NCBI RefSeq assembly: GCF_003269065.1
Contig: NZ_QLTA01000004.1
Coordinates: 1 to 64,000 of the forward strand
Length of the DNA stretch: 64,000 bases
Direction: 5' to 3'
DNA from: Paracidovorax anthurii
Lineage (GTDB): Bacteria; Pseudomonadota; Gammaproteobacteria; Burkholderiales; Burkholderiaceae_C
Shown here: positions 1 through 64,000 of the stretch, piece by piece
Numbering within the stretch: the first letter of the stretch is position 1
Layout: every line of letters begins with the position of its first letter
Translations under genes and position numbers: made by a program
Notes under the pieces: model-generated
Databases searched by the model: none
What the model saw: only the letters and a program-made list of their open reading frames with translations
What the model was told of the DNA's origin: nothing

Positions 1-271
1 AGCCCAGCATGTGGGCTACCAGTGGCCACAGCGGCCCATCGGGATCGAGCTTGGCCGCAGGGCGTGTTGCTCGGCGTCGCGCCACACAGGCCGCTTGTGC
101 CGTCTTCCATGCGTAGCCGCCATCGTGCTGGTTGCGCCGCAATTCACGGCTCAGGCTCGCCGCGCTGCGTCCCAAGCTCCGGCCGATGAATCGCACGCTC
201 CGTCCTTGCTCTTTCAGCGTCTGCAGCATCACCCGCTCTTCAGGCTGCAACTGCTGGAATCTTCTCGTCAT
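1..271 (-). CDS. IS30-family transposase, N-terminal part (runs off the window)
   Basis: Reading the minus strand from ATG at 271 gives about 90 residues that open MTRRFQQLQPEERVMLQ and continue with a helix-turn-helix pattern (EQGRSVRFIGRSLGRSAASL, then SRELRRN). This is the DNA-binding start of IS30-type transposases, which recognise the element ends. The DDE catalytic part would lie beyond position 1, so it cannot be judged whether the enzyme is complete. The frame stays open to the window edge. The family call rests on recognition of the HTH_38-like start. Confidence 0.75.
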   Translation of the reverse strand, partial: MTRRFQQLQPEERVMLQTLKEQGRSVRFIGRSLGRSAASLSRELRRNQHDGGYAWKTAQAACVARRRATRPAAKLDPDGPLWPLVAHMLG

Positions 272-335
272 CTTCACACCCTACCTCATGGGCCAGGTGT
301 TGCATTTCAGATTTGAGACCGCCTTCCATAACCAA
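1..335 (-). mobile_element. Right end of an IS30-type insertion sequence (partial)
   Basis: The partial transposase is followed upstream of its start by about 60 non-coding bases containing TGAAATGCAACACC (minus strand, 294-307), a plausible terminal inverted repeat region for an IS30-type element. The exact end and the target duplication are not determined because the other end lies outside the window. Confidence 0.5.
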
Positions 336-359
336 AGCAATCATAGGTTGATTTTCCCT

Positions 360-947
360 TTATCGGGCCTGCCTTAGCTGCTTTCTCGCTTCCAATCTTG
401 CATACCAGTCCTGCCCTTTCGACCCCGTCCTATCACGAATGCTGGTCTTAAGGTCATGAGTTTTTGCATTAAGGTCTTTTACCTTGGCTTCAAACTGATT
501 TCGCTGGACTTCTATTTCATCCCTATCACCGAACAGCTTTGCCCTCAATTCTTGAAGGCTTGATATTTCAGCCTGAATTTCAGACTTCTCACCAAAATCC
601 CTAGATACCCTTTTCTTAGAAAAGAGTAGATCCAATTGCTCTTTTGTTTTTCTAATAGCTTCGCCTATTTTCCTTTGCGATACTCGTGCATCTTTTAGGA
701 GTGAATATGCTTGGTCAGCAACCTTCATGCACGAAAAATGCATGTCGACGAGCACTTTGAAGTCGTATGAATTTCTGGCATCAGATAAGTGATTCTGAAT
801 CTGATTTTCATGCCACTCAATGCTCCGCTTAACCTCTTCCCGCTTTGACCGCCATCGTTCTCTTTCTGCTCCGGCTTGCTCTTGAAGCTCGTTGTAAATC
901 CATACCCCAGCCCCAATGAGAGCCAATCCCGCTATTATTGGTAGCAT
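360..947 (-). CDS. Hypothetical membrane-anchored coiled-coil protein
   Basis: 195 residues. Residues 1-18 form a short hydrophobic segment (LPIIAGLALIGAGVWIY), followed by a long charged, helix-prone region rich in E, K, R and Q that should form coiled coils (for example SEIQAEISSLQELRAKLF). No catalytic motif is visible and I do not recognise a family. It starts 3 bases after the stop of the upstream coiled-coil gene, so the two form a two-gene operon. The base composition is clearly lower in GC than the chromosome to the right, which suggests acquired DNA. Confidence 0.6.
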   Translation of the reverse strand: MLPIIAGLALIGAGVWIYNELQEQAGAERERWRSKREEVKRSIEWHENQIQNHLSDARNSYDFKVLVDMHFSCMKVADQAYSLLKDARVSQRKIGEAIRKTKEQLDLLFSKKRVSRDFGEKSEIQAEISSLQELRAKLFGDRDEIEVQRNQFEAKVKDLNAKTHDLKTSIRDRTGSKGQDWYARLEARKQLRQAR

Positions 948-950
948 AAA

Positions 951-1538
951 TTATTGGCCGCCGTCGCTAAAGGTCAGTATCAACTCACTGCGAGGCATAG
1001 CCTCAAGAGCCTTCTGAGTGTTCTTCGCTATCAAATCTAATTTGACTATACTTTGCTCTCCAATATTCTTGAGTGACTCCGTGAACATCGCTATTGTTGT
1101 GTGCGAAAGCTGCTTTTCCTCAAGGGAAAGATCTGGATCCGATATATTCTTCACCAAATTATCAATGCAATCCAGAATTCTTTTCTTTTCAAGGTGTGAA
1201 TTTTCCAAATCTCTACTAACAACCTGAAGAGCCATATGCAAAGCCACTCGCCGCTCTTCTAGCAATTGAAGCCCGGCACGTAGGGCGGCATCAATTTGGT
1301 GATGCCTAATTCCCGCTTCAGCCTCAATTCGCTCTTGTTCTGTCTCCAGGATTTTTACCTGGTGCTTGTAATAGACAAGCTGGGCAATTGTTTCAGATGC
1401 GAATTGCAAAGGATTTAGGCTTTTCATGAAGCCCATAAATCCGTTTCTATCAAATTCAAGTGGCTTGCTCTCTTTCACCTCTTGAATTAGCTTTCCGGGA
1501 AGTTTTTCTTGTTTCTGCGGAAGGTTCTTGCTCTTCAT
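951..1538 (-). CDS. Hypothetical coiled-coil protein
   Basis: 195 residues from ATG at 1538. I prefer this start to an earlier in-frame one (1628) because GAGG sits 9 bases upstream and the earlier stretch reads like non-coding sequence. The protein is mostly helical and charged, with Leu/Glu-rich repeats (about residues 60-180) and no signal peptide or membrane segment. No known domain is recognised. It is first in a two-gene operon with the membrane-anchored coiled-coil gene at 360-947, so the pair may form a complex. The function is unknown. It lies between an IS30 fragment and a tRNA gene. Confidence 0.6.
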   Translation of the reverse strand: MKSKNLPQKQEKLPGKLIQEVKESKPLEFDRNGFMGFMKSLNPLQFASETIAQLVYYKHQVKILETEQERIEAEAGIRHHQIDAALRAGLQLLEERRVALHMALQVVSRDLENSHLEKKRILDCIDNLVKNISDPDLSLEEKQLSHTTIAMFTESLKNIGEQSIVKLDLIAKNTQKALEAMPRSELILTFSDGGQ

Positions 1539-1856
1539 GTAAATTATCCTCTGATGGTTGGCTTGACATAAGAAGCGTATCAAAGTCCAGTTTCTGTGTC
1601 TGCTAACTATTCCTCGTTCACTTGCCACCCAACTTGATGAGTAGGGTTCCCACCTCTGCCGTAGGGTCGCCGTTCCTGAGACTCACATGCACCGTGCTTG
1701 TTCGTGGGAGTACGGTAGACTGCCTGTAGCACCTTCTAGGGCAGGGGGTGTAGCACTTTTTCTGTTGTTTTTCGTCCGCTCTGATTGGAAAACTCTTTTA
1801 TAAACAATGGCTTGGCAACAATCTGGATTTACTCCCATCAGCCACCCCAGATCAGC

Positions 1857-1892
1857 AAAGGCGCTGCAACTTCCAAGGTTGCAGCGCCTTTT
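1857..1892. terminator. Intrinsic terminator, probably bidirectional
   Basis: Perfect 11-bp stem GGCGCTGCAAC / GTTGCAGCGCC with a 7-base loop. It is flanked by AAA on the left and TTTT on the right, so it could stop transcription in both directions, mainly on the plus strand. Confidence 0.85.
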
Positions 1893-2127
1893 GTCTTTCA
1901 TGCGTTGAAACAGCCTGGAGCGGGCAAGGTGCGGGGCATCGGCGGTCCCCGAAGGCCTGGCCGGCCCTGAGGCAGGCAAAGCTCCGCATCCTGGCCGCAC
2001 AGACGGAGCGCCCGATGCTTGCCCATTCGCAGGGGAATGCACATGGCGTTCGGGCGCACCCTGCGGGATGCCTGCCATGCAGGACAGGGGCTTACAGCCT
2101 GTACCCGGTATGTCCCACTCCTGACAG

Positions 2128-2163
2128 AAGGCCTCGGGCTCCTAATAAAGCCCGAGGCCTTTC
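2128..2163 (+). terminator. Intrinsic terminator
   Basis: Perfect 13-bp stem AAGGCCTCGGGCT / AGCCCGAGGCCTT with an 8-base AT-rich loop, followed by a short T run. No clear gene ends just upstream, so the transcript it stops is unknown. Confidence 0.8.
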
Positions 2164-2188
2164 CATTTCATGAAAGCAGGAGTCCGCG

Positions 2189-2407
2189 ATGCACGCCTAT
2201 CCGTTTCTGTCCATGGCCATTCCTCCCGCGGAGCCTGCAGAGCAGGGCGGCATCCAGATGGGGCAGCACGACGTTCCCCTGGGGCCGATGCAGGCGGGCG
2301 ATCGCGACCCTTGCCCCGACATGGGAGACATCCCGGACGGCCTGGAAAGATCGGATGTGCAGTTGTGCGATGCGGAGATCTTGATGACCCGCCAGTCGAT
2401 GGGCTGA
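2189..2407 (+). CDS. Small hypothetical protein
   Basis: 72 residues from ATG at 2189, preceded by AGGAG at 6 bases' spacing, a good ribosome binding site. The product is acidic and rich in Pro, Gly, Met and Asp, with two Cys and no membrane segment or signal peptide. No family is recognised. It stands alone between a terminator and tRNA-Arg. The strong initiation signal is the main reason to believe it; without homologues it could still be a chance frame. Confidence 0.45.
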   Translation: MHAYPFLSMAIPPAEPAEQGGIQMGQHDVPLGPMQAGDRDPCPDMGDIPDGLERSDVQLCDAEILMTRQSMG

Positions 2408-2471
2408 GGAGGGCGTGGGGCCGCCCTGCCGGAATCTTTTGATGCGGGAGGGCCTGCGTGGCGTGGCAGTG

Positions 2472-2548
2472 TGGCCTGCCCGGAGGGACTCGAACCCCCG
2501 ACCTATTGCTTAGAAGGCAATTGCTCTATCCAGTTGAGCTACGGGCAG
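2472..2548 (-). tRNA. tRNA-Arg (anticodon TCT)
   Basis: The minus strand folds into a full 77-base cloverleaf. The acceptor stem is CTGCCCG / CGGGCAG, the D-arm GCTC/GAGC, and the anticodon stem ATTGC/GCAAT with loop CTTCTAA, giving anticodon TCT. The T-arm is GGGGG TTCGAGT CCCTC, and discriminator G is followed by an encoded CCA. Its 3' end points left, toward the IS30/coiled-coil region, the usual side for integration at tRNA genes. Confidence 0.95.
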
Positions 2549-2810
2549 ACGGCGTGGATGCGCGCCACGAAACGGCATCCATCGGCTGAGGCGGCGCTTG
2601 CCTTCCGTGCCGCGAAGGCCGCGGAGCGGTGCAGCGCCTCGATGCCCCGCCACTGCGGCAGGCATCGTGCTCAGGGGCTGAATCATACCCGGGCCACCAC
2701 CGACCCAAGCGCGTGCCGCACTTTGCACGATGCCACCGCTTGCGGTTATAACGGGGTGGCCCGCCCTTGCCCGCGCTCCGTGCGCTGTCTGCCAAAGCCC
2801 CTTCTTTGAC

Positions 2811-4562
2811 ATGCCCCACAGCGTCTCCCTCATCCACACCATCGCCGTAGGCCTCGGGCTTGCGCTTGCCCTGGGTTTTCTCGCGACCCGGCTCCGCCTG
2901 CCCGCGCTGGTCGGCTACCTGCTGGCGGGCGTGGCGATCGGGCCCTACACCCCGGGCTTCGTGGCCGATGGCGCGATGGCCAGCCAATTGGCCGAGATCG
3001 GGGTGATGCTGCTCATGTTCGGCGTCGGGCTGCATTTCTCATTGGGGGATCTGCTGGCGGTGCGAAAGATCGCCTTGCCGGGCGCGATCGTGCAGATGGC
3101 CGTGGCGACGCTGCTCGGCATGGGGCTGGCTTCCTGGTGGGGCTGGGGCCTGGGGGGGGCCCTGGTGTTCGGCCTCTCGCTCTCGGTGGCCAGCACCGTG
3201 GTGCTGCTGCGCGCTCTGGAGTCGCTCGGCATCCTGGATTCGTACACCGGGCGCATCGCGGTCGGATGGCTGGTCGTGGAAGACCTGGCGATGGTGCTCG
3301 TGCTGGTGCTCCTGCCACCGCTGGCCGGATGGCTGGGCGGCACGGCTGCGGGTCAGGTCGTGGCGGGGCCTGCGCTCTGGAAGACCCTGGGCTGGACCCT
3401 GGCGCAGGTCGGAGGGTTCGTGGCGGTGATGCTGCTCGTGGGGCGCCGGGTGTTCCCCTGGCTGCTGTGGCAGGTCGCGCGCACCGGCTCGCGCGAGCTC
3501 TTCACGCTGTGCGTGGTGGCGGCGGCAGTGGGGATCGCCTTCGGCTCCGCGGCGCTGTTCGGGGTGTCCTTCGCGCTGGGGGCTTTCTTCGCAGGCATGG
3601 TGATGCGCGAGTCGGAGTTCAGCCACCGCGCCGCACAGGAATCGCTGCCGCTGCGCGATGCATTCGCGGTGCTGTTCTTCGTGTCGGTGGGCATGCTCTT
3701 CGATCCCTGGGTGCTGGTCCAGCGGCCGTTCCAGGTGCTGGCCGTGGTGGCCATCATCATCCTGGGCAAGACGTTCGCGGCCGCCGCGCTGGTGCTGGCG
3801 TTCCGGTATCCGCTGAACACGGCGCTGACGGTGTCGGCCAGCCTGGCGCAGATCGGCGAGTTCTCCTTCATCCTGGTCGGGCTGGGGGCTTCCCTGGGCA
3901 TGCTGCCGCCCGAGGGCGCGAGCCTGGTGCTGGCCGGGGCGCTGATCTCCATCGCGCTCAATCCCGTGCTGTTCCGCGCGATCGCGCCCTTGCAGGACTG
4001 GCTGCGGGCCCGCTCGGCCTGGGCCCGCAAGCTGGAGCAGCGCGACGACCCGCTGGCGGAGCTGCCGGTCAGCACGCACCAGCGCTATCTGGCGCGCCAG
4101 GTGGTGCTGGTGGGCTACGGCCGGGTGGGGCGCCGGATCGCGGCGGCGCTCTCGGCCCGCGACATCCCCTTCGTGGTGGCCGAGCAGAACCGCGAAATCG
4201 TCGAATCGCTGCGGGAGGCCGGCATGGCCGCCGTCGCCGGGGACGCCGTGGACCCCGCCGTGCTGATCCAGGCGCACATCGCCCGCGCGCACATGCTGGT
4301 GATCGCCACCCCGGACACGCTGGACGTGCGGCAGATCGTGGAGACGGCGCGCACGCTCAATCCGGCGATCGAAACCGTGGTGCGCAGCCACAACGAGGAA
4401 GAGGCCCAATTGCTCGAAAAAGAGGGCGTGGGCAAGGTCTTCCTGGGCGAGGAGGCGCTGGCGGTGGCCATGACCTCGCACGTGGTGGCTGTGGCCGGAT
4501 CGCAGGAGCGGTGGGGCACGACGGCGCCGGGCGCGCTGGATGAGCACCACGCGTCGGTCTGA
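2811..4562 (+). CDS. ybaL: Cation:proton antiporter of the CPA2/Kef type with TrkA-N domain (YbaL-like)
   Basis: 583 residues. About the first 385 form a Na+/H+-exchanger fold of some 12 hydrophobic helices (LPALVGYLLAGVAIGPYTPG near the start). A cytoplasmic TrkA-N nucleotide-binding domain starts near residue 428 with the Rossmann motif GYGRVG. The family exchanges K+ or other monovalent cations for protons across the inner membrane, gated by nucleotide binding. ATG at 2811 was chosen because the hydrophobic domain begins directly after it; the 27 residues added by an in-frame start at 2730 look non-coding. It is monocistronic, with a terminator at 4619-4659. The subfamily is inferred from overall similarity to YbaL. 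Confidence 0.88.
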   Translation: MPHSVSLIHTIAVGLGLALALGFLATRLRLPALVGYLLAGVAIGPYTPGFVADGAMASQLAEIGVMLLMFGVGLHFSLGDLLAVRKIALPGAIVQMAVATLLGMGLASWWGWGLGGALVFGLSLSVASTVVLLRALESLGILDSYTGRIAVGWLVVEDLAMVLVLVLLPPLAGWLGGTAAGQVVAGPALWKTLGWTLAQVGGFVAVMLLVGRRVFPWLLWQVARTGSRELFTLCVVAAAVGIAFGSAALFGVSFALGAFFAGMVMRESEFSHRAAQESLPLRDAFAVLFFVSVGMLFDPWVLVQRPFQVLAVVAIIILGKTFAAAALVLAFRYPLNTALTVSASLAQIGEFSFILVGLGASLGMLPPEGASLVLAGALISIALNPVLFRAIAPLQDWLRARSAWARKLEQRDDPLAELPVSTHQRYLARQVVLVGYGRVGRRIAAALSARDIPFVVAEQNREIVESLREAGMAAVAGDAVDPAVLIQAHIARAHMLVIATPDTLDVRQIVETARTLNPAIETVVRSHNEEEAQLLEKEGVGKVFLGEEALAVAMTSHVVAVAGSQERWGTTAPGALDEHHASV

Positions 4563-4618
4563 TCCGGAGCTGCCTCCGATCGGGTGCCGCCAGGGATCGC
4601 TGCGCCGTTGCGCTGGAA

Positions 4619-4659
4619 GGGCGCCCGGAATGGCCCTGGGGCATCTCGGGTGCCCTTTT
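4619..4659 (+). terminator. Intrinsic terminator after the antiporter gene
   Basis: Stem GGGCGCCCGGAATG against CATCTCGGGTGCCC, with two G-T pairs and one mismatch, a 9-base loop and then TTTT. It lies 57 bases after the antiporter stop codon. Confidence 0.7.
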
Positions 4660-4674
4660 CTTGGTCAAATCCGC

Positions 4675-4711
4675 TTCATGTCGCCGGATTTTCTACATAG
4701 TTCGCTATATT
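4675..4711 (-). repeat. Dispersed AT-rich repeat, copy A
   Basis: The minus strand reads ATAGCGAACTATGTAGAAAA followed by TCCGGCGACATGAA. It closely matches copies at 31147-31183 and 26416-26451 (shared core ATAGCRAACT, then TAG-AAAT and CGSCGACATG). It lies between two convergent genes. Confidence 0.7.
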
Positions 4712-4837
4712 TTTAGGAGCATTGGGCTTCGCCTGCTTCCGGCGGGGGCTTGAGGGGCCACCGCCCGCGTGCGCCGTCGGCCCGGCCCGGGGCCGGGCCG
4801 TGGTGCCCTGCGCGGCGTCATGCCTGGCGGAAGGGCA

Positions 4838-6703
4838 TCAATCGGGTTCCTCGAAGACCAGCGCCGGCGTGGACATCACCCGCGCGGTGTCGGCAAGGCC
4901 TTCGATGATCCGGTTCGCGAAATAGCTGTTCTGCGTGTCGGGTTCGAGTGCGGCCACGGCGAGGTTCGCGAGCGGCTGGTTGAGCGGCACGTAGTAGCTG
5001 CCCGCCGGCGCATCGATGGCGGTGCGCACGGGGGCGACCTGCACCCGCACGATGTCGGCCGGGCCGGCCACCGTGCCGCGCACGTCCTGGCGCGGGGCGG
5101 TGTCCCGCGCGGTTTCGCGGAAGGTGTCGGCCAGCAGGGAGCCCTGCTCGGCCACGCGCATCACCTGCAGGCCCAGCAGCCGCAGCCGCTCCACGGCGGT
5201 GGTGGCCGTGGGCGCGAGCCAGTAGCCGCAAGGGCGGGGCCGGGCGGAGAGCGTGCGCAGCTCCAGGGAGGAGTTCCAGTCCACGCGCACGGTCTTGTCC
5301 GCGCCCGTCTCGGGGTCGAGCATGAGCAGGTCGCGCTGGGTGGCGGTGGGGCCGGCTTCGATGGTGACCTCGCCGCGGCAGGCCTGGGCGGCGGTGTCGC
5401 GCGCCACGAAGGAGCGCACCTGCTCCAGGTTGGGCGCGCGCTCGGCCGTGCTGCGCAGCGCGCTCGTGACGGCGGTCACCTGCGTGTGCACGCGCCGCTG
5501 AATGTGCAGCCGGTCGATGCCCACGCCCCGGGTTTCGATGAGCAGGCTCACGGCGTTCTTGAGGCCATTGACGTTGCGGCCGGTGTCGGGCTGGGTGCCG
5601 CCCATGGACACGCGCCGGTCGGCCGGGTCGGTAGACGTGGTGTAGTACCACTCGCTGGTCAGGCCCTGGCCTTGCAGGGCCGCCACCATGGGCTGGTGGT
5701 ACCACTCGCGCGAGGCCTTGGTGAGGAACTCGGGCATGTTGGCCGTGGTGGCGTATTGCAGCAGGGCGTCGTAGCGCTGGATGGCGCCGAACTTTTCAAG
5801 GAAGCGGCCCGCCACGGTGTATTCGTGCGCGTCGATGATGGCGATGGGGCGGTAGTCGCGCACCAGCCGCGCCAGCGCCTGGGCCTCCGGCGTGGAGAGC
5901 AGCAGGTGGTCGCGGTTCATGTCGGTGCCGTTGGCCGTCACCCGCGTGCCGGCTTCCGCGCCGTCCGGATTTGCACGCGGCACGACCACGACGTTGATGC
6001 GGTCGAGCAGGGGTTCGAGCAGGCCCTGGGTCAACTCGCGCGCGATGACCAGCAGCGCCTCGGCGCCCGCGGGCTCGTCGCCGTGCTGCTGGCCGATCAG
6101 CACCACGGTGGGGCGGCCGTTCGCATCCAGGTCCGCCAGTGCCGTGCCGGCGCCGTGCGTGGCGACCAGTGCCTCCAGGGGAGCCCCGCGCTGCGAGCGG
6201 CCCAGCTCGATCACGCTGGCCTTGGTGGCTCCACCCGTCGCCTGGGATGCCAGGCGGTGCAGCCACTGGGAGGCCTCGGCGTTGGTGGTGAAGGCGCGGC
6301 GGCCCTCCGCGAGGCCCGGGGTGTCGTAGCGCACGGCCGGATCGGGAAAGCGCGCGGCGACGGCGGCGCTGTAGGGCAGGGGGCCGGCGGGCGGCTGGGC
6401 CGCGGGAGCCGGCGCGGCGGCCGGTTGAGGGAGAAGGGGGCTGGACGTCACCGGCGAGGTGACGACCTCGGCGCGCGTGGTGCCCAGCGGGGGCGGCACG
6501 GCCCGCTCCTGCGCGGCGCGGGGAGCAGGCTGTGTGCCGGATGGCACCGGCGTGGGCGCGGTGGCGGGCCATGGAGGCAGCGGCGTGCTGCCGCAACCCG
6601 CCACCAGCACGGCGATGGCCAGTGCCATGCCCGCCCAGGCGCCGGGTCTGGCGGCGAGTGCGGAAGGCAGGAAGGGGCGGAGGGCAACGAGGGGCTGGTT
6701 CAT
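4838..6703 (-). CDS. M14-family zinc carboxypeptidase, lipoprotein
   Basis: 621 residues from ATG at 6703. The N-terminus is a lipoprotein signal ending in lipobox LVAGC, followed by a Pro/Ala-rich linker. The catalytic domain has the zinc motif HGDEP (about residues 206-210), an Asn/Arg motif DMNRD, a third zinc ligand in DAHEY (about 291) and a late candidate catalytic Glu in LLIETRG. These are the hallmarks of M14 metallo-carboxypeptidases, which release C-terminal residues from peptides or peptidoglycan stems. The product probably sits lipid-anchored in the periplasm. The substrate is unknown. It is convergent with the antiporter gene. The start was chosen to give a proper signal peptide. 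Confidence 0.85.
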   Translation of the reverse strand: MNQPLVALRPFLPSALAARPGAWAGMALAIAVLVAGCGSTPLPPWPATAPTPVPSGTQPAPRAAQERAVPPPLGTTRAEVVTSPVTSSPLLPQPAAAPAPAAQPPAGPLPYSAAVAARFPDPAVRYDTPGLAEGRRAFTTNAEASQWLHRLASQATGGATKASVIELGRSQRGAPLEALVATHGAGTALADLDANGRPTVVLIGQQHGDEPAGAEALLVIARELTQGLLEPLLDRINVVVVPRANPDGAEAGTRVTANGTDMNRDHLLLSTPEAQALARLVRDYRPIAIIDAHEYTVAGRFLEKFGAIQRYDALLQYATTANMPEFLTKASREWYHQPMVAALQGQGLTSEWYYTTSTDPADRRVSMGGTQPDTGRNVNGLKNAVSLLIETRGVGIDRLHIQRRVHTQVTAVTSALRSTAERAPNLEQVRSFVARDTAAQACRGEVTIEAGPTATQRDLLMLDPETGADKTVRVDWNSSLELRTLSARPRPCGYWLAPTATTAVERLRLLGLQVMRVAEQGSLLADTFRETARDTAPRQDVRGTVAGPADIVRVQVAPVRTAIDAPAGSYYVPLNQPLANLAVAALEPDTQNSYFANRIIEGLADTARVMSTPALVFEEPD

Positions 6704-6955
6704 GGGAATCGGGGCCGCATTCGGCCGGCTGTGGCGGGCGGGGCCGATGTTACCCGGCGTTGCAGCCGGTGCCTGTCGGCGGGAATCCCGCACGGGCCCA
6801 TGGCCCGCGTGGCGGGGGATGTCCGACCGCCGCCGTGCGGGCCGGATCGATGCGGGGCACCCCGGAATGCACAACGGCGCGGTGCCGGCGGGTGAGCACC
6901 GATACCGCGCCGTGGGGCGCCACAGGTTGGACGGCCTGCAGACCGTTGCGTGAGA

Positions 6956-8749
6956 TCAGCGGCCGAAAGAGCCGCCGCCGCGGGGGCCGCGTCCACCGCC
7001 GCCTCCGCCGCCGCTGCGGCCACCACCGTAGCCGCCACCACCACCGCCGCCGCTGCGGAAGCCGCCGCCGCGCCGGCCGCGGTCGGCCATGCTGTCCACG
7101 CTGGTGCGCATGGGGTCGGGCTGGCCTCCACCGCTGCCCTGGCGGCTGGGGCCGAGGTGCGTGCCGAGCTGGGTGCCCAGGTGTGCATTCTCGCGGCGCG
7201 GCTGCATGTCGTCGGAGCGGTAGCCACCGCCACCGCCTTCACTCCGGGCGGGGCGGTTGCCGCGCCCGGCGGGGGCGCCGCCGTTGCCGCGGGGCGGATG
7301 ACCGCCATTGCCCGATCGCGCGGGGGCGCCGTTGGCATTCGCGTGGCCCTGCGGGCCGCCGCGGCCGCGCTGGGATTTGCCGCCGCCACCTGCGTTGCCA
7401 CCATCACCCTGCGGGCCGCGCTGGCCGCCGGCCTTGCCGCCGCCCGAGCGTTCGCCCTGGGCGGCCTTGTTGGTGCGGATGCGCTCCATCATCTCGGTGC
7501 GCGCGGCCTTGGCGGCCGCCTGCATGACCTCGCGGCTCGGCGGCTTGCCGGCGCCGCCCCAGATGGTCTGGCGGCCCATGGCGATGGGCTCGGCCTTCTC
7601 GTCGGGCTCGGGGCCGAAGCCGTCGAGCAGCTGCACGGGGATCTCCTGCTTGGTGAAGCGCTCGATCTCCATCATGAAGCCTTCCTCGTCCATGCAGACC
7701 AGGCTCACGGCCTCGCCGCTCGCGCCCGCGCGGCCGGTGCGGCCGATGCGGTGCACGTAGTCTTCGGGCACGTTGGGGATTTCGTAGTTGACGACGTGCG
7801 GCAGCTCGTCGATGTCGATGCCGCGCGCGGCGATGTCGGTGGCCACCAGGGCGCGGATGTCGCCGGTCTTGAAGCCCGAGAGGGCCTGCGTGCGGGCGCT
7901 CTGGCTCTTGTTGCCGTGCAGCGCCATGGCGGTGACGCCGTTCTTGGTGAGGAACTCGGCCACGTTGTTGGCGCCGAACTTGGTGCGCGTGAACACCAGC
8001 ACCTGGCTCCAGTTGTGCTGCTGGATGATGTGCAGCAGCACCTGCTTTTTCTTGCCGCGGCCCACGGGGTGGATCACCTGGGTGATGCGCTGCACCGTGG
8101 TGTTGCGCGGCGTGACCTGGATGCTCTGCGGATTGCGCAGCAGGCTGTTGGCGAGTTCGCGGATCTCATCGCTGAACGTGGCCGAGAACAGCAGGCTCTG
8201 CTTGTCGCGCGGCACCAGGGCCAGCACCTTCTTCACGTCGTGGATGAAGCCCATGTCCAGCATGCGGTCGGCTTCGTCCAGCACCAGGATCTCGACGGTG
8301 GACAGGTCCAGGAAGCCTTGCTGCTGCAGGTCCAGCAGGCGGCCGGGGGTGGCCACCAGCACGTCCACGCCGCGCTTGATGCGGTCGATCTGCGGGTTCA
8401 TGCCGACGCCGCCGAAGACCACGGTGGAGTGGATGTCGAGGTACTTGCCGTAGGCGCGCACGGATTCCTCGACCTGGGCGGCCAGCTCGCGCGTGGGGGT
8501 CAGCACCAGCGCGCGGATGCCCTTGCCGCCGAACTTGGACCGGGGCACCGTGCCCTGCGAGAGGCGGTGCAGCATGGGCAGCGTGAAGGCGGCGGTCTTG
8601 CCGGTGCCGGTCTGGGCGCCGGCGAGCAGGTCGTGCCCTTCGAGGACCGCGGGGATGGCCTGTGCCTGGATGGGCGTGGGATTCTCGTAGCCCTGCTCAT
8701 GCACGGCTTTCAGAATGGCGGGGGCCAGATTCAGTTCGTCAAAAGTCAT
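6956..8749 (-). CDS. rhlE: ATP-dependent RNA helicase RhlE
   Basis: 597 residues. All DEAD-box motifs are present in order: Q motif ([10 protein letters not shown]), Walker A AQTGTGKT (45-52), PTRELA, DEAD (VLDEADRML, near 158), SAT and HRIGRTGR (near 335). A roughly 200-residue tail is very rich in Gly, Arg and Ser with RGG-like repeats, typical of RhlE proteins, which use it for RNA contact. RhlE unwinds RNA duplexes in ribosome assembly and RNA turnover, in the cytoplasm. It is transcribed alone, divergent from the epsilon-like gene at 9101. The repetitive tail creates very long antisense frames that are not genes. Confidence 0.95.
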
Positions 8750-9100
8750 TCAAGGAAACGCCCTCTCCGGGCGCGGGGGGCATCGGCCTGTCGCAAGGCC
8801 CGGAGGGATTGCGTCCAGTCAAGGCAGATGGGATTCACGAACGGGAGCCAGAACACCGCGTGGCGGCTTCCTCGTCCCCAGCAGGTTGCTGAGGCCGCCG
8901 GTCACTGGAGCCGACGGCTGGGTCGCTATTGTGGCATGAGATGTGATGCGTCGCAGAGCTTGGCCGCATGCATCGCTCGGCTGCCGCGCAGGGCCGAGGC
9001 AGGGGGGCGTAGACTGGCGCCTCGAATGAAACGATGTGGCGGGGCGGCGCCATCGGGGTTTTCCCGGCGCCATTCCGCCTGTGAGAACGGATCAAAAAAG
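8750..9100. other. Divergent intergenic region, no gene seen
   Basis: 351 bases between the starts of rhlE (minus) and the epsilon-like gene (plus). Promoters for both should lie here, but I cannot point to a convincing -35/-10 pair. Short frames in it have no initiation signals. Confidence 0.4.
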
Positions 9101-9556
9101 ATGTCTTCTGCGGAATCGAGCCCGGCACCCGGAGGCCAGGGCGGGGCACTCCATCTGGAGATCGCCCACATGGAGGGGCTGGTGTGGGCCGGGCCCGTGC
9201 GCGTGGCGAGCCTGCCGGGCACCGAGGGGGCGTTCGGCGTGCTGCGCGGCCACACGCCGCTGCTCACACGGCTGCGCGAGGGGTTCGTGCACATCGAAAC
9301 GGCGGGTGGCGAGCATGTGCAGGTGTTCGTCTCGGGCGGCTATGCCGAGATCCAGCCCTCCCGCGTGACCGTGCTGGCGGATACCGCCGTGCGCAGCGCC
9401 GACCTCGATGCCGCGCGCGCGGAGGCGGCGCGGCAGGGGGCCGCAAGCATGCTGGGCGGCGAGCTGGCCCGGATCGACCATGCGCTGCTGCATGCCGAGC
9501 TGGCGCGCGCCGCCGCGCAGTGGACCCACGAAGCCCGCAAGCTCTCCGGGCGCTAG
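9101..9556 (+). CDS. F0F1 ATP synthase epsilon-like protein (orphan)
   Basis: 151 residues. The first 100 match the beta-sandwich of F1 epsilon subunits: LHLEIAHMEGLVW, then GTEGAFGVLRGHTPLLTRL, and VFVSGGYAEIQPSRVTVLAD. A helical Ala/Arg-rich tail follows, as in the epsilon hairpin. In the enzyme, epsilon joins the rotor stalk and inhibits ATP hydrolysis. Here no other atp gene is in sight, so it is a second or displaced copy. The neighbours, RhlE and EttA, are not ATP synthase genes, though EttA is an energy sensor. The start has only a weak A-rich leader. Fold assignment is firm; role is unknown. Confidence 0.75.
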   Translation: MSSAESSPAPGGQGGALHLEIAHMEGLVWAGPVRVASLPGTEGAFGVLRGHTPLLTRLREGFVHIETAGGEHVQVFVSGGYAEIQPSRVTVLADTAVRSADLDAARAEAARQGAASMLGGELARIDHALLHAELARAAAQWTHEARKLSGR

Positions 9557-9701
9557 AGCGGCCGCCCGCCCCGGGGCCCGCGCCGGCCGACGCGGGCGAG
9601 GCAAAGCATCCGATAATCGTTGGTGACGCGCCCGCCGCGCGGCCCTCTGCCGGCCGCCCCGCGCACCGGCGGCGCAACCCCATCCCTAGGAAAGAAAGCC
9701 A

Positions 9702-11363
<1,662 letters not shown>

Positions 11364-11379
11364 GCGCCGGCCGCCGCCG

Positions 11380-13746
11380 TTGACCTCCCCACCGTCCGAT
11401 AGCGCCGCCACCTCCCTCCACCGCGCCATGTCCGCTCCCGCCTCCAGCGCCAAATCGGCGTTCCGTGCCTGTGTCGTCGCGGCCATCCGCGACGGCGAGA
11501 CGCTGATGGGGGCGCTGCTCGACGCCACGCAGGCGGCGCTGGGCGCGCAGGAGTCGACCGCGCGCGATCTGCGGCGGCGCGACGCGCTGGCCGATGCGCA
11601 GCGCCTGCTCAAGCAGCAGGCCGCCGCCCTCGCCAAGGCGTACCCGATGGCGCTGCTGGAAATCTTCGCCGAAGGCCCCGCCACCGCGCGGCCGCGCCCG
11701 GTGGATGCCTCGGGCCTGGATTTCGGCGAGCTGTCGCTGATGGACGAGGCCGAGGTGCTGGCCCAGGTGGAGCTGTCGCGGGCGCAGCAGGCCGCGTTGC
11801 ACGCCACGGAAGGCGTGCTGGCGGAGCTCAACACGCTGGTGAGCGCGGCTCAGGGCCTGCGCAGCGTGCAGCCCGACCGCAACCCGCTGCGGCCGGAGAA
11901 CTACATCCGCGCACTGCAGCGGGTGGTGGGCGACACGGGCGTGGCGCCCGAGATGCGCGCGATCTGGATGGCGCCGATGCGCGATGCGCTCGGCACGTTG
12001 CTGCAGGGCGCCTACCGCCGCGCGGTGGAGCGCCTGCGCGAGGACGGGGTGCAGCCGGTGGGATACGCCGTCGCCGGCGGGGCCGGCACGGGCCGGGGCG
12101 AGGCATCGCGCTGGCAAGGCGCGCAGGCCAGGTACGACGCCGACATGCCGACACAGGCCGCCGCGTGGGACGGCCATGGCGTGGGGGCGGGCTGGAGCGC
12201 AGCGGCGGGCGCGTCCCTGCCGATGCCCCTGGCACCCGAAGCCGAAGAGGCCTTGCTCACCGTGGCGATGCTGCGGCAGATGCTGGTACAGCCGGTGTCC
12301 ATGCCGGTGCCACTGGGCGTGATGGCGCGCGCGGCGCTGGCATCGCGGCCGGGGCCGCTGCCCTCAGGGGGCGCAGCCCCGGGCATGGCGCTGCCGCAGG
12401 GCGGCCATCTCATCGCTGCGGCGGCCGAGGCCATGGAAGACATCGCGGAGCTGGAGCGGATCGTGGGCCGCCTCTCCGGCAGTCTGCCGGCGCCGCTGGG
12501 CGCACCCGACAGCACCGGCATCGGTCCCGTGTCCATGCCGCAGGTCGCCGCTGCGCCCGGCGAGCCGGCCGCCCCCGCCCCCGCGCGGGCGCGCTCCCGC
12601 ACGGCCAGCGAGGTGGTGAGCCGGATGATGGACAACATCTCGCGGGACGACCGGCTGCTGCCGCCCGTGCAGCGCGCATTGCAGAACCTGCGGCCCGCGC
12701 TCCAGCGGCTGGTGCGCCATGACCGCCGCTTCTTCACCGACGACCAGCACCCGGCGCGGCGGCTGCTCGATGCATTGACGCAGCGCGCGCTGTCCTTCGA
12801 TTCGGAGGACACGGACGGCTTCAGCGGATTCGCGCGGCTCATGGAAATGGCCGTGGACCACCTGGCCAATGGCGACACGCGCCAGGCCGAGGCTTTCGAG
12901 GTGACCCTGGCGGGGCTGGAGGCCGGCTGGGCCGAGCAGGACCGCAAGCGCCGCGAGCGCGAGGAGGCCGCCCGCGCCGTGGCGCTGGAGCTGACCCGCC
13001 GCGAGGCCCTGGCGCGGCGCGTGGCCGCCGACATCCGCGCGCTGGCCGAGACGGACGACGTGCCCGCCGACATCGTGGATTTCGCGGCGGGCCCCTGGGC
13101 CGACGTCATCGCGCGCGCGCAGATGGCGCAGGCCGCCGGCACCCAGGGCGCGGAGCGAAGCGATCCGGGCGGCTATCTGGCGATGGTGCCCGAACTGTTC
13201 TGGCTCGCGCAGCCGGCCCTGGCGGCCCGCGACCCCGAGCGCCTCGCGGAGACCGCCCCGCGCATGCTGGGTACGCTGCGCCAGGGACTGGACAGCGTGG
13301 GCCACGCCGAAGACATGACCCAGGCCATCCTGGAGCGGGTGGCCGCAATGCACCAGTCGGCCGCCGACCATGCCGTGCGCCATGCGGCGGTGCCGGATTT
13401 CGGGCCCGACACGGGCGAAACCCTGTACGGGCCGGGTGCGGAGCCCGGCGAGGCGGAGCAAGGCTCCACGTCCGATGCCCCCGATGCCTCCGACGATTCC
13501 AGCGGCACGGCCCTGGCGCTGGGGACCTGGGTGGAGCTGGTCACCAACCACCGCGCGGTGCAGACGCAGCTCACCTGGGCCAGCCCGCACAACACGCTCT
13601 TCCTCTTCACGGCGCCCGATGGCAGCACGCAGTCGATGACGCGCCGCATGCGCGACAAGCTCATGGGCGAGGGGGCGCTGAAGGTGCTGCCCGGGCCGCC
13701 GCCATCGCTGCGCGGCAGGGGCGGCAAGGGCGGCAAGCCGCGTTGA
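11380..13746 (+). CDS. DUF1631 family protein
   Basis: 788 residues, a large, mostly helical cytoplasmic protein of the proteobacterial DUF1631 family, whose function is not established. The N-terminal part (FRACVVAAIRDGETLMGALL) and the C-terminal segment (WVELVTNHRAVQTQLTWASP, then TLFLFTAPDGSTQSMTRR) are the best conserved parts; the C-terminal motif resembles PilZ-like segments seen in related proteins. No signal peptide is visible. The chosen start is TTG at 11380; ATG at 11428 is an equal alternative, since neither has a good ribosome binding site. It follows ettA by 16 bases and may be co-transcribed. Confidence 0.75.
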   Translation: MTSPPSDSAATSLHRAMSAPASSAKSAFRACVVAAIRDGETLMGALLDATQAALGAQESTARDLRRRDALADAQRLLKQQAAALAKAYPMALLEIFAEGPATARPRPVDASGLDFGELSLMDEAEVLAQVELSRAQQAALHATEGVLAELNTLVSAAQGLRSVQPDRNPLRPENYIRALQRVVGDTGVAPEMRAIWMAPMRDALGTLLQGAYRRAVERLREDGVQPVGYAVAGGAGTGRGEASRWQGAQARYDADMPTQAAAWDGHGVGAGWSAAAGASLPMPLAPEAEEALLTVAMLRQMLVQPVSMPVPLGVMARAALASRPGPLPSGGAAPGMALPQGGHLIAAAAEAMEDIAELERIVGRLSGSLPAPLGAPDSTGIGPVSMPQVAAAPGEPAAPAPARARSRTASEVVSRMMDNISRDDRLLPPVQRALQNLRPALQRLVRHDRRFFTDDQHPARRLLDALTQRALSFDSEDTDGFSGFARLMEMAVDHLANGDTRQAEAFEVTLAGLEAGWAEQDRKRREREEAARAVALELTRREALARRVAADIRALAETDDVPADIVDFAAGPWADVIARAQMAQAAGTQGAERSDPGGYLAMVPELFWLAQPALAARDPERLAETAPRMLGTLRQGLDSVGHAEDMTQAILERVAAMHQSAADHAVRHAAVPDFGPDTGETLYGPGAEPGEAEQGSTSDAPDASDDSSGTALALGTWVELVTNHRAVQTQLTWASPHNTLFLFTAPDGSTQSMTRRMRDKLMGEGALKVLPGPPPSLRGRGGKGGKPR

Positions 13747-13872
13747 TGCCGAAAGGCATCGGGCGGCCGCTCGCCTGACTCTGGCCGCATTGGCATCCGG
13801 TGGCCTTGGCGTGGCCATCCCCACTCGCGGGGGATGCTGCGGCCCGGCGGGCTTGCGGGCGCCAGCCGGCCC

Positions 13873-14844
13873 TTACTGGGGATGGGGCTCGATGGCGCGC
13901 CGGGGCCGGTGCGCATGCACGCAAAGCAGCACGCTGGCCACCACGCAGCCCATGGCCAGCAACTCCCAGCGGGTGGGCAGGCGTTGCTCCCACAGGAAGC
14001 CGTACAGCAGCGCGAACAGCGTCTCGAACAGGATCATCTGCCCCACCATGGTCAGGGGCAGCAGCCGGCTCATGCGGTTCCAGAAGGCATTGCCGGCGAT
14101 GGAGGCGGCCAGCGCCACGCCCGTCACCACCGCGGCCAGCCGCCACCACTCCGCCGCGGCATGGGTGGCGCTGTCCGTCAGCAGGGCGAGGGGCAGCAGC
14201 AGCAGCGCCTGGGCGCCGGTGACCACGCCGGTGGCGAGGTTCCAGTCCTGCACGGACACCTGGGGCAGGCGCGCCAGCTGGCGGCTGTTGCCCACGGCAT
14301 AGCAGGTCCACGAGGCCAGCGCGCCGACCGCGCACAGCAGGCCCGCGAGCCCCCCGCCCGGTGCGTCGCCGCCCAGCGACTGCCAGGCAATGCACGCGAT
14401 GCCGACCAGCCCGCACAGCAGCGAAGGCGCGAGCCGGCGCAGCGCGACGGCATGCTGCTCGCGGCTGCCGATCACGGTCACCGCCACCGGCAGGAAGCCG
14501 ATCACCAGCGAGGTCATCGCGATGCCGCCGCGCTGCACGGCGCTGGCCAGCAGCACGTAGTACAGGGTGTTGCCCAGCAGGCTCAGCCGGCACAGCGTCC
14601 ACCAGTCGCGGCGGCCCAGCCGGGACGAAAGCACCCTCCAGCGCGGCACCAGCAGCGCGGCGGCGAACAGGCCATAGGCCAGGAATCGCCCCACCGCCAG
14701 TTGCAGCGGCGTGAAGCCGCGCGCCAGCTCCGGCATGAGGAACACCAGGCCCCAGAGCGCGCCGGCGGCGACGCCGCAGCCGATGCCGACCAGGGTGCGG
14801 CGGTCCGTCGCCGCCGGGGAAACTGCAAGAGGGGTCATGTCCAT
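13873..14844 (-). CDS. DMT-superfamily (EamA) transporter
   Basis: 323 residues with about ten hydrophobic helices in two EamA repeats (GCGVAAGALWGLVFLMPELA in the first, AVGALASWTCYAVGNSRQLA in the second). Members are inner-membrane exporters of amino acids, metabolites or drugs; the substrate cannot be read from the sequence. It lies 48 bases downstream of an AraC-type regulator on the same strand, so the regulator may control it, a common pairing. Confidence 0.85.
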   Translation of the reverse strand: MDMTPLAVSPAATDRRTLVGIGCGVAAGALWGLVFLMPELARGFTPLQLAVGRFLAYGLFAAALLVPRWRVLSSRLGRRDWWTLCRLSLLGNTLYYVLLASAVQRGGIAMTSLVIGFLPVAVTVIGSREQHAVALRRLAPSLLCGLVGIACIAWQSLGGDAPGGGLAGLLCAVGALASWTCYAVGNSRQLARLPQVSVQDWNLATGVVTGAQALLLLPLALLTDSATHAAAEWWRLAAVVTGVALAASIAGNAFWNRMSRLLPLTMVGQMILFETLFALLYGFLWEQRLPTRWELLAMGCVVASVLLCVHAHRPRRAIEPHPQ

Positions 14845-14892
14845 AGTGTTGCCGCGCGGCCCGCCGGGCGTCTCGGCCCGGGCTGCCGTGTT

Positions 14893-15648
14893 TTAGGCCC
14901 GGTCTCTTGCCCGGCGCCGCCAGGCGGCCGGGGTCAGGCCGGTGGTGCGCCGCATCGCGCGGGTCAGCGCGTTCTGGTCGGAATAGCCGGCCGCCAGCGC
15001 CAGCTCGGCGATCGGGCGGTCGGTGGTGGACAGCCATTCGCGCACGCGCTGCAGCCGCAGCTGCGACAGCCAGGCCGCGGGCGTGGTGTCCAGCTCGGCG
15101 CGGAACAGCGCGTGCAGCCGGCTCACGCTCAGGCATGCTTCGCGCGCCATGTCCTCGTTCGTCCAGGGGCGCGCCGGGTCCGCCTGCATCCGCGCCATCA
15201 GCGCCGCCAGCCGCGTCTGCGGCCGGGGCGCCTCGCCGGCCAGCGCATCCAGCATCAGCGGTATCCAGTGCCGGGCCTGCCCGGCCGCGGCCGGGCCCGC
15301 CTGCAGCGTCAACCCCATGTAATCGATCAGCCGCTGCGCGGCCGGCGATACCGCCAGGAAGGGGCGGGCCGCCATGCGCTCGGCGTAGGCGCCGGGCAAC
15401 TCCGTGCCGTCCAGGTCCAGCACCAGCGCGCGGTTGGCACCCTGGCCGGCCTGCGAGTGGCGCATGCCGGGCTCGACGAAGGCCGCGTGCCCTTGCTGCA
15501 GCAGCCCCTCGCGCCCGCCGATGTCCAGCTGCAGCCGCCCCGCCAGCGGCAGCACCAGCTGCGCGAAATCGTGGCGGTGCTCGTCAACCTGCGCGGCATA
15601 GCTGCGCAGGTTCAGGGCGAACGGGGGGCGGGAAGGCGGCATGGGCAA
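14893..15648 (-). CDS. AraC-family transcriptional regulator
   Basis: 251 residues. The N-terminal cupin-like sensing domain (HRHDFAQLVLPLAGRLQLDI, then GMRHSQAG) is followed by a C-terminal double helix-turn-helix of about 100 residues (MAREACLSVSRLHALFRAEL and IAELALAAGYSDQNALTRAM), with the usual late motif TGLTPAAWR. It probably senses a small ligand and controls the DMT transporter gene directly downstream. It also follows the cluster sulfotransferase gene by 69 bases on the same strand, so read-through from the peptide cluster is possible. Confidence 0.88.
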   Translation of the reverse strand: MPMPPSRPPFALNLRSYAAQVDEHRHDFAQLVLPLAGRLQLDIGGREGLLQQGHAAFVEPGMRHSQAGQGANRALVLDLDGTELPGAYAERMAARPFLAVSPAAQRLIDYMGLTLQAGPAAAGQARHWIPLMLDALAGEAPRPQTRLAALMARMQADPARPWTNEDMAREACLSVSRLHALFRAELDTTPAAWLSQLRLQRVREWLSTTDRPIAELALAAGYSDQNALTRAMRRTTGLTPAAWRRRARDRA

Positions 15649-15717
15649 GATATAGCACAGGCCGGCGGCCGTGGTCTGCCGGGGAGGGCGGCAGCCTTTC
15701 AGATCATGAACACGTTC

Positions 15718-16653
15718 TCAGGCCCGTGCGGATGTGCTTCGCAGGTTTTCCGTGTCGCCGCTGACCAGCCAGTGGGCGCAATCGCTCCCCAACTCGGCCA
15801 CGGCACGCCGTTCGTAGCGCTGGCTGGCTTCCGGCGGGAGGGTGCCGCGCCACCGCCCGTTCTGTCCTTGGTGGAAGAAGGCCTTGCCCCCGTCTTTCCA
15901 GAGGCCCGTACCCTGCGGAACATATCTGGCCGCATTTTCCTTCATGTATTGGAAACCGCAGTGCGACAGGATGCTGTCCCGCCGGGATTCTTCGATGGGG
16001 GTGCCGATGAATTCCGCGATTTTCCGGACTTCACCCGGCAAATCGTCGAGAAGGCGCGAGAAGTGGATGAATAGCACGTTGGGCAGATCACGGATGGCCC
16101 ACCATGAACGGATATTTTCCCAGAAGGGCCAGAATGGATGCCCATTCTTTTCCAGCCAGTCATCGAAGTATTCGACGACGGAGGATGACGGGGGCTGAAT
16201 GACCCGCAGGCGACCCGAGGGGTTTCCATCTTTGTCCAGCGTGGCCTGGGCATTCTGGCTGAGCGCCAGTTGGTGGGCGTACAGGCTCCACGCGATGTCG
16301 CGCCCGTCGCGGCCGATGTAGAGATACTTCGCCTGGCCGGAGAACACCAGGGACTCCGCGGGGAGGTGCGTCTTGATGAAGCGCCGGTGGTCCTGGGATT
16401 CGAAAAGCCGGATCTTGGTCGCCTTGTCCGGGTGCACGGAATCGAGCCAGGGCGATATTTTCGAGACGTCGATCTCCTCGGCCCCGTTGAATATCAACTG
16501 GGAGACGATCTGCTGCAAGAGCGTGGTTCCGGCCTTGGCATAACTGGCAATCACGATGTCGCCATCGCGGTATTTGAAATCATTCCAGGCGGTGGAGTCG
16601 AAGAATCGATTCTCATATTCCCGAAGCTTTCGGGGGAGATGGGTGCGGGTCAT
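15718..16653 (-). CDS. PAPS-dependent sulfotransferase (peptide cluster)
   Basis: 311 residues of the classical sulfotransferase fold, which moves sulfate from PAPS to a hydroxyl or amine. The 5'-phosphosulfate loop is AKAGTT (39-44, usually PKSGTT). A candidate catalytic His lies in KTHLP (94-98), the 3'-phosphate motif is GRDGRDIAWS (114-123), and the C-terminal loop is KDGGKAFFHQGQNGRWRG. No signal peptide is seen, so it is cytoplasmic. It has a ribosome binding site (AGGAA) and starts 69 bases after the P450 stop, in the same direction as the precursor peptide and P450. In context the likely acceptor is a Tyr phenol of the modified peptide; that is inference. Confidence 0.85.
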   Translation of the reverse strand: MTRTHLPRKLREYENRFFDSTAWNDFKYRDGDIVIASYAKAGTTLLQQIVSQLIFNGAEEIDVSKISPWLDSVHPDKATKIRLFESQDHRRFIKTHLPAESLVFSGQAKYLYIGRDGRDIAWSLYAHQLALSQNAQATLDKDGNPSGRLRVIQPPSSSVVEYFDDWLEKNGHPFWPFWENIRSWWAIRDLPNVLFIHFSRLLDDLPGEVRKIAEFIGTPIEESRRDSILSHCGFQYMKENAARYVPQGTGLWKDGGKAFFHQGQNGRWRGTLPPEASQRYERRAVAELGSDCAHWLVSGDTENLRSTSARA

Positions 16654-16722
16654 GGGGATTTCCTGCTGGGATGGGAGGGGCGATCGCCGGTCGTTGTGGG
16701 GAGGAGGGCCGAACCTGGGGAG

Positions 16723-18043
16723 TCAAGGCCTGGGGGTGACCCGTATTTGCACGCCCAGGGGGCGCAGGACCAGCGCCGGATAGGGGCGAACCTGCGTTCC
16801 GGGCTCCAGTTCCAGGCGGAAGGAATGGACGATGGCGGCAACGACCATGGTCATCTGGTGCATGGAGAAATGGTCCCCGATGCATTTCCGGGACCCGCTC
16901 CCGAATGGAAGGTAGGCATATCGCGATGACTCCTCCAGGCCGCCGTCCAGCCAGCGGTCCGGCAGGAACTCATCGGGATCGTGGAAGAACCGTGGGTCCC
17001 GGTGGGTCGCCCAGGGGCTGATGGTGAGCGTCGTACCCTTGGGTATGCGGAATCCGCCGAGCCGATCCTCGCGGATCGCAATCCGCCCGGTCATCCATGC
17101 CGGGGGGTACAGCCGCAGGGCCTCCTTCATGACCGCGTTCGCGCAGGCCAGCCGAGAAACGTCGAGGGCCGGGACGGAGAACGTGTCGCCCGCCGCCGCG
17201 CGGACCTCGTCGGCCAGTTTCTGCTGGGTGCCGGCATGGAGCGCAAGCAGGTAGAAAACCCAGGTCAATGCATCGGCCATCGGCTCCAGCCCCGACATGA
17301 TCATGGTGGCCAATTCGTCGCGGAGCCATCCCGACCTTCCGCTGGCGTCGTGTTCCAGCAGGGTGCCCAGAAGGCAGGGCTGGTGGGGGGGCGGCATCGC
17401 GGTATCGCGCAATGATCCGGTCCATGGCCCGGTCCAGGTCGAGGCGTGCGCGGCGCAGGCGAAGGTTGTCGGGCGTGGGAACGAACGACGGGAACCTGAT
17501 CTGGCTGCGCGTCAGGGCCATGATGGCGTCCACCGTTTGCACGACCTGGAGGGCCTCGCCCTCCTCGATCTGCGCTCCGAGCAGAAAAGTGCTGCCGGTC
17601 TTCATGCACAGGCGCTGCATCTCCTGCCGCATGTCGAGGCCAGGAGGCTCCTGGCGCCAGGCGTGGATGAACGAATGCAGCACGGCCGCCGTGCGTCCGA
17701 TGCCGTCGTTGACCGGCGTTTTATGGAAGACCGGCTGCAGCGCGCGCTTCTTGTCTTGCCAGTCCGTGCCCGAACTGTTCATCACCGAGGCGGGAAATGC
17801 CGAATGGTTCTTGTGCCTGTCGCCGGGATCTGTCTTTTCGTAGGTGCCATCCTTGTTGTGGAGCACCTGCCGGATGAGGTCGGGGTGATTGACCAGATAG
17901 GCATCCTTGGACATCCGCACCACGTCGCCATATTCCCGCGAGCATTTCAGCAGGAATTTCAGCGGGTCCTCGGTGAACTCCACGATGTTGCCAATGAAGG
18001 GCTGGCCTTTGGGCCCTGGCGGAATATTCTTGTCGTTCTCCAT
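16723..18043 (-). pseudogene. Cytochrome P450, frame interrupted at a poly-C run
   Basis: The minus strand encodes a whole P450 in two frames. The first part (18043 to about 17390) has the IPPGPKG proline-rich start and the C-helix WQDKKRALQPVF. The second (to 16723) has the I-helix, ExxR (EALR in KEALRLYPP) and the heme loop FGSGSRKCIG with the ligand Cys codon at 16882-16884. The frames meet at seven Gs (17385-17391; Cs in the coding sense). Removing one C joins them into a 439-residue protein of normal length. The I-helix reads SGLEPMAD, lacking the usual Thr. It follows the 26-residue precursor gene, so its likely job is Tyr crosslinking. ATG 18043 is preferred; GTG 18115 also fits. It may be inactive, phase-variable or a sequencing slip. 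Confidence 0.85.
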
Positions 18044-18149
18044 GGGGCCATGGTCCCGCCGCGTTGTCGGGAGCGGAGATTTCTCGGAATCTTCAAGGAG
18101 GTTGCGGAGTGCCACGCAAGGGAATTGCGAAGAACTGGTAATGGTGTGC

Positions 18150-18175
18150 CCCAGGGGAAGTAATCTTCCCCTGGG
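18150..18175 (-). other. Hairpin between precursor and P450 genes
   Basis: Perfect 11-bp stem CCCAGGGGAAG / CTTCCCCTGGG with loop TAAT, ending 10 bases after the precursor stop codon. No T run follows on the minus strand, so it is more likely a processing or attenuation hairpin that raises precursor mRNA over enzyme mRNA than a full terminator. Confidence 0.6.
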
Positions 18176-18185
18176 TGGGCGAATA

Positions 18186-18266
18186 TCAGTAGGTGTAGAT
18201 ATAGCCCATCTTGTTGCCGCGCAGGACGCGGGCCAGCTTGGCCAGCGTATAGATCATGGTCTTCAT
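18186..18266 (-). CDS. RiPP precursor peptide, cittilin-like (26 residues)
   Basis: 26 residues from ATG at 18266, with GAGGGA 6 bases upstream, a strong ribosome binding site. The N-terminal leader (about MKTMIYTLAKLARVLRGNKM) is basic and helix-prone. The last six residues are GYIYTY, ending on Tyr26 at the stop. In known cittilin biosynthesis (Myxococcus) a very short precursor ends in YIYY, and a P450 and a methyltransferase make a crosslinked, methylated peptide. Here P450, methyltransferase and two sulfotransferase genes surround the gene. The likely core is YIYTY, with Tyr22, Tyr24 and Tyr26 as crosslink or sulfation sites. It heads the minus-strand operon. The precursor role is inferred from size, C-terminus, initiation signal and context. 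Confidence 0.85.
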   Translation of the reverse strand: MKTMIYTLAKLARVLRGNKMGYIYTY

Positions 18267-18494
18267 ATTGAGTCCCTCGTGTGATTGAAATATGCGGATA
18301 TGGCGCCAATGACGACGCCGCCGCGAGGCTACCACGGAGGTCGGTGGATTCAAGGTGTGGAGCTTTCCCCGCGGGCATGGGGTGATCAATAAGAATTTCT
18401 TGCTGATATAAATGAAAATTATCTGAACACACTGCGGGTTTGCATATTATTTTCCCCTCTCAATCGGACCATGAATGTCAAAGAGGGTTGAATC
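18267..18494. promoter_or_regulatory. Divergent promoter region of the peptide cluster
   Basis: 228 bases separate the precursor start (minus) from the methyltransferase start (plus). Positions 18381-18450 are strikingly AT-rich for this chromosome. TATTAT at 18445-18450 is a possible -10 for the plus-strand genes. No firm -35 or repressor operator is recognised. Confidence 0.5.
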
Positions 18495-19262
18495 TTGCAG
18501 ATTTCTCAAAAGGCCGGATACGATTCATTCGCGGATTTCTACGATGCCTGGCACGACCGGGCCCCCCAGAAAACCAAGGCCGATTGCGTGGAGATGCTCG
18601 CGGAGATCGCCGGGGACGGCCCCGCCCTGGAATTGGCGATCGGCACCGGCAGGATCGCGTTGCCCTTGGCCATGAAAGGCGTGCGGGTCTCCGGGGTCGA
18701 TAACTCCCCTGGCATGCTCGAAAAGCTCCATGCAAAGCCCGGCGCCGACCAATTGACCACGACGGTGTGCGGGAATTTCGCGGATGTTCCCCTGGAGGGC
18801 CCCTTTGGCCTCATCTACGCGGTGTTCTCGTTCGGCTATCTGCTGACGCAGGCGGAGCAGGTGCGCTGTTTCATGAATGTGAAAAAGCGGCTGGCGCGCG
18901 GCGGGGCATTCGTGATCCAGACGGCCGTGCCCGGCGCCCGGATCTTCAGCGGATCGAGCAACGTGGACAACATCTTCGATGTGCCCTCCATGGAGGAGAG
19001 CGCGGGCCAGGACGCCACCGTGCTCCAGTGCTCGAAAGCGGATCTGGTCCAGCAGATCATCGACCAGCGGATGATCGTCCTGGGCGACGGGATGCCGAAG
19101 ATCCACACCGATCGATGGAGGTACGTGTGGCCTTCGGAGCTGGACTTGATGGCACAGATCGCCGGGCTGACACTGCATGCCCGCTGGGGGGGATGGACGC
19201 GGGAGCCATTCACGTCGAAGAGCCCGACCCAGGTGTCCGTCTACCAGCGCCTGGACGCCTGA
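18495..19262 (+). CDS. SAM-dependent methyltransferase, class I (peptide cluster)
   Basis: 255 residues. A Rossmann methyltransferase core is clear: motif I ELAIGTGR (46-53), the acidic residue binding SAM ribose in GVDNSP (Asp69), motif IV region FGLIYAVFSFGYLL, and post-motif VKKRLARGGAFVIQ. No membrane part is seen. The start is TTG at 18495, preceded by GAGGG at 6 bases. It is divergent from the precursor/P450 operon and 5 bases before the second sulfotransferase gene. In cittilin clusters a methyltransferase acts on the peptide, so an O-methyl (Tyr) or C-terminal methylation is plausible here; the site is not readable. Confidence 0.85.
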   Translation: MQISQKAGYDSFADFYDAWHDRAPQKTKADCVEMLAEIAGDGPALELAIGTGRIALPLAMKGVRVSGVDNSPGMLEKLHAKPGADQLTTTVCGNFADVPLEGPFGLIYAVFSFGYLLTQAEQVRCFMNVKKRLARGGAFVIQTAVPGARIFSGSSNVDNIFDVPSMEESAGQDATVLQCSKADLVQQIIDQRMIVLGDGMPKIHTDRWRYVWPSELDLMAQIAGLTLHARWGGWTREPFTSKSPTQVSVYQRLDA

Positions 19263-19267
19263 GCGGC

Positions 19268-19948
19268 ATGACCCTGGAAATCATCGGCGCCGGCCTGGGA
19301 CGCACCGGCACGCTGTCGCTGAAGCTGGCGCTGGAGCATCTGGGCTTCGGCCCCTGCTACCACGCCATGGAGGTCGCGGCCACCGCGAGGCGGTCCGTTC
19401 CGCTGTGGAATGGTGCGATACGCGGCACGCCCGATTGGGACGCTCTTTTCGACGGCTATGCGGCCACCGTCGATTACCCGGGCTGCTGCTTCTGGCGCGA
19501 ATTGCTGGACCACTGTCCGCAGGCCCGGGTGATCCTGTCGGTGCGCGATCCGGACGACTGGTTCGATTCGGTGAGCGAGACGATCTTTTCCCAGGTGCGC
19601 GGCAATCCGCTGCTGGGCGAGCAGGGGGCGGAAATCAGCAGGTTCCTGAGGCGCGATTTCGGAGACCGCATCGGTGACCGTGCATTCATGACCCGCTATT
19701 TCGAGCGCTGGAACCAGGCGGTGATCGAGGCCGTCCCGGCGGGGCGCCTGCTGGTCTTCTCGGCGGGAGAGGGGTGGGAGCCCCTGTGCCGCTTTCTCGG
19801 GGTGCCGGTGCCCGGCGTGCCCTATCCCCGCGAGCACGCGCGCGGCGCAGCGAGCGGCGGCGACCGCCGCGTGCCATCGGACCCGGCCGAACTGGAAGTG
19901 CGCATGCGCGGCTATCTCGATCGGCTGAGCCACAGCGCCTTCGGTTGA
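19268..19948 (+). CDS. Sulfotransferase-family protein (Sulfotransfer_4 type)
   Basis: 226 residues. The N-terminus IIGAGLGRTGTLSLKLALE with LGFGPCYHAMEV, and the second loop SVRDPDDWFDS (91-101), are the signature of the Sulfotransfer_4 family, distantly related to PAPS sulfotransferases; GRTGTLS (11-17) is the phosphate loop. The fold is shared with the sulfotransferase at 15718, but the sequence is clearly of another family, so this is not a recent duplicate. The gene starts 5 bases after the methyltransferase stop without its own strong ribosome binding site, suggesting translational coupling. Its role in the cluster is unknown; a second sulfation or a different acceptor are both possible. 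Confidence 0.82.
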   Translation: MTLEIIGAGLGRTGTLSLKLALEHLGFGPCYHAMEVAATARRSVPLWNGAIRGTPDWDALFDGYAATVDYPGCCFWRELLDHCPQARVILSVRDPDDWFDSVSETIFSQVRGNPLLGEQGAEISRFLRRDFGDRIGDRAFMTRYFERWNQAVIEAVPAGRLLVFSAGEGWEPLCRFLGVPVPGVPYPREHARGAASGGDRRVPSDPAELEVRMRGYLDRLSHSAFG

Positions 19949-19967
19949 TCCGGCCCGGCCCGGTGCG

Positions 19968-21401
19968 CTATGCCCCTTCCCGGGCACCGGCTGCGGCCGG
20001 TGGCGGATCGGACACCCCGCCGGCTGCCGTGGCGGATGTGGCGGACGCTTTGGCCTGGAGCTTCTGCCGCACGATCTGCACGTGGTGCCTGAGCGCATAC
20101 AGCTCGTCCGCATACGACAGCGGCACGCTCACCTTCTCCACCTGCGCTTCGAGCCGGTCGAGCTGGGCGTGCAGCTCCTGCGGCGGCGTGCTGCCGACTT
20201 CCATTTCGTCCTCGATCTCGCGCAGGCGGCCATACCAGCGGAAGACGCGCGAGCGCACGCGGAACTGGTAGAGCGGCGGCACCACGCGCGAGAGCGGCAG
20301 CATCGCGGCCAGCAGCACGCCCAGCACCAGCCACATGCGCTCGACGAGGTTGGCGATCCAGAAGGGCAGGTAGCGCTGCAGCAGCGGCGGCTGGCCGTTG
20401 ATGGCGCGCTCGCCCTCGGCGGCGATGGGCAGCTCGCTGTGGCGCGTGTTCGGAAAATCCCGCGCGCGGTTGAACCAGCCGGCGCCGCCGTGCAGCGTCT
20501 GCGCGTTCTGCGCGAAGAGCTGCAGCAGCGCGGGGTGCGTACCCTCGCGCGCCAGCAGCGAGGTGGTGGAGGCGACGAGGCGCACGTCGGCGGGCGGCAC
20601 GTTGGCCGCCAGATCGGCCACGCCGCGCGGCAGCGTCACGGGCGTGAGGAACGTGAAGAGCCGGCCATAGGCCTCGTTCTGCGGAAAGTCCAGCAGCCGC
20701 ACGCCGGGGGTCTGCAGCAGCATCTGCACCATCAGCGATTCGGGCGCGGAGGCGAACACCAGCGCATCGAGCCGGCCCGCGAGGAACTCGACCGTGGCCG
20801 GCGTCTGGCCGAGCCGCGTGAGCGTGAGCTGGCGCGGCTCCAGATGGTTGGCTTCGAGCAGCTTTTCCATGAGCGTGGGCAGGCCGCTGCCCGGCGTGCC
20901 CACGTTCACGCGCAGGCCGCGCAGCTGGCCCAGGCCGTCTAGCCGCGCGCGGCCCGCGTGGCGGTGCACGGCGTCGGCGCGGTAGAAGATCCACACGGGT
21001 TCCACGAACAGGCTGCCCAGCGATACCAGGGCCTCGGCATCGCCCTCGCGCAGCTCGCCCGTGCCGCCCTGCACGAAGGCCAGATCGGCCTGGCCGTCGC
21101 GCAGCAACTGCAGATTGGCCGACGAGCCCTCGCTCTCCAGCAGCACCACCTCGATGCCCTCGGCCGCCAGCGCCGCCCGATAGCGCTGGCCGAATTCGGC
21201 ATACGCGCTCTGCGCCGGCCCCGTGGCCAGCGTGACCCGGCGCGGCGGGTTGGGCTGCAGCCACCCATAGGCCAGCACCACCAACCCCACGGCCAGGAAG
21301 GCGAGCGGCCCGGCCGACAGCAGCAGGTCGCGCACGTTCAGCAAGGCGGTGCGCACGCGCCGGGCCGCGGTGCGCGACCGCGCGGCAAGCATGACGTTCA
21401 T
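19968..21401 (-). CDS. TAXI-family TRAP transporter solute-binding protein, membrane-anchored
   Basis: 477 residues. A membrane helix at about 28-50 (PLAFLAVGLVVLAYGWLQP) anchors a periplasmic TAXI domain (RRVTLATGPAQSAYAEFGQR, then LRVNVGTPGSG). A second hydrophobic segment follows (about 345-375), then a cytoplasmic charged, coiled-coil-prone tail (EIEDEMEVGSTPPQELHAQL). TAXI proteins normally feed a TRAP permease, but no DctM/DctQ-type gene is nearby, so this may be a sensor or binding protein. ATG at 21401 overlaps the stop of the P1 peptidase gene (ATGA), indicating co-translation. Confidence 0.82.
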   Translation of the reverse strand: MNVMLAARSRTAARRVRTALLNVRDLLLSAGPLAFLAVGLVVLAYGWLQPNPPRRVTLATGPAQSAYAEFGQRYRAALAAEGIEVVLLESEGSSANLQLLRDGQADLAFVQGGTGELREGDAEALVSLGSLFVEPVWIFYRADAVHRHAGRARLDGLGQLRGLRVNVGTPGSGLPTLMEKLLEANHLEPRQLTLTRLGQTPATVEFLAGRLDALVFASAPESLMVQMLLQTPGVRLLDFPQNEAYGRLFTFLTPVTLPRGVADLAANVPPADVRLVASTTSLLAREGTHPALLQLFAQNAQTLHGGAGWFNRARDFPNTRHSELPIAAEGERAINGQPPLLQRYLPFWIANLVERMWLVLGVLLAAMLPLSRVVPPLYQFRVRSRVFRWYGRLREIEDEMEVGSTPPQELHAQLDRLEAQVEKVSVPLSYADELYALRHHVQIVRQKLQAKASATSATAAGGVSDPPPAAAGAREGA

Positions 21402-22495
21402 GGCCAGCCCGCTCCCCACGGCGCCGTGCCGGCCAGATCGGCCGCGCAGGGCAGGTGCAGCCCCTCGGGCGTGGTGAGCGCCCGGGCCGCCAGCACCGCG
21501 CGCAGCGTGGCGCGCGCCGTGGCCTCGGCCGCCATGGTGGCCAGCACCATCATGCCCAGCGGCTTGCCCGCGAGCCCCGTGCCCAGCGCAAAGAGCGTGT
21601 CGCCATCCGAGAGCGTGTGTACCGGGTTGATGGCCCGCGCCAGCCCGTCGTGCGCGCACACGGCCAGCCGCCGCGCCTGCGCCTTGGTGATGACGGCATC
21701 GGTGGCCACCACGCCGATGGTGGTGTTGGTGCCGGCCAGCAGCGGGTGCGGCGCTTCCCCGGCCAGCAGGGCGCGGCGCGTGTCGCGCAACTGCCGGCCA
21801 TCGGCCGTGCGCGCGCCCGCCACGGGGCGGCCCGTCTCCGGGTCCACCACGTCGCCCACCGCGTTGCAGGCCACCAGCGCGCCCACCGTCACGCCATCCA
21901 CCGTGACCGACGCGCTGCCGATACCGCCTTTCATCGCATGCGGCATTCCGAAGAGCTTGCCCACCGCCGCCCCGGCGCCCGCACCCACGCAGCCCTCGGC
22001 CACCGCCGCGCGCGACGCGGCCTCGCAGGCCGCATAGCCTGCCGCCGCATCGGGCCGGATGCGCGCATCGCCCACATGCAGGTCGAACAGCACCGCCGCC
22101 GGCACCAGCGGCACGCGCGCCGCGCCCACGTCGAAGCCCACCCCGCGCTCCTCCAGCCACCGCACCGCGCCCGTGGCCGCGTCCAGCCCGAAGGCGCTGC
22201 CCCCGGCCAGCACCACGGCATGGATGCGGTCCACGAGGTGCGTGGGCTCCAGCAGATCGGTCTCGCGCGTGCCGGGGGCCGCGCCGCGCACGTCCACGCC
22301 GGCCACGGCGCCCGCGCGTGCGATGACGACGGTGCAGCCGGTGGGGCGGTGGGGGGAGGTGGCGTGGCCGACTTCGATGCCGGCGACGCGGGTGAGGGAG
22401 CCGGGGTCTGGGGAGACGGTGGCAGGGGGCAGGGCGGGCATGCGGAGGTCAGCGGGTGGCTGGGCGAACGGGCGAGCGGGCGAGGGTGTCACCAT
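21398..22495 (-). CDS. P1-family (DmpA/BapA-type) aminopeptidase
   Basis: 365 residues. The N-terminal half has VAGIEVGHAT and GCTVVI, and the middle VLAGGSAFGLDAATGAVRWL. The likely self-cleavage site is in NTTIGVVATDA (about residue 255), where the Thr would become the nucleophile of the small chain. P1 peptidases cut N-terminal residues or beta-peptides and sit in the cytoplasm or periplasm. Start choice is uncertain (22495 used; 22441 and 22579 are alternatives, none with a good ribosome binding site). It overlaps the TAXI gene by 4 bases. Confidence 0.85.
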   Translation of the reverse strand: MVTPSPARPFAQPPADLRMPALPPATVSPDPGSLTRVAGIEVGHATSPHRPTGCTVVIARAGAVAGVDVRGAAPGTRETDLLEPTHLVDRIHAVVLAGGSAFGLDAATGAVRWLEERGVGFDVGAARVPLVPAAVLFDLHVGDARIRPDAAAGYAACEAASRAAVAEGCVGAGAGAAVGKLFGMPHAMKGGIGSASVTVDGVTVGALVACNAVGDVVDPETGRPVAGARTADGRQLRDTRRALLAGEAPHPLLAGTNTTIGVVATDAVITKAQARRLAVCAHDGLARAINPVHTLSDGDTLFALGTGLAGKPLGMMVLATMAAEATARATLRAVLAARALTTPEGLHLPCAADLAGTAPWGAGWP

Positions 22496-23063
22496 AGCGC
22501 ATGAATGAATGGGTGAGCGGCGCATGCGGAAGGGCGGGGCGCAAGGTGGCTGGATTCCGCCACGGTCCGAGGCCGTCATCGTGGCTCTTGGCTTGATCGG
22601 GTCATGGCGGCTTACTTCGGGGTTGCAGCGCAGCGTGGTTTTGTCGGGGGCTTCTGTTCGTCACCTCGGAATCTGCCATGAGGTGTATGCAGTTAGGACG
22701 GCTTTACGCCTCGCTGCAGTCGCTCAAGATGCCAGTGGCTACAACGGCTTTGCAGCGTTTGCTGACGATGGATGTAGCTAAGCGCACTGACGCTGCATGC
22801 TAGAAAACGGCTGTTTGGTTCGGAGCCCGGGGCTGGCTGTCAACGACGGCTGTCCGGTGTACTGCGGGTCACAGGGCTTCCGCGACTCAAAGTGTGTACG
22901 CCATCGACCGCGCTCCCATCGCCTGTACTGGCGGTTTCGACCCAGAGCAGTTGTTCACAATACCCCGGTGAACGCCTGCAGTGCGCTAGGAGAGGACACT
23001 CGCCGGAGCCTCGTTTGCAATAAATGGGCTGTCAGTTTAACCAGTTTTATATAGGAGGAAGAT
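22496..23063. other. Intergenic stretch, no gene recognised
   Basis: 568 bases where the composition drops from chromosome-like GC to AT-rich near 23040. Short frames (for example 22680-22805 on plus) have no ribosome binding site and no recognised product. It probably contains the left junction of an acquired segment. Confidence 0.4.
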
Positions 23064-23618
23064 TTGAAAAGAATTAAAAGAGAGTACGGATTGGAGCTTG
23101 ATCCATTTGCTTGTTATAAAATGGAATTTCTCCATAATAAATCAAAAGAAAATTTTGAGTCGACTGAGAAATGGCTTTATCTTGGCGCCAATGATAGAGA
23201 TCGTGCATTTGCCAAGGTAGGTATAACCATGGGAAATCTAACGACACGCTCATCCAGCTCGGAGAGCCCAGGTTATTATCTGTTTTGTGCTTTTAAGTGC
23301 GTAAACAATATAACCAAAAATCAGCTGGAATCTATAGAGGAAGATGCTTTAAGCCATCTTGAAGGAGTATTTCGGCACTCTGATGGTTCGATTAAGCGAG
23401 CTTTGCATTATGAATCGGAGTACATCTCAGAATGTTTTTTTGAAGTTGATTTTCTGGATTTTTTTCGCGCACTCCATTACCACCTGTACAAGAATCATCG
23501 CAATGATTTCATGCCTTGTGGGTTTGAAAATGATGAGGGTGAATTCTTGGATTGCGAATTTAATCCGCGCATCTCACGCGATGAAATCAATAGATACATA
23601 AGAATGATTCTCCAATAG
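23064..23618 (+). CDS. Orphan low-GC protein, possibly GIY-YIG/T5orf172-like
   Basis: 184 residues starting at TTG 23064, with GGAGG at 5 bases' spacing, a very good ribosome binding site. The segment KWLYLGANDRDRAFAKVGIT followed by NLTTRSSSSESPGYYLF recalls the start of GIY-YIG-like T5orf172 domains (Tyr-Leu-Gly, then Lys-Val-Gly-Ile-Thr and an Arg), which occur in phage and mobile-element nucleases. The similarity is short and unproven. The gene is AT-rich, unlike everything around it, and is followed by an IS5 remnant, so it was probably acquired. No partner gene is seen. Confidence 0.6.
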   Translation: MKRIKREYGLELDPFACYKMEFLHNKSKENFESTEKWLYLGANDRDRAFAKVGITMGNLTTRSSSSESPGYYLFCAFKCVNNITKNQLESIEEDALSHLEGVFRHSDGSIKRALHYESEYISECFFEVDFLDFFRALHYHLYKNHRNDFMPCGFENDEGEFLDCEFNPRISRDEINRYIRMILQ

Positions 23619-23680
23619 TGCCATTAGAGCGTGTTATGAAACTTGCTCCGTGAGAGCGAGGCCGTGGGTAGAGTTTGCGA

Positions 23681-24100
23681 ATGTCACGCAAGCCCCACCC
23701 GATGGACTTCAGCGATAAAGAATGGAGCTTCGCTGCGCCCTACCTGAGACCCTGATGGACCAGCATGCTCCACAGCGCGAGCACGATCTGCGCGAATTCT
23801 TTTCAACGCCCTGCGCTGGCTGGTGTGCGCGGGGAGCGCCCAGGCGGACGTTGCCCAACGATCGGCCGCCTTGGGAGGCGGTCTCACCAGCAGAGCCGCC
23901 GCTGGCTGGATGCAGGCTACTTCGAAGCGATGGTCTCGGATCTGCGCTCCATCATTCACGTGACACAAGGTCGCCAGGCCCAGCCTAACGCCGCAGTGAT
24001 GGATGGGCGTACTCGCGAGGGCTGCCCGCGTGCCGGCTACGACGGCTACAAGCGCGGCATCCTTAGCGGCGCGCTTGCCAGAGGTTGATGAGCGACCGCT
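23681..24100 (+). pseudogene. IS5-family transposase remnant
   Basis: The frame opens MSRKPHPMDFSDKEWSFAA and stops after 24 residues. IS5-like pieces then continue in other frames: REHDLREFF, then LDAGYFEAMVSDLRSIIHVT, QAQPNAAVMDGRTREG and PRAGYDGYKRG. Together they are the first half of an IS5-type DDE transposase, broken by a stop and frameshifts and cut off before the C-terminal catalytic residues. It is dead. Confidence 0.8.
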
Positions 24101-24578
24101 TTGATCGCACAGCCGCCGCTTGAACCTTCCACACTGAGAGTCGGTAACCAGCCTAAAACGGTCACATAGCACTGGGAGGGGACCGAAGACCTTGACCGAT
24201 CAATCTGTCTGACTGACATCGGCCTTTCCTGAGGAGTGCTTTCAGACACAAGCCGTACCCCTTCATGGGACTGGCTTATCGCACTGGAAGGATTTGATAC
24301 TTTCTCCCTCGATGCGGAGGACAGTCAGGCCGACGAAATTGCTGTCTCCCTGCGTCTGCGTGACGGAGTATTGAATCCCCCAACCTCAAACATGAGCGAG
24401 TCAGCCGCTACGTCTTCTGACAGGCAATGGCTGGCCGCAAGGATGTCGCCCAACGAGCCGGGAGCCATAGCACGGAGTACAGCGGCACGCGTGTTCACCA
24501 AGGCTCCCGTTCCCATTCAAGACCCGCAGTTTCACCACTGGCCGAAGGTGCATCGATGCGTTCTGGCGGCGAGAAGAT
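24101..24578. other. Scar downstream of the IS5 remnant, no gene recognised
   Basis: 478 bases with only short frames on both strands, none with an initiation signal or a recognisable product. Taken with the dead transposase, this looks like rearranged or decaying DNA. Confidence 0.4.
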
Positions 24579-25073
24579 TCAACGCGCCTGCGCGCGCTGG
24601 ATGACGGGCTGGGAGCCATCAGGCCGAATCGTGATGGCGCTGATCTCGGGCTCTTCCGTGCCGTTGAAACAGGACGCGGGATTCTCGAACTCGGTTGCGG
24701 GAAGAATCTTCTTGCCGTTGAAGAAGATGGTGACCTCGCCGGTAATCCGTGCCCCGCATTGCCCCTGAAGGTTTGCGTTGAACACCACTGGCTTGAGGTG
24801 GTAGGTGAACACCCCGTGCGCCTTATGGCACGAGAGTTTCCTGGAAAGAAGCGCCGTGACATAGCAAGGGCCATTGTCGGGGCACTGCTTCGGTCTCAGG
24901 AGGCTCCACAAATCCACAGCATGCGCTCGGGCCTGCTTCGATTCTCTGTCCGTGAAGTACCTCACCGTCATGTTCTCGTTCGTGGCACCGCAGTCGAGCG
25001 TCACGGCTTGAGCGAAGGCAGTCTTTGACAGGAAGAGGAGCGTTGCCGCAACCCAGGCTCGGTAATGGATCAT
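24579..25073 (-). CDS. Hypothetical secreted protein with six cysteines
   Basis: 164 residues from ATG at 25073. A clear Sec signal (YRAWVAATLLFLSKTAFA) is followed by a mature part with six Cys (LDC, KQC, GPC, LSC, GQC, ASC), enough for three disulfides, fitting a periplasmic or exported beta-rich protein. No family is recognised. The longer frame upstream (to 25154) would bury the signal peptide, so the shorter start is preferred. It stands alone between the IS scar and the cupin gene. Confidence 0.65.
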   Translation of the reverse strand: MIHYRAWVAATLLFLSKTAFAQAVTLDCGATNENMTVRYFTDRESKQARAHAVDLWSLLRPKQCPDNGPCYVTALLSRKLSCHKAHGVFTYHLKPVVFNANLQGQCGARITGEVTIFFNGKKILPATEFENPASCFNGTEEPEISAITIRPDGSQPVIQRAQAR

Positions 25074-25248
25074 GCGGCCGATTCTGCCAAACGCTTCGCA
25101 ACGGCCCGCGTTTCCGAGCCGGGTGAGGGATGGCGCGGCACCGCGTTTGGGCACCGGCGTCAGGAGCAGCGCTGCCAGCCGGTGGCATTGCGGTGCGCCT
25201 GGATGCGATGGCGCCCCCGCGGCGGCCCCGCCGACCGCCCCGGCCGTG

Positions 25249-25602
25249 TCAGGCCATCACCCACACCTTGCGCACCGTCTCGATCGTGCGCCACGTGCCC
25301 ACGTACCCCGGCTTCATGATGAAGCAGTCGCCGGCCTTGAAGAGCTTCGGCCCATGGCCCTTTTCGGTGATCTCCACCACGCCGGAAAGGATCAGGCAGA
25401 ACTCCCAGGTCTCGCCCTTGATGGAGTGGTTGAGGCCTGGCGTGGATTCCCACACGCCCGCGCGAACGGCGCCGTCCTTGGCGCTGTCGATGTCCCAGTT
25501 GCGGCAGACGATGTCGCCCTCGATCACGCGGTCGGCTGGGGGGCGGTATTCGCGCGCCTCGCCGAGCTGGTCGAAGGGGAAGGAAACGAGCAAGTCGGAC
25601 AT
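25249..25602 (-). CDS. Cupin-domain protein
   Basis: 117 residues, a single small cupin barrel. Motif 1 is degenerate (around ESTPGLNHSIKGETWEFCLI), and motif 2 is GDCFIMKPGYVGTWRT, typical of Cupin_3/DUF861 proteins. Such proteins bind a metal or small molecule; some are ureidoglycolate-related, but the function here is not readable. It stands alone, 176 bases downstream of the DUF411 gene on the same strand. Confidence 0.8.
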   Translation of the reverse strand: MSDLLVSFPFDQLGEAREYRPPADRVIEGDIVCRNWDIDSAKDGAVRAGVWESTPGLNHSIKGETWEFCLILSGVVEITEKGHGPKLFKAGDCFIMKPGYVGTWRTIETVRKVWVMA

Positions 25603-25778
25603 GGCGCAAGACCCGGCAAGGGAAGAGTGTTGGAGGAGGCTCCGATGCTAGGCGCGCACGCCGCCGGTGCGGTGCCGAAAAGGCCGGCGCGAACGGGCGC
25701 ACATGCGCTATTGGGGCCGCGCCCCGGCGCAATCTGCCGCTGTGGGCGTGGGGCGCGCGGCGGCACGCGTCATGCGCG

Positions 25779-26297
25779 TCATGCGGGGGCCTTGCCGGCC
25801 TGCGCGGGGTAGCTCGTGAACACGCGGGTGCTGCCGTCGCGCGCGACGAGCAGCACGTCGTAGGCGTCGCGGCGGCCGCCATAGATCGCGCCGTCCATGC
25901 CGGGCGAGCCCACGGGCATGCCGGGCACGGCCAGGCCCAGGGCCTGGGGCTTTTCGCGCAGCAGGCGCCGCACGTCGGCGGCGGGTACGTGGCCTTCGAT
26001 GAGGTAGCCGCCGACGAGGGCCGTGTGGCACGAGCCCAGGCGGTCGGGCAGGCCCAGGCGCTTGCGCACGGCGGTGTTGCCCGTTTCGTGCACGGTGGGC
26101 GCGAAGCCGTTGGCGCGCAGGTGGTCCACCCAGTCCTGGCAGCAGCCGCAGCTCGGGTCTTTCCAGACTTCGAGCGGGGTGGGCGGGGCGCTGGCCTGGG
26201 CCCGGGCGGGCAGGGCGGTGGCGGCGGCACTGGCCGCCGCGGCGGCGAGCAGGGCGCGGCGGCGCAGGGGGGCGGAATGCGGGGTGGTTTGGTGCAT
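25779..26297 (-). CDS. DUF411 metal-binding protein (exported)
   Basis: 172 residues from ATG at 26297, which has AGGAG 8 bases upstream. The N-terminus [20 protein letters not shown] is a signal peptide, possibly Tat-type. The DUF411 domain has the Cys motif DPSCGCCQDW (Cys50, 52, 53) and later GSCHTALVGGYLIEGHVP. Family members occur in copper and other metal resistance clusters and probably bind metal in the periplasm. It follows the multicopper oxidase gene, consistent with copper handling. Confidence 0.88.
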   Translation of the reverse strand: MHQTTPHSAPLRRRALLAAAAASAAATALPARAQASAPPTPLEVWKDPSCGCCQDWVDHLRANGFAPTVHETGNTAVRKRLGLPDRLGSCHTALVGGYLIEGHVPAADVRRLLREKPQALGLAVPGMPVGSPGMDGAIYGGRRDAYDVLLVARDGSTRVFTSYPAQAGKAPA

Positions 26298-26415
26298 GGC
26301 AGGGCTCCTGGAAAGGTGCGGGATGGCGGGTGCGCGGCGGGCCGGGGGGAAGGGCTCGCCCTGCCCAGGAGGCCGCCAGAGGGCTCCCAGGGCGTGGATA
26401 GGTGATGAAAAGTCT

Positions 26416-26451
26416 TCCATGTCGCCGTATTTGCTATGGAGTTTGCTATTT
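26416..26451 (-). repeat. Dispersed AT-rich repeat, copy C
   Basis: The minus strand reads AATAGCAAACTCCATAGCAA followed by ATACGGCGACATGGA, matching copies at 4675-4711 and 31147-31183. It sits between the multicopper oxidase stop and the DUF411 start. Confidence 0.65.
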
Positions 26452-26483
26452 ATTTCGTAGCGATTGCGGGCTGGCCCGCCCGT

Positions 26484-27902
26484 TCAGTGGTGGGCATGGC
26501 CGGGCTTGCGCACGTTGGCGCGGTCGGTAGCGCGGTCCGGGGCGGAAGGCGCGGCGCCTGTGGGCGGGTGGGCGTGCGCGGGGGGCAGGCCGGCCGGTTC
26601 GCCCTGCCATTCGCGCGCCACGGTGCCGGGCGGATGCGCGTAGTCGCCGGGGTCGCGCCAGTCGCCGCGCGCCAGGCCCTCGCGCACCTTGAGCACGCTG
26701 AACATGCCGCCCATCTCCAGCGGGCCGAAGGGGCCGGTGCCGGCCATCATGGGCAGGGTGTTGTCGGGCAGGGGCATTTCCATGGCGCCCATGTCGGCCA
26801 TGCCGCGTTCGCCCATGGCCATGTAGTCGGGCACGATCTTGCGGATCTTTCCCGCGAGGTCCTCATGCTGAACGCCGATCATGGTGGGCACGTCGTGGCC
26901 CATGGCGCCCATGGTGTGGTGGCTCTTGTGGCAGTGCACGGCCCAGTCGCCCGGCTCGTCGGCGATAAATTCGATCTGCCGCATCTGGCCCACGGCGATG
27001 TCGGTGGTCACCTCGGGCCAGCGGGCCGAGGGGGGCACGGTGCCGCCGTCGGTGCCCGTCACCTCGAACTCGTGGCCGTGCACATGGATGGGGTGGTTGG
27101 TCATGGTGAGGTTGCCCACGCGCAGCCGCACGCGTTCGCCGCGCCCGGCCACGATGGGGTCGATGCCGGGGAAGACGCGGCTGTTCCACGACCAGATGTT
27201 GAAGTCGGTCATCTCATTCACGCGCGGCGTGCGGCTGCCGGGCTCCACCGCGAAGGCGCCCAGCAGGAAGGCGACGTCGCGGTGCGCCGTGGCGATCTGC
27301 GGGTGCCGGCCGCGCGCGTCCAGGCGCGGGTGGGTGATCCACAGGCCCATGAGGCCCATGGCCATCTGCACCATCTCGTCGGCGTGCGGGTGGTACATGA
27401 AGGTGCCGGGCCGCCGCGCGGTGAACTCGTAGACGAAGGTCTTGCCGGCGGGAATGGCCGGCTGGGTGAGGCCCGAGACGCCGTCCATGCCGCAGGGCAG
27501 GCGCTGGCCGTGCCAGTGCACGCTGGTGTGCTCGGGCAGGCGGTTGGTGACGAAGATGCGCACGCGGTCGCCCTCGACCACCTCGATGGTGGGGCCGGGG
27601 CTCTGCCCGTTGTAGCCCCAGAGGTTGACGCTGAAGCCGGGTGCGAACTCGCGCACCACGGGCTCGGCGACGAGGTGGAATTCCTTGACGCCGTCGTTCA
27701 TGCGCCAGGGCAGGCTCCAGCCGTTGAGGGTGACCACGGGGTGGAAGGGCCGGCCGTCGGGGGGCGGCGGCGGCACCCGGGTGCCCGGGCCCTGCTGGCT
27801 GGCGGCCTCGGGCAGGGCGGCGAGGGCGGCGCGGCCCACGGAGGCGGCCGAGAGCGCGGCCACGGCCGTGGCCGCGCCGGCGAAGAAGTTTCTGCGTTGC
27901 AT
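26484..27902 (-). CDS. Multicopper oxidase (copper resistance type)
   Basis: 472 residues. A Tat signal with twin Arg (MQRRNFFAGAA) is followed by three cupredoxin domains. All four copper-binding blocks are present: HWHGQ, HPHADEM, HPIHVHGHEF and HCHKSHHTMGAM. The last gives the type 1 Cys-His-Met site. Family enzymes oxidise Cu(I) or phenolic substrates with O2 in the periplasm. A His-rich tail ends the protein (KPGHAHH). It follows the TolC-like gene by 2 bases and shares its operon. A CueO/CopA-like role in copper tolerance is inferred from the cluster. Confidence 0.9.
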   Translation of the reverse strand: MQRRNFFAGAATAVAALSAASVGRAALAALPEAASQQGPGTRVPPPPPDGRPFHPVVTLNGWSLPWRMNDGVKEFHLVAEPVVREFAPGFSVNLWGYNGQSPGPTIEVVEGDRVRIFVTNRLPEHTSVHWHGQRLPCGMDGVSGLTQPAIPAGKTFVYEFTARRPGTFMYHPHADEMVQMAMGLMGLWITHPRLDARGRHPQIATAHRDVAFLLGAFAVEPGSRTPRVNEMTDFNIWSWNSRVFPGIDPIVAGRGERVRLRVGNLTMTNHPIHVHGHEFEVTGTDGGTVPPSARWPEVTTDIAVGQMRQIEFIADEPGDWAVHCHKSHHTMGAMGHDVPTMIGVQHEDLAGKIRKIVPDYMAMGERGMADMGAMEMPLPDNTLPMMAGTGPFGPLEMGGMFSVLKVREGLARGDWRDPGDYAHPPGTVAREWQGEPAGLPPAHAHPPTGAAPSAPDRATDRANVRKPGHAHH

Positions 27903-27904
27903 GG

Positions 27905-29380
27905 TCAGTGGCCCGCGCCGGCCGGGGCCGCGCTGGCGAGGGAGGGGTTGGACGGGGAGGCGATCGCGGCGCCGGGCGATGCGGCGGCGAGCGCGAATTG
28001 CAGGTCGGTGTCCGCGAGCCAGAAGTCGCGCCGCGCCGCCACGGCGTCGGCCACGGCCTGGGTGCTCTGCCGCGCCTCGGCGAGCAGCTCCCAGACGCTG
28101 GCGAGCATGCCGTTGTAGCGCAGCAGGGTCTCGTCCTGGATCAGGCGGCGCAGGGGCACCACGGTGTCCGACTGCTCGCGCGCCAGCTCCCAGGCGGTGC
28201 GGTAGGCGAGCCAGCGCGTGCGCACCTCGGCGCGCGCCTGCAGGGCCGTCTGCTGCAGCAGCGCGGCGTTCTCGCGCACCAGCGCCTGCGCGCGGGCGTT
28301 GGCCGCGCCGCCCGCGTCGAAGAGCGGCAGGGGCAGCTCCAGCTCCCAGCCGCGCTGCACCTCGGCGTGGCCGCCGGTGCCGTTGGTGCCGCGCCCGGTG
28401 GTGGTGTTGCGCTGGTAGCCCAGGCCGATCTCGCCGAACACCTGGCCGGCGCGGGCGAAGCCCTGCTGGTCGGCCACGCGGTCCAGCGCGAGCCGGGCGG
28501 CGCGCACGTCCAGGCGCTCGCGCAGCGCCTGCCGCTCCAGCGCGTCGGCCTCCATCGGCGCGCCGGGCGGATCGGGCAGGCGCGCGGGCAGCGCGATGGC
28601 CGCGGCCTGGGCGCCCCAGAGGCCGAGCGTGAGCGCGAGCGTTTCGCGCGCCGTGGCATCGGCCAGCCGCGCCTGGGCGAGCCGCGCGCGCGCATCGGCC
28701 AGCACGGCCTGCTCGCGCGCCTGCTGCAGCCGGCTCCAGTGGCCGACGCGGGCCATGCGGCGGGCCAGCTCGGCGCCGGCCTCGGCGGCCTCGTGCATGC
28801 GCTCGTGCGCGGCCAGCGTCTCCTGCGCGGCCACGGCGCGCAGCCAGGCGCGCCGCGCGTCGCTGGCCAGCCGCGCGGCATCGGTGGCGGCGGCCAGGGT
28901 GTCCTGCTCGCGTTCGCTGCCCTGCCAGCGGCCGCGCCAGGGCAGGGTGACGAGGTCGATCAGCCCGAAGGTGATCGAGCGCTCGATCTCGCGCTCGTGC
29001 GGTTTGGTGAGTCGGCCGAGCATCAGCACCGGGTTGGCCGGGGTGAGCGCCTGCACGCGCTCCGCGTCCCGCACGCCGAGCCGGGCCAGGCGGGCCTGCA
29101 GGCCGGGATTGCGCAGCAGGGCGATGCGCACGGCCGCATCCTGCGTGAGCGGCGCGGCCAGCCAGCGCGCGACGGCGTCGTCGGCCGCCTGCCGCGCGGC
29201 CGGGTCGGGCGAGGGCAGTTGCGCGCCGTCGGCGCCGGCGGCGCGGCCCTGCAGCGCGGCCTGCACGCCACCGCGCAGGCCGTCGGGCGAGACGCTGGCG
29301 CAGCCCGCGAGCAGCAGGGCGGTGGCGGCGAGGGCGCAGCGGCGCAGGGCGGTGGGCGGCTTCGGGGTCGTGCGGGTCAT
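27905..29380 (-). CDS. TolC-family outer membrane lipoprotein
   Basis: 491 residues. A lipoprotein signal with lipobox LLLAGC is followed by two outer-membrane-efflux repeats, long Ala/Arg/Glu-rich helices that form the periplasmic tunnel of TolC proteins. No inner membrane pump or adaptor gene is adjacent, so it may work with a pump encoded elsewhere or act with the copper oxidase. It overlaps the upstream His-rich gene by 4 bases (ATGA). Confidence 0.87.
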   Translation of the reverse strand: MTRTTPKPPTALRRCALAATALLLAGCASVSPDGLRGGVQAALQGRAAGADGAQLPSPDPAARQAADDAVARWLAAPLTQDAAVRIALLRNPGLQARLARLGVRDAERVQALTPANPVLMLGRLTKPHEREIERSITFGLIDLVTLPWRGRWQGSEREQDTLAAATDAARLASDARRAWLRAVAAQETLAAHERMHEAAEAGAELARRMARVGHWSRLQQAREQAVLADARARLAQARLADATARETLALTLGLWGAQAAAIALPARLPDPPGAPMEADALERQALRERLDVRAARLALDRVADQQGFARAGQVFGEIGLGYQRNTTTGRGTNGTGGHAEVQRGWELELPLPLFDAGGAANARAQALVRENAALLQQTALQARAEVRTRWLAYRTAWELAREQSDTVVPLRRLIQDETLLRYNGMLASVWELLAEARQSTQAVADAVAARRDFWLADTDLQFALAAASPGAAIASPSNPSLASAAPAGAGH

Positions 29381-29781
29381 GGCTGGTGCCCTCCGTGCGG
29401 ATCGGGGGCGCTGTCCAGGGCGGTGCCGTGGCTGGCATGGCCGGCATGGCCCTGATGAGCGCCGTGGCTGCCATGGCCGCCCAGGCGCGGCGCGGATGGC
29501 TGTTCGGCCGGGGTGTCAGGGGCGGCGCCGGCGTGTCCGTGCGGGGCCGCGTCCAAGGCTGCGTGGGCGGCGCGCCAGTCCACGGGAGGGCCCTCGGCGG
29601 GCCAGGCGGGCAGCGCCGCATGGCGCGGCGCGGGGCTGGGCGCATCCGCCCGGGCGGCATCGGGCGCGGGCTGCTGCGCCAGCGCCGGGAGGGGCGCCAG
29701 CAGCGCGGCGGCGAACGGGAGAGTGGCGGCGAAAGAAAAAAGGGAACGTAAGGAACGGGCTGGGGGCCACGGCGTGCGCAT
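29377..29781 (-). CDS. Small exported His-rich protein of the copper cluster
   Basis: 134 residues from ATG at 29781, with GGAGAT 6 bases upstream. The signal peptide ends in PLPALAQQ. The mature part is Pro/Ala-rich and ends in His/Gly clusters (HGSHGAHQGHAGHASHG, then HGGHQ), likely copper ligands. No family name is recognised. It is translationally coupled to the TolC-like gene, so it is probably a periplasmic copper-binding component. Confidence 0.75.
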   Translation of the reverse strand: MRTPWPPARSLRSLFSFAATLPFAAALLAPLPALAQQPAPDAARADAPSPAPRHAALPAWPAEGPPVDWRAAHAALDAAPHGHAGAAPDTPAEQPSAPRLGGHGSHGAHQGHAGHASHGTALDSAPDPHGGHQP

Positions 29782-29881
29782 GGTGGCATCTCCTGGTCTC
29801 GGGGAACGGAACGCGGCCGCGGGCGCGCGCCGCCTGCAAGGGGCGGCTCGGCCGGCGCGGACGCACTTCGGGCGTCGAGGC

Positions 29882-30313
29882 TCAGGCGATGGGGGGCTTG
29901 GTGGCCCGCGCGGGCAGCGCGCTCGCGAAGCGGGTGGCGGCCAGGGCCCGGGGGCCGCCGCCGTGGGGGGGGGCGCCGATGGCGGCCGGGGGTGGGGTGA
30001 TGACCGCGGTGTGGCAGATCTCGCAGTCGGCGCAGGCCGCGTGCGGCGCGTGGGCCGTGTGGGTATCGCAGTCCGGCGCGGAGAGCGCGCCGCCGGCCGT
30101 GTGGCAGGCGGGCAGGCCCGCTCCGGCATCGGTATCGGCATGGTGGCCGCCATGCCCTTCGCCGTGGTGCGCCTGTGCGGCGGCGCCGTGCGCCGGGGCG
30201 GCCGGCTGCCCGTGCGCCATGCCCACGGCCATCTGCGTCGCCATGGCCGGGCCCACGAGGCCGCGCAGGGCCACGAGCACGATCAGGGCAAGGAAGACGA
30301 CGGAGCGGCGCAT
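29882..30313 (-). CDS. Small exported His/Cys-rich protein
   Basis: 143 residues. An N-terminal hydrophobic signal (MRRSVVFLALIVLVALRGLV) is followed by a His-rich part (HHGEGHGGHH) and a Cys cluster CADCEICHTAV, which looks like a DUF2946/CopL-type metal-binding segment. ATG at 30313 is preferred to a TTG at 30322. It is first in the copper-related run on this strand. The direct role is unproven. Confidence 0.7.
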   Translation of the reverse strand: MRRSVVFLALIVLVALRGLVGPAMATQMAVGMAHGQPAAPAHGAAAQAHHGEGHGGHHADTDAGAGLPACHTAGGALSAPDCDTHTAHAPHAACADCEICHTAVITPPPAAIGAPPHGGGPRALAATRFASALPARATKPPIA

Positions 30314-30380
30314 GGGCGGCAATGATACGGGGGGAGCGTCTTGACCTTTCGCGGCGGCGGGGCGATGCGGCCCCGCCGGC

Positions 30381-31010
30381 TCAAACGGCCATGTACCGCC
30401 CGGGCCGGTGGTTCATCGCCAGCACGAGGTTGAGCACCACCGCGCCCACGATGGACCACAGCACGCGCCCGGGCTCCACGGTGAACAGCGCGAGCAGCAC
30501 GATGGCGCAGTCCACGCCCATCTGCACCTTGCCCGCGCGCCAGCCGTGGCGGTCCTGCAGGTACAGCGCCAGGATGCCCACGCCGCCCAGGCTGCAGCGG
30601 TGGCGGAACAGCACCAGGAAGCCGGTGCCGGTGATGATCCCGCCCGCCACGGCCGCGTAGAGCGGCTGCAGCGCCGAGAGCTGCAGGAAGCGCGACTGCG
30701 CCTCGGTCAGCACCGACAGCAGCAGCACCGCCGCGAAGGTCTTGAGCGTGAAGGCCCGGCCCATCCTGCGCCACGCCAGCCAGTAGAAGGGCAGGTTCAG
30801 CAGGAAGAACCACTTGCCGAAGCCCGTGCCCGTGGCGTAGTGCAGCAGGAAGGCCAGCCCCGCCGTGCCGCCCGTGAGCAGCCCGGCGCTGGTGAAGAAG
30901 GCCACGCCGATCGAGATCAGCAGCACGCCCGAGAAGAGGGCCAGGGTGTCTTCGGTGGCGGTGTGCGGAACCATGGGCGGTGCGGGCGGTGGGCTGAGGG
31001 TCTGGCTCAT
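30381..31010 (-). CDS. YitT-family membrane protein
   Basis: 209 residues with five or six hydrophobic helices. The conserved blocks are GVAFFTSAGLLTGGTAGLAF, the Asn-Pro motif LLNLPFYWLAW and SLGGVGILALYLQDR, typical of YitT-type (DUF161) proteins without the C-terminal DUF2179 domain. The transport or other function of this family is not settled. It stands alone, with copy B of the short AT-rich repeat upstream. Confidence 0.85.
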   Translation of the reverse strand: MSQTLSPPPAPPMVPHTATEDTLALFSGVLLISIGVAFFTSAGLLTGGTAGLAFLLHYATGTGFGKWFFLLNLPFYWLAWRRMGRAFTLKTFAAVLLLSVLTEAQSRFLQLSALQPLYAAVAGGIITGTGFLVLFRHRCSLGGVGILALYLQDRHGWRAGKVQMGVDCAIVLLALFTVEPGRVLWSIVGAVVLNLVLAMNHRPGRYMAV

Positions 31011-31146
31011 GGCAGGGTGGAGACAAGGGGTGGCAGGGACGGGCGCGGCGCCAGGCGCGCAGCCCGCGATTGCACCATGCAGGCCCCGGAGGGGGATTGT
31101 GGTGCATCAAGCCGGCTCCGGCATGCGGGAGTGCGATGCTCTGCTT

Positions 31147-31183
31147 TTGATAGCGAACTACGTAGAAAATACGCCGACATGGA
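31147..31183 (+). repeat. Dispersed AT-rich repeat, copy B
   Basis: Reads TTGATAGCGAACTACGTAGA followed by AAATACGCCGACATGGA. It is near-identical in register with the minus-strand reading of copies at 4675-4711 and 26416-26451. Confidence 0.7.
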
Positions 31184-31312
31184 CCGGATTTTAGGGTAAG
31201 CCCTGATCTCTGGGCGTGGGCGGAGGCGGTTTCCGGGGCGCGGCATGCCCCGGGGCCCTGCAAGACCCGCGCCAGCCGCGCGGGGCGGGCAGGGCGGGCA
31301 GGGCGGGTGGCG

Positions 31313-33415
31313 TCAGCGCTTCGCGCCGCCCTGGGCCCCGCGCAGCATGCGCAGCCCGTTGGCCACCACCAGCAGGCTGGCGCCCATGTCGGCGAACACG
31401 GCCATCCACATCGTGGCCTGCCCGAACAGCGCGAGGACGAAGAACACCGACTTGATGCCCAGCGCCAGCGCGATGTTCTGCCACAGCACGGCGTGCGTGC
31501 GGCGCGAGAGGCGCACCGTCTCGGCCACGCGGCGCAGGTCGTCGTTCATGATGACCACGTCGGCGGTCTCCATCGCCACGTCGGTGCCGGCCGCGCCCAT
31601 GGCGAAGCCGATGTCGGCCTTGGCGAGCGCGGGCGCATCGTTGATGCCGTCGCCCGCCATGGCCGTCATGCCGTGCTTTTGCTGCAGCGCGGCGATGGCC
31701 GAGAGCTTCTGCTCGGGCAGCAGGCCGGCCTGCACCTCGTCGATGCCGGCCTCGCGCGCGGCGGCCTGCGCGGCGGCGGCATGGTCGCCGGTCAGCATCA
31801 CGGGGGTGATGCCCAGTGCGCGCAGGTCGGCCACGGCCTCGGCGGCCTGGGGGCGCAGTGTGTCGGCCACGGCGAAGAGCGCGTGCACGGCCTCGCCGTT
31901 GCCCAGCAGCGTCACGCTGCGGCCCTGGGCCTCGTGGGCGCTGGCGGCGGCCTCCACCGCGTCGGTCCACAGGCCGCGCTCCTGCGCGAGGCGGCGGTTG
32001 CCCAGGAACCAGGGGGCGCCGTTCACGCGCGCTTCCACGCCGCGGCCGGGCAGGGCGGCGAAGTCCTGCACGACGGGCAGGTCCGTCGGGGCATCGCCGA
32101 GGCCGGCCGCGATGGCCTTGGAGACGGGGTGGTCCGAGCGGCCCGCGAGCGCCGCCGCCACGTCGGGCGCGCCGTCGCCGCCGAAGCGCTCGCGGCCCAC
32201 CAGCACCGGGCGGCCGGCCGTCACCGTGCCCGTCTTGTCGAAGGCCACGGCGCGCACGCCGCGCGCCAGCTCCAGCCAGTTGCCGCCCTTGATGAGGATG
32301 CCGCGCCGCGCGCCGGCCGCCAGGCCGCTCACCACCGTCACCGGCGTGGCGATGACCAGGGCGCAGGGGCAGGCGATCACCAGCAGCACCAGCGCGCGGT
32401 AGATGGCGTCCAGCCACGCCCAGCCGAGCAGCAGCGGGGCGCCCACGGCCACGGCGGCTGCGACCACGAAGACGGCGGGCGTATAGATGGCGGCGAAGCG
32501 GTCCACGAAGCGCTGCATGGGTGCGCGCGCGCCCTGGGCCTCCTCCACCGCCCGGATGATGCGGTCCAGCGTGGTGTGGCCGGCGGCGGCGGTCACGCGC
32601 AGCTGCAGCTCGGACTGGGCGTTGAGCGTGCCCGCGTAGAGGCTGTCGCCGGGGGCCTTGTCCACGGCCAGGCTCTCGCCCGTCACGCTGGATTCGTCCA
32701 CCGCGCCGCGGCCCTCCAGCACCACGCCGTCCAGCGGCACGCGCGCGCCGGGGCGCAGGCGCAGCACGGCGCCCACCGGCACCTCTGCCGCGGGCACCGT
32801 GCGCCAGCGGCCGTCCTCGCCGCGCAGCTCGGCCTGGTCGGGGCTCAGCGCCAGCAGCGCGCCGATGGCGTCGCGCGCGCGGCCCACGGCGCGGTCCTCG
32901 ATGCGCTCGGCCAGCGCATAGAGCGCCATCACCATGGCCGCCTCGGGCCACTGCCCGATCAGGAAGGCGCCGGTCACGGCCACGGACATCAGCGCGGTGA
33001 TGCCGAGCTGGCCGCGCATCAGCGCGCGCAGGCCGCTGCGGTACACGCCCAGCCCGGCCAGCAGGATCGCCACCGCCGCCAGGGCCATGCCGCCGATCTC
33101 CCAGGGCAGGGTGGCGGGTGCCAGCAGGTCCAGCAGCTCCGCGCCGAAGGCGGCCGCCAGCGAGGCGCCGAGCCGCCCCCAGCCGGGCAGCACGCCGTGG
33201 TCATGGTCGTGGCCGTGGCTGTCGCCACCGGCGGCGGCGCGCGGCGCGCCGGCGCGGTCGGAACCATGGTCGTGGTCGTGATCGTGGCTGGTGGAGGGGG
33301 CTTCGGTGCGCGCGGCGCCGGGTTCGGGGGCGCAGCTTCCCGCGCCGCAGCCGCACGCGACATCGATGCGCGGGCGGTTCGCCGGGATGGGGTTCGTGGA
33401 GGCAGGCTGTGCCAT
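31313..33415 (-). CDS. cadA: Heavy-metal P-type ATPase (Cd/Zn/Pb exporter, ZntA/CadA type)
   Basis: 700 residues from ATG at 33415 (AAGGA upstream). The transmembrane metal site is ACPCAL (near 350), the phosphorylation motif DKTGT (near 391), the P1B HP motif SDHPVSK, and the hinge GDGINDAPALA. The late helix has the Asp of DMGASLLVV, marking the Zn/Cd/Pb subgroup. The N-terminus has no full HMA domain, only a Cys cluster (CGCGAGSC) and His/Asp repeats (HDHDHDHG). It exports divalent metals across the inner membrane. The divergent MerR-type regulator and promoter dyad at 33474-33504 indicate metal induction. Confidence 0.92.
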   Translation of the reverse strand: MAQPASTNPIPANRPRIDVACGCGAGSCAPEPGAARTEAPSTSHDHDHDHGSDRAGAPRAAAGGDSHGHDHDHGVLPGWGRLGASLAAAFGAELLDLLAPATLPWEIGGMALAAVAILLAGLGVYRSGLRALMRGQLGITALMSVAVTGAFLIGQWPEAAMVMALYALAERIEDRAVGRARDAIGALLALSPDQAELRGEDGRWRTVPAAEVPVGAVLRLRPGARVPLDGVVLEGRGAVDESSVTGESLAVDKAPGDSLYAGTLNAQSELQLRVTAAAGHTTLDRIIRAVEEAQGARAPMQRFVDRFAAIYTPAVFVVAAAVAVGAPLLLGWAWLDAIYRALVLLVIACPCALVIATPVTVVSGLAAGARRGILIKGGNWLELARGVRAVAFDKTGTVTAGRPVLVGRERFGGDGAPDVAAALAGRSDHPVSKAIAAGLGDAPTDLPVVQDFAALPGRGVEARVNGAPWFLGNRRLAQERGLWTDAVEAAASAHEAQGRSVTLLGNGEAVHALFAVADTLRPQAAEAVADLRALGITPVMLTGDHAAAAQAAAREAGIDEVQAGLLPEQKLSAIAALQQKHGMTAMAGDGINDAPALAKADIGFAMGAAGTDVAMETADVVIMNDDLRRVAETVRLSRRTHAVLWQNIALALGIKSVFFVLALFGQATMWMAVFADMGASLLVVANGLRMLRGAQGGAKR

Positions 33416-33473
33416 GGCTTTTTCCTTCGAGATGGGCAATTTCCGACAGACCCCGTGGCGGGGCCGTGCCATG

Positions 33474-33504
33474 ATTGAAAACCTTCAAGCCGCTTCAAGG
33501 TCAA
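33474..33504 (-). promoter_or_regulatory. MerR-type metal-responsive promoter of the ATPase gene
   Basis: On the minus strand TTGACC (-35) and TTCAAT (-10) are 19 bases apart, the long spacing used by MerR-type regulators. Between them lies the imperfect dyad ACCTTGAAGCGGCTTGAAGG plus T. It overlaps the regulator's leader, so the regulator can control both genes. Confidence 0.8.
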
Positions 33505-33507
33505 GCC

Positions 33508-33972
33508 GTGTCCGCCGCAAGCCCCTACCACCGTATCGGCGATGCCGCCCGCCTCTCGGGCGTGCCCGCCGCCAACATCCGCTATTACGAGAAGGAAGGC
33601 CTGCTGCCCGCCCAGGCGCGCGCCGACAACCGCTACCGCCTCTACAGCGACGACGAGGTCCACCGCCTGCGCTTCATCCGCCTGTGCCGCGCCATGGACA
33701 TGTCGCTCGACGAGGTGCGCACCCTGCTCGCGCTCGGCCAGGGCCCGGGCGCGGCCGCCGACCATGCCGCCTGCGCCACGGTGGACGGGCACCTGCTGCA
33801 CGTGCGCACCCGCCTGCAGGAGCTGCAGGCGCTGGAGGCCCAGCTCATCTCGCTGCGCGGCCGCTGCGACGGCACGGACGGCAGCCGCTGCCACGTGATC
33901 GACGCCCTGCACGCGCGGGCCGACGCCGAGCCCCTGCCGCTGCCCGATCCGCCGCACCGCCGCCACGTGTGA
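33508..33972 (+). CDS. cadR: MerR-family Cd(II)/Pb(II)-responsive regulator (CadR/PbrR-like)
   Basis: 154 residues from GTG at 33508. The helix-turn-helix has IGDAARLSGVPAANIRYYEK, and the dimer helix follows. Metal-binding Cys are found in the spots used by CadR/PbrR (LCRAMD; HAACATVDGH; SRCHV). An in-frame TTG at 33475 would lie inside the operator, so GTG is preferred. It twists the long-spaced divergent promoter to turn on the ATPase gene. Confidence 0.88.
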   Translation: MSAASPYHRIGDAARLSGVPAANIRYYEKEGLLPAQARADNRYRLYSDDEVHRLRFIRLCRAMDMSLDEVRTLLALGQGPGAAADHAACATVDGHLLHVRTRLQELQALEAQLISLRGRCDGTDGSRCHVIDALHARADAEPLPLPDPPHRRHV

Positions 33973-33976
33973 ATCA

Positions 33977-34004
33977 GGAGCATGTTTGCTATTGAATGCA
34001 TAGC
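33977..34004 (+). repeat. Short AT-rich repeat, second type (copy D)
   Basis: Contains TTTGCTATTGAATGCATAGC, an imperfect GCTAT...ATAGC palindrome similar to sequences inside coding regions at 54893-54912 and 60373-60399. Confidence 0.45.
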
Positions 34005-34078
34005 TGAAGAGATAGAGGAATCAACGACGTGGCCCTTGTTTCATGCATGGCGTGCGGATGCGTCACTATGATGGGCGC

Positions 34079-34885
34079 ATGATGGCCGGCCCCCGCCTGC
34101 AGAGCCCCCCCGCGCTCCCCGACCGCCTCTGGCGCGCCGCGCGCGGCTGGGCGGTGGCGTGGTGGCGCATCGTCCACCTGGGCGCGGTGGCGGCGGTGCT
34201 CATGCTCTCGCCCTCCAGCTACGGGCGCGCCACGCGCGCGCGGCTCGCGCGGCACATGTACCTGGACACGGCGCCGATCCTGCCGGGCTTCACCGCGCTG
34301 GTCGCGCTCATCTGCCTGGTCGTCACGCGCATCGTCGTCGTCACCGCCCTGAGCTACGGGCTGTCGCGCTATGCGCTGGAGATGGTCATCCGCGTGCTCG
34401 TGCTGGAACTCATCCCGCTCATGGCCGCGCTCTTCGTGGCCCTGCGCGCCACCATTCCCAACGGCACCCGGCTCGCGCTCATGCGCCAGTCCGGGCACTG
34501 GGAGGCCCTGCGCGCGCGCGGCGCCGACCCGGTGCGCGTGGAACTGCTGCCCCGCGTGGTGGCGGGCATCTACGCCAGCATCACGCTGGCGGCGCTGTCC
34601 TGCGTGGTGGCGCTGGCCATGGCCTACCTGGGCGTGTACGGCCTGAGCGCGGCGGGCGTGTCCGCCTACACCCGCATGTTCGGGCAGGTCTTCACGCCGC
34701 CCGTCACCCTGCTGTTCGTGCTCAAGACGCTGCTCTTCAGCCTGGCGGTGGCGCTCATCCCCATGGCCTCGGGCCTGCATGCGGCGGACCGGGCGGGCGG
34801 GGGCTCCGAACTCGGCGGCCTCGCGCGCATGTTCGCCGTCCTGCTGCTGATCGAGATCGCCTCGCTCCTGGGCAACTACTACTGA
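34079..34885 (+). CDS. MlaE-family lipid ABC transporter permease
   Basis: 268 residues. Several hydrophobic helices and the permease block EMVIRVLVLELIPLMAALFV, then GSELGGLARMF, fit MlaE/YrbE. Such permeases move phospholipids or sterol-like lipids with an MCE protein and an ABC ATPase. The MCE gene follows after 25 bases, but no ATPase gene is present. Start uncertain: ATG at 34079 or 34082 chosen. Confidence 0.8.
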   Translation: MMAGPRLQSPPALPDRLWRAARGWAVAWWRIVHLGAVAAVLMLSPSSYGRATRARLARHMYLDTAPILPGFTALVALICLVVTRIVVVTALSYGLSRYALEMVIRVLVLELIPLMAALFVALRATIPNGTRLALMRQSGHWEALRARGADPVRVELLPRVVAGIYASITLAALSCVVALAMAYLGVYGLSAAGVSAYTRMFGQVFTPPVTLLFVLKTLLFSLAVALIPMASGLHAADRAGGGSELGGLARMFAVLLLIEIASLLGNYY

Positions 34886-34910
34886 CCCGAACCCCATCGG
34901 GCCCCCCGCG

Positions 34911-35927
34911 ATGAACGATTCCCTTCCCCCTCCGCCTCCGCCTCCGCCTCCGCCGGACGCGGCCGACCCGTCCGAGGCGCTGCTGCGCCCCGTGGCCCAC
35001 CTGGAGCGCAAGGCCGCGGCCCTGCTGCTCTTCACGCTGGCGCTCATCGTCGGCTCGGGGCTCTACCTGCTCTATGCGCGCGGCGTGTTCGAGCCCACGC
35101 AGCAGCTCGTGCTCACGGCCGACGACTCCGAAGGCGTGGTCGCGGGCATGGACATGACCTTCTCGGGCTTTCCCATCGGCCGCGTGCGCCGCACCGAGCT
35201 GGCCGAGGACGGCAATGTGCGCATCCTCATCGACGTGCCGCGCAAGGATGCGCACTGGCTGCGCGAATCCAGCGTGTTCACCCTGGTGCGCGGCATCGTG
35301 GGCGGCACCACCATCAAGGCCTACAGCGGCATCCTGACCGACCCGCCCCTGCCGGACGGCGCCGTGCGCCCGGTGCTGCGCGGCGACGCCACGGCCGAGA
35401 TCCCGCAGCTCATGGCCGCCGCGCGCGAGCTGCTCTCCAACCTGCAGGCGCTCACGGCTCAGGACGCCGCCCTGGGCGGCACGCTCGCCAACGTGCGCAC
35501 GCTCACCGAGCGGCTCAATGCCCCGGGCGGGGCGCTCGGCGTGCTCATGGGCAGCGAGGCCGAGGCGAAGAAGATCACCACCACGCTCGACCGTACCAAC
35601 CAGCTCCTCGCGCGCATCGACGGCATGGCCGCGAAGGCCGACCGGCAGGTGTTCGGCGCGGGCGGCGAGGCGGGCCTCGTGGCCGACGTGCGCGCCACCG
35701 TCACCCAGCTCAACGGCCTGCTCGCCGACACCCGCCGCAGCCTCGCCAAGGTGGACGCCGTGCTGGCCGAGGCCCAGGCCATCGGCGCCAACGCCCGCGA
35801 GGCCACCACCGACCTCGGCGCCCTGCGTGCCGACGTGGAAAGCAACCTGCGCAAGGTCGAGAGCCTGGTCAACGAGATCCAGCGCAAATGGCCCTTCGCG
35901 CGCGACACCGACATCCGGCTGCCATGA
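34911..35927 (+). CDS. MlaD-family (MCE domain) protein
   Basis: 338 residues. A proline-run N-terminus is encoded by a CTCCGC-type hexanucleotide repeat (about 34928-34956). One membrane helix follows (LLLFTLALIVGSGLYLLYA), then an MCE domain (LTADDSEGVVAGMDMTFSGF, then RVRRTELAEDGNVRILIDV) and a long periplasmic coiled-coil tail. MCE proteins form hexameric lipid channels across the periplasm. It is part of the MlaE-MlaD-lipoprotein operon, and the downstream lipoprotein gene overlaps it by 4 bases. Confidence 0.88.
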   Translation: MNDSLPPPPPPPPPPDAADPSEALLRPVAHLERKAAALLLFTLALIVGSGLYLLYARGVFEPTQQLVLTADDSEGVVAGMDMTFSGFPIGRVRRTELAEDGNVRILIDVPRKDAHWLRESSVFTLVRGIVGGTTIKAYSGILTDPPLPDGAVRPVLRGDATAEIPQLMAAARELLSNLQALTAQDAALGGTLANVRTLTERLNAPGGALGVLMGSEAEAKKITTTLDRTNQLLARIDGMAAKADRQVFGAGGEAGLVADVRATVTQLNGLLADTRRSLAKVDAVLAEAQAIGANAREATTDLGALRADVESNLRKVESLVNEIQRKWPFARDTDIRLP

Positions 35928-36628
35928 CGCAAGACACACCCTCCCAGGCCCCGCGCCCGGCCCGCTTCCGCCGCATGGCGGGGCTGGCCGCCACGGCCAT
36001 CGCCGCCGCGCTGCTCGCGGGTTGCGCCCGGCAGCCCCCCGTGCCCGACTGGCGCCTGAACGCCCACGACGCCGCCACCCGGGCCACCGAGGCCTACCTG
36101 TCCGGCGCCGACCGCGTGGCCGCCCAGGAATGGAGCCGCGCCCGCGCGGAGGTCGCGCGCACCGCCCGGCCCGACCTGCTCGCGCGCACCGTCCTGCTGG
36201 AATGCGCCGCGCGCGTCGCCAGCCTGGACGCCACCGGGTGCCCGGCCTTCGAGCCGCTGCGCGCGGACGCCGCCGACGCGGAGCGGGCCTATGCGGACTA
36301 CCTGGAAGGCCGCGCCGGGCCTGCGGCGGCGCAGCAGTTGCCGCCGGCGCAGCGCGCGGTCCTGGCGGGCGGCGCCCCGGCCCTGGCGGGGGTGGAAGAC
36401 CCGCTCGCGCGCCTGGTGGCGGCGGGGGCCCTGGTGCGCCGGGGGGGCGGCACGGCCGAGGTGGCCCGGGTGGCGATCGACACCGCATCCGCCCAGGGCT
36501 GGCGCCGCCCGCTCATGGCGTGGCTGCTGCATGCCTCGGCGCTGGCGGCCGGGCGGGGCGATACGGTGGAGGCCGAGGCGCTACGGCGGCGCCTGGCGGT
36601 GCTGGAACGTGGAGGAGAGCCCCGCTGA
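35924..36628 (+). CDS. Hypothetical lipoprotein of the Mla-type operon
   Basis: 234 residues from ATG at 35924, overlapping the MCE gene stop (ATGA). It has a lipobox (ALLAGC) and an Ala/Arg-rich helical mature part with no known motif. By position it could be the outer-membrane partner of the MCE complex, but it does not look like the usual ABC-type auxiliary lipoprotein, so the role is a guess. Confidence 0.7.
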   Translation: MTQDTPSQAPRPARFRRMAGLAATAIAAALLAGCARQPPVPDWRLNAHDAATRATEAYLSGADRVAAQEWSRARAEVARTARPDLLARTVLLECAARVASLDATGCPAFEPLRADAADAERAYADYLEGRAGPAAAQQLPPAQRAVLAGGAPALAGVEDPLARLVAAGALVRRGGGTAEVARVAIDTASAQGWRRPLMAWLLHASALAAGRGDTVEAEALRRRLAVLERGGEPR

Positions 36629-36691
36629 TCCGGGGGCGAGGCGTTGTCGGGGCCTGCCGGTTTCGGGGCGGAAGGCCCCGGCGGACGGTGA

Positions 36692-36874
36692 TCAGGGCGC
36701 GAAGGCGTCGGACGGCAGGATCTGGTTCAGGTGTTCCGGGATGCTCACCAGCGAGTCGGCCGCCTGCACGGCCTCGTCGGGCACCAGGGTCATGGCCGTG
36801 GCGGCGACCGCCAGCAACACCGTGGCGGTGAAGGCCGCGAACGCGCGGGGGCCGGTAAAACGGTTGCGTTGCAT
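36692..36874 (-). CDS. Small hypothetical exported protein
   Basis: 60 residues, with a hydrophobic signal-like stretch (AFAAFTATVLLAVAATAMTL) and a short polar tail. AAGGA lies about 7 bases before ATG at 36874. No family is recognised, and the frame is short, so confidence is moderate. Confidence 0.45.
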   Translation of the reverse strand: MQRNRFTGPRAFAAFTATVLLAVAATAMTLVPDEAVQAADSLVSIPEHLNQILPSDAFAP

Positions 36875-37071
36875 GGCAGGGTCCTTGGAGCGGTTGGGAG
36901 GGGTGGGCCGGTGCGGAGATGCCCTTGGCCGCGATTACACCTCGGCCCGAAGATTCCGTCTGTCGGACAGGAGCGCATGGACGTGTGTTGCAACGGGGGT
37001 TACCCTTTGTTTCGTCTGTCGGAATTTTGTGGGCGAGCCCACCTGCCCAAGCGGCGGCCCGGAGCCGGCGG

Positions 37072-38610
37072 TCAGCCCGGCGCAAGCCGCCGCGCAAGGG
37101 CCGAAGCCGTCAGGGTTTCGCCCTCGGGCCAGCGGTCGGCCGCGAGGCCGTGGGCGTGGCAGGCCGCCAGGGCGGCCTCCAGGCCCGCCTGGGGCGCGGA
37201 CCCTCGGGCCGCCCAGTACGCCCCCAGCAGCCCCGCGAGCACGTCGCCCGTCCCGCCGGTCGCCAGGCGCGCATTGCCGGTCGGATTGATCCACGCGGCC
37301 CCATCCGGCGCCGCGACGATGCTGCCCGACCCCTTGAGCACCACGGTGCAGCCGGAGTGTTCGGCCAGCCGCCGGGCCGCGCCGAGCCGGTCCGCCTGGA
37401 CGGCCGCCGTCGTGGTGCCGAGCAGCCGGGCCGCTTCCAGGGGGTGGGGCGTGAGCACGGAGGGCAGGCCGCCATGCCCGCGTGCCCGAAGCTGCGCCGC
37501 CAGTGCCGCGTCGGCAGCCACCGCGTTCAGGCCGTCGGCGTCCAGCACCAGCCGGGGCGCCGCCGCCAGCACGCGCGGCAGCACGCCGCGAACCGCCTCC
37601 CCGCCGCCGCAGCCGCACACCACGGTGGCGTCGCCGAGCGGCAACGCCTCGAAGCGGCGCAGCATGCACTCGGGCTGCGCCGGGTCCACCGCCAGCCCGT
37701 CGCCATCGCCCTCCAGCAGCGCCACCATGACCCGCCCGGCGCCGCCATGCAGCGCGGCCGAGGCGGCCAGCAGCGCGGCCCCGGTCATGCCCATGCCGCG
37801 GGCGCTTTTCGCCTCGCCGCCCACCACCGCGACATCGCCATGGCTGCCCTTGTGGCTCGCGTGGGCACGCGGCGGCCGCTGAGCGGGGGCGGCGAGCCGG
37901 GCCGTCGCCGTCTCGCCGTGCGCATCTGCCTCCACCCCCAGGTCGTCCAGCCACACGGTGCCGGCCGCGTCACGCCCCAGTCCGGTGAACCAGCCGGGCT
38001 TGGCCGTGAGCAGTGCCAGGGTGTGGCGCGCCGCTGGGGCAGTGGTGGTCGGGGAGGGCTCCAGCCCCGGCAGGTACTGCCCGGTGTCGGCCAGCAGGCC
38101 CGACGGGCCGTCCACGCAGAGCAGCGGAGCCGGGCTCTCCCGCAGCACCGCCAGCAGCGCCGCCAGCCGGGCATCGGGCGGCTGCCCGGCGCCCGGCCGG
38201 GGCGCCAGGCCGATGCCCAGCAGCGCATCGATGCAAAGGTCGCCGGGGCCCAGGCCCGGCGGTGGCCCGCCCGTGAAGGGCACACCCGCCGCAACCGCGC
38301 GCTCCCAGGCGCGGCGGGCGTCCCTGGGGGCCTTGCCTAGCGTGCCGAGCCAGGTCACCTGCACCGCGCGGCCCTGGCGGTGCAGGTGCAGCGCGGCTTC
38401 CAGCCCGTCGCCACCGTTGTTGCCCGCCCCGCAGGCGATCCAGGTGCGCCGCGCATGGGGCGCAAGGGCCAGCGCCAGGCGGGCCACGGCCCGGCCCGCG
38501 CGCTCCATCAGCGTGCCGGGAGGCAGCGCCTCCAGGGCGGCGCGCTCGATGCGGCGCGTCGCGGCGGTATCGAAGAGGGCGTGGGGGGCGTCGGGGGTGA
38601 TGCGGTGCAT
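37072..38610 (-). CDS. nnr: Bifunctional NAD(P)H-hydrate epimerase / ADP-dependent dehydratase
   Basis: 512 residues. The N-terminal YjeF_N epimerase domain (about 1-225) has GAGNNGGDGLEAA. The C-terminal ribokinase-like dehydratase domain has GSHGDVAVVGG, VLDADGLNAVA, LTPHPLEAARL and the catalytic Asp motif TGGTGDVLAGLLGA. It repairs damaged NADHX and NADPHX to NAD(P)H in the cytoplasm. The usual fused architecture is intact. ATG at 38610 begins the epimerase domain; a longer frame upstream is not needed. Confidence 0.93.
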   Translation of the reverse strand: MHRITPDAPHALFDTAATRRIERAALEALPPGTLMERAGRAVARLALALAPHARRTWIACGAGNNGGDGLEAALHLHRQGRAVQVTWLGTLGKAPRDARRAWERAVAAGVPFTGGPPPGLGPGDLCIDALLGIGLAPRPGAGQPPDARLAALLAVLRESPAPLLCVDGPSGLLADTGQYLPGLEPSPTTTAPAARHTLALLTAKPGWFTGLGRDAAGTVWLDDLGVEADAHGETATARLAAPAQRPPRAHASHKGSHGDVAVVGGEAKSARGMGMTGAALLAASAALHGGAGRVMVALLEGDGDGLAVDPAQPECMLRRFEALPLGDATVVCGCGGGEAVRGVLPRVLAAAPRLVLDADGLNAVAADAALAAQLRARGHGGLPSVLTPHPLEAARLLGTTTAAVQADRLGAARRLAEHSGCTVVLKGSGSIVAAPDGAAWINPTGNARLATGGTGDVLAGLLGAYWAARGSAPQAGLEAALAACHAHGLAADRWPEGETLTASALARRLAPG

Positions 38611-38674
38611 GGGGCGGAACGCGCGGTGGCCGGGGCCGGCCATTGTGGCGCGCCCGCCACCCGTCCCTGCGGGG

Positions 38675-39922
38675 TCAGAACCGCCGCAACCCCAGGGGCT
38701 GGACATCCACGCCCGGGGCGCGGTGGGCGATGAGGTCCCCCAGCACCCGCGCGCTCCCGCAGGCCAGCGCCCAACCGCAGGCCCCGTGCCCGGCATTGAT
38801 CCAGAGGCCCGGCACGCCGCTGGCGCCCACCACGGGAACGCCGTCCGGCAGCATCGGGCGGGCGCCGCGCCAGGTCTGCACCTGGGGCGAGGACCACTGC
38901 GCACCGCCCGGGAACCATCCGGAGGCCGCGTTGTAGAGCGTTTGCAGCGTGGGGGCGTGCGGAGTGCCGTTGCCCGCGCCCAGCTCGGCGCCGCCGGCCA
39001 CGCGCACCCGCTGCCCCTGCCGCGAGATGGTCAGCCCGTGCACCGGGTCGATGACGGTGCCTTGCGGAGCATGCGTTTCTTCCCGCAGGGGCGCGCTGAT
39101 GGTGTAGCCGTGCAGCGCAGCGATGGGCAGCGGCACGCCCAGGGGGCGCAGCAGCGCGCTGCCGGCCAGCCCCGCGCACACCACGACCGCATCGAAGCGG
39201 CGCGCGTCGCCCTCGCCGGCCAGCTGCACGCCCGCGGGCGCGCCGCGCAATGCCGCTACTTGTGCCTGGAAGACGAATTGCGCCCCTCGCTCCTGCGCCG
39301 CATAGCGCAGCATCTGCGCGAACAGCCGGCAGTTGCCCGCCTCGCCGCCGGGCACGTGCAGCGCGCCGGCGAGCGGATTGTCCGAAGCGAGGCCCGGTTC
39401 GACGAGGTGGGCCGTGTCGGCATCCACGTCCAGCACGTTCACGCCCAGGTCGCGCAGGATCCGCAGGGCGGGCTGGATCCGCTCCACGTCGGCCGCCGAG
39501 CGCAGCGGCACGAGCACGCCCCGGCTGGTTTCCGGATCGAGTTCCAGGGCCTCGGCCACCTGCCGCGTGCGGGCCAGGCTGTATTCGCCGAACCGGGCGA
39601 GGGTGGCGATGGCGAGCGGGGCCGCGGGGCTTTTACCCGCGCGCCGGCGGCGCCAGAGCCATCGCAGATCGGAGACGCCGGCGCCCTGGGCGAGCCGCAG
39701 CGCCGCCTGGGGGCCCCAGAGCCGCTGGCGCGCCGCGCCTCCGATGCCGGGCGCGGCCCAGGGGATCAGGGGGGCGGGCGACAGCAGGCCCGCATTCGCG
39801 AAGCTCGCTTCCTCGGCCGCGGCGCCGCGCTGCTCGAAAACCGTGACCTCATGGCCGTCGCTGGCCAGTTCGTAGGCGGTGGCGGTGCCGATGATTCCGG
39901 CACCGACGATGGCGATATGCAT
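38675..39922 (-). CDS. FAD-dependent D-amino acid dehydrogenase-type oxidoreductase (DadA-like)
   Basis: 415 residues from ATG at 39922. The FAD Rossmann motif [14 protein letters not shown] is at the N-terminus, and a DAO fold follows, including [18 protein letters not shown] and the late FAD-binding [13 protein letters not shown]. DadA enzymes deaminate D-amino acids such as D-alanine and pass electrons to quinones. The substrate is inferred from overall similarity. It stands alone, upstream of nnr on the same strand with 64 bases between. Confidence 0.85.
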
Positions 39923-40050
39923 GGTGGATTGGAAGGACCGCCAGCCCCGCAGGGACATCCTGGGGCGGGCTCGGGCGGCCATGGGTTCTTGTCGTGTTCC
40001 GGAGGCGCGCGGAACGCCTTCAGGCATTCGGGGGAGGGCGCGCGACTCGA

Positions 40051-40061
40051 TATGCTAGAAT
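40051..40061 (+). promoter_or_regulatory. Extended -10 promoter of the rpsB operon (candidate)
   Basis: TGCTAGAAT within 40053-40061 is a good extended -10 (TG-n-TAGAAT). It would start a leader of about 140 bases before rpsB. S2 operons often have autoregulatory leaders, but I do not see a defined S2-binding fold here. Confidence 0.5.
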
Positions 40062-40206
40062 CTCGGGGTTTTGCTGGTTATGGGCGCCTCGTGGGCGCAA
40101 ATTCTGGCGAAATCAATCGCAAACCGGCCTTTTCAAGGTGCTGCCTCCAAAAAATGCGGGGCGGTTAGCGGGGCCGGATTTTAGACCCAACCTTCGGAGA
40201 ATTCTC

Positions 40207-40959
40207 ATGTCCGTCACCATGCGCGAAATGCTGGAAGCCGGTGTCCACTTCGGTCACCAAACCCGCTTCTGGAACCCCAAGATGGCCCCCTACATCTTCG
40301 GCCATCGCAACAAGATCCACATCATCAACCTGGAAAAGTCGCTGCCGCTGTTCCAGGAGGCGCAGAAGTTCGCCAAGCAGCTCACCGCCAACCGCGGCAC
40401 CATCCTGATGGTCGGCACCAAGCGCCAGGCCCGCGAGATCCTGGCCACCGAGGCGCAGCGCGCCGGCGTGCCCTACGTCGACCAGCGCTGGCTGGGCGGC
40501 ATGCTCACCAACTTCAAGACCGTCAAGACCTCCATCAAGCGCCTCAAGGACATGAAGGCCCAGCAGGAAGCCGGCCTCGAATCCATGAGCAAGAAGGAAC
40601 AGCTCACCTTCACCCGCGAGATCGAGAAGCTCGAAAAGGACATCGGCGGCATCCAGGACATGACGGCCCTGCCTGACGCCATCTTCATCATCGACGTCGG
40701 CTTCCACAAGATCGCCGTCGCCGAAGCCAAGAAGCTGGGCATCCCGCTGATCGGCGTGGTGGACTCCAACCATTCGCCCGAAGGCATCGACTACGTGATC
40801 CCCGGCAACGACGACTCGGCCAAGGCCGTGGCGCTGTATGCCCGCGGCATCGCCGACGCGATCCTCGAAGGCCGCGCCAATGCCGTGAACGAGGTGGTCA
40901 AGGCTGTTGCCACCGAAGGCTCGGACGAATTCGTGGAAGTGGAAGAAACCGCTGCCTGA
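40207..40959 (+). CDS. rpsB: 30S ribosomal protein S2
   Basis: 250 residues, normal length. Classic opening [19 protein letters not shown], followed by [10 protein letters not shown], and later [10 protein letters not shown] and [12 protein letters not shown]2 sits on the small-subunit body and is needed for late assembly. A GGAGA ribosome binding site precedes ATG 40207. It heads the rpsB-tsf block, and a terminator (40994-41021) partly separates tsf. Confidence 0.98.
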
Positions 40960-40993
40960 TGGCCCGGCCGCGCGACCTGTCGCGAATGAAAGA

Positions 40994-41021
40994 GGGGCTC
41001 CTGGTTAGCCCCCTTTTTTTT
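40994..41021 (+). terminator. Intrinsic terminator/attenuator between rpsB and tsf
   Basis: Stem GGGGCT / AGCCCC with a 7-base loop, followed by eight Ts. It probably reduces, without abolishing, expression of tsf and the genes after it. Confidence 0.85.
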
Positions 41022-41067
41022 AGCCTTGAATCTTGTAACGAACTGAACTGAGACTGGAGAACTACCG

Positions 41068-41991
41068 ATGGCTGCTATTACCGCAAGCATGGTCGCCGAA
41101 CTGCGCGCCAAGACCGATGCCCCCATGATGGAATGCAAGAAGGCCCTGACCGAGGCCGAGGGCGATCTGGCCAAGGCGGAAGAGCTGCTGCGCGTCAAGC
41201 TGGGTACCAAGGCTGGCAAGGCGGCCGCGCGCATCACCGCCGAAGGCGTGGTGGCGAGCTTCATCGACGGCACCACGGGTGGCCTGATCGAAGTCAACAG
41301 CGAAACCGATTTCGTCAGCAAGAACGACAGTTTCATCGCCCTGGCCAAGGCCGCGGCCGAGCTGGTCGCCAAGCACAACCCCGCCAATGTGGAAGCCCTG
41401 GGCGCGTTGTCCTATAGCCAGGACGGCTTCGGTCCCACGCTGGAAGACGTGCGCAAGGGCCTGATCGGCAAGATCGGCGAGAACATGACCTTCCGCCGCT
41501 TCAAGCATTTCGGCGGCGCTGGCAAGCTGGCCTCGTACCTGCACGGCACGCGCATCGGCGTGGTGGTGGAATTCGACGGCGACGAAACCGCCGCCAAGGA
41601 CGTGGCGATGCACATCGCCGCCATGAAGCCCGTGGCCCTGACCAGCGCCGAAGTGCCCGCCGACCTGATCGAGAAGGAACGCTCGGTCGCCGCCGCCAAG
41701 GCCGCCGAAGACAAGGCCAAGGCCGAGGCCGAAGGCAAGCCGGTGCAGTCCGACGAGATCGTTGCCAAGCGCATCGAAGGCGGCGTGCAGAAGTACCTGA
41801 AGGAAGTGTCCCTGTTCAACCAGGCCTTCGTGAAGAATGACAAGCAGACCGTCGAGCAGATGCTCAAGGCTGCCGGCACCACGGTGAAGGGCTTCACGCT
41901 GTACGTCGTGGGCGAAGGCATCGAGAAGAAGGTGGACGACTTCGCTGCCGAAGTGGCTGCCCAGGTGGCTGCCGCCAAGGCCGCAGCCTGA
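41068..41991 (+). CDS. tsf: Elongation factor Ts
   Basis: 307 residues. It has the UBA-like N-terminus ([19 protein letters not shown]), the TDFVSKND motif (80-87) that contacts EF-Tu, and the C-terminal segments [20 protein letters not shown] and [17 protein letters not shown]. It recharges EF-Tu by exchanging GDP for GTP. GGAGA lies before ATG 41068. Confidence 0.98.
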
Positions 41992-42041
41992 TCCTCCGCG
42001 CCATCACCGCCCCCACAACCATTCCTTCCGGAGAAATGCCC

Positions 42042-42764
42042 ATGACCCTCGCCGCTCCAGCCCACAAGCGCATCCTGCTCAAGTTGTCTGGAGAAGCTCT
42101 CATGGGCGATGACGCCTTCGGCATCAACCGGACCACCATCGTGCGCATGGTGGAGGAGATCGCCGAGGTGACGCGCCTGGGGGTGCAGGTCGCGGTGGTG
42201 ATCGGCGGGGGCAACATCTTCCGCGGCGTGGCGGGCGGCTCCGTCGGAATGGACCGCGCCACGGCCGATTACATGGGCATGCTCGCCACGGTGATGAACG
42301 CCCTGGCGCTGGCCGATGCCATGGACAAGCAGGGCCTCATCGCCCGCGTCATGTCCGCGATCGGCATCGAGCAGGTGGTCGAGCCCTATGTCCGGCCCAA
42401 GGCGCTGCAGTACCTCGAAGAGGGCAAGGTGGTGGTTTTCGCGGCCGGCACCGGCAATCCCTTCTTCACGACGGATACCGCCGCGGCCCTGAGAGGCGCA
42501 GAGATCGGCGCCGAGGTCGTGCTCAAGGCCACCAAGGTGGATGGCGTGTATACCGCCGATCCCAAGAAGGACCCCACGGCGACGCGCTATGCCCAGCTCA
42601 CGTTCGACGAGGCCATGGCACGCAATCTGGGCATCCTGGATGCCACGGCCTTCGCGCTCTGCCGCGACCAGAAGCTGCCCATCCGCGTCTTCTCCATCGT
42701 GAAGCACGGCGCCCTCAAGCGCGTGGTGATGGGCGAGGACGAGGGCACGCTGGTGTACGCTTGA
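42042..42764 (+). CDS. pyrH: UMP kinase
   Basis: 240 residues. It has the amino-acid-kinase start [14 protein letters not shown], the nucleotide loop [10 protein letters not shown], and later [14 protein letters not shown] and [12 protein letters not shown]. It makes UDP from UMP. ATG 42042 is preferred to 42036 because the CGGAG ribosome binding site is 8 bases away, against 2. It lies between tsf and frr, the usual order. Confidence 0.97.
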
Positions 42765-42833
42765 AGGCTGGCTGACTGCGGCCATGGGTTGAACCATGGA
42801 TCGACAATCCAGCGGGCCTGCACAGGAGAACAC

Positions 42834-43394
42834 ATGACCATTGCCGACATCAAGAAAAATACCGAAACCAAGATGGATCAGTCCATCGTGGCCTTCAAGA
42901 ACAACCTCTCCAAGATCCGCACGGGGCGTGCCAATCCGGCACTGCTGGATGCCGTGCAGGTCGAGTATTACGGCTCCATGGTGCCTTTGTCGCAGGTGGC
43001 CAACGTGTCGCTGCTCGACGCGCGCACCATCAGCGTGCAGCCCTGGGAAAAGGGCATGGGCGCGAAGATCGAGAAGGCCATCCGCGAAAGCGATCTGGGT
43101 TTGAACCCCGCCTCCATGGGCGACCTCATCCGGGTTCCGATGCCTCCGATGAGCGAAGAGCGCCGCAAGGAAATGACCAAGCTGGCGCGCAACGAGAGCG
43201 AAGGCGCGAAGGTCGCCGTGCGCAACCTGCGCCGCGATGCCAACGAAGCCGTCAAGAAGCTTGTCAAGGACAAGCTGGCCTCGGAGGATGAGCAAAAGCG
43301 CGCAGAGGCCGATATCCAGAAGGTGACCGACAAGCACATCGCCGAGGTGGACACGCTCGTGGCCGCCAAGGAACAGGAAATCATGGCGGTCTGA
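42834..43394 (+). CDS. frr: Ribosome recycling factor
   Basis: 186 residues, the normal length. It has the triple-helix bundle start [20 protein letters not shown], then [18 protein letters not shown], and the helix [15 protein letters not shown]-like end. With EF-G it splits ribosomes after termination. AGGAG precedes ATG 42834. It is followed by uppS after 28 bases. Confidence 0.98.
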
Positions 43395-43422
43395 TCGTCC
43401 CCGTCACGCACGGGCTCGATCG

Positions 43423-44169
43423 ATGCTTTCCATGTCCACCCCCTTCTCCGTTCCGCACCATATCGCCATCGTCATGGATGGCAATGGACGCTGGGCCACG
43501 CGCCGGTTCCTGCCGCGCCTTGCGGGGCACAAGCAGGGCGTGGACGCGCTGCGGCGTTGCGCGCGCGACTGCGTGGAACGTGGCGTGGCCGTGCTGACGG
43601 TGTTCGCTTTCTCCTCCGAGAATTGGAACCGTCCCGCCGAAGAAGTGTCGGGCCTGATGGATCTGCTGGCCAAGGCGTTGGCGCGCGAAGTTCCGCAATT
43701 GCAGAAGGACGGTGTCCGCCTGCATTTCGTGGGCGAGAAGACCACGCTCTCGGACAAGGTCCGGGCGGGCCTGCTCCAGGCGGAGGAGGCCACGGCGCGA
43801 AACAGCCGGCTGGTGCTCAACGTGTGTTTCAACTATGGTGGCCGGTGGGATATCGCACAGGCCGCCGCCACCCTCGCTGCGCGCGGAGAGGTGATCACCG
43901 AGGCCAGTTTGCACACTGCCATGGGGCTGGCCCATGTTCCGGATCCGGATCTCGTGATCCGTACCGGGGGTGAGATGCGCATCAGCAATTTCCTGCTCTG
44001 GCAATGCGCCTATTCAGAGCTCTACTTCAGCGACCGACTCTGGCCTGATTTCGATGCGAAGGCCCTGGACGAGGCCATTGCCGCCTATGGAGCGCGGGAG
44101 CGCCGTTTCGGCAAGACCTCCGAGCAGTTGCTGCCGAAGGCGGCATCCATCTCACCGTTGCGTGCCTGA
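43423..44169 (+). CDS. uppS: Isoprenyl transferase (undecaprenyl diphosphate synthase)
   Basis: 248 residues. It has the cis-prenyltransferase signature IVMDGNGRWATRR with catalytic Asp, then FSSENWNRP, and the C-terminal RTGGEMRISNFLLWQ. It makes the C55 lipid carrier for cell-wall and O-antigen synthesis. ATG 43432 is an alternative start. cdsA follows after 13 bases. Confidence 0.97.
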   Translation: MLSMSTPFSVPHHIAIVMDGNGRWATRRFLPRLAGHKQGVDALRRCARDCVERGVAVLTVFAFSSENWNRPAEEVSGLMDLLAKALAREVPQLQKDGVRLHFVGEKTTLSDKVRAGLLQAEEATARNSRLVLNVCFNYGGRWDIAQAAATLAARGEVITEASLHTAMGLAHVPDPDLVIRTGGEMRISNFLLWQCAYSELYFSDRLWPDFDAKALDEAIAAYGARERRFGKTSEQLLPKAASISPLRA

Positions 44170-44182
44170 AGGGGCTTCTTCC

Positions 44183-45037
44183 ATGCTGGTACAGCGCATC
44201 CTCACCGCCATCGTGCTGCTGGCCATCCTGCTGCCCGCGCTTTTCGCACCCTCTCCCGTGCCTTTCACGGGGGTCGTGCTGGTCCTGATGGCGGCGGGGG
44301 CCTGGGAATGGGGGCGCCTACAGGGCTATGGCAACCTGGGGGCGATGGCCGTGGGCGGCGTCTGCGTTGTGCTTTGCGGGCTCAGTTGGTCACTGGGATG
44401 GACGCACAGGCCCCAGCCGTGGCTCTGGAGCGTCGCGGGTGCCCTGTGGGTGCTGTGCGGCGGCTGGCTTCTGCGCAGCGGTGTGGCGGGCTGGCCGCGC
44501 ATTCCCCATGCCGTGCGGCTGGTGGGGGGCGTGCTGGCCCTCTGGGTGGCCTGGCTGGCGGTGGTGCAGGCCCGCGCGATCGGGATCAATTTTCTTTTGT
44601 CCATCCTGGTGCTGGTATGGGTGGCCGATGTGTTCGCCTATTTCGCCGGGCGTGCGTTCGGGCTGCGTTTCACGAAGGCCAAGCTGGCTCCGTCCATCAG
44701 CCCTGGCAAGAGCTGGGAGGGTGTCTGGGGAGGCATGGCGGGTGTTGCCGTTCTGGCCGTGGCCTGGGTGGCGGCCGATGCCGCGTGGCAGGCCGCCGTG
44801 CCCAGCTTCTATGCGCGGCTTGCCGCTCAGGGATGGTGGTTGCTGGCCATTGGCGCGGCGTTCATGGCCGCCATGAGCGTGGTGGGCGATCTGGTCGAAT
44901 CGCTGGTCAAGCGCAGTGTCGGCGTCAAGGACAGCAGTGGTCTGCTGCCGGGGCATGGCGGCGTGCTCGATCGGGTCGATGCGCTTTTGCCGACGCTGCC
45001 CCTGGCCATGATGCTGACCTCTTTCGCTTCGCCATGA
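44183..45037 (+). CDS. cdsA: Phosphatidate cytidylyltransferase
   Basis: 284 residues with about seven hydrophobic helices. The C-terminal signature is [19 protein letters not shown] with the metal-binding Asp in the segment ending VLDR. It makes CDP-diacylglycerol in the inner membrane for phospholipid synthesis. It overlaps dxr by 4 bases (ATGA). Confidence 0.96.
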
Positions 45038-46212
45038 AACAACGCATTACCGTCCTGGGCTCCACGGGGTCCATCGGAACCAGCACGCTGGACGTCGTCT
45101 CGCGGCATCCGGATCGCTACGAAGTCTTTGCGCTCAGCGCCGCGACCCAGGTGGACGCGATGGTGGCGCAATGCCAGCGTTTTCTTCCGCGGTTCGCGGT
45201 CATGGCCAGCAGTGCCCACGCGCGCCTCCTGCGTGAGCGGCTCCAGGCGCATGGCGTGCCGACCCAGGTCCTGGATACGCCGGATGCCCTGGACACCATC
45301 GCGTCGCATGCCGAGGTGGATGCCGTGATGGCGGCCATCGTCGGGGCCGCGGGCTTGAGGCCCTGCCTGGCGGCCGCGCGTGCCGGCAAGCGGTTGTTGC
45401 TGGCGAACAAAGAGGCGCTCGTGGTGGGCGGCGAGGTCTTCATGGCCGCGGTCCGCGAAGGCGGTGCCACGCTGCTGCCCATCGACAGCGAACACTCCGC
45501 GATCTTCCAATGCCTGCCGGAAGATGCGGCTTCGTGGCCGCGGCGCGTGGATCACATCCTTTTGACGGCCTCGGGCGGGCCTTTCCGCACCCGCGAGCCC
45601 GCCACGCTGCGCGATGTGACGCCCGAACAGGCATGCGCCCACCCCAATTTCTCCATGGGCCGCAAGATCTCCGTGGATTCGGCCACGATGATGAACAAGG
45701 CCCTGGAGGTGATCGAGGCCCGGTGGCTTTTCAATCTTGCCCCCGAGCAGATCAAGGTGGTCATCCATCCGCAGCAGATCATCCACTCGATGGTGCAGTT
45801 CAAGGATGCCTCCGTGCTGGCGCAGCTCGGAACGCCCGACATGCGCGTGCCCATCGCCTGCGGCCTCGCGTGGCCCGAGCGCATCGAAAGCGGAACGCCG
45901 AAACTCGATTTCGGCAGCCTCGCCGCACTGACGTTCGAGGAAGCCGACGCGGTGCGCTTTCCAGGGCTGCACCTGTCCTGGCAGGCCTTGCGCGCCGCAC
46001 CCGGCACCACCGCGGTGCTCAATGCGGCGAACGAGGTGGCGGTGGCTTCTTTCCTGGAGCGGCGCATCCGCTTCGATCAAATCCATCGGCTGAATCTTGC
46101 AACTTTGGAGGCGGTGGCTCCCTCCAATCCCGATTCGCTGGGTGCGCTGCTGGATCTGGATGCCCGGGCACGTTCCGTGGCCCGCCACAGCGCGGAACGT
46201 CTCGCGGCCTGA
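45034..46212 (+). CDS. dxr: 1-deoxy-D-xylulose-5-phosphate reductoisomerase
   Basis: 392 residues. It has the NADPH loop [22 protein letters not shown], the metal/substrate motif [11 protein letters not shown], and FRTREPATL and [15 protein letters not shown]. It commits carbon to the MEP isoprenoid route that feeds uppS. It overlaps the cdsA stop (ATGA), and rseP starts 34 bases later. Confidence 0.97.
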
Positions 46213-46246
46213 CCCGCGCGCCATCTCCTCAGCACAGGAGTGCCTC

Positions 46247-47614
46247 ATGCTTCTCACGATCGTTGCCTTCATCGTCGCCCTCGGGTTGCTCATCGCGGTG
46301 CACGAATATGGCCATTACCGCGTCGCGGTGGCTTGCGGCGTCAAGGTGCTGCGTTTCTCGGTGGGCTTCGGCAAGCCGTTGCTGCGCTGGCAGCCGAAGG
46401 GCTCGCCCACCGAATTCGTCATCGGCGCGTTTCCGCTGGGCGGGTATGTGCGCATGCTCGACGAGCGCGAGGCCCCGGTGGACGATGCCGAGCGGCATCT
46501 GGCCTTCAATTACCAGCCGCTGCGTTCGCGCGCGGCCATTGTCGCGGCCGGCCCGATCGCCAACCTGCTGCTGGCGATCCTGCTGTATGCGGTGGTGAAC
46601 TGGGTGGGAGTGGAAGAGCCCAGGGCCGTCCTGGCCAGCCCCGCGGCAGGGTCGGTTGCGTACCAGGCCGGACTGCGCGGAGGGGAACTCGTGGTGGCCG
46701 GGGCCATGGGAGCGGAAGAGTCCGAGCCCGTTCGTTCCTTCGAGGATCTGCGCTGGATGCTCACGCGGGGCGCGCTCGACAACCAGGACGTGCGCCTGCA
46801 GATCGAACCCGTGCCGGGCGCGCCGCGCCGGGAGCTGGTGCTGGCGCTGAGGGATTTCGACGCACGGCAGGCCGATGCGCAGCTGTTTCGCAAGATCGGC
46901 GTGCTGGGGCCCTGGACACGGCCCGTGATCGGCGAGGTGGTGGCGGGAGGCGCGGCCCAGCGGTCGGGTCTGCGTGAAGGAGATACCGTTCTGCAGGTGG
47001 GCCAGACCGCCGTGGTGGATGGTCTGCAGTTGCGCGAACTGATCCGTGCCTCGGTGCGCAACGGTGTCGCGCTGACCCAGCCGTGGCGCGTGGAGCGCGC
47101 GGGCCAGGTGCTTTCGCTGGATGTCACGCCCGAGGTCGTGCGCCAGGAGGGCGCGGCGCCTGCCGGGCGCGTGGGGGCCTACGTGGGCGCCTTGCCGGAG
47201 ATGGTCACGGTCCGGCATGGGCCGCTCGAAGGGTTGTGGAGCGGCGTGGTCAGGACCTGGGAGGTGTCTGCGATCACGCTGCGCATGATGGGGCGCATGC
47301 TGGTGGGCGAGGCATCGCTCAAGAACCTGAGCGGGCCGCTCACCATCGCGGACTACGCGGGCCGCTCGGCCAGCATGGGCTTGACCCAGTATCTCGTGTT
47401 CCTGGCCCTGATCAGCGTGAGCCTGGGGGTGCTGAACCTGCTGCCGCTGCCGGTCCTCGATGGCGGGCACCTGATGTATTATCTTTGGGAAGGCGTGACC
47501 GGCAAGGGCGTTTCCGACGCCTGGATGGAGCGATTGCAAAGGGGCGGCGTTGCATTGCTCCTGGTCATGATGTCCATCGCCCTCTTCAACGATGTCACCC
47601 GGCTTTTTGGCTAA
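46247..47614 (+). CDS. rseP: Site-2 RIP metalloprotease RseP
   Basis: 455 residues. HEYGH (19-23) is the zinc site in the first membrane helix. PDZ domains lie in the periplasm (GSVAYQAGLRGGELVVAG), and the late NLLPLPVLDGGHL supplies the third zinc ligand. It cuts the anti-sigma factor RseA in the envelope-stress pathway. AGGAG precedes ATG 46247. bamA is next. Confidence 0.96.
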   Translation: MLLTIVAFIVALGLLIAVHEYGHYRVAVACGVKVLRFSVGFGKPLLRWQPKGSPTEFVIGAFPLGGYVRMLDEREAPVDDAERHLAFNYQPLRSRAAIVAAGPIANLLLAILLYAVVNWVGVEEPRAVLASPAAGSVAYQAGLRGGELVVAGAMGAEESEPVRSFEDLRWMLTRGALDNQDVRLQIEPVPGAPRRELVLALRDFDARQADAQLFRKIGVLGPWTRPVIGEVVAGGAAQRSGLREGDTVLQVGQTAVVDGLQLRELIRASVRNGVALTQPWRVERAGQVLSLDVTPEVVRQEGAAPAGRVGAYVGALPEMVTVRHGPLEGLWSGVVRTWEVSAITLRMMGRMLVGEASLKNLSGPLTIADYAGRSASMGLTQYLVFLALISVSLGVLNLLPLPVLDGGHLMYYLWEGVTGKGVSDAWMERLQRGGVALLLVMMSIALFNDVTRLFG

Positions 47615-47657
47615 CCTTTCGCCGCATGGATCCGCCATGTCGGCATCAGCTTCACTC

Positions 47658-49955
47658 ATGAAAAAACACATCAATCGCCTGGGCGTGCGCACGGCATGCG
47701 CCGTGGCCGCCATGGTTTTCGTCGCGCAGGCGGCCTGGGCCCTTGAACCTTTCAAGGTCCAGGACATCCGGGTGGAAGGTCTGCAACGCGTGGAGCCGGG
47801 CACCGTCTTCGCTTCCATGCCGCTGCGTGTGGGCGACGACTACAACGATGAAAAGGGCGCAGCCGCCATCCGCGCGCTTTTCGCGCTGGGGCTGTTCAAG
47901 GATATTCGGCTGGAGGCCAGCGGCAATGTGCTGGTCGTCGTGGTGGAAGAGCGTCCCACCATCGCCGATGTCGATTTCGCCGGCACGCGCGAGTTCGACA
48001 AGGACACGCTCAAGAAGGCCATGCGGGACGTGGGCCTGACCGAGGGCCGCCCCTATGACAAGGCGCTGACCGACCGGGCCGAGCAGGAACTCAAGCGCCA
48101 GTACATCAACAAGAGCCTCTACGGCGCCGAGGTGGTGACCACGGTCACGCCCATCGAGCGCAATCGCGTCAACCTCACTTTCACGGTGACCGAGGGCGAG
48201 CCCGCCAAGATCAAGGAAATCCACGTCGTCGGTGCCAAGGCCTTCAGCGAGTCCACGCTCAAGGGCCTGTTCGACCAGGACACCGGCGGCTGGCTGAGCT
48301 GGTACACCAAGTCCGACCGCTACTCCCGCACCAAGCTGAATGCCGACCTGGAGACGCTGCGTTCCTACTACCTCGCGCGCGGGTATCTGGAGTTCCGCAT
48401 CGACTCCACGCAGGTGGCCATCTCGCCGGACAAGCAGGACATCACGATCACCGTGAACGTCACCGAAGGCGAGCGCTACGTGGTGTCGGGCGTCAAGCTG
48501 GAAGGCAATTACCTGGAGCGCGATGACGAGTTCAAGTCGCTCATCACGATCCAGCCGGGCGAGCCCTACAACGCCGACCGGGTGACCGAGACCACCAAGG
48601 CTTTCACGGACCACTTCGGCAATTTCGGCTTCGCCTTCGCGCGCGTGGAGGCGGTGCCCGAAATCGACCGCGAGAACAACCGCGTGGCGCTGGTGCTGCG
48701 CGCGGAGCCCTCGCGCCGCGCCTACGTGCGCCGCATTGCGGTGAGCGGCAACAACCGCACGCGCGACGAAGTCGTCCGCCGCGAATTCCGCCAGTACGAG
48801 GCCTCCTGGTATGACGGCGACAAGATCCGCCTGTCCCGCGACCGCGTGGACCGCCTGGGCTTCTTCACCGAGGTGAACGTCGAGACGCAGGAAGTGCCGG
48901 GCTCGCCCGACCAGGTCGATCTGGTGGTGAACGTGGCCGAGAAGCCCACGGGTTCGCTGCAACTGGGGGCCGGCTTCTCCAGCGCCGAGAAGGTGTCGGT
49001 CTCCTTCAGCATCAAGCAGGAGAACGTGTTCGGTTCGGGCAACTACCTGGGTGTGGACGTGAACACGAGCAAGTACCGCCGCACGCTCGTGTTCAGCACG
49101 ACCAATCCCTACTTCACCCAGGACGGCATCTCCCGCACGCTGGACCTGTACTACCGCACCGACAAACCTTACGAGGACCAGGGCGGCAACTACGAGCTGA
49201 TCACCGCCGGCACGAGCGTGCGTTTCGGCATTCCCTTCAGCGAGACCGACACCGTGTTCTTCGGCGGTGGGCTGGAGCAGACCCGCATCAAGCTGGGCAC
49301 CAACATCCCCGCGGCGTACCTGTCCTATGCGACGACCTACGGCGCCAGCAGCACGGCCATTCCCCTGACCATCGGCTGGTCGCGGGATGACCGCGACAGC
49401 GCGCTGGCACCCAATTCGGGCCGCTACCAGCGCCTGAATTCGGACTGGTCGGTGGCGGGCGATGCGCGCTACGTGCGGGCCAACTACCAGTTCCAGCAGT
49501 ACGTGCCGCTGAACAAGAAGTTCACCGTGGCGTTCAATTCCGAGTTCGGCTGGGGCAAGGGCCTGAATGGCCGGCCTTTCCCGGTGTTCAAGAACTTCTA
49601 CTCCGGCGGCCTGGGCTCGGTGCGCGGTTTCGACCAGGGCACGCTGGGTCCGCGCGATGTCACGGGCGCGTCCCTGGGGGGACCGAAGAAGGTCACGCTC
49701 AATGCAGAGCTCATCGCGCCGTTCCCGGGCGCGGGCAACGACCGTACGCTGCGTGTGTTCACCTTCGTGGATGCGGGCAACGTCTACGGCGAAGACGAAA
49801 AGGTGACTTTCAGTGACATGCGTGTCTCTGCGGGTCTGGGCCTGAGCTGGATTTCCCCGCTCGGCCCGCTTCGCCTCGCTTTTGCGCAACCGGTGCGCAA
49901 GTTCGCCGGCGATAGAATCCAGAAACTGCAATTCCAGATCGGAACGTCTTTCTAA
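47658..49955 (+). CDS. bamA: Outer membrane assembly factor BamA
   Basis: 765 residues from ATG 47658, giving a proper signal peptide (ending AQAAWA before LEPF). Five POTRA domains (to about residue 420) are followed by a C-terminal beta-barrel with the conserved VRGF motif and the C-terminal Phe of GTSF. It inserts beta-barrel proteins in the outer membrane. An earlier in-frame start (47637) would lengthen the signal. Its stop shares a base with the next start (TAATG). Confidence 0.97.
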   Translation: MKKHINRLGVRTACAVAAMVFVAQAAWALEPFKVQDIRVEGLQRVEPGTVFASMPLRVGDDYNDEKGAAAIRALFALGLFKDIRLEASGNVLVVVVEERPTIADVDFAGTREFDKDTLKKAMRDVGLTEGRPYDKALTDRAEQELKRQYINKSLYGAEVVTTVTPIERNRVNLTFTVTEGEPAKIKEIHVVGAKAFSESTLKGLFDQDTGGWLSWYTKSDRYSRTKLNADLETLRSYYLARGYLEFRIDSTQVAISPDKQDITITVNVTEGERYVVSGVKLEGNYLERDDEFKSLITIQPGEPYNADRVTETTKAFTDHFGNFGFAFARVEAVPEIDRENNRVALVLRAEPSRRAYVRRIAVSGNNRTRDEVVRREFRQYEASWYDGDKIRLSRDRVDRLGFFTEVNVETQEVPGSPDQVDLVVNVAEKPTGSLQLGAGFSSAEKVSVSFSIKQENVFGSGNYLGVDVNTSKYRRTLVFSTTNPYFTQDGISRTLDLYYRTDKPYEDQGGNYELITAGTSVRFGIPFSETDTVFFGGGLEQTRIKLGTNIPAAYLSYATTYGASSTAIPLTIGWSRDDRDSALAPNSGRYQRLNSDWSVAGDARYVRANYQFQQYVPLNKKFTVAFNSEFGWGKGLNGRPFPVFKNFYSGGLGSVRGFDQGTLGPRDVTGASLGGPKKVTLNAELIAPFPGAGNDRTLRVFTFVDAGNVYGEDEKVTFSDMRVSAGLGLSWISPLGPLRLAFAQPVRKFAGDRIQKLQFQIGTSF

Positions 49956-50482
49956 TGAAATCCCTTTCCCGCCATATTCCCCTGGTCCTTCTGCTCGGCA
50001 CGCTCTGCGCCGCCGTGCCCGCTCAGGCACAGGAGTTCAAGGCCGGCTTCGTCAACACCGACCGCATCTTCCGCGAGGCCAGCACGGCCAAGGCTGCGCA
50101 GGCCAAGCTGGAGCAGGAGTTTTCCAAGCGCGAAAAAGACCTGATCGATCAGGGCAACGCGCTCAAGTCCGCGACCGAGAAGTTCGAGCGCGAGGCACCC
50201 ACGATGGCCGAGAGCCAGCGCACCGCACGCCAGCGCCAGTTGTCTGACCAGGACCGTGATTTCCAGCGCAAGCGCCGTGAGTTCCAGGACGATCTGGCCG
50301 CGCGCAAGAACGAGGAACTGGGCCAGGTGCTGGAGCGCGCCAACAAGGCCGTCAAGCAGGTGGCCGAGGCCGAGAAGTACGACGTGATCCTTCAGGAAGC
50401 CGTCTACATCAATCCCAAGCACGACATCACCGACAAGGTGATCAAGGCGCTCAATGCCACTGCGGGCGCTGGTGCCAAGTGA
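49955..50482 (+). CDS. ompH: Periplasmic chaperone Skp/OmpH
   Basis: 175 residues. The signal peptide ends in AVPAQA. The mature protein starts QEFKAGFVNTDRIFREA, and a long coiled-coil hairpin (KLEQEFSKREKDLIDQG and on) is typical of Skp, which holds unfolded outer-membrane proteins for BamA. It overlaps bamA by one base. Confidence 0.95.
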   Translation: MKSLSRHIPLVLLLGTLCAAVPAQAQEFKAGFVNTDRIFREASTAKAAQAKLEQEFSKREKDLIDQGNALKSATEKFEREAPTMAESQRTARQRQLSDQDRDFQRKRREFQDDLAARKNEELGQVLERANKAVKQVAEAEKYDVILQEAVYINPKHDITDKVIKALNATAGAGAK

Positions 50483-50524
50483 TCGCGGCTGCCGCAGCAC
50501 CATGGTTCGCGCGGGGCGCATCTC

Positions 50525-51526
50525 GTGAGTTTGCGTCTCCGGCAGATTGTTGAGGCGCTGGGCGGCACGATCGAAGGCGGTGACCAGGATGTGGAGATCC
50601 TTCGCATCGCGCCGCTGGAATCCGCGGGGCCGGGAGACCTCTCCTTCCTGAGCAACCCGCGCTACCAGCAGCAACTGGCCGCCTCCCGGGCGGCCTGTGT
50701 CATTGTGGCCCCCGCATTGCGCGAGGCCGCCGTGGCGCGGGGTGCGTGCATCGTGGCGGACGACCCCTATGCGTACTTCGCGCGCGTCACGCAGTTGTGG
50801 AAGCGGCAGCATCGCCGGGTCGCCGCGCCTGGGGTGCATCCGTCCGCCGTGGTGGACCCGGAGGCCTTTGTGCATCCTTCCGCCACGGTCGGTCCCTTGT
50901 GCGTGGTGGAGCGGGGCGCCCATGTCGGCGCGGGTTCCGTGCTCGCATCGCGCGTCACGATCGGGCAGGATTGCCGCATCGGCGACCGCTGCCTGCTGCA
51001 TCCCGGCGTGGTGATCGGCGCCGATGGCTTCGGGTTCGCCCCCGAGGCGGGTGCATGGGTCAAGATCGAGCAACTGGGGGCCGTGCGCATCGGCAACGAT
51101 GTCGAGATCGGGGCCAACACCTGCATCGACCGCGGGGCGCTGGACGACACGGTCATCGAGGACGGCGTGAAGCTCGACAACCTCATCCAGATCGGCCACA
51201 ACGTGCGCATCGGCAAGCACACGGCCATGGCGGGCTGCTCGGGCGTGGCCGGCAGCGCCCGGATCGGCGCGCATTGCACCGTGGGCGGTGGCGCCATCGT
51301 GCTGGGCCACCTGGAGCTGGCCGACCGGGTCCACGTGTCCGCTGCCACCGTCGTCACGCGGTCCATCACGCGGCCGGGCGTGTACACCGGCATGTTCCCC
51401 ATCGACGAGAATGCGAAGTGGGAAAAGAACGCGGCCACGCTCAAGCAGTTGCACTCGCTGCGCGAACGCATCAAAGCCCTCGAAGAACAGATACAGAAAA
51501 ACGGTCAGACCGCTCAATTCCAATGA
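50525..51526 (+). CDS. lpxD: UDP-3-O-acylglucosamine N-acyltransferase
   Basis: 333 residues from GTG 50525. An N-terminal uridine-binding domain is followed by left-handed beta-helix hexapeptide repeats ([20 protein letters not shown]) with catalytic His in [11 protein letters not shown], and a C-terminal helix. It adds the N-linked acyl chain in lipid A synthesis. It overlaps fabZ (ATGATG over its TGA). Confidence 0.97.
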
Positions 51527-51963
51527 TGGACATCCACCAAATCCTCAAGCTTTTGCCGCACCGCTACCCCTTCCTGCTGGTGGACCGAGTGGTCGAGCTC
51601 GAGAGAGGCCAACGCATCCAGGCGATCAAGAACGTCACCATCAACGAGCCCTTCTTCACGGGGCATTTCCCGAACCGTCCGGTGATGCCGGGCGTGCTGA
51701 TGCTGGAAGCGCTCGCGCAGGCCGCCGGCCTGCTGTCCTTTGACATGATGGGCGAGGCGCCCGGCGACGACAAGGTCTTCTATTTCGTCGGCATCGACGG
51801 CGCGCGCTTCAAGCGCCCCGTGGAGCCGGGCGACCAGCTCATCCTCGATGTGCGCCTCGATCGCACCAAAGGCGGCATCTACAAGTTCACCGGAGTCGCG
51901 CGCGTGGGCGACAACGTGGCTTGCGAGGCCGAGATCATGTGCACCATGCGCACGGTGGGCTGA
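51523..51963 (+). CDS. fabZ: 3-hydroxyacyl-ACP dehydratase FabZ
   Basis: 146 residues. It has the hot-dog fold with [14 protein letters not shown] and the catalytic segment [20 protein letters not shown] (His and Glu). It dehydrates 3-hydroxyacyl-ACPs for fatty acids and competes with LpxA/LpxD for substrate. The start overlaps the lpxD stop. Confidence 0.97.
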
Positions 51964-52010
51964 GTGCCGGGGATTTCGCAGCGGAACCGGCCAGGGCAGG
52001 GCGGCAAGCG

Positions 52011-52832
52011 ATGACGGCGATCACCACCACGCCCGCGCAGGCGGGCAGCGGCATCCACCCCACGGCGGTCGTGCATCCGGAGGCGCGGATCGATGCGTCC
52101 GCAGGCATCGGCCCGTACGCGGTCATCGGGCCGCACGTCACGATCGGCCCCGGCACCAGCGTGGGCGCGCATTGCGTGATCGAGGGCCGGACCACGATCG
52201 GCCGCGACAACCGGATCTTCCAGTTCGCGTCGCTCGGCGCGGCGCCGCAGGACAAGAAGCACGCGGGCGAGCCCACGCGGCTGGAGATCGGCGACCGCAA
52301 CACGATCCGCGAGTTCTGCACCTTCAACACCGGCACGGTACAGGACCGGGGCGTGACCACCATCGGTGACGACAACTGGATCATGGCCTATGTGCACATC
52401 GCGCACGACTGCGTGGTGGGCAACCAGACCATCCTGGCCAACAACGCCACGCTCGCGGGCCATGTGCACCTGGGCGATCTGGCCATCATCGGCGGCCTGA
52501 CCGGCATCCACCAGTTCACGAAGGTGGGCGCGCATGCGATGGCCGGTTTCGCCAGCCACATCTCGCAGGACGTGCCGCCCTTCATGATGGTGGACGGCAA
52601 TCCGCTGGCCGTGCGCGGGCTCAACCTGGAGGGGCTGCGGCGCCGCGGGTTCTCCCAGGAGCGGATGGCCGCGCTCAAGCAGGCCCACCGGCTGCTGTAC
52701 CGCCAGGGGCTGACGCTGGAGGCCGCGCGCGCCGAGATCGCGGCCTTGCCAGAGGCCTATCCCGAAGGGGCCGGCGACATCGCGCTGCTGCTCGACTTCA
52801 TCGCTTCCTCCACGCGCGGGCTCGCGCGCTGA
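52011..52832 (+). CDS. lpxA: UDP-N-acetylglucosamine O-acyltransferase
   Basis: 273 residues from ATG 52011. It has hexapeptide repeats ([20 protein letters not shown]), the catalytic His in [10 protein letters not shown], and [12 protein letters not shown]. It performs the first acylation of lipid A synthesis. It overlaps lpxB by one base (TGATG). Confidence 0.97.
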
Positions 52833-54022
52833 TGCCCGTGCCTGGAGAGCCGATCGGATCGGGTGCGCAGCGGGACGGGCGTGCCCTGCGGGTGGCCATG
52901 GTGGCGGGCGAAACCTCCGGCGACCTGCTGGCCGGCCTGCTGCTCGATGGACTGCAGGCGCGCTGGCCGCAAGTGGACGGCACCGGCATCGGCGGGCCGC
53001 AGATGCAGCGGCGCGGCTTCGATGCCTGGTGGCCGAGCGAGCGGCTCGCGGTCCATGGCTACAGCCTGGAGCTGGTCCGCAAGCTCTGGGGCATCGTGCG
53101 CATCCGCCAGCAGTTGCGCGAGCGGTTGCTGGCCGCGCGCCCCGACGTGTTCATCGGCGTGGATGCGCCGGATTTCAACCTGGGGCTGGAAGCGGACCTG
53201 CGCGCCGCGGGCATCCCGACGGTGCACTTCGTCTGTCCCTCCATCTGGGCATGGCGCGCGGAGCGCGTGGAGAAGATCCGCCGCAGCGCCGGGCACGTGC
53301 TGTGCATTTTTCCGTTCGAGCCGGCGCTGCTCGCCAGCCATGGCATCGATGCGACCTATGTGGGCCATCCGCTCGCCAACGTGATCCCGCTCGTTCCCGA
53401 CCGCGAGGCCGCGCGGGCACGGCTGGGCCTGGAGCCGGGCGACGAGGTGCTCGCGATCCTGCCGGGGAGCCGCTCGGCGGAGATTTCGTACATCGCCCGT
53501 CCGTTCTTCGAGGCGGCGGCCCTGCTGAAGAAGGCCCGGCCGGCCCTCAGGATGGTGGTGCCGGCCGTTCCGGCCCTGCGCTCCCGCATCGAGGCGGCGG
53601 TGCGGGATGCCGGCCTGCAGGGCGCGGTGACGGTGGTGGACGGGCAGTCGCACGCGGTGCTCGCGGCTTGCGATTGCACGCTGATCGCCAGCGGCACGGC
53701 CACGCTGGAGGCCGCGCTTTTCAAGCGGCCCATGGTGATCGCCTACCACATGCACCCGATCAGCTGGCGGCTCATGCGGCGCAAGCAGTTGCAGCCCTGG
53801 GTGGGCCTGCCCAATATCCTGAGCGGCGAATTCGTGGTGCCCGAATTGATCCAGGATGCCGCCACGCCGTCCGCCCTGGCCGCCGCCGTGCTGCAGTGGC
53901 TGGACGCACCGGCCGCCACGCGCGAGGCGCTGTCGCAGCGCTTCACCGCGCTGCATGAAGAGTTGCGCCGCGACACCCCCCGATTGGCCGCCGATGCGAT
54001 CCAGAAAATCCTTGCCCGCTGA
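52832..54022 (+). CDS. lpxB: Lipid-A-disaccharide synthase
   Basis: 396 residues. It has the GT-B start [15 protein letters not shown], then [12 protein letters not shown], and [18 protein letters not shown] and LPGSRSAEI. It joins two lipid A sugars at the inner membrane. Its end overlaps rnhB by 29 bases in another frame. Confidence 0.97.
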
Positions 54023-54650
54023 GCAGGCCCAGACCCCGTTGCCCTGGCATCCACCGGGCCTCGTCGCCGGCGTGGACGAGGCGGGCCGCGGCCCGCTGGC
54101 CGGGCCGGTCGTGGCCGCCGCGGTGATCCTGGACGATCTCCAGCCCATCGCGGGGCTGGCGGATTCCAAGACCCTCACGGCCGCGCGCCGCGAGGCGCTC
54201 TACGACGAGATCCGCGCCAAGGCCCTGTGCTGCAGCATCGCCGAGGCCAGCGTCGAGGAGATCGACCAGCTGAACATCCTGCAGGCCACGATGCTCGCCA
54301 TGCGCCGCGCCGTGCTGGGGCTGCGCCTCAAGCCCGTGCGGGTGCTCGTCGATGGCAACCGGCTGCCCGCGCTGGACGTGCCGGCCGAGGCCATCGTGAA
54401 GGGCGATGCCCTGGTGCAGGCGATCTCGGCGGCATCGATCCTTGCGAAGGTGACCCGCGACCGCTGGTGCGCGCAGCTGCACGAGCAGTACCCGCTCTAC
54501 GGCTTTGCCGCGCACAAGGGCTACGGCACGGCCGAGCACATGGCGGCGCTGCGCGCGCATGGCGTCTGCCCGCAGCATCGCCGCTCGTTCGCGCCCGTGG
54601 CGGCCGCCGCCCGTTCCCATGCGCCGCAGGCCCAGGGGGTGCCGGCATGA
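53994..54650 (+). CDS. rnhB: Ribonuclease HII
   Basis: 218 residues from ATG 53994. The active-site motif is [41 protein letters not shown] and [11 protein letters not shown] follow. It removes ribonucleotides from DNA:RNA hybrids. ATGA overlap with the next gene. Confidence 0.95.
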
Positions 54651-55465
54651 CGGAGCCGCGCCATCCCGCGCCGGCCGCCCCACCGCCGCCCACCTTCATC
54701 CAGTCGCGCGACAACGCCTTCGTCAAGGACCTGCGCCGCCTCGCGCAGGACAGCGCCGCCTACCGCCGGCAGGGCCGCATCTGGCTCGAAGGCGATCACC
54801 TCTGCCGTGCGGCGCTCGACCGGGGCATCCGGCCGGCCATCGGGGTGTATTCCGAGTCTTTCTGGCCGCATGTCGCTGAAGAATGGACATCTTCTGCTAT
54901 CAAAAACATAGTGATCGCGGATGCCCTCTGGGTGGATCTGAGCGGCCTGGAGTCGCCCGCGCGCATGGGCTTCGTGGTGCCGGCCCCGGAGGCCGGCGCG
55001 CTGCGGCCGGATGCGCCCACGGTGGTCCTGGACCGCCTGCAGGATGCCGGCAATGTCGGCTCCATCCTGCGCAGCGCCTCGGCCTTCGGCTTCCGGCAGG
55101 TGGCGGCGCTCAAGGGCACGGCGGCCCTGTGGAGCCCGAAGGTGCTGCGCGCCGGCATGGGCGCGCATTTCGCGCTGCACCTCGTGGAGGGGCTGGCCGT
55201 GGAGGACATCGACACGCTGTCGGTGCCGCTGCTGGCCACCAGCTCGCACGAGGGCGATTTCCTGCACCGGGCGGCTCTGCCCTGGCCGTGCGGCTGGATC
55301 ATGGGCCACGAGGGGCAGGGCGTGTCGGCGGAGTTGCAGCGGCGTGCCCGGCGCCACATCCGTATCGCCCAGCCCGGGGGCGAGGAGTCGCTCAACGTGG
55401 GCGCCGCCGCGGCGATCTGCCTGCATGCCAGCGCGGCAGCAGCGGGCGCAGGCCCGGCCGCTTGA
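54647..55465 (+). CDS. TrmH/SpoU-family RNA methyltransferase
   Basis: 272 residues. An N-terminal RNA-binding domain ([20 protein letters not shown]) precedes the SPOUT knot domain with [30 protein letters not shown] and [12 protein letters not shown]. It methylates a ribose 2'-OH in rRNA or tRNA. A segment [12 protein letters not shown] maps to a short repeat (54893-54912), apparently an insertion in the coding sequence. It is last in the rpsB block. Confidence 0.9.
54893..54912 (+). repeat. Short AT-rich repeat inside a coding sequence (copy E)
   Basis: TCTGCTATCAAAAACATAGT, an AT-rich palindromic motif in a high-GC gene, similar to copies at 33977-34004 and 60373-60399 (core GCTATNAA..ACATAG). 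Confidence 0.5.
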
Positions 55466-55551
55466 CGTAGACAACGGCCCGTAGCGCTCCGGGCCCGGTG
55501 GGGCTTCTGCTGCACGGGCCTGCCAGTCCCCGCGCGCCTCTGCGCAAGCCA

Positions 55552-55577
55552 AGAAAAAGGCCCCGCCGTGCGGGGCC
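55552..55577 (-). terminator. Intrinsic terminator of the glucose-type dehydrogenase gene
   Basis: Stem GGCCCCGC / GCGGGGCC with a 3-base loop, followed on the minus strand by TTTTT. It lies about 55 bases after the dehydrogenase stop codon. Confidence 0.8.
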
Positions 55578-55630
55578 TCGTGCCGTGGGCCGAGCGTTCT
55601 CCAGAGGCGCCCGGCGTGGCGCGCCGCCGG

Positions 55631-58096
55631 TCAGGGCTGCGCGGGCAGGCTGTAGGCGATCACGTAGTCGCCACGGTCGGGCGAGTTGCGCGCGCCGCCC
55701 GCGGACACCACGACGTACTGCTTGCCCGTGCCGGGTGCCTTGTAGCTGATCGGGGTGCCCTGGCTGCCGACGGGCAGGCGGGCTTTCCAGGCCTCCTCGC
55801 CGGTGCGGCTGTCGTAGGCGCGCAGGTAATAGTCCTGGGTGGCGGCGATGAACACCAGCCCGCCCTGGGTGGCGAGCGTGCCGCCGATCGTGGGCATGCC
55901 CACGGGAATGGGCAGGCGCATCTTGATGCCCATGGGGCCGGTGTCCTGCACGGTGCCCACGGGCACCTGCCAGGCGATCTGGCGCGTGCGCAGGTCCACG
56001 GCCGTGAGCGTGCCGAAGGGGGGCTTCTGGCAGGGGATGTCCAGCGCCGACATGAAGCGCAGCTTGGCATTGATGGCGTAGGGCGTGCCTTCCAGCGGCA
56101 CGGCGCTGGCGATGTTGGCGGCCTCGCCGCCGTCGTTTTTCGCGCCGCCGGCCTTGGGGGCCTGCGGCATGAGCTGCACCTCCAGGCCCACGCGCATGTC
56201 GTTCACGAAGAGGGTCTGCGTGGCGGGGTCCACCGACAGGCCGCCCCAGTTCATGCCGCCCAGGGAGCCCGGCAGGTTGAGCGACGGGTCGGTGCCGGGC
56301 GGCGTGAAGAGGCCGGTGTAGCGCATCGACTTGAACTTGATGCGGCACAGCAGCTGGTCGAACGGCGTCGCGCCCCACATGTCGGATTCGACCAGGTCGC
56401 TGGCGCCGATCTGCGGCATGCCGACCGAGAAGGGCTGCGTGGGCGCATAGGTCTCGCCCGGGATGTTGCCGGCGGGAACGGGGCGCTCCTCCACCTGCGT
56501 GAGCGGCTGGCCGGTCTGCCGGTCGAGCACGAAGAGCTGGCCGGCCTTGGTGCCGAAGACCAGGGCGGGCGTGGTGCCGCCGCCTTCGCGGGGGAAGTCC
56601 ACGAAGGTGGGCTGCATGGGCACGTCGTAGTCCCACAGGTCGTTGTGCACCGTCTGGTAGACCCATTTCTCGCGCCCGGTCGTGGCGTCCAGCGCCAGCA
56701 GGGAGGCGCCGTACTTGCGGTCCAGGGCCGTGTGCTTCACGCCCCAGAGATCGATCGCGGCGCTGCCCACGGGCAGGAAGACGGTGTTCGATGCGGGGTC
56801 GTAGGACATCGGGGCCCAGACGTTGGGCGTGGAGCGCGTGTAGGTGCGGCCCGCCAGGGGCAGCAGCGTGGTCTCCGGCGCGCCGGGATCGAAGGCCCAG
56901 CGCAGCTCGCCGGTGACCACGTCGAAGCCGCGCAGCACGCCGCCGGGCATGTCGGTGCTCACGTTGTCGGCCACGCGGCCGCCCACGACGATGGTCGTGC
57001 CCGCGAGCGTCGGCGCCGAGGTCAGCGAATACTGGCCCTTGTCCACGCCCTTGCCGATGTCCTTCTTCAGGTCCACGCGGCCGTGGCTGCCGAAATCGGG
57101 GCAGAAGGCGCCGGTGCCGGCATCGAGGGCGATGAGCTCGGCCTCGATGGTGTTCATGAGGATGCGCTGCTGGCACGGCGCGCCGGGCGGCACCGCGGGG
57201 GCCTTCACGGGCGTCGCGCCCGCCACCGTGGGCTGGGCGATGGGCCGCGTGGCATCGAAATAGGCGAGCCCGCGGCAGCGCATCCACTTCTTCTGCTTGG
57301 CGTTGATCTCGGTTTTCCAGACTTCCCGGCCCGTGGCTGCGTCCAGCGCGATCACGTTGTTGTGCGGCGTGCAGAGGAACACGCGGTCACCCACCTGCAG
57401 CGGCGTGAGCTGGTCCTCGGCGCCGTTGCCGCCGGGGCTCTCGGGTACGTCGCCCGTACGGTAGGTCCAGGCGACCTGCAGGGTGTCCACGTTGGCGCGG
57501 TTGATCTGGTCCAGGGCCACGAAGCGGGAGCCGCCGGGCGTGTTGCCGTAGTGCTCCCAGTTGGCGGCCTCCGGCGTGGCAGCGGCCGCCGGTGCGGCTG
57601 GCGCGGCCGGTGCGCCGCTGGCGGCCCGCGCCGCGACGGTGGGGTGGGGCACGAACATGCCCAGCACGATGCCGGCCGTGGCGACGGCCAGCAGGCCGGC
57701 CAGCGCGAACGGCGGGCCGCGCCGTGGCGCCTGGCCGCCCGCGCGCCGCATCAGCGGATAGGAGAGCGCCACCAGCATCGCCACGCCCGTGGGCAGCAGC
57801 AGGCGCGAGACCTGGGGCCAGAATTCGAGGCCGGCATCCCAGAGCGCCCAGGCCACGGTGGCGGCGAAGGCCACGGCGAAGATCAGCCCGCCCGAGGCGC
57901 GGGCGCGCAGGATCTGGATGCCCGAGAGTGCGAGCGGCACGCCGGCCGCCACGAAGTAGAGGCTGCCGCCGAGCCGTGCGAGCTGCACGCCGTAATAGAG
58001 GAAGAAGGCGCCGGCGGCCAGGAGGGCCAGCCCCAGGAGGGTGAGCCACAGCCGGGCGGGCAGCGAGAGCGATGGAGGAGGGTTACGCGGTTCCAT
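55631..58096 (-). CDS. Membrane-bound PQQ-dependent glucose/quinate/shikimate-type dehydrogenase
   Basis: 821 residues from ATG 58096. The N-terminus has about five membrane helices, then an Ala-rich linker, and an eight-bladed PQQ propeller in the periplasm (NWEHYGNTPGGSRFVALDQI, DAATGREVWKTE, VNDMRVG, DYYLRAYDSRTGEEAWKARL). Such enzymes oxidise glucose, quinate or shikimate with PQQ and pass electrons to ubiquinone. No PQQ synthesis genes are nearby. Substrate not readable. Confidence 0.9.
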   Translation of the reverse strand: MEPRNPPPSLSLPARLWLTLLGLALLAAGAFFLYYGVQLARLGGSLYFVAAGVPLALSGIQILRARASGGLIFAVAFAATVAWALWDAGLEFWPQVSRLLLPTGVAMLVALSYPLMRRAGGQAPRRGPPFALAGLLAVATAGIVLGMFVPHPTVAARAASGAPAAPAAPAAAATPEAANWEHYGNTPGGSRFVALDQINRANVDTLQVAWTYRTGDVPESPGGNGAEDQLTPLQVGDRVFLCTPHNNVIALDAATGREVWKTEINAKQKKWMRCRGLAYFDATRPIAQPTVAGATPVKAPAVPPGAPCQQRILMNTIEAELIALDAGTGAFCPDFGSHGRVDLKKDIGKGVDKGQYSLTSAPTLAGTTIVVGGRVADNVSTDMPGGVLRGFDVVTGELRWAFDPGAPETTLLPLAGRTYTRSTPNVWAPMSYDPASNTVFLPVGSAAIDLWGVKHTALDRKYGASLLALDATTGREKWVYQTVHNDLWDYDVPMQPTFVDFPREGGGTTPALVFGTKAGQLFVLDRQTGQPLTQVEERPVPAGNIPGETYAPTQPFSVGMPQIGASDLVESDMWGATPFDQLLCRIKFKSMRYTGLFTPPGTDPSLNLPGSLGGMNWGGLSVDPATQTLFVNDMRVGLEVQLMPQAPKAGGAKNDGGEAANIASAVPLEGTPYAINAKLRFMSALDIPCQKPPFGTLTAVDLRTRQIAWQVPVGTVQDTGPMGIKMRLPIPVGMPTIGGTLATQGGLVFIAATQDYYLRAYDSRTGEEAWKARLPVGSQGTPISYKAPGTGKQYVVVSAGGARNSPDRGDYVIAYSLPAQP

Positions 58097-58280
58097 AGAC
58101 GGTCGGAAATGAGCAGTGCGCGCGATGCGAACGCATTGGCATGGCCCCGGCGAAGCGTTGCCCGCGCACGCTGTGGCCAGGGCGCACGGTGCAGGCTTTT
58201 TCGGGGGAGGGCATCGTAGGAGATGGAATGCGGGCCCCGGCACAGCGGTGGTGCGGGGTCCAGGGAACGGAGACTGTAAT

Positions 58281-58317
58281 GAAAAAACCCCTGACTCTTT
58301 CGAATCAGGGGTTTTTC
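58281..58317. terminator. Intrinsic terminator near tRNA-Thr, bidirectional
   Basis: Stem AAAAACCCCTGA / TCAGGGGTTTTT with a short loop, with A and T runs on both sides. It stops the minus-strand tRNA transcript and may act both ways. Confidence 0.85.
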
Positions 58318-58321
58318 ATTT

Positions 58322-58397
58322 TGGTGCCGGAGAGATGAATCGAACACCCGACCTTCTCATTACGAATGAGCTGCTCTACCGACTGAGCTACACCGGC
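58322..58397 (-). tRNA. tRNA-Thr (anticodon CGT)
   Basis: A 76-base minus-strand cloverleaf. Acceptor GCCGGTG pairs with CTCCGGC except for one U-U mismatch. D-arm GCTC/GAGC, anticodon loop TTCGTAA (anticodon CGT), T-arm GGGTG TTCGATT CATCT, discriminator A and encoded CCA. Confidence 0.93.
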
Positions 58398-58408
58398 GAA
58401 GAATTGAA

Positions 58409-59416
58409 TTATATACCGGAATAGTAGCCCGTCACGCGATCCACTTCATTTTTCGAACCCAGGATCACGCTGACGCGTTCGTGCAGCTGCTTCGGCGGGA
58501 TGTCGAGGATGCGCTCGCGGCCGTTGGTGGCCGCGCCGCCGGCCTGCTCGATGAGCCACGCCATCGGGTTGGCCTCGTACATCAGGCGCAGCTTGCCGGG
58601 CTTGTTCGGTTCGCGCTTGTCCCAGGGGTAGAGGAAGATGCCGCCGCGCGTGAGGATGCGGTGCACGTCGGCCACCATGCTCGCGATCCAGCGCATGTTG
58701 AAGTCCTTGCCGCGCGGGCCTTCGGTGCCGGCGAGGCATTCGCCGATGTAGCGCGTCACGGGCGCGTCCCAGTGGCGCATGTTGCTCATGTTGATGGCGA
58801 ATTCCTTGGTGTCGGCGGGAATGCGCACGTTCTCCTGCACCAGCACGAAGGAGCCCTGCTCGCGGTCGAGCGTGAACATCGCCACGCCGTCGCCCACCGT
58901 GAGCACCAGCGTGGTCTGCGGGCCGTAGATGCAGTAGCCCGCCGCGACCTGCTTGCTGCCGGCCTGCAGGAAGTCCTCGGTGGTCACGCCGGGGTGGCCC
59001 TCGGGCTTCTTGAGCACGCTGAAGATGGTGCCGATGCTCACGTTCACGTCGATGTTGGAGGAGCCGTCGAGCGGATCGAACATCAGCAGGTATTCGCCCT
59101 GCGGATAGCGGTTGGGCACGACGTAGATGCTGTCCATCTCCTCCGAGGCCATGGCGGCGAGGTGGCCGCCCCATTCGTTGGCCTCGATGAGCACCTCGTT
59201 GGCGATGATGTCGAGCTTCTTCTGGATTTCGCCCTGCACGTTCTCGCTTTCGGCCGAACCGAGCACGCCGCCGAGCGCGCCCTTGTTGACGGCCTGGCTG
59301 ATGCTCTTGCAGGCACGGGCCACGACTTCGAGCAGCAGCCGCAGCTGCGAGGGAATGAGCCCGTCGACGCGTTGCTGCTCGACGAGGTAGCGGGTGAGGC
59401 TGATGCGTTGTGCCAT
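58409..59416 (-). CDS. fbp: Fructose-1,6-bisphosphatase class 1
   Basis: 335 residues, normal length. It has the metal/phosphatase motif [18 protein letters not shown], then [11 protein letters not shown], and the C-terminal [14 protein letters not shown]. It runs gluconeogenesis in the cytoplasm. It is downstream of pepN on the same strand (gap 43), and tRNA-Thr lies just past its end. Confidence 0.97.
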
Positions 59417-59459
59417 GGGGTGGGCGTCTCTCTGGTCTTGCGTGGGGGAGGCGTGGGCT

Positions 59460-62168
59460 TCAGTCGGCCAGCGCGCGGCTGACGACTTCGCGCACGTCGT
59501 TGGACAGGTCGGGCTTGGCGGCCACGCGGGCGATGGCCTCGCGCGCGGCCGTGCGGTAGGGCTCGGCGAGCTTGCTCCAGCGGTCGAGCGCGCGCGCCAG
59601 GCGCGCGGCCACCTGCGGGTTGATGGCGTCGAGTTCGATCACGCGGTCGGCCCAGAACACGTAGCCCGCCGCGTCCCGGCGGTGGAAGGCGCCGGGGTTG
59701 GCGCTGCAGTAGCTGAAGATCAGGCTGCGCGCGCGGTTGGGGTTGCGGATGCTGAAGTCCGGGTGCTTCATGAGCTGCTTCACCGCGGGCAGCACGTCGC
59801 CGCCGCGGTCGGGCGTGCCGGCCTGCAGCGCGAACCACTTGTCGAGCACCAGGGCCTCGTGCTTGAAGAGCGCATGGAAGCGCGCGAGCGCCTGCGCGCC
59901 CAGAGGCTGGCCGCTCGCGACCAGGGCGCTGAGCGCGTTGAAGCGGTCGGTCATGTTGCCCGCGTCCTTGAAGCGCTGGTAGGCCTTGCCCGGCCACACG
60001 GTGTCGCCCGAGCTGCGCGCCGCCAGGCACAGCATGGCCAGGGCCATGCCCGCGAGTGCGCGGCGCCCGGCGGACACGGCGTCGGGCCGGTAGCCGCCCG
60101 TGTCGTGGTGCTGCTCCCAGGTCCATTCCCAGTCGGGCTGCAGCGCCGTGGCGAGCTGGCCGCGCATGGCTTCGCGCACGGCGTGGATGCGCTGCGGATC
60201 GACCACGTCGAGCTGCTCGGCGATGTAGCCCTCGGAGGGCAGGGCGAGGACCAGCTCCTTGAAGGCCGCGTCCAGCGTGGGGTGGCGCAGCACGTCGCGC
60301 ATGGCCGCCACGAAGCTGTCCGGCAGGATGTTCTGCTCGGAGGGGGCGCTTGTCGCCGTGTTTTCTGCATTGTTTGCTATGTTGTTGATAGCAATGCGCA
60401 GCGCGAGGCGCTGGCCGGCCTCCCAGCGGTTGAACGGGTCGGTGTCGTGCGCGAGCAGGACGAGCAGCTCCTCGTCGGTGCTGTCGATGTCCAGCAGCAC
60501 GGGGGCGCTGAAGCCGCGCAGCAGCGAGGGCACGGGCGCCGAGGGCACGTTCACGAAGGTGTAGGCGTGGCGCGGCTCGGTGAGCACGACAGTGCGGTCC
60601 GTGCCGCCGGCCTGGGCTTCGCCTTCGAGCTGCAGCGGCAGCGCGCCGCCATCGGCGCCCAGCAGGCCCAGGGCCACGGGGATCACCATGGGTTCTTTCA
60701 CGGGCTGGCCCGGCGTGGGCGCGAGGCTCTGCTCCAGCGTGAGGGTGTAGGTGCGGGCGGCGGCGTCGTAGGTGCCGGCCGCGCGCACGCGCGGCGTGCC
60801 GGCCTGGGCGTACCAGCGCTTGAACTGCGGCAGCCGCCGCGCGAGGTCGCTGTCCGGATTGGCGTCGGCGATGGCCTGGGCGAAGTCGTCGCAGGTCACG
60901 GCCTGGCCGTCGTGGCGCTCGAAGTAGAGCTTCATGCCCCGGGCGAAACCGTCGCGGCCGACCAGCGTGTGCATCATGCGCACGACCTCGGCGCCCTTCT
61001 CGTAGATGGTGACGGTGTAGAAGTTGTTGATCTCGACGTAGCTGTCGGGCCGCACCGGGTGGGCCATCGGGCCCGCGTCCTCGGGGAACTGCGCGGTGCG
61101 CAGCACGCGCACGTCCTCGATGCGCTTGACGGCGCGCGCCGAGGGGCTGCCCGAGAGGTCCTGGCTGAATTCCTGGTCGCGGAAGACCGTGAGGCCCTCC
61201 TTCAGCGAGAGCTGGAACCAGTCGCGGCAGGTGACGCGGTTGCCGGTCCAGTTGTGGAAGTATTCATGCCCCACCACGCTCTCGATGTTGGCGAAATCGG
61301 CATCGGTGGCCGTGGCCTGGCTCGCCAGCACGTACTTCGTGTTGAAGATGTTCAGGCCCTTGTTCTCCATCGCGCCCATGTTGAAGTCGCTGGTGGCGAC
61401 GATCATGAAGCGCTCCAGGTCGAGCGGCAGGCCGAAGCGCGCCTCGTCCCAGGCGATGCTGGCCATGAGCGAATCCATCGCGTGCTCGGTCTTCTCCAGG
61501 TCGCCCGGGCGCACGAAGATCTGCAGCAGGTGGTCGTTGCCCGAACGCGCGCGGATGCGCTGCTCGCGCGCCACGAGCTTGCCGGCAACCAGCGCGAACA
61601 GGTAGCAGGGCTTGCGGTGCGGATCGGCCCACTTGGCGAAGTGCCGGCCGTCGCCCAGATCGCCCTGGTCCACGAGGTTGCCGTTGGACAGCAGCACCGG
61701 GTACTCGGCCTTGTCGGCCCGCAGCGTGACGGTGTAGCTCGCCATCACATCCGGGCGGTCGAGGAAGTAGGTGATGCGGCGGAAGCCCTCGGCCTCGCAC
61801 TGCGTGAAGAACGTGCCCTGGCTCACGTAGAGGCCCGAGAGCTGGGTGTTCTTCACGGGCGCGCAGGTGGTGAAGATCTCCAGGTCGAAGGGCTCGTGGC
61901 CCTCGGGCAGGTTCTCCAGCACGAGCTGGCTGCCTTCGAGCTTGAAGGACGTGCCCGCCCCGTTGACGAGCACCCGCGCGAGGTTCAGCTCCTGGCCGTC
62001 CAGGCGCAGCGGCGCGGCCGGCACGTCGGCATTGCGGCGCACGCGCAGGCGGCTCAGCACGCGGGTCTTGGCGGGATCGAGATCGAACGTGAGGTCCACG
62101 GTGTCGATCCAGAACGCGGGGGCGGTGTAGTCGGCACGGTGGATGGCGGCGGGTTGTCCTTCACGCAT
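59460..62168 (-). CDS. pepN: Aminopeptidase N
   Basis: 902 residues from ATG 62168. M1-family exopeptidase motif GAMENKG, and zinc site [18 protein letters not shown] with the distal Glu in LKEG. It trims N-terminal residues of peptides in the cytoplasm. A short AT-rich repeat (60373-60399) lies inside the coding sequence, apparently adding an Asn-rich linker ([15 protein letters not shown]). A new in-frame piece of this kind is unusual. Confidence 0.95.
60373..60399 (-). repeat. Short AT-rich repeat inside pepN (copy F)
   Basis: The minus strand contains TTGCTATCAACAACATAGCA, matching the palindromic type at 33977-34004 and 54893-54912. Confidence 0.5.
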
Positions 62169-62228
62169 GGGGCGTAATCTCCAGGTTGGGCGCAAGCCGT
62201 CTCACGGCGGGCAGGGGGGGCATAAGAA

Positions 62229-62822
62229 TCATTGGACGAGGTTCAATACCGCGCGACTGAGGCGCTGGAAACTCGGCGAATGTTGTCCGAGGTAGGTCAG
62301 ATTCAGTTGGGACGCTATTTTTGCCTGATGCGTCGTGGGTTTGTACGCCATGCCCTTGGGCTGCGCGGCGGAAAGCCAGCCTTTGGCATCTCTCACGCTT
62401 TCCGGGTCGGCAGGGAAAACCGTTTCTGGCGGTATGGCTGGAAGGGCCGATCGCGTGGTCGCTTCGTCGCATAAAAAAAGCGACTCGAATTCCTTCACGA
62501 TGAAGCAGGCCTCGAAAGGGTAATCGGTCCGGATACCCCGGGCCATGGATTTGAGGTTCCGCTCTTCCTGCTCCACGTCGAGGCACCATTCGCAGTCGAA
62601 GTCCAGCACGCACAGCACGGCGGCGTTTTCCAGCATGGCGGCCTCGAAGAAACGGGCGAAATTGGCCTTCACCTTGGGCAACTCGCCCCGACGCTGCGGC
62701 TTCAACACCTGCACGTCATAGCGGCCATGGTGTTCCAGAATGTGCCGCAGCAGCACGGGCACCGCGCGCTCGTCGCCCTCTCCTTCCACGATGGCCAGCA
62801 GGCGCTGGCGGATCGCCGTCAT
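62229..62822 (-). CDS. TOPRIM-like (DUF4276-type) protein of an ATPase pair
   Basis: 197 residues. The N-terminal IVEGEGDE with catalytic-type Glu and the later VLDFDCEW (DxD) are the metal-binding pattern of TOPRIM nucleases, as in DUF4276/OLD-like proteins. Its start overlaps the upstream AAA ATPase gene by 4 bases (ATGA), so the two work as a unit. Pairs of an ABC-like AAA ATPase and a TOPRIM nuclease are known in phage defence (OLD, PARIS, Septu-like); this pair is not assigned to a named system. Confidence 0.75.
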   Translation of the reverse strand: MTAIRQRLLAIVEGEGDERAVPVLLRHILEHHGRYDVQVLKPQRRGELPKVKANFARFFEAAMLENAAVLCVLDFDCEWCLDVEQEERNLKSMARGIRTDYPFEACFIVKEFESLFLCDEATTRSALPAIPPETVFPADPESVRDAKGWLSAAQPKGMAYKPTTHQAKIASQLNLTYLGQHSPSFQRLSRAVLNLVQ

Positions 62823-64000
62823 TGAGCGTCTTCCGGCTGGAGACCTTCCGCCGCCATGAATTCACCCAGCGTCATGAGGCCGCGCTGCACGGCCTCGCGC
62901 TGCGACGCCTTGATGGGGGCGATGTGCGTCACTCCTTCCTGCATGGTGACGATGCGGATGTCGCTTGGCTCGAAGTGCTCGATGAGCTGTGGGCTGTGCG
63001 TGGTGACGATGATCTGCGTCACTTCCGCCACTTCTTTGAAGGCTTCTGCGAGCATTGACAGAACCGCGGGGTGGACCGTTTGCTCGGGCTCTTCGATCAC
63101 GATGAGCGACGGCGTCGGCGTCTGGTAAAGCGTGAGCAGGATGCCCAGGATGCGTAGCGTGCCGTCGGAAAGCTGGGCGGGGTCGAACTGCCTCTGCGCC
63201 TGCCCTTCCTGGCCGAAGCGGAAAAAGGGGATGAGGTAGCTGCCCACGGGTGTGACCGCCACGTCCATGAAGTCGGGCAGCACGACGCGCATCATCTCGT
63301 AGATGCGCTCCAGCATCTGGCGGCCTTCTTCCGTGCGTTGCGCGGAGCGAATGACGGACACCCAGTTGCTGCCGTCTTCGCGCAGGCTCGTGTCTGCGTG
63401 TAGGGTAGTGACTTGCCGCAGGATGTTGGGATAGAGCGAGGAAAATCTCCAGCGCAGGATGTGACGCTCCAGCGGCTTTCCTAATTCATCGAATCCGAAC
63501 ATCCTGGTCTCTCCCAGCAGGGCGCCTAGCGCTAGGCGCTGCGGATCTTCGATAGTGAAGGGTGTGTTGGGGGAGATGTTCTTCCTCAGGATCTGCCCTG
63601 TTCCGTCCCGAGTGAAACCGAATTCGAACACTTCCCAGGCCCATCCTTGCTGCCGCCCGTCCCGCGGAACGAGTTCTTCGTGGTGGTAGTTTGCATCCTC
63701 GCTGGCCACGCGGTAGTTGCCATCGGCGGCGCTGTCGATTTTCAGCACATAGTGCGCGGGCTGATTCGCGTGCTCCCTGAGAGACTGCGTGGCATGGATA
63801 CCGATTTCCACCGAACCGGGCACGTCCGCTTCTCCGCTGTGCTGGCGCAGGCGACCGATACCGCCGCGCGCCGCGACGGCATGGTCCAGTCCATCGCGCA
63901 CGGCATCGCGCAGGAACTCCAGCGTGCGCACGAAGTTGGTCTTGCCGGTCGCGTTGGGGCCCACCAGCACCGTCACGCCTGGAGACAGGTCCACACGCAC
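62819..64000 (-). CDS. AAA-family (ABC-type) ATPase, N-terminus beyond the window
   Basis: At least 393 residues. Walker A GPNATGKTN lies near the visible start, signature LSDGTLR and Walker B LIVIEEPEQ are followed by the His switch THSPQLI. This is the AAA_21/RecF-like ATPase of OLD-type and related defence proteins. The beta-strand that usually precedes Walker A is short here, so the true start lies beyond 64000; the frame is open to the edge. Coupled to the TOPRIM-like gene. Confidence 0.85.
   Translation of the reverse strand: MRVDLSPGVTVLVGPNATGKTNFVRTLEFLRDAVRDGLDHAVAARGGIGRLRQHSGEADVPGSVEIGIHATQSLREHANQPAHYVLKIDSAADGNYRVASEDANYHHEELVPRDGRQQGWAWEVFEFGFTRDGTGQILRKNISPNTPFTIEDPQRLALGALLGETRMFGFDELGKPLERHILRWRFSSLYPNILRQVTTLHADTSLREDGSNWVSVIRSAQRTEEGRQMLERIYEMMRVVLPDFMDVAVTPVGSYLIPFFRFGQEGQAQRQFDPAQLSDGTLRILGILLTLYQTPTPSLIVIEEPEQTVHPAVLSMLAEAFKEVAEVTQIIVTTHSPQLIEHFEPSDIRIVTMQEGVTHIAPIKASQREAVQRGLMTLGEFMAAEGLQPEDAQ

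What the first reader, a model, noticed from the sequence alone, without database searches (positions are those of the whole stretch)
15718..19948. Candidate cittilin-like crosslinked-peptide cluster with two sulfotransferases
A 26-residue gene ending in GYIYTY, a P450, a SAM methyltransferase and two unrelated sulfotransferases lie together with no other biosynthetic genes. Cittilins (Myxococcus) are made from a tiny precursor ending YIYY by a P450 and a methyltransferase. Here the core is apparently YIYTY (Tyr-x-Tyr-x-Tyr), and sulfation enzymes are added. I know of no described sulfated member of this class. The cluster has lower GC than its neighbours, suggesting acquisition.
Basis: partly seen in the sequence, partly recalled or inferred. 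Interest (0 to 1): 0.93.

Follow-up and report, generated by a model that had tools for sequence, protein, structure and literature searches.

The report
Bacterial sulfated peptide resembling plant hormone
Some plant-associated bacteria carry a small gene cluster that looks set to make a short, chemically modified peptide whose sequence is almost the same as the plant growth hormone phytosulfokine, and the same cluster occurs in two distantly related bacterial groups.

Summary
The cluster is real: ST1 (15718-16653 -), a P450 (16723-18043 -), a 26-aa precursor ending YIYTY (18186-18266 -), a methyltransferase (18495-19262 +) and ST2 (19268-19948 +). Correction: the window's P450 is frame-broken near 17375-17400; intact copies exist in relatives.

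The genus is Paracidovorax. P. valerianellae has all five genes intact, precursor ending YIYTY. Agrobacterium vitis/Allorhizobium ampelinum plasmids carry orthologues of all four enzymes (P450 42%, MT 50%, ST1 56%, ST2 65%); behind an unrelated leader their precursor also ends YIYTY. A third Paracidovorax has only precursor and P450 at the locus, no ST1/ST2 relative in its genome, and core HRYIY.

Position 5 tolerates change, and phytosulfokine signalling can lower immunity to bacteria. Best reading: a P450-modified, sulfated RiPP, possibly a phytosulfokine mimic (about even odds). No chemical, receptor or plant evidence exists here; kinship to cittilin's P450 could not be tested.

The parts
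18186..18266 (-). Precursor peptide gene, 26 aa, MKTMIYTLAKLARVLRGNKMGYIYTY
   Evidence: conserved at 77% and 54% identity in two other Paracidovorax genomes; an unrelated leader (3 of 20 residues identical) with the same core in A. vitis
18189..18203 (-). Core YIYTY codons (TAT ATC TAC ACC TAC); the same residues with synonymous codon differences in P. valerianellae and A. vitis
17375..18043 (-). Cytochrome P450, N-terminal part (frame broken at its 3' end)
   Evidence: Pfam p450 1e-15; 64% to P. valerianellae P450 residues 4-224; pN 0.21, pS 0.66
16723..17400 (-). Cytochrome P450, C-terminal part with I-helix (SGLEPM) and heme-binding motif (FGSGSRKCIG), in another frame
   Evidence: Pfam p450 2.3e-51; 61% to P. 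valerianellae P450 residues 221-438; residues; pN 0.27, pS 0.70
15718..16653 (-). ST1, SULT-type sulfotransferase (PF00685)
   Evidence: 1.1e-45; nearest solved sequences SULT1B1, estrogen sulfotransferase, retinol dehydratase, tyrosine-ester sulfotransferase; 71% to P. valerianellae, 56% to A. vitis
18495..19262 (+). SAM methyltransferase (TTG start)
   Evidence: PF13649 1e-11; best NCBIfam model is the daptide RiPP methyltransferase, 66 bits, under its cut-off of 175; 64% and 50-51% to orthologues
19268..19948 (+). ST2, sulfotransferase of PF17784
   Evidence: 2.4e-58; 70% to P. valerianellae, 65% to A. vitis
18267..18494 (.). Divergent intergenic (promoter) region between precursor-P450-ST1 and MT-ST2; no PIP-box-like pattern found
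13873..15648 (-). EamA transporter (13873-14844) and AraC-type regulator (14893-15648) between the cluster and the conserved DUF1631 neighbour; no homologue in the 18 kb around the P. valerianellae cluster or in the 18 kb around the G002 locus; role unknown

Best explanation
A dedicated RiPP pathway. Shown by sequence: a 25-26 aa precursor, a P450, a methyltransferase and two unrelated sulfotransferases travel together in two distant groups of plant-associated bacteria, with the C-terminal core YIYTY unchanged. Inferred: the P450 binds the leader and cross-links tyrosines in the Tyr-x-Tyr-x-Tyr core; the two sulfotransferases O-sulfate two of the three tyrosines (Tyr1 and Tyr3 by analogy with phytosulfokine); the methyltransferase caps the third phenol or another position; an unlinked protease frees the core. 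Inferred function: the product imitates phytosulfokine (sY-I-sY-T-Q), engages host PSK receptors, and so dampens immunity to the bacterium and/or promotes host cell growth.
For: (1) Conserved set: window, P. valerianellae, A. vitis/All. ampelinum plasmids; pairwise identities. (2) The core YIYTY is the same in the window, P. valerianellae and five of five fetched A. vitis/All. ampelinum loci, while the two leaders share 3 of 20 residues and the P450s are about 42% identical; codons differ synonymously. (3) Natural contrast: the carrier without ST1, ST2 and MT in 18 kb around the locus, and without ST1 or ST2 relatives at E <= 1e-5 in its genome, has HRYIY instead. (4) Plant PSKs are disulfated YIYTQ, YVYTQ, YIYTN and YVYTN (PMC10796568 and PMC11756074 passages); PSK is described as the only known plant hormone with two sulfotyrosines (PMC9372746 passages); sY1 and sY3 are called indispensable while position 5 tolerates change (PMC11994915 passages). 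(5) PSK signalling attenuates immunity to Pseudomonas syringae, and PSK/PSKR genes promote callus (PMC10796568 passages). (6) ST1 is nearest to SULT1-type phenol sulfotransferases among solved structures. (7) In all five intact P450s aligned the I-helix reads SGLEPM in place of AGxDTT, i.e. without the usual oxygen-activating Thr (the motif and its role are recalled).
Against: No chemistry, expression, receptor or plant data. Cross-linking could stiffen the peptide and spoil PSK receptor binding. The core has Tyr at position 5 where plant PSKs have Gln or Asn. Neither sulfotransferase is TPST-like, and the Asp that plant TPST needs before PSK is absent (Gly or Arg here). PSK signalling also raises resistance to necrotrophic fungi, and rice OsPSKR1 is listed as regulating immunity to bacterial leaf streak, direction not seen. 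No exporter or protease was recognised in the cluster. Only two independent lineages with YIYTY are known. The window's own P450 is frame-broken. ST1 homologues also occur apart from the other genes, in 4 of 297 Rhizobiaceae genomes and one Sulfitobacter plasmid. Profile kinship of the P450 to ApyO is weak, and one unrelated control P450 comes as near.
Confidence: 0.5

Rival explanations
1. A P450-cross-linked, sulfated RiPP (cittilin/cyptide-like in logic) whose target is not the PSK receptor: for example a protease inhibitor, metal binder or competition factor, with sulfate added for solubility or export. (The confidences given for the rivals are not exclusive of each other.)
For: All biosynthetic evidence fits equally well. 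Known P450 RiPPs use Tyr-x-Tyr cores; ApyO joins YLY (PMC13192836 passages), and cittilins have a 27-aa precursor, a P450 and a methyltransferase (PMC8708641 passages). The HRYIY carrier without sulfotransferases shows the precursor-P450 pair exists without the PSK-like core.
Against: Does not explain why Ile and Thr are kept between the tyrosines while the leader changes almost completely, why HRYIY goes with absence of both sulfotransferases, or why both known carrier groups are plant-associated.
Confidence: 0.35
2. The sulfotransferases act on small molecules (for example plant phenolics) and merely sit next to a small P450 peptide cluster.
For: ST1 homologues occur apart from the other genes in 4 of 297 Rhizobiaceae genomes and in Sulfitobacter indolifex.
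Against: All four enzymes and the precursor stay together in two distant lineages in different gene orders; ST1 and ST2 of the cluster are the only members at E <= 1e-5 in the window and P. valerianellae genomes.
Confidence: 0.08
3. The P450 hydroxylates rather than cross-links, so the product is a linear sulfated YIYTY derivative.
For: The two best profile families are terpene oxygenases (pentalenene oxygenase 206 bits, albaflavenone monooxygenase 196 bits; ApyO third with 188). A linear disulfated YIYTY would be the closest PSK analogue.
Against: The I-helix Thr is missing in all five intact copies aligned. Aromatic residues are kept at core positions 1, 3 and 5 (Y/Y/Y or H/Y/Y). ApyO lies 8-24 bits below the top model in the three cluster P450s tested, against 19-79 bits in five control P450s; the nearest control, at 19, overlaps the range.
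Confidence: 0.15
4. In the window strain the cluster is decaying and makes nothing.
For: P450 frame break.
Against: Both P450 pieces, ST1, ST2 and MT show pN well below pS against P. valerianellae (pS is near saturation), and the break lies in a homopolymer, where sequencing errors are common. It concerns one strain only.
Confidence: 0.3

Closest known systems
Phytosulfokine (plant PSK, precursor + TPST + subtilases)
   Same: YIYT core in the C-terminal part of a precursor; two tyrosines and two sulfotransferases; plant context
   Different: Last residue Tyr, not Gln/Asn; bacterial 25-26 aa precursor; SULT-like enzymes, not TPST; no Asp before the core; P450 and methyltransferase added
RaxX/RaxST (Xanthomonas sulfopeptide mimic of plant PSY)
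   Same: Would be a bacterial sulfopeptide imitating a plant hormone
   Different: RaxX is a 60-residue precursor sulfated by a TPST-type enzyme, from raxX-raxSTAB (PMC6637879 abstract start in the listing; PMC9372746 passages); here a minimal RiPP, two other sulfotransferase families, a P450, a different hormone and no recognised exporter
Cittilins (Myxococcus, CitA/CitB/methyltransferase)
   Same: Precursor under 30 aa with Tyr-rich C-terminus, one P450, one methyltransferase
   Different: Core YIYTY instead of YIYY; two sulfotransferases; P450 kinship untested
Aminopyruvatide (ApyA/ApyO, Burkholderia thailandensis)
   Same: P450 matching the same broad profile clan, acting on a C-terminal Tyr-x-Tyr
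   Different: ApyO model score 188 against cut-off 525; ApyA is 66 aa; none of the cluster genes is an MNIO by Pfam
Bacterial 'PSK homologue' reported from genome mining (one Proteobacteria sp., YIYTQ)
   Same: PSK-like sequence attributed to a bacterium
   Different: Per PMC8618561 passages it has an N-terminal signal domain and a C-terminal PSK domain, from a phyllosphere metagenome; function not studied; no modifying cluster is mentioned in the passages seen

Membership tests
P450-modified minimal RiPP (cyptide-type, broad) | Short precursor with aromatic C-terminal core beside a P450, conserved across genomes | tested here: met
   3 of 17 Paracidovorax genomes carry this P450, each with the precursor beside it; 5 of 5 fetched A. 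vitis/All. ampelinum plasmid loci
P450-modified minimal RiPP (cyptide-type, broad) | Aryl cross-link in the product | not testable with these tools
   Needs MS and NMR; expected masses
Cittilins | Precursor about 27 aa with Tyr-rich tetrapeptide end, P450 and methyltransferase only | tested here: inconclusive
   26/25-aa precursors, P450 and MT present, but the core is YIYTY and two sulfotransferases are added
Cittilins | P450 orthologous to CitB | not tested
   No CitB sequence was reachable in the collections used
Biarylitides | Five-residue precursor (MxYxH type) | tested here: not met
   Precursor is 25-26 aa ending YIYTY; definition from PMC8708641 passages
Aminopyruvatides | ApyO-family P450 above curated cut-off, with MNIO | tested here: not met
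   188, 164 and 134 bits against cut-off 525; none of the cluster genes is an MNIO by Pfam
Plant phytosulfokine | Core Y-[I/V]-Y-T-[Q/N] | tested here: not met
   Four of five positions match; position 5 is Tyr
Plant phytosulfokine | Both Tyr sulfated and recognised by PSKR | not testable with these tools
   Needs biochemistry
RaxX-RaxST type sulfopeptides | TPST-type sulfotransferase | tested here: not met
   PF00685 and PF17784; nearest solved sequences are SULT1-type (ST1) and a 'sulfotransferase family protein' (9kf1) and SgdX2 (ST2)

The most novel reading that the evidence does not exclude
Two unrelated groups of plant-associated bacteria share a dedicated RiPP pathway that makes a doubly sulfated, P450-tailored phytosulfokine mimic: a built-in hormone analogue made with enzymes unlike the plant's, used to lower immunity and drive host cell growth. 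In the window strain, if its P450 is truly lost, the product could be a linear sulfated YIYTY, even closer to the hormone.
Probability: 0.48. Interest if true: 0.96.

Novelty: new variant of a known kind. Interest (0 to 1): 0.9.

Why it matters
If true, bacteria imitate a second class of sulfated plant hormone, after the PSY mimic RaxX, by a different chemistry, and a member of the P450-RiPP kind, for which one paper says the biological function of cittilins and biarylitides remains unknown (PMC8708641 passages), would have a concrete target. It gives a testable link between PSK signalling and two groups of plant-associated bacteria. It would also provide two SULT-like candidate peptide tyrosine sulfotransferases. 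Even without hormone mimicry, I saw no sulfated P450-RiPP pathway in the listings of the searches made.

Tried and rejected
Precursor profile across Comamonadaceae: 399 genomes, 54 with a match at E <= 0.5, only the window's own strong (4e-17); the rest are at 0.013 or worse and cover only part of the profile, taken as chance and not followed up one by one. P450 profile at E <= 1e-60: only the own genome among 398 of the phylum; own plus three 29-32%-identical P450s among 394 of the family, without a small ORF ending in the aromatic patterns scanned within about 1-1.5 kb. The P450 in the G010 genome (32%) is likewise a different one. ST2 profile in 398 phylum genomes: 13 with a match at E <= 1e-40, the 12 besides the own at 210 bits or less against 453 for the own; their neighbourhoods were not examined. 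ST2 of A. vitis against plasmids: 18 records, 6 of them A. vitis/All. ampelinum and 12 under 60% (best Nonomuraea 44.8%, not looked at); Mesorhizobium ciceri has an ST2 relative with no P450 annotated nearby. ST1 profile in 297 Rhizobiaceae genomes: 4 with ST1, none of the other cluster genes within the 8.8-14 kb fetched, two of these stretches near a contig end. Sulfitobacter: ST1 present, P450 only 27%, and one out-of-frame ORF ending WRY inside the P450, taken as chance. Herpetosiphon P450 (34%): neighbourhood listed only. Viral contigs: none. PIP box: none found. PhyH of A. vitis: no homologue in the window or in 18 kb around the two other Paracidovorax loci. Not followed up: whether G002 has a relative of the cluster methyltransferase outside the 18 kb fetched.


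Full report
Observation. At 15718-19948 the window holds ST1 (PF00685, 15718-16653 -), a P450, a 26-codon gene (18186-18266 -), a SAM methyltransferase (18495-19262 +, TTG start) and ST2 (PF17784, 19268-19948 +). The precursor-P450-ST1 and MT-ST2 arms diverge from an intergenic region. Both parts have pN well below pS against the intact P. valerianellae gene (0.21 and 0.27 against 0.66 and 0.70, with pS near saturation), so the break is either recent or a sequencing artefact; intact copies exist in relatives. A DNA pattern for YIYTY-stop occurs once in the window, with 0.00 expected from shuffles.

Relatives in the genus. The window lies in G000. Of 60 genomes searched with the 26-aa peptide (the window's own included), 3 matched at E <= 1: the own, G003 (77% identity) and G002 (54%). 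G003 is Paracidovorax valerianellae DSM 16619 by its contig. Of 17 genomes of the genus, 4 have a P450 hit; one of these, G010, at 32%, is a different P450, leaving 3. G003 has the whole set intact in the same divergent layout. G002 has only MKTVYHSLAKLAHALRGNRIGHRYIY (GTG start) and an intact P450; no MT, ST1 or ST2 in 18 kb around it, and no ST1 or ST2 relative in its genome at E <= 1e-5. The window and G002 clusters lie in the same place, between a DUF1631 gene and a conserved 435-aa protein. That protein has no Pfam hit at 0.01; calling it TAXI-like is from recall. All 17 genomes have it. I fetched the stretch beside it from the 15 other genomes; in 13 the DUF1631 gene follows with no cluster gene detected between them, and in 2 (G004; G014, where the contig ends) the DUF1631 neighbour was not found in the stretch. 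Gaps computed run from overlaps of up to 202 bases to 0.88 kb, 0.7-0.9 kb in three genomes; the value for L113 (-1344) is an artefact of frame-walking. G003 carries the cluster elsewhere and its own site is empty (L114). GC is low in the window (62.8 against 72-74%) and in G003 (54.2 against 67-69%) but not in G002 (70.3 against 70.4-70.7%).

Relatives far away. tblastn of the P. valerianellae P450 against plasmid records gave 543 records, 30 listed; the best six, at 39-41% identity, are A. vitis/Allorhizobium ampelinum, and the next listed are at 34% or less. Five of these six were fetched (L043-L046, L049; CP056044, which gives the same coordinates and scores as CP056049, was not). All five have P450-MT-ST2-ST1 in one direction, and all five have, some 110 bases upstream of the P450, MKKFLAVFIGASKLNRRKPRYIYTY, with a GGAG Shine-Dalgarno stretch in the one looked at (L044). 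Identities across the two lineages: P450 41-42%, MT 50-51%, ST1 56%, ST2 65%. The leaders share 3 of 20 residues without gaps, the last five residues are identical, and codons differ synonymously.

What it does. ST1 profiles to SULT1B1, estrogen and tyrosine-ester sulfotransferases among solved structures; ST2 to a 'sulfotransferase family protein' (9kf1), SgdX2 and the schistosome oxamniquine sulfotransferases (organism of the last from recall). The P450 is below every NCBIfam cut-off: pentalenene oxygenase 206, albaflavenone monooxygenase 196, ApyO 188 bits for P. valerianellae; 121, 142 and 134 for A. vitis; 170, 188 and 164 for G002. ApyO lies 8-24 bits under the best model in these three, against 19-79 in five control P450s (19, 55, 65, 68, 79). 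The nearest control overlaps, so this is a hint, not membership. The I-helix reads SGLEPM in all five intact sequences aligned, lacking the Thr that monooxygenases usually have (role recalled). The methyltransferase's best NCBIfam model is the daptide RiPP methyltransferase, 66 bits against a cut-off of 175. With aromatic residues at core positions 1, 3 and 5 in all three Paracidovorax precursors (Y/Y/Y, Y/Y/Y, H/Y/Y), tyrosine cross-linking is the likeliest P450 job. ApyO joins the two tyrosines of YLY and accepts some other middle residues (PMC13192836 passages).

The hormone match. Plant phytosulfokines are disulfated YIYTQ, YVYTQ, YIYTN and YVYTN (PMC10796568 and PMC11756074 passages). YIYTY agrees in four of five positions, differing only where PSK tolerates change: alanine and lysine at position 5 promoted root growth more than the wild type, while both sulfotyrosines were called indispensable from free-energy calculations (PMC11994915 passages). 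PSK is described as the only known plant hormone with two sulfotyrosines (PMC9372746 passages). PSK signalling attenuates Arabidopsis immunity to Pseudomonas syringae, helps oomycetes and root-knot nematodes, and PSK/PSKR genes promote callus (PMC10796568 passages), which would suit a biotrophic leaf pathogen and a crown-gall bacterium. The same passages say it raises resistance to necrotrophic fungi and list rice OsPSKR1 as regulating immunity to bacterial leaf streak without, in what I saw, the direction. Where both sulfotransferases are present (window, P. valerianellae, A. vitis group) the core is YIYTY; where they are absent (G002) it is HRYIY.

Spread. At strict cut-offs the P450 profile rang only in the own genome among 398 phylum genomes, and in the own plus three distant P450s among 394 Comamonadaceae. 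These are samples, and A. vitis itself was not shown to be among the sampled genomes. ST1 without the other genes nearby occurs in 4 of 297 Rhizobiaceae genomes and one Sulfitobacter plasmid. In what was sampled the system is rare; both known carrier groups are plant-associated (A. vitis from record fields; Paracidovorax as plant pathogens from recall). VAR03-1, one of the carriers, is recalled to be a non-tumour-forming strain, so the cluster need not mean disease.

Literature. In the listings of searches I saw no paper on a sulfated P450-RiPP or on this cluster. YIYTY occurs in one docking paper of an unrelated subject (listing only). PMC8618561 (passages) tells of PSK homologues mined from fungi and one bacterium of a phyllosphere metagenome, of unstudied function. 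RaxX is the known bacterial sulfopeptide hormone mimic (PMC9372746 passages; PMC6637879 abstract start in the listing). The library lacks most subscription papers; the primary cittilin paper did not come up and was not read.

Verdict. Shown by sequence: conserved precursor, P450, methyltransferase and two sulfotransferases, with the same YIYTY in two distant lineages. Inferred: cross-link, sulfation sites, methylation site. Hypothesis: phytosulfokine mimicry, about even odds.

Noticed in passing
window 17375-17400: P450 reading frame broken in a C-rich run; intact in P. valerianellae and G002. Sequencing error or real loss cannot be told.
   Followed up: partly
L043 11895-12809 (and L044-L046, L049): A phytanoyl-CoA dioxygenase (PhyH) gene sits convergently beside ST1 on all five fetched A. 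vitis/All. ampelinum plasmids; no homologue in the window or in 18 kb around the two other Paracidovorax loci. Possibly a further tailoring enzyme.
   Followed up: partly
L067 6968-7882 and L072-L075: ST1 homologues (50-54%) without the other cluster genes nearby in Sulfitobacter indolifex and four Rhizobiaceae genomes: a sulfotransferase with perhaps another job. One of them (G867) has an in-frame TGA.
   Followed up: partly
window 23001-24000: Low-GC island (47.5%) with a 184-aa ORF (23064-23618) that has no Pfam match at 0.01.
   Followed up: partly
window 1-2000 and 40001-52000: Stretches of lower GC (48-50% and 62-68%) than most of the window; content not examined.
   Followed up: no
L101, L102, L105 (G010, G013, G011): The DUF1631 insertion site has 0.7-0.9 kb between the two neighbours in three genomes; not analysed beyond the absence of cluster genes.
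   Followed up: no
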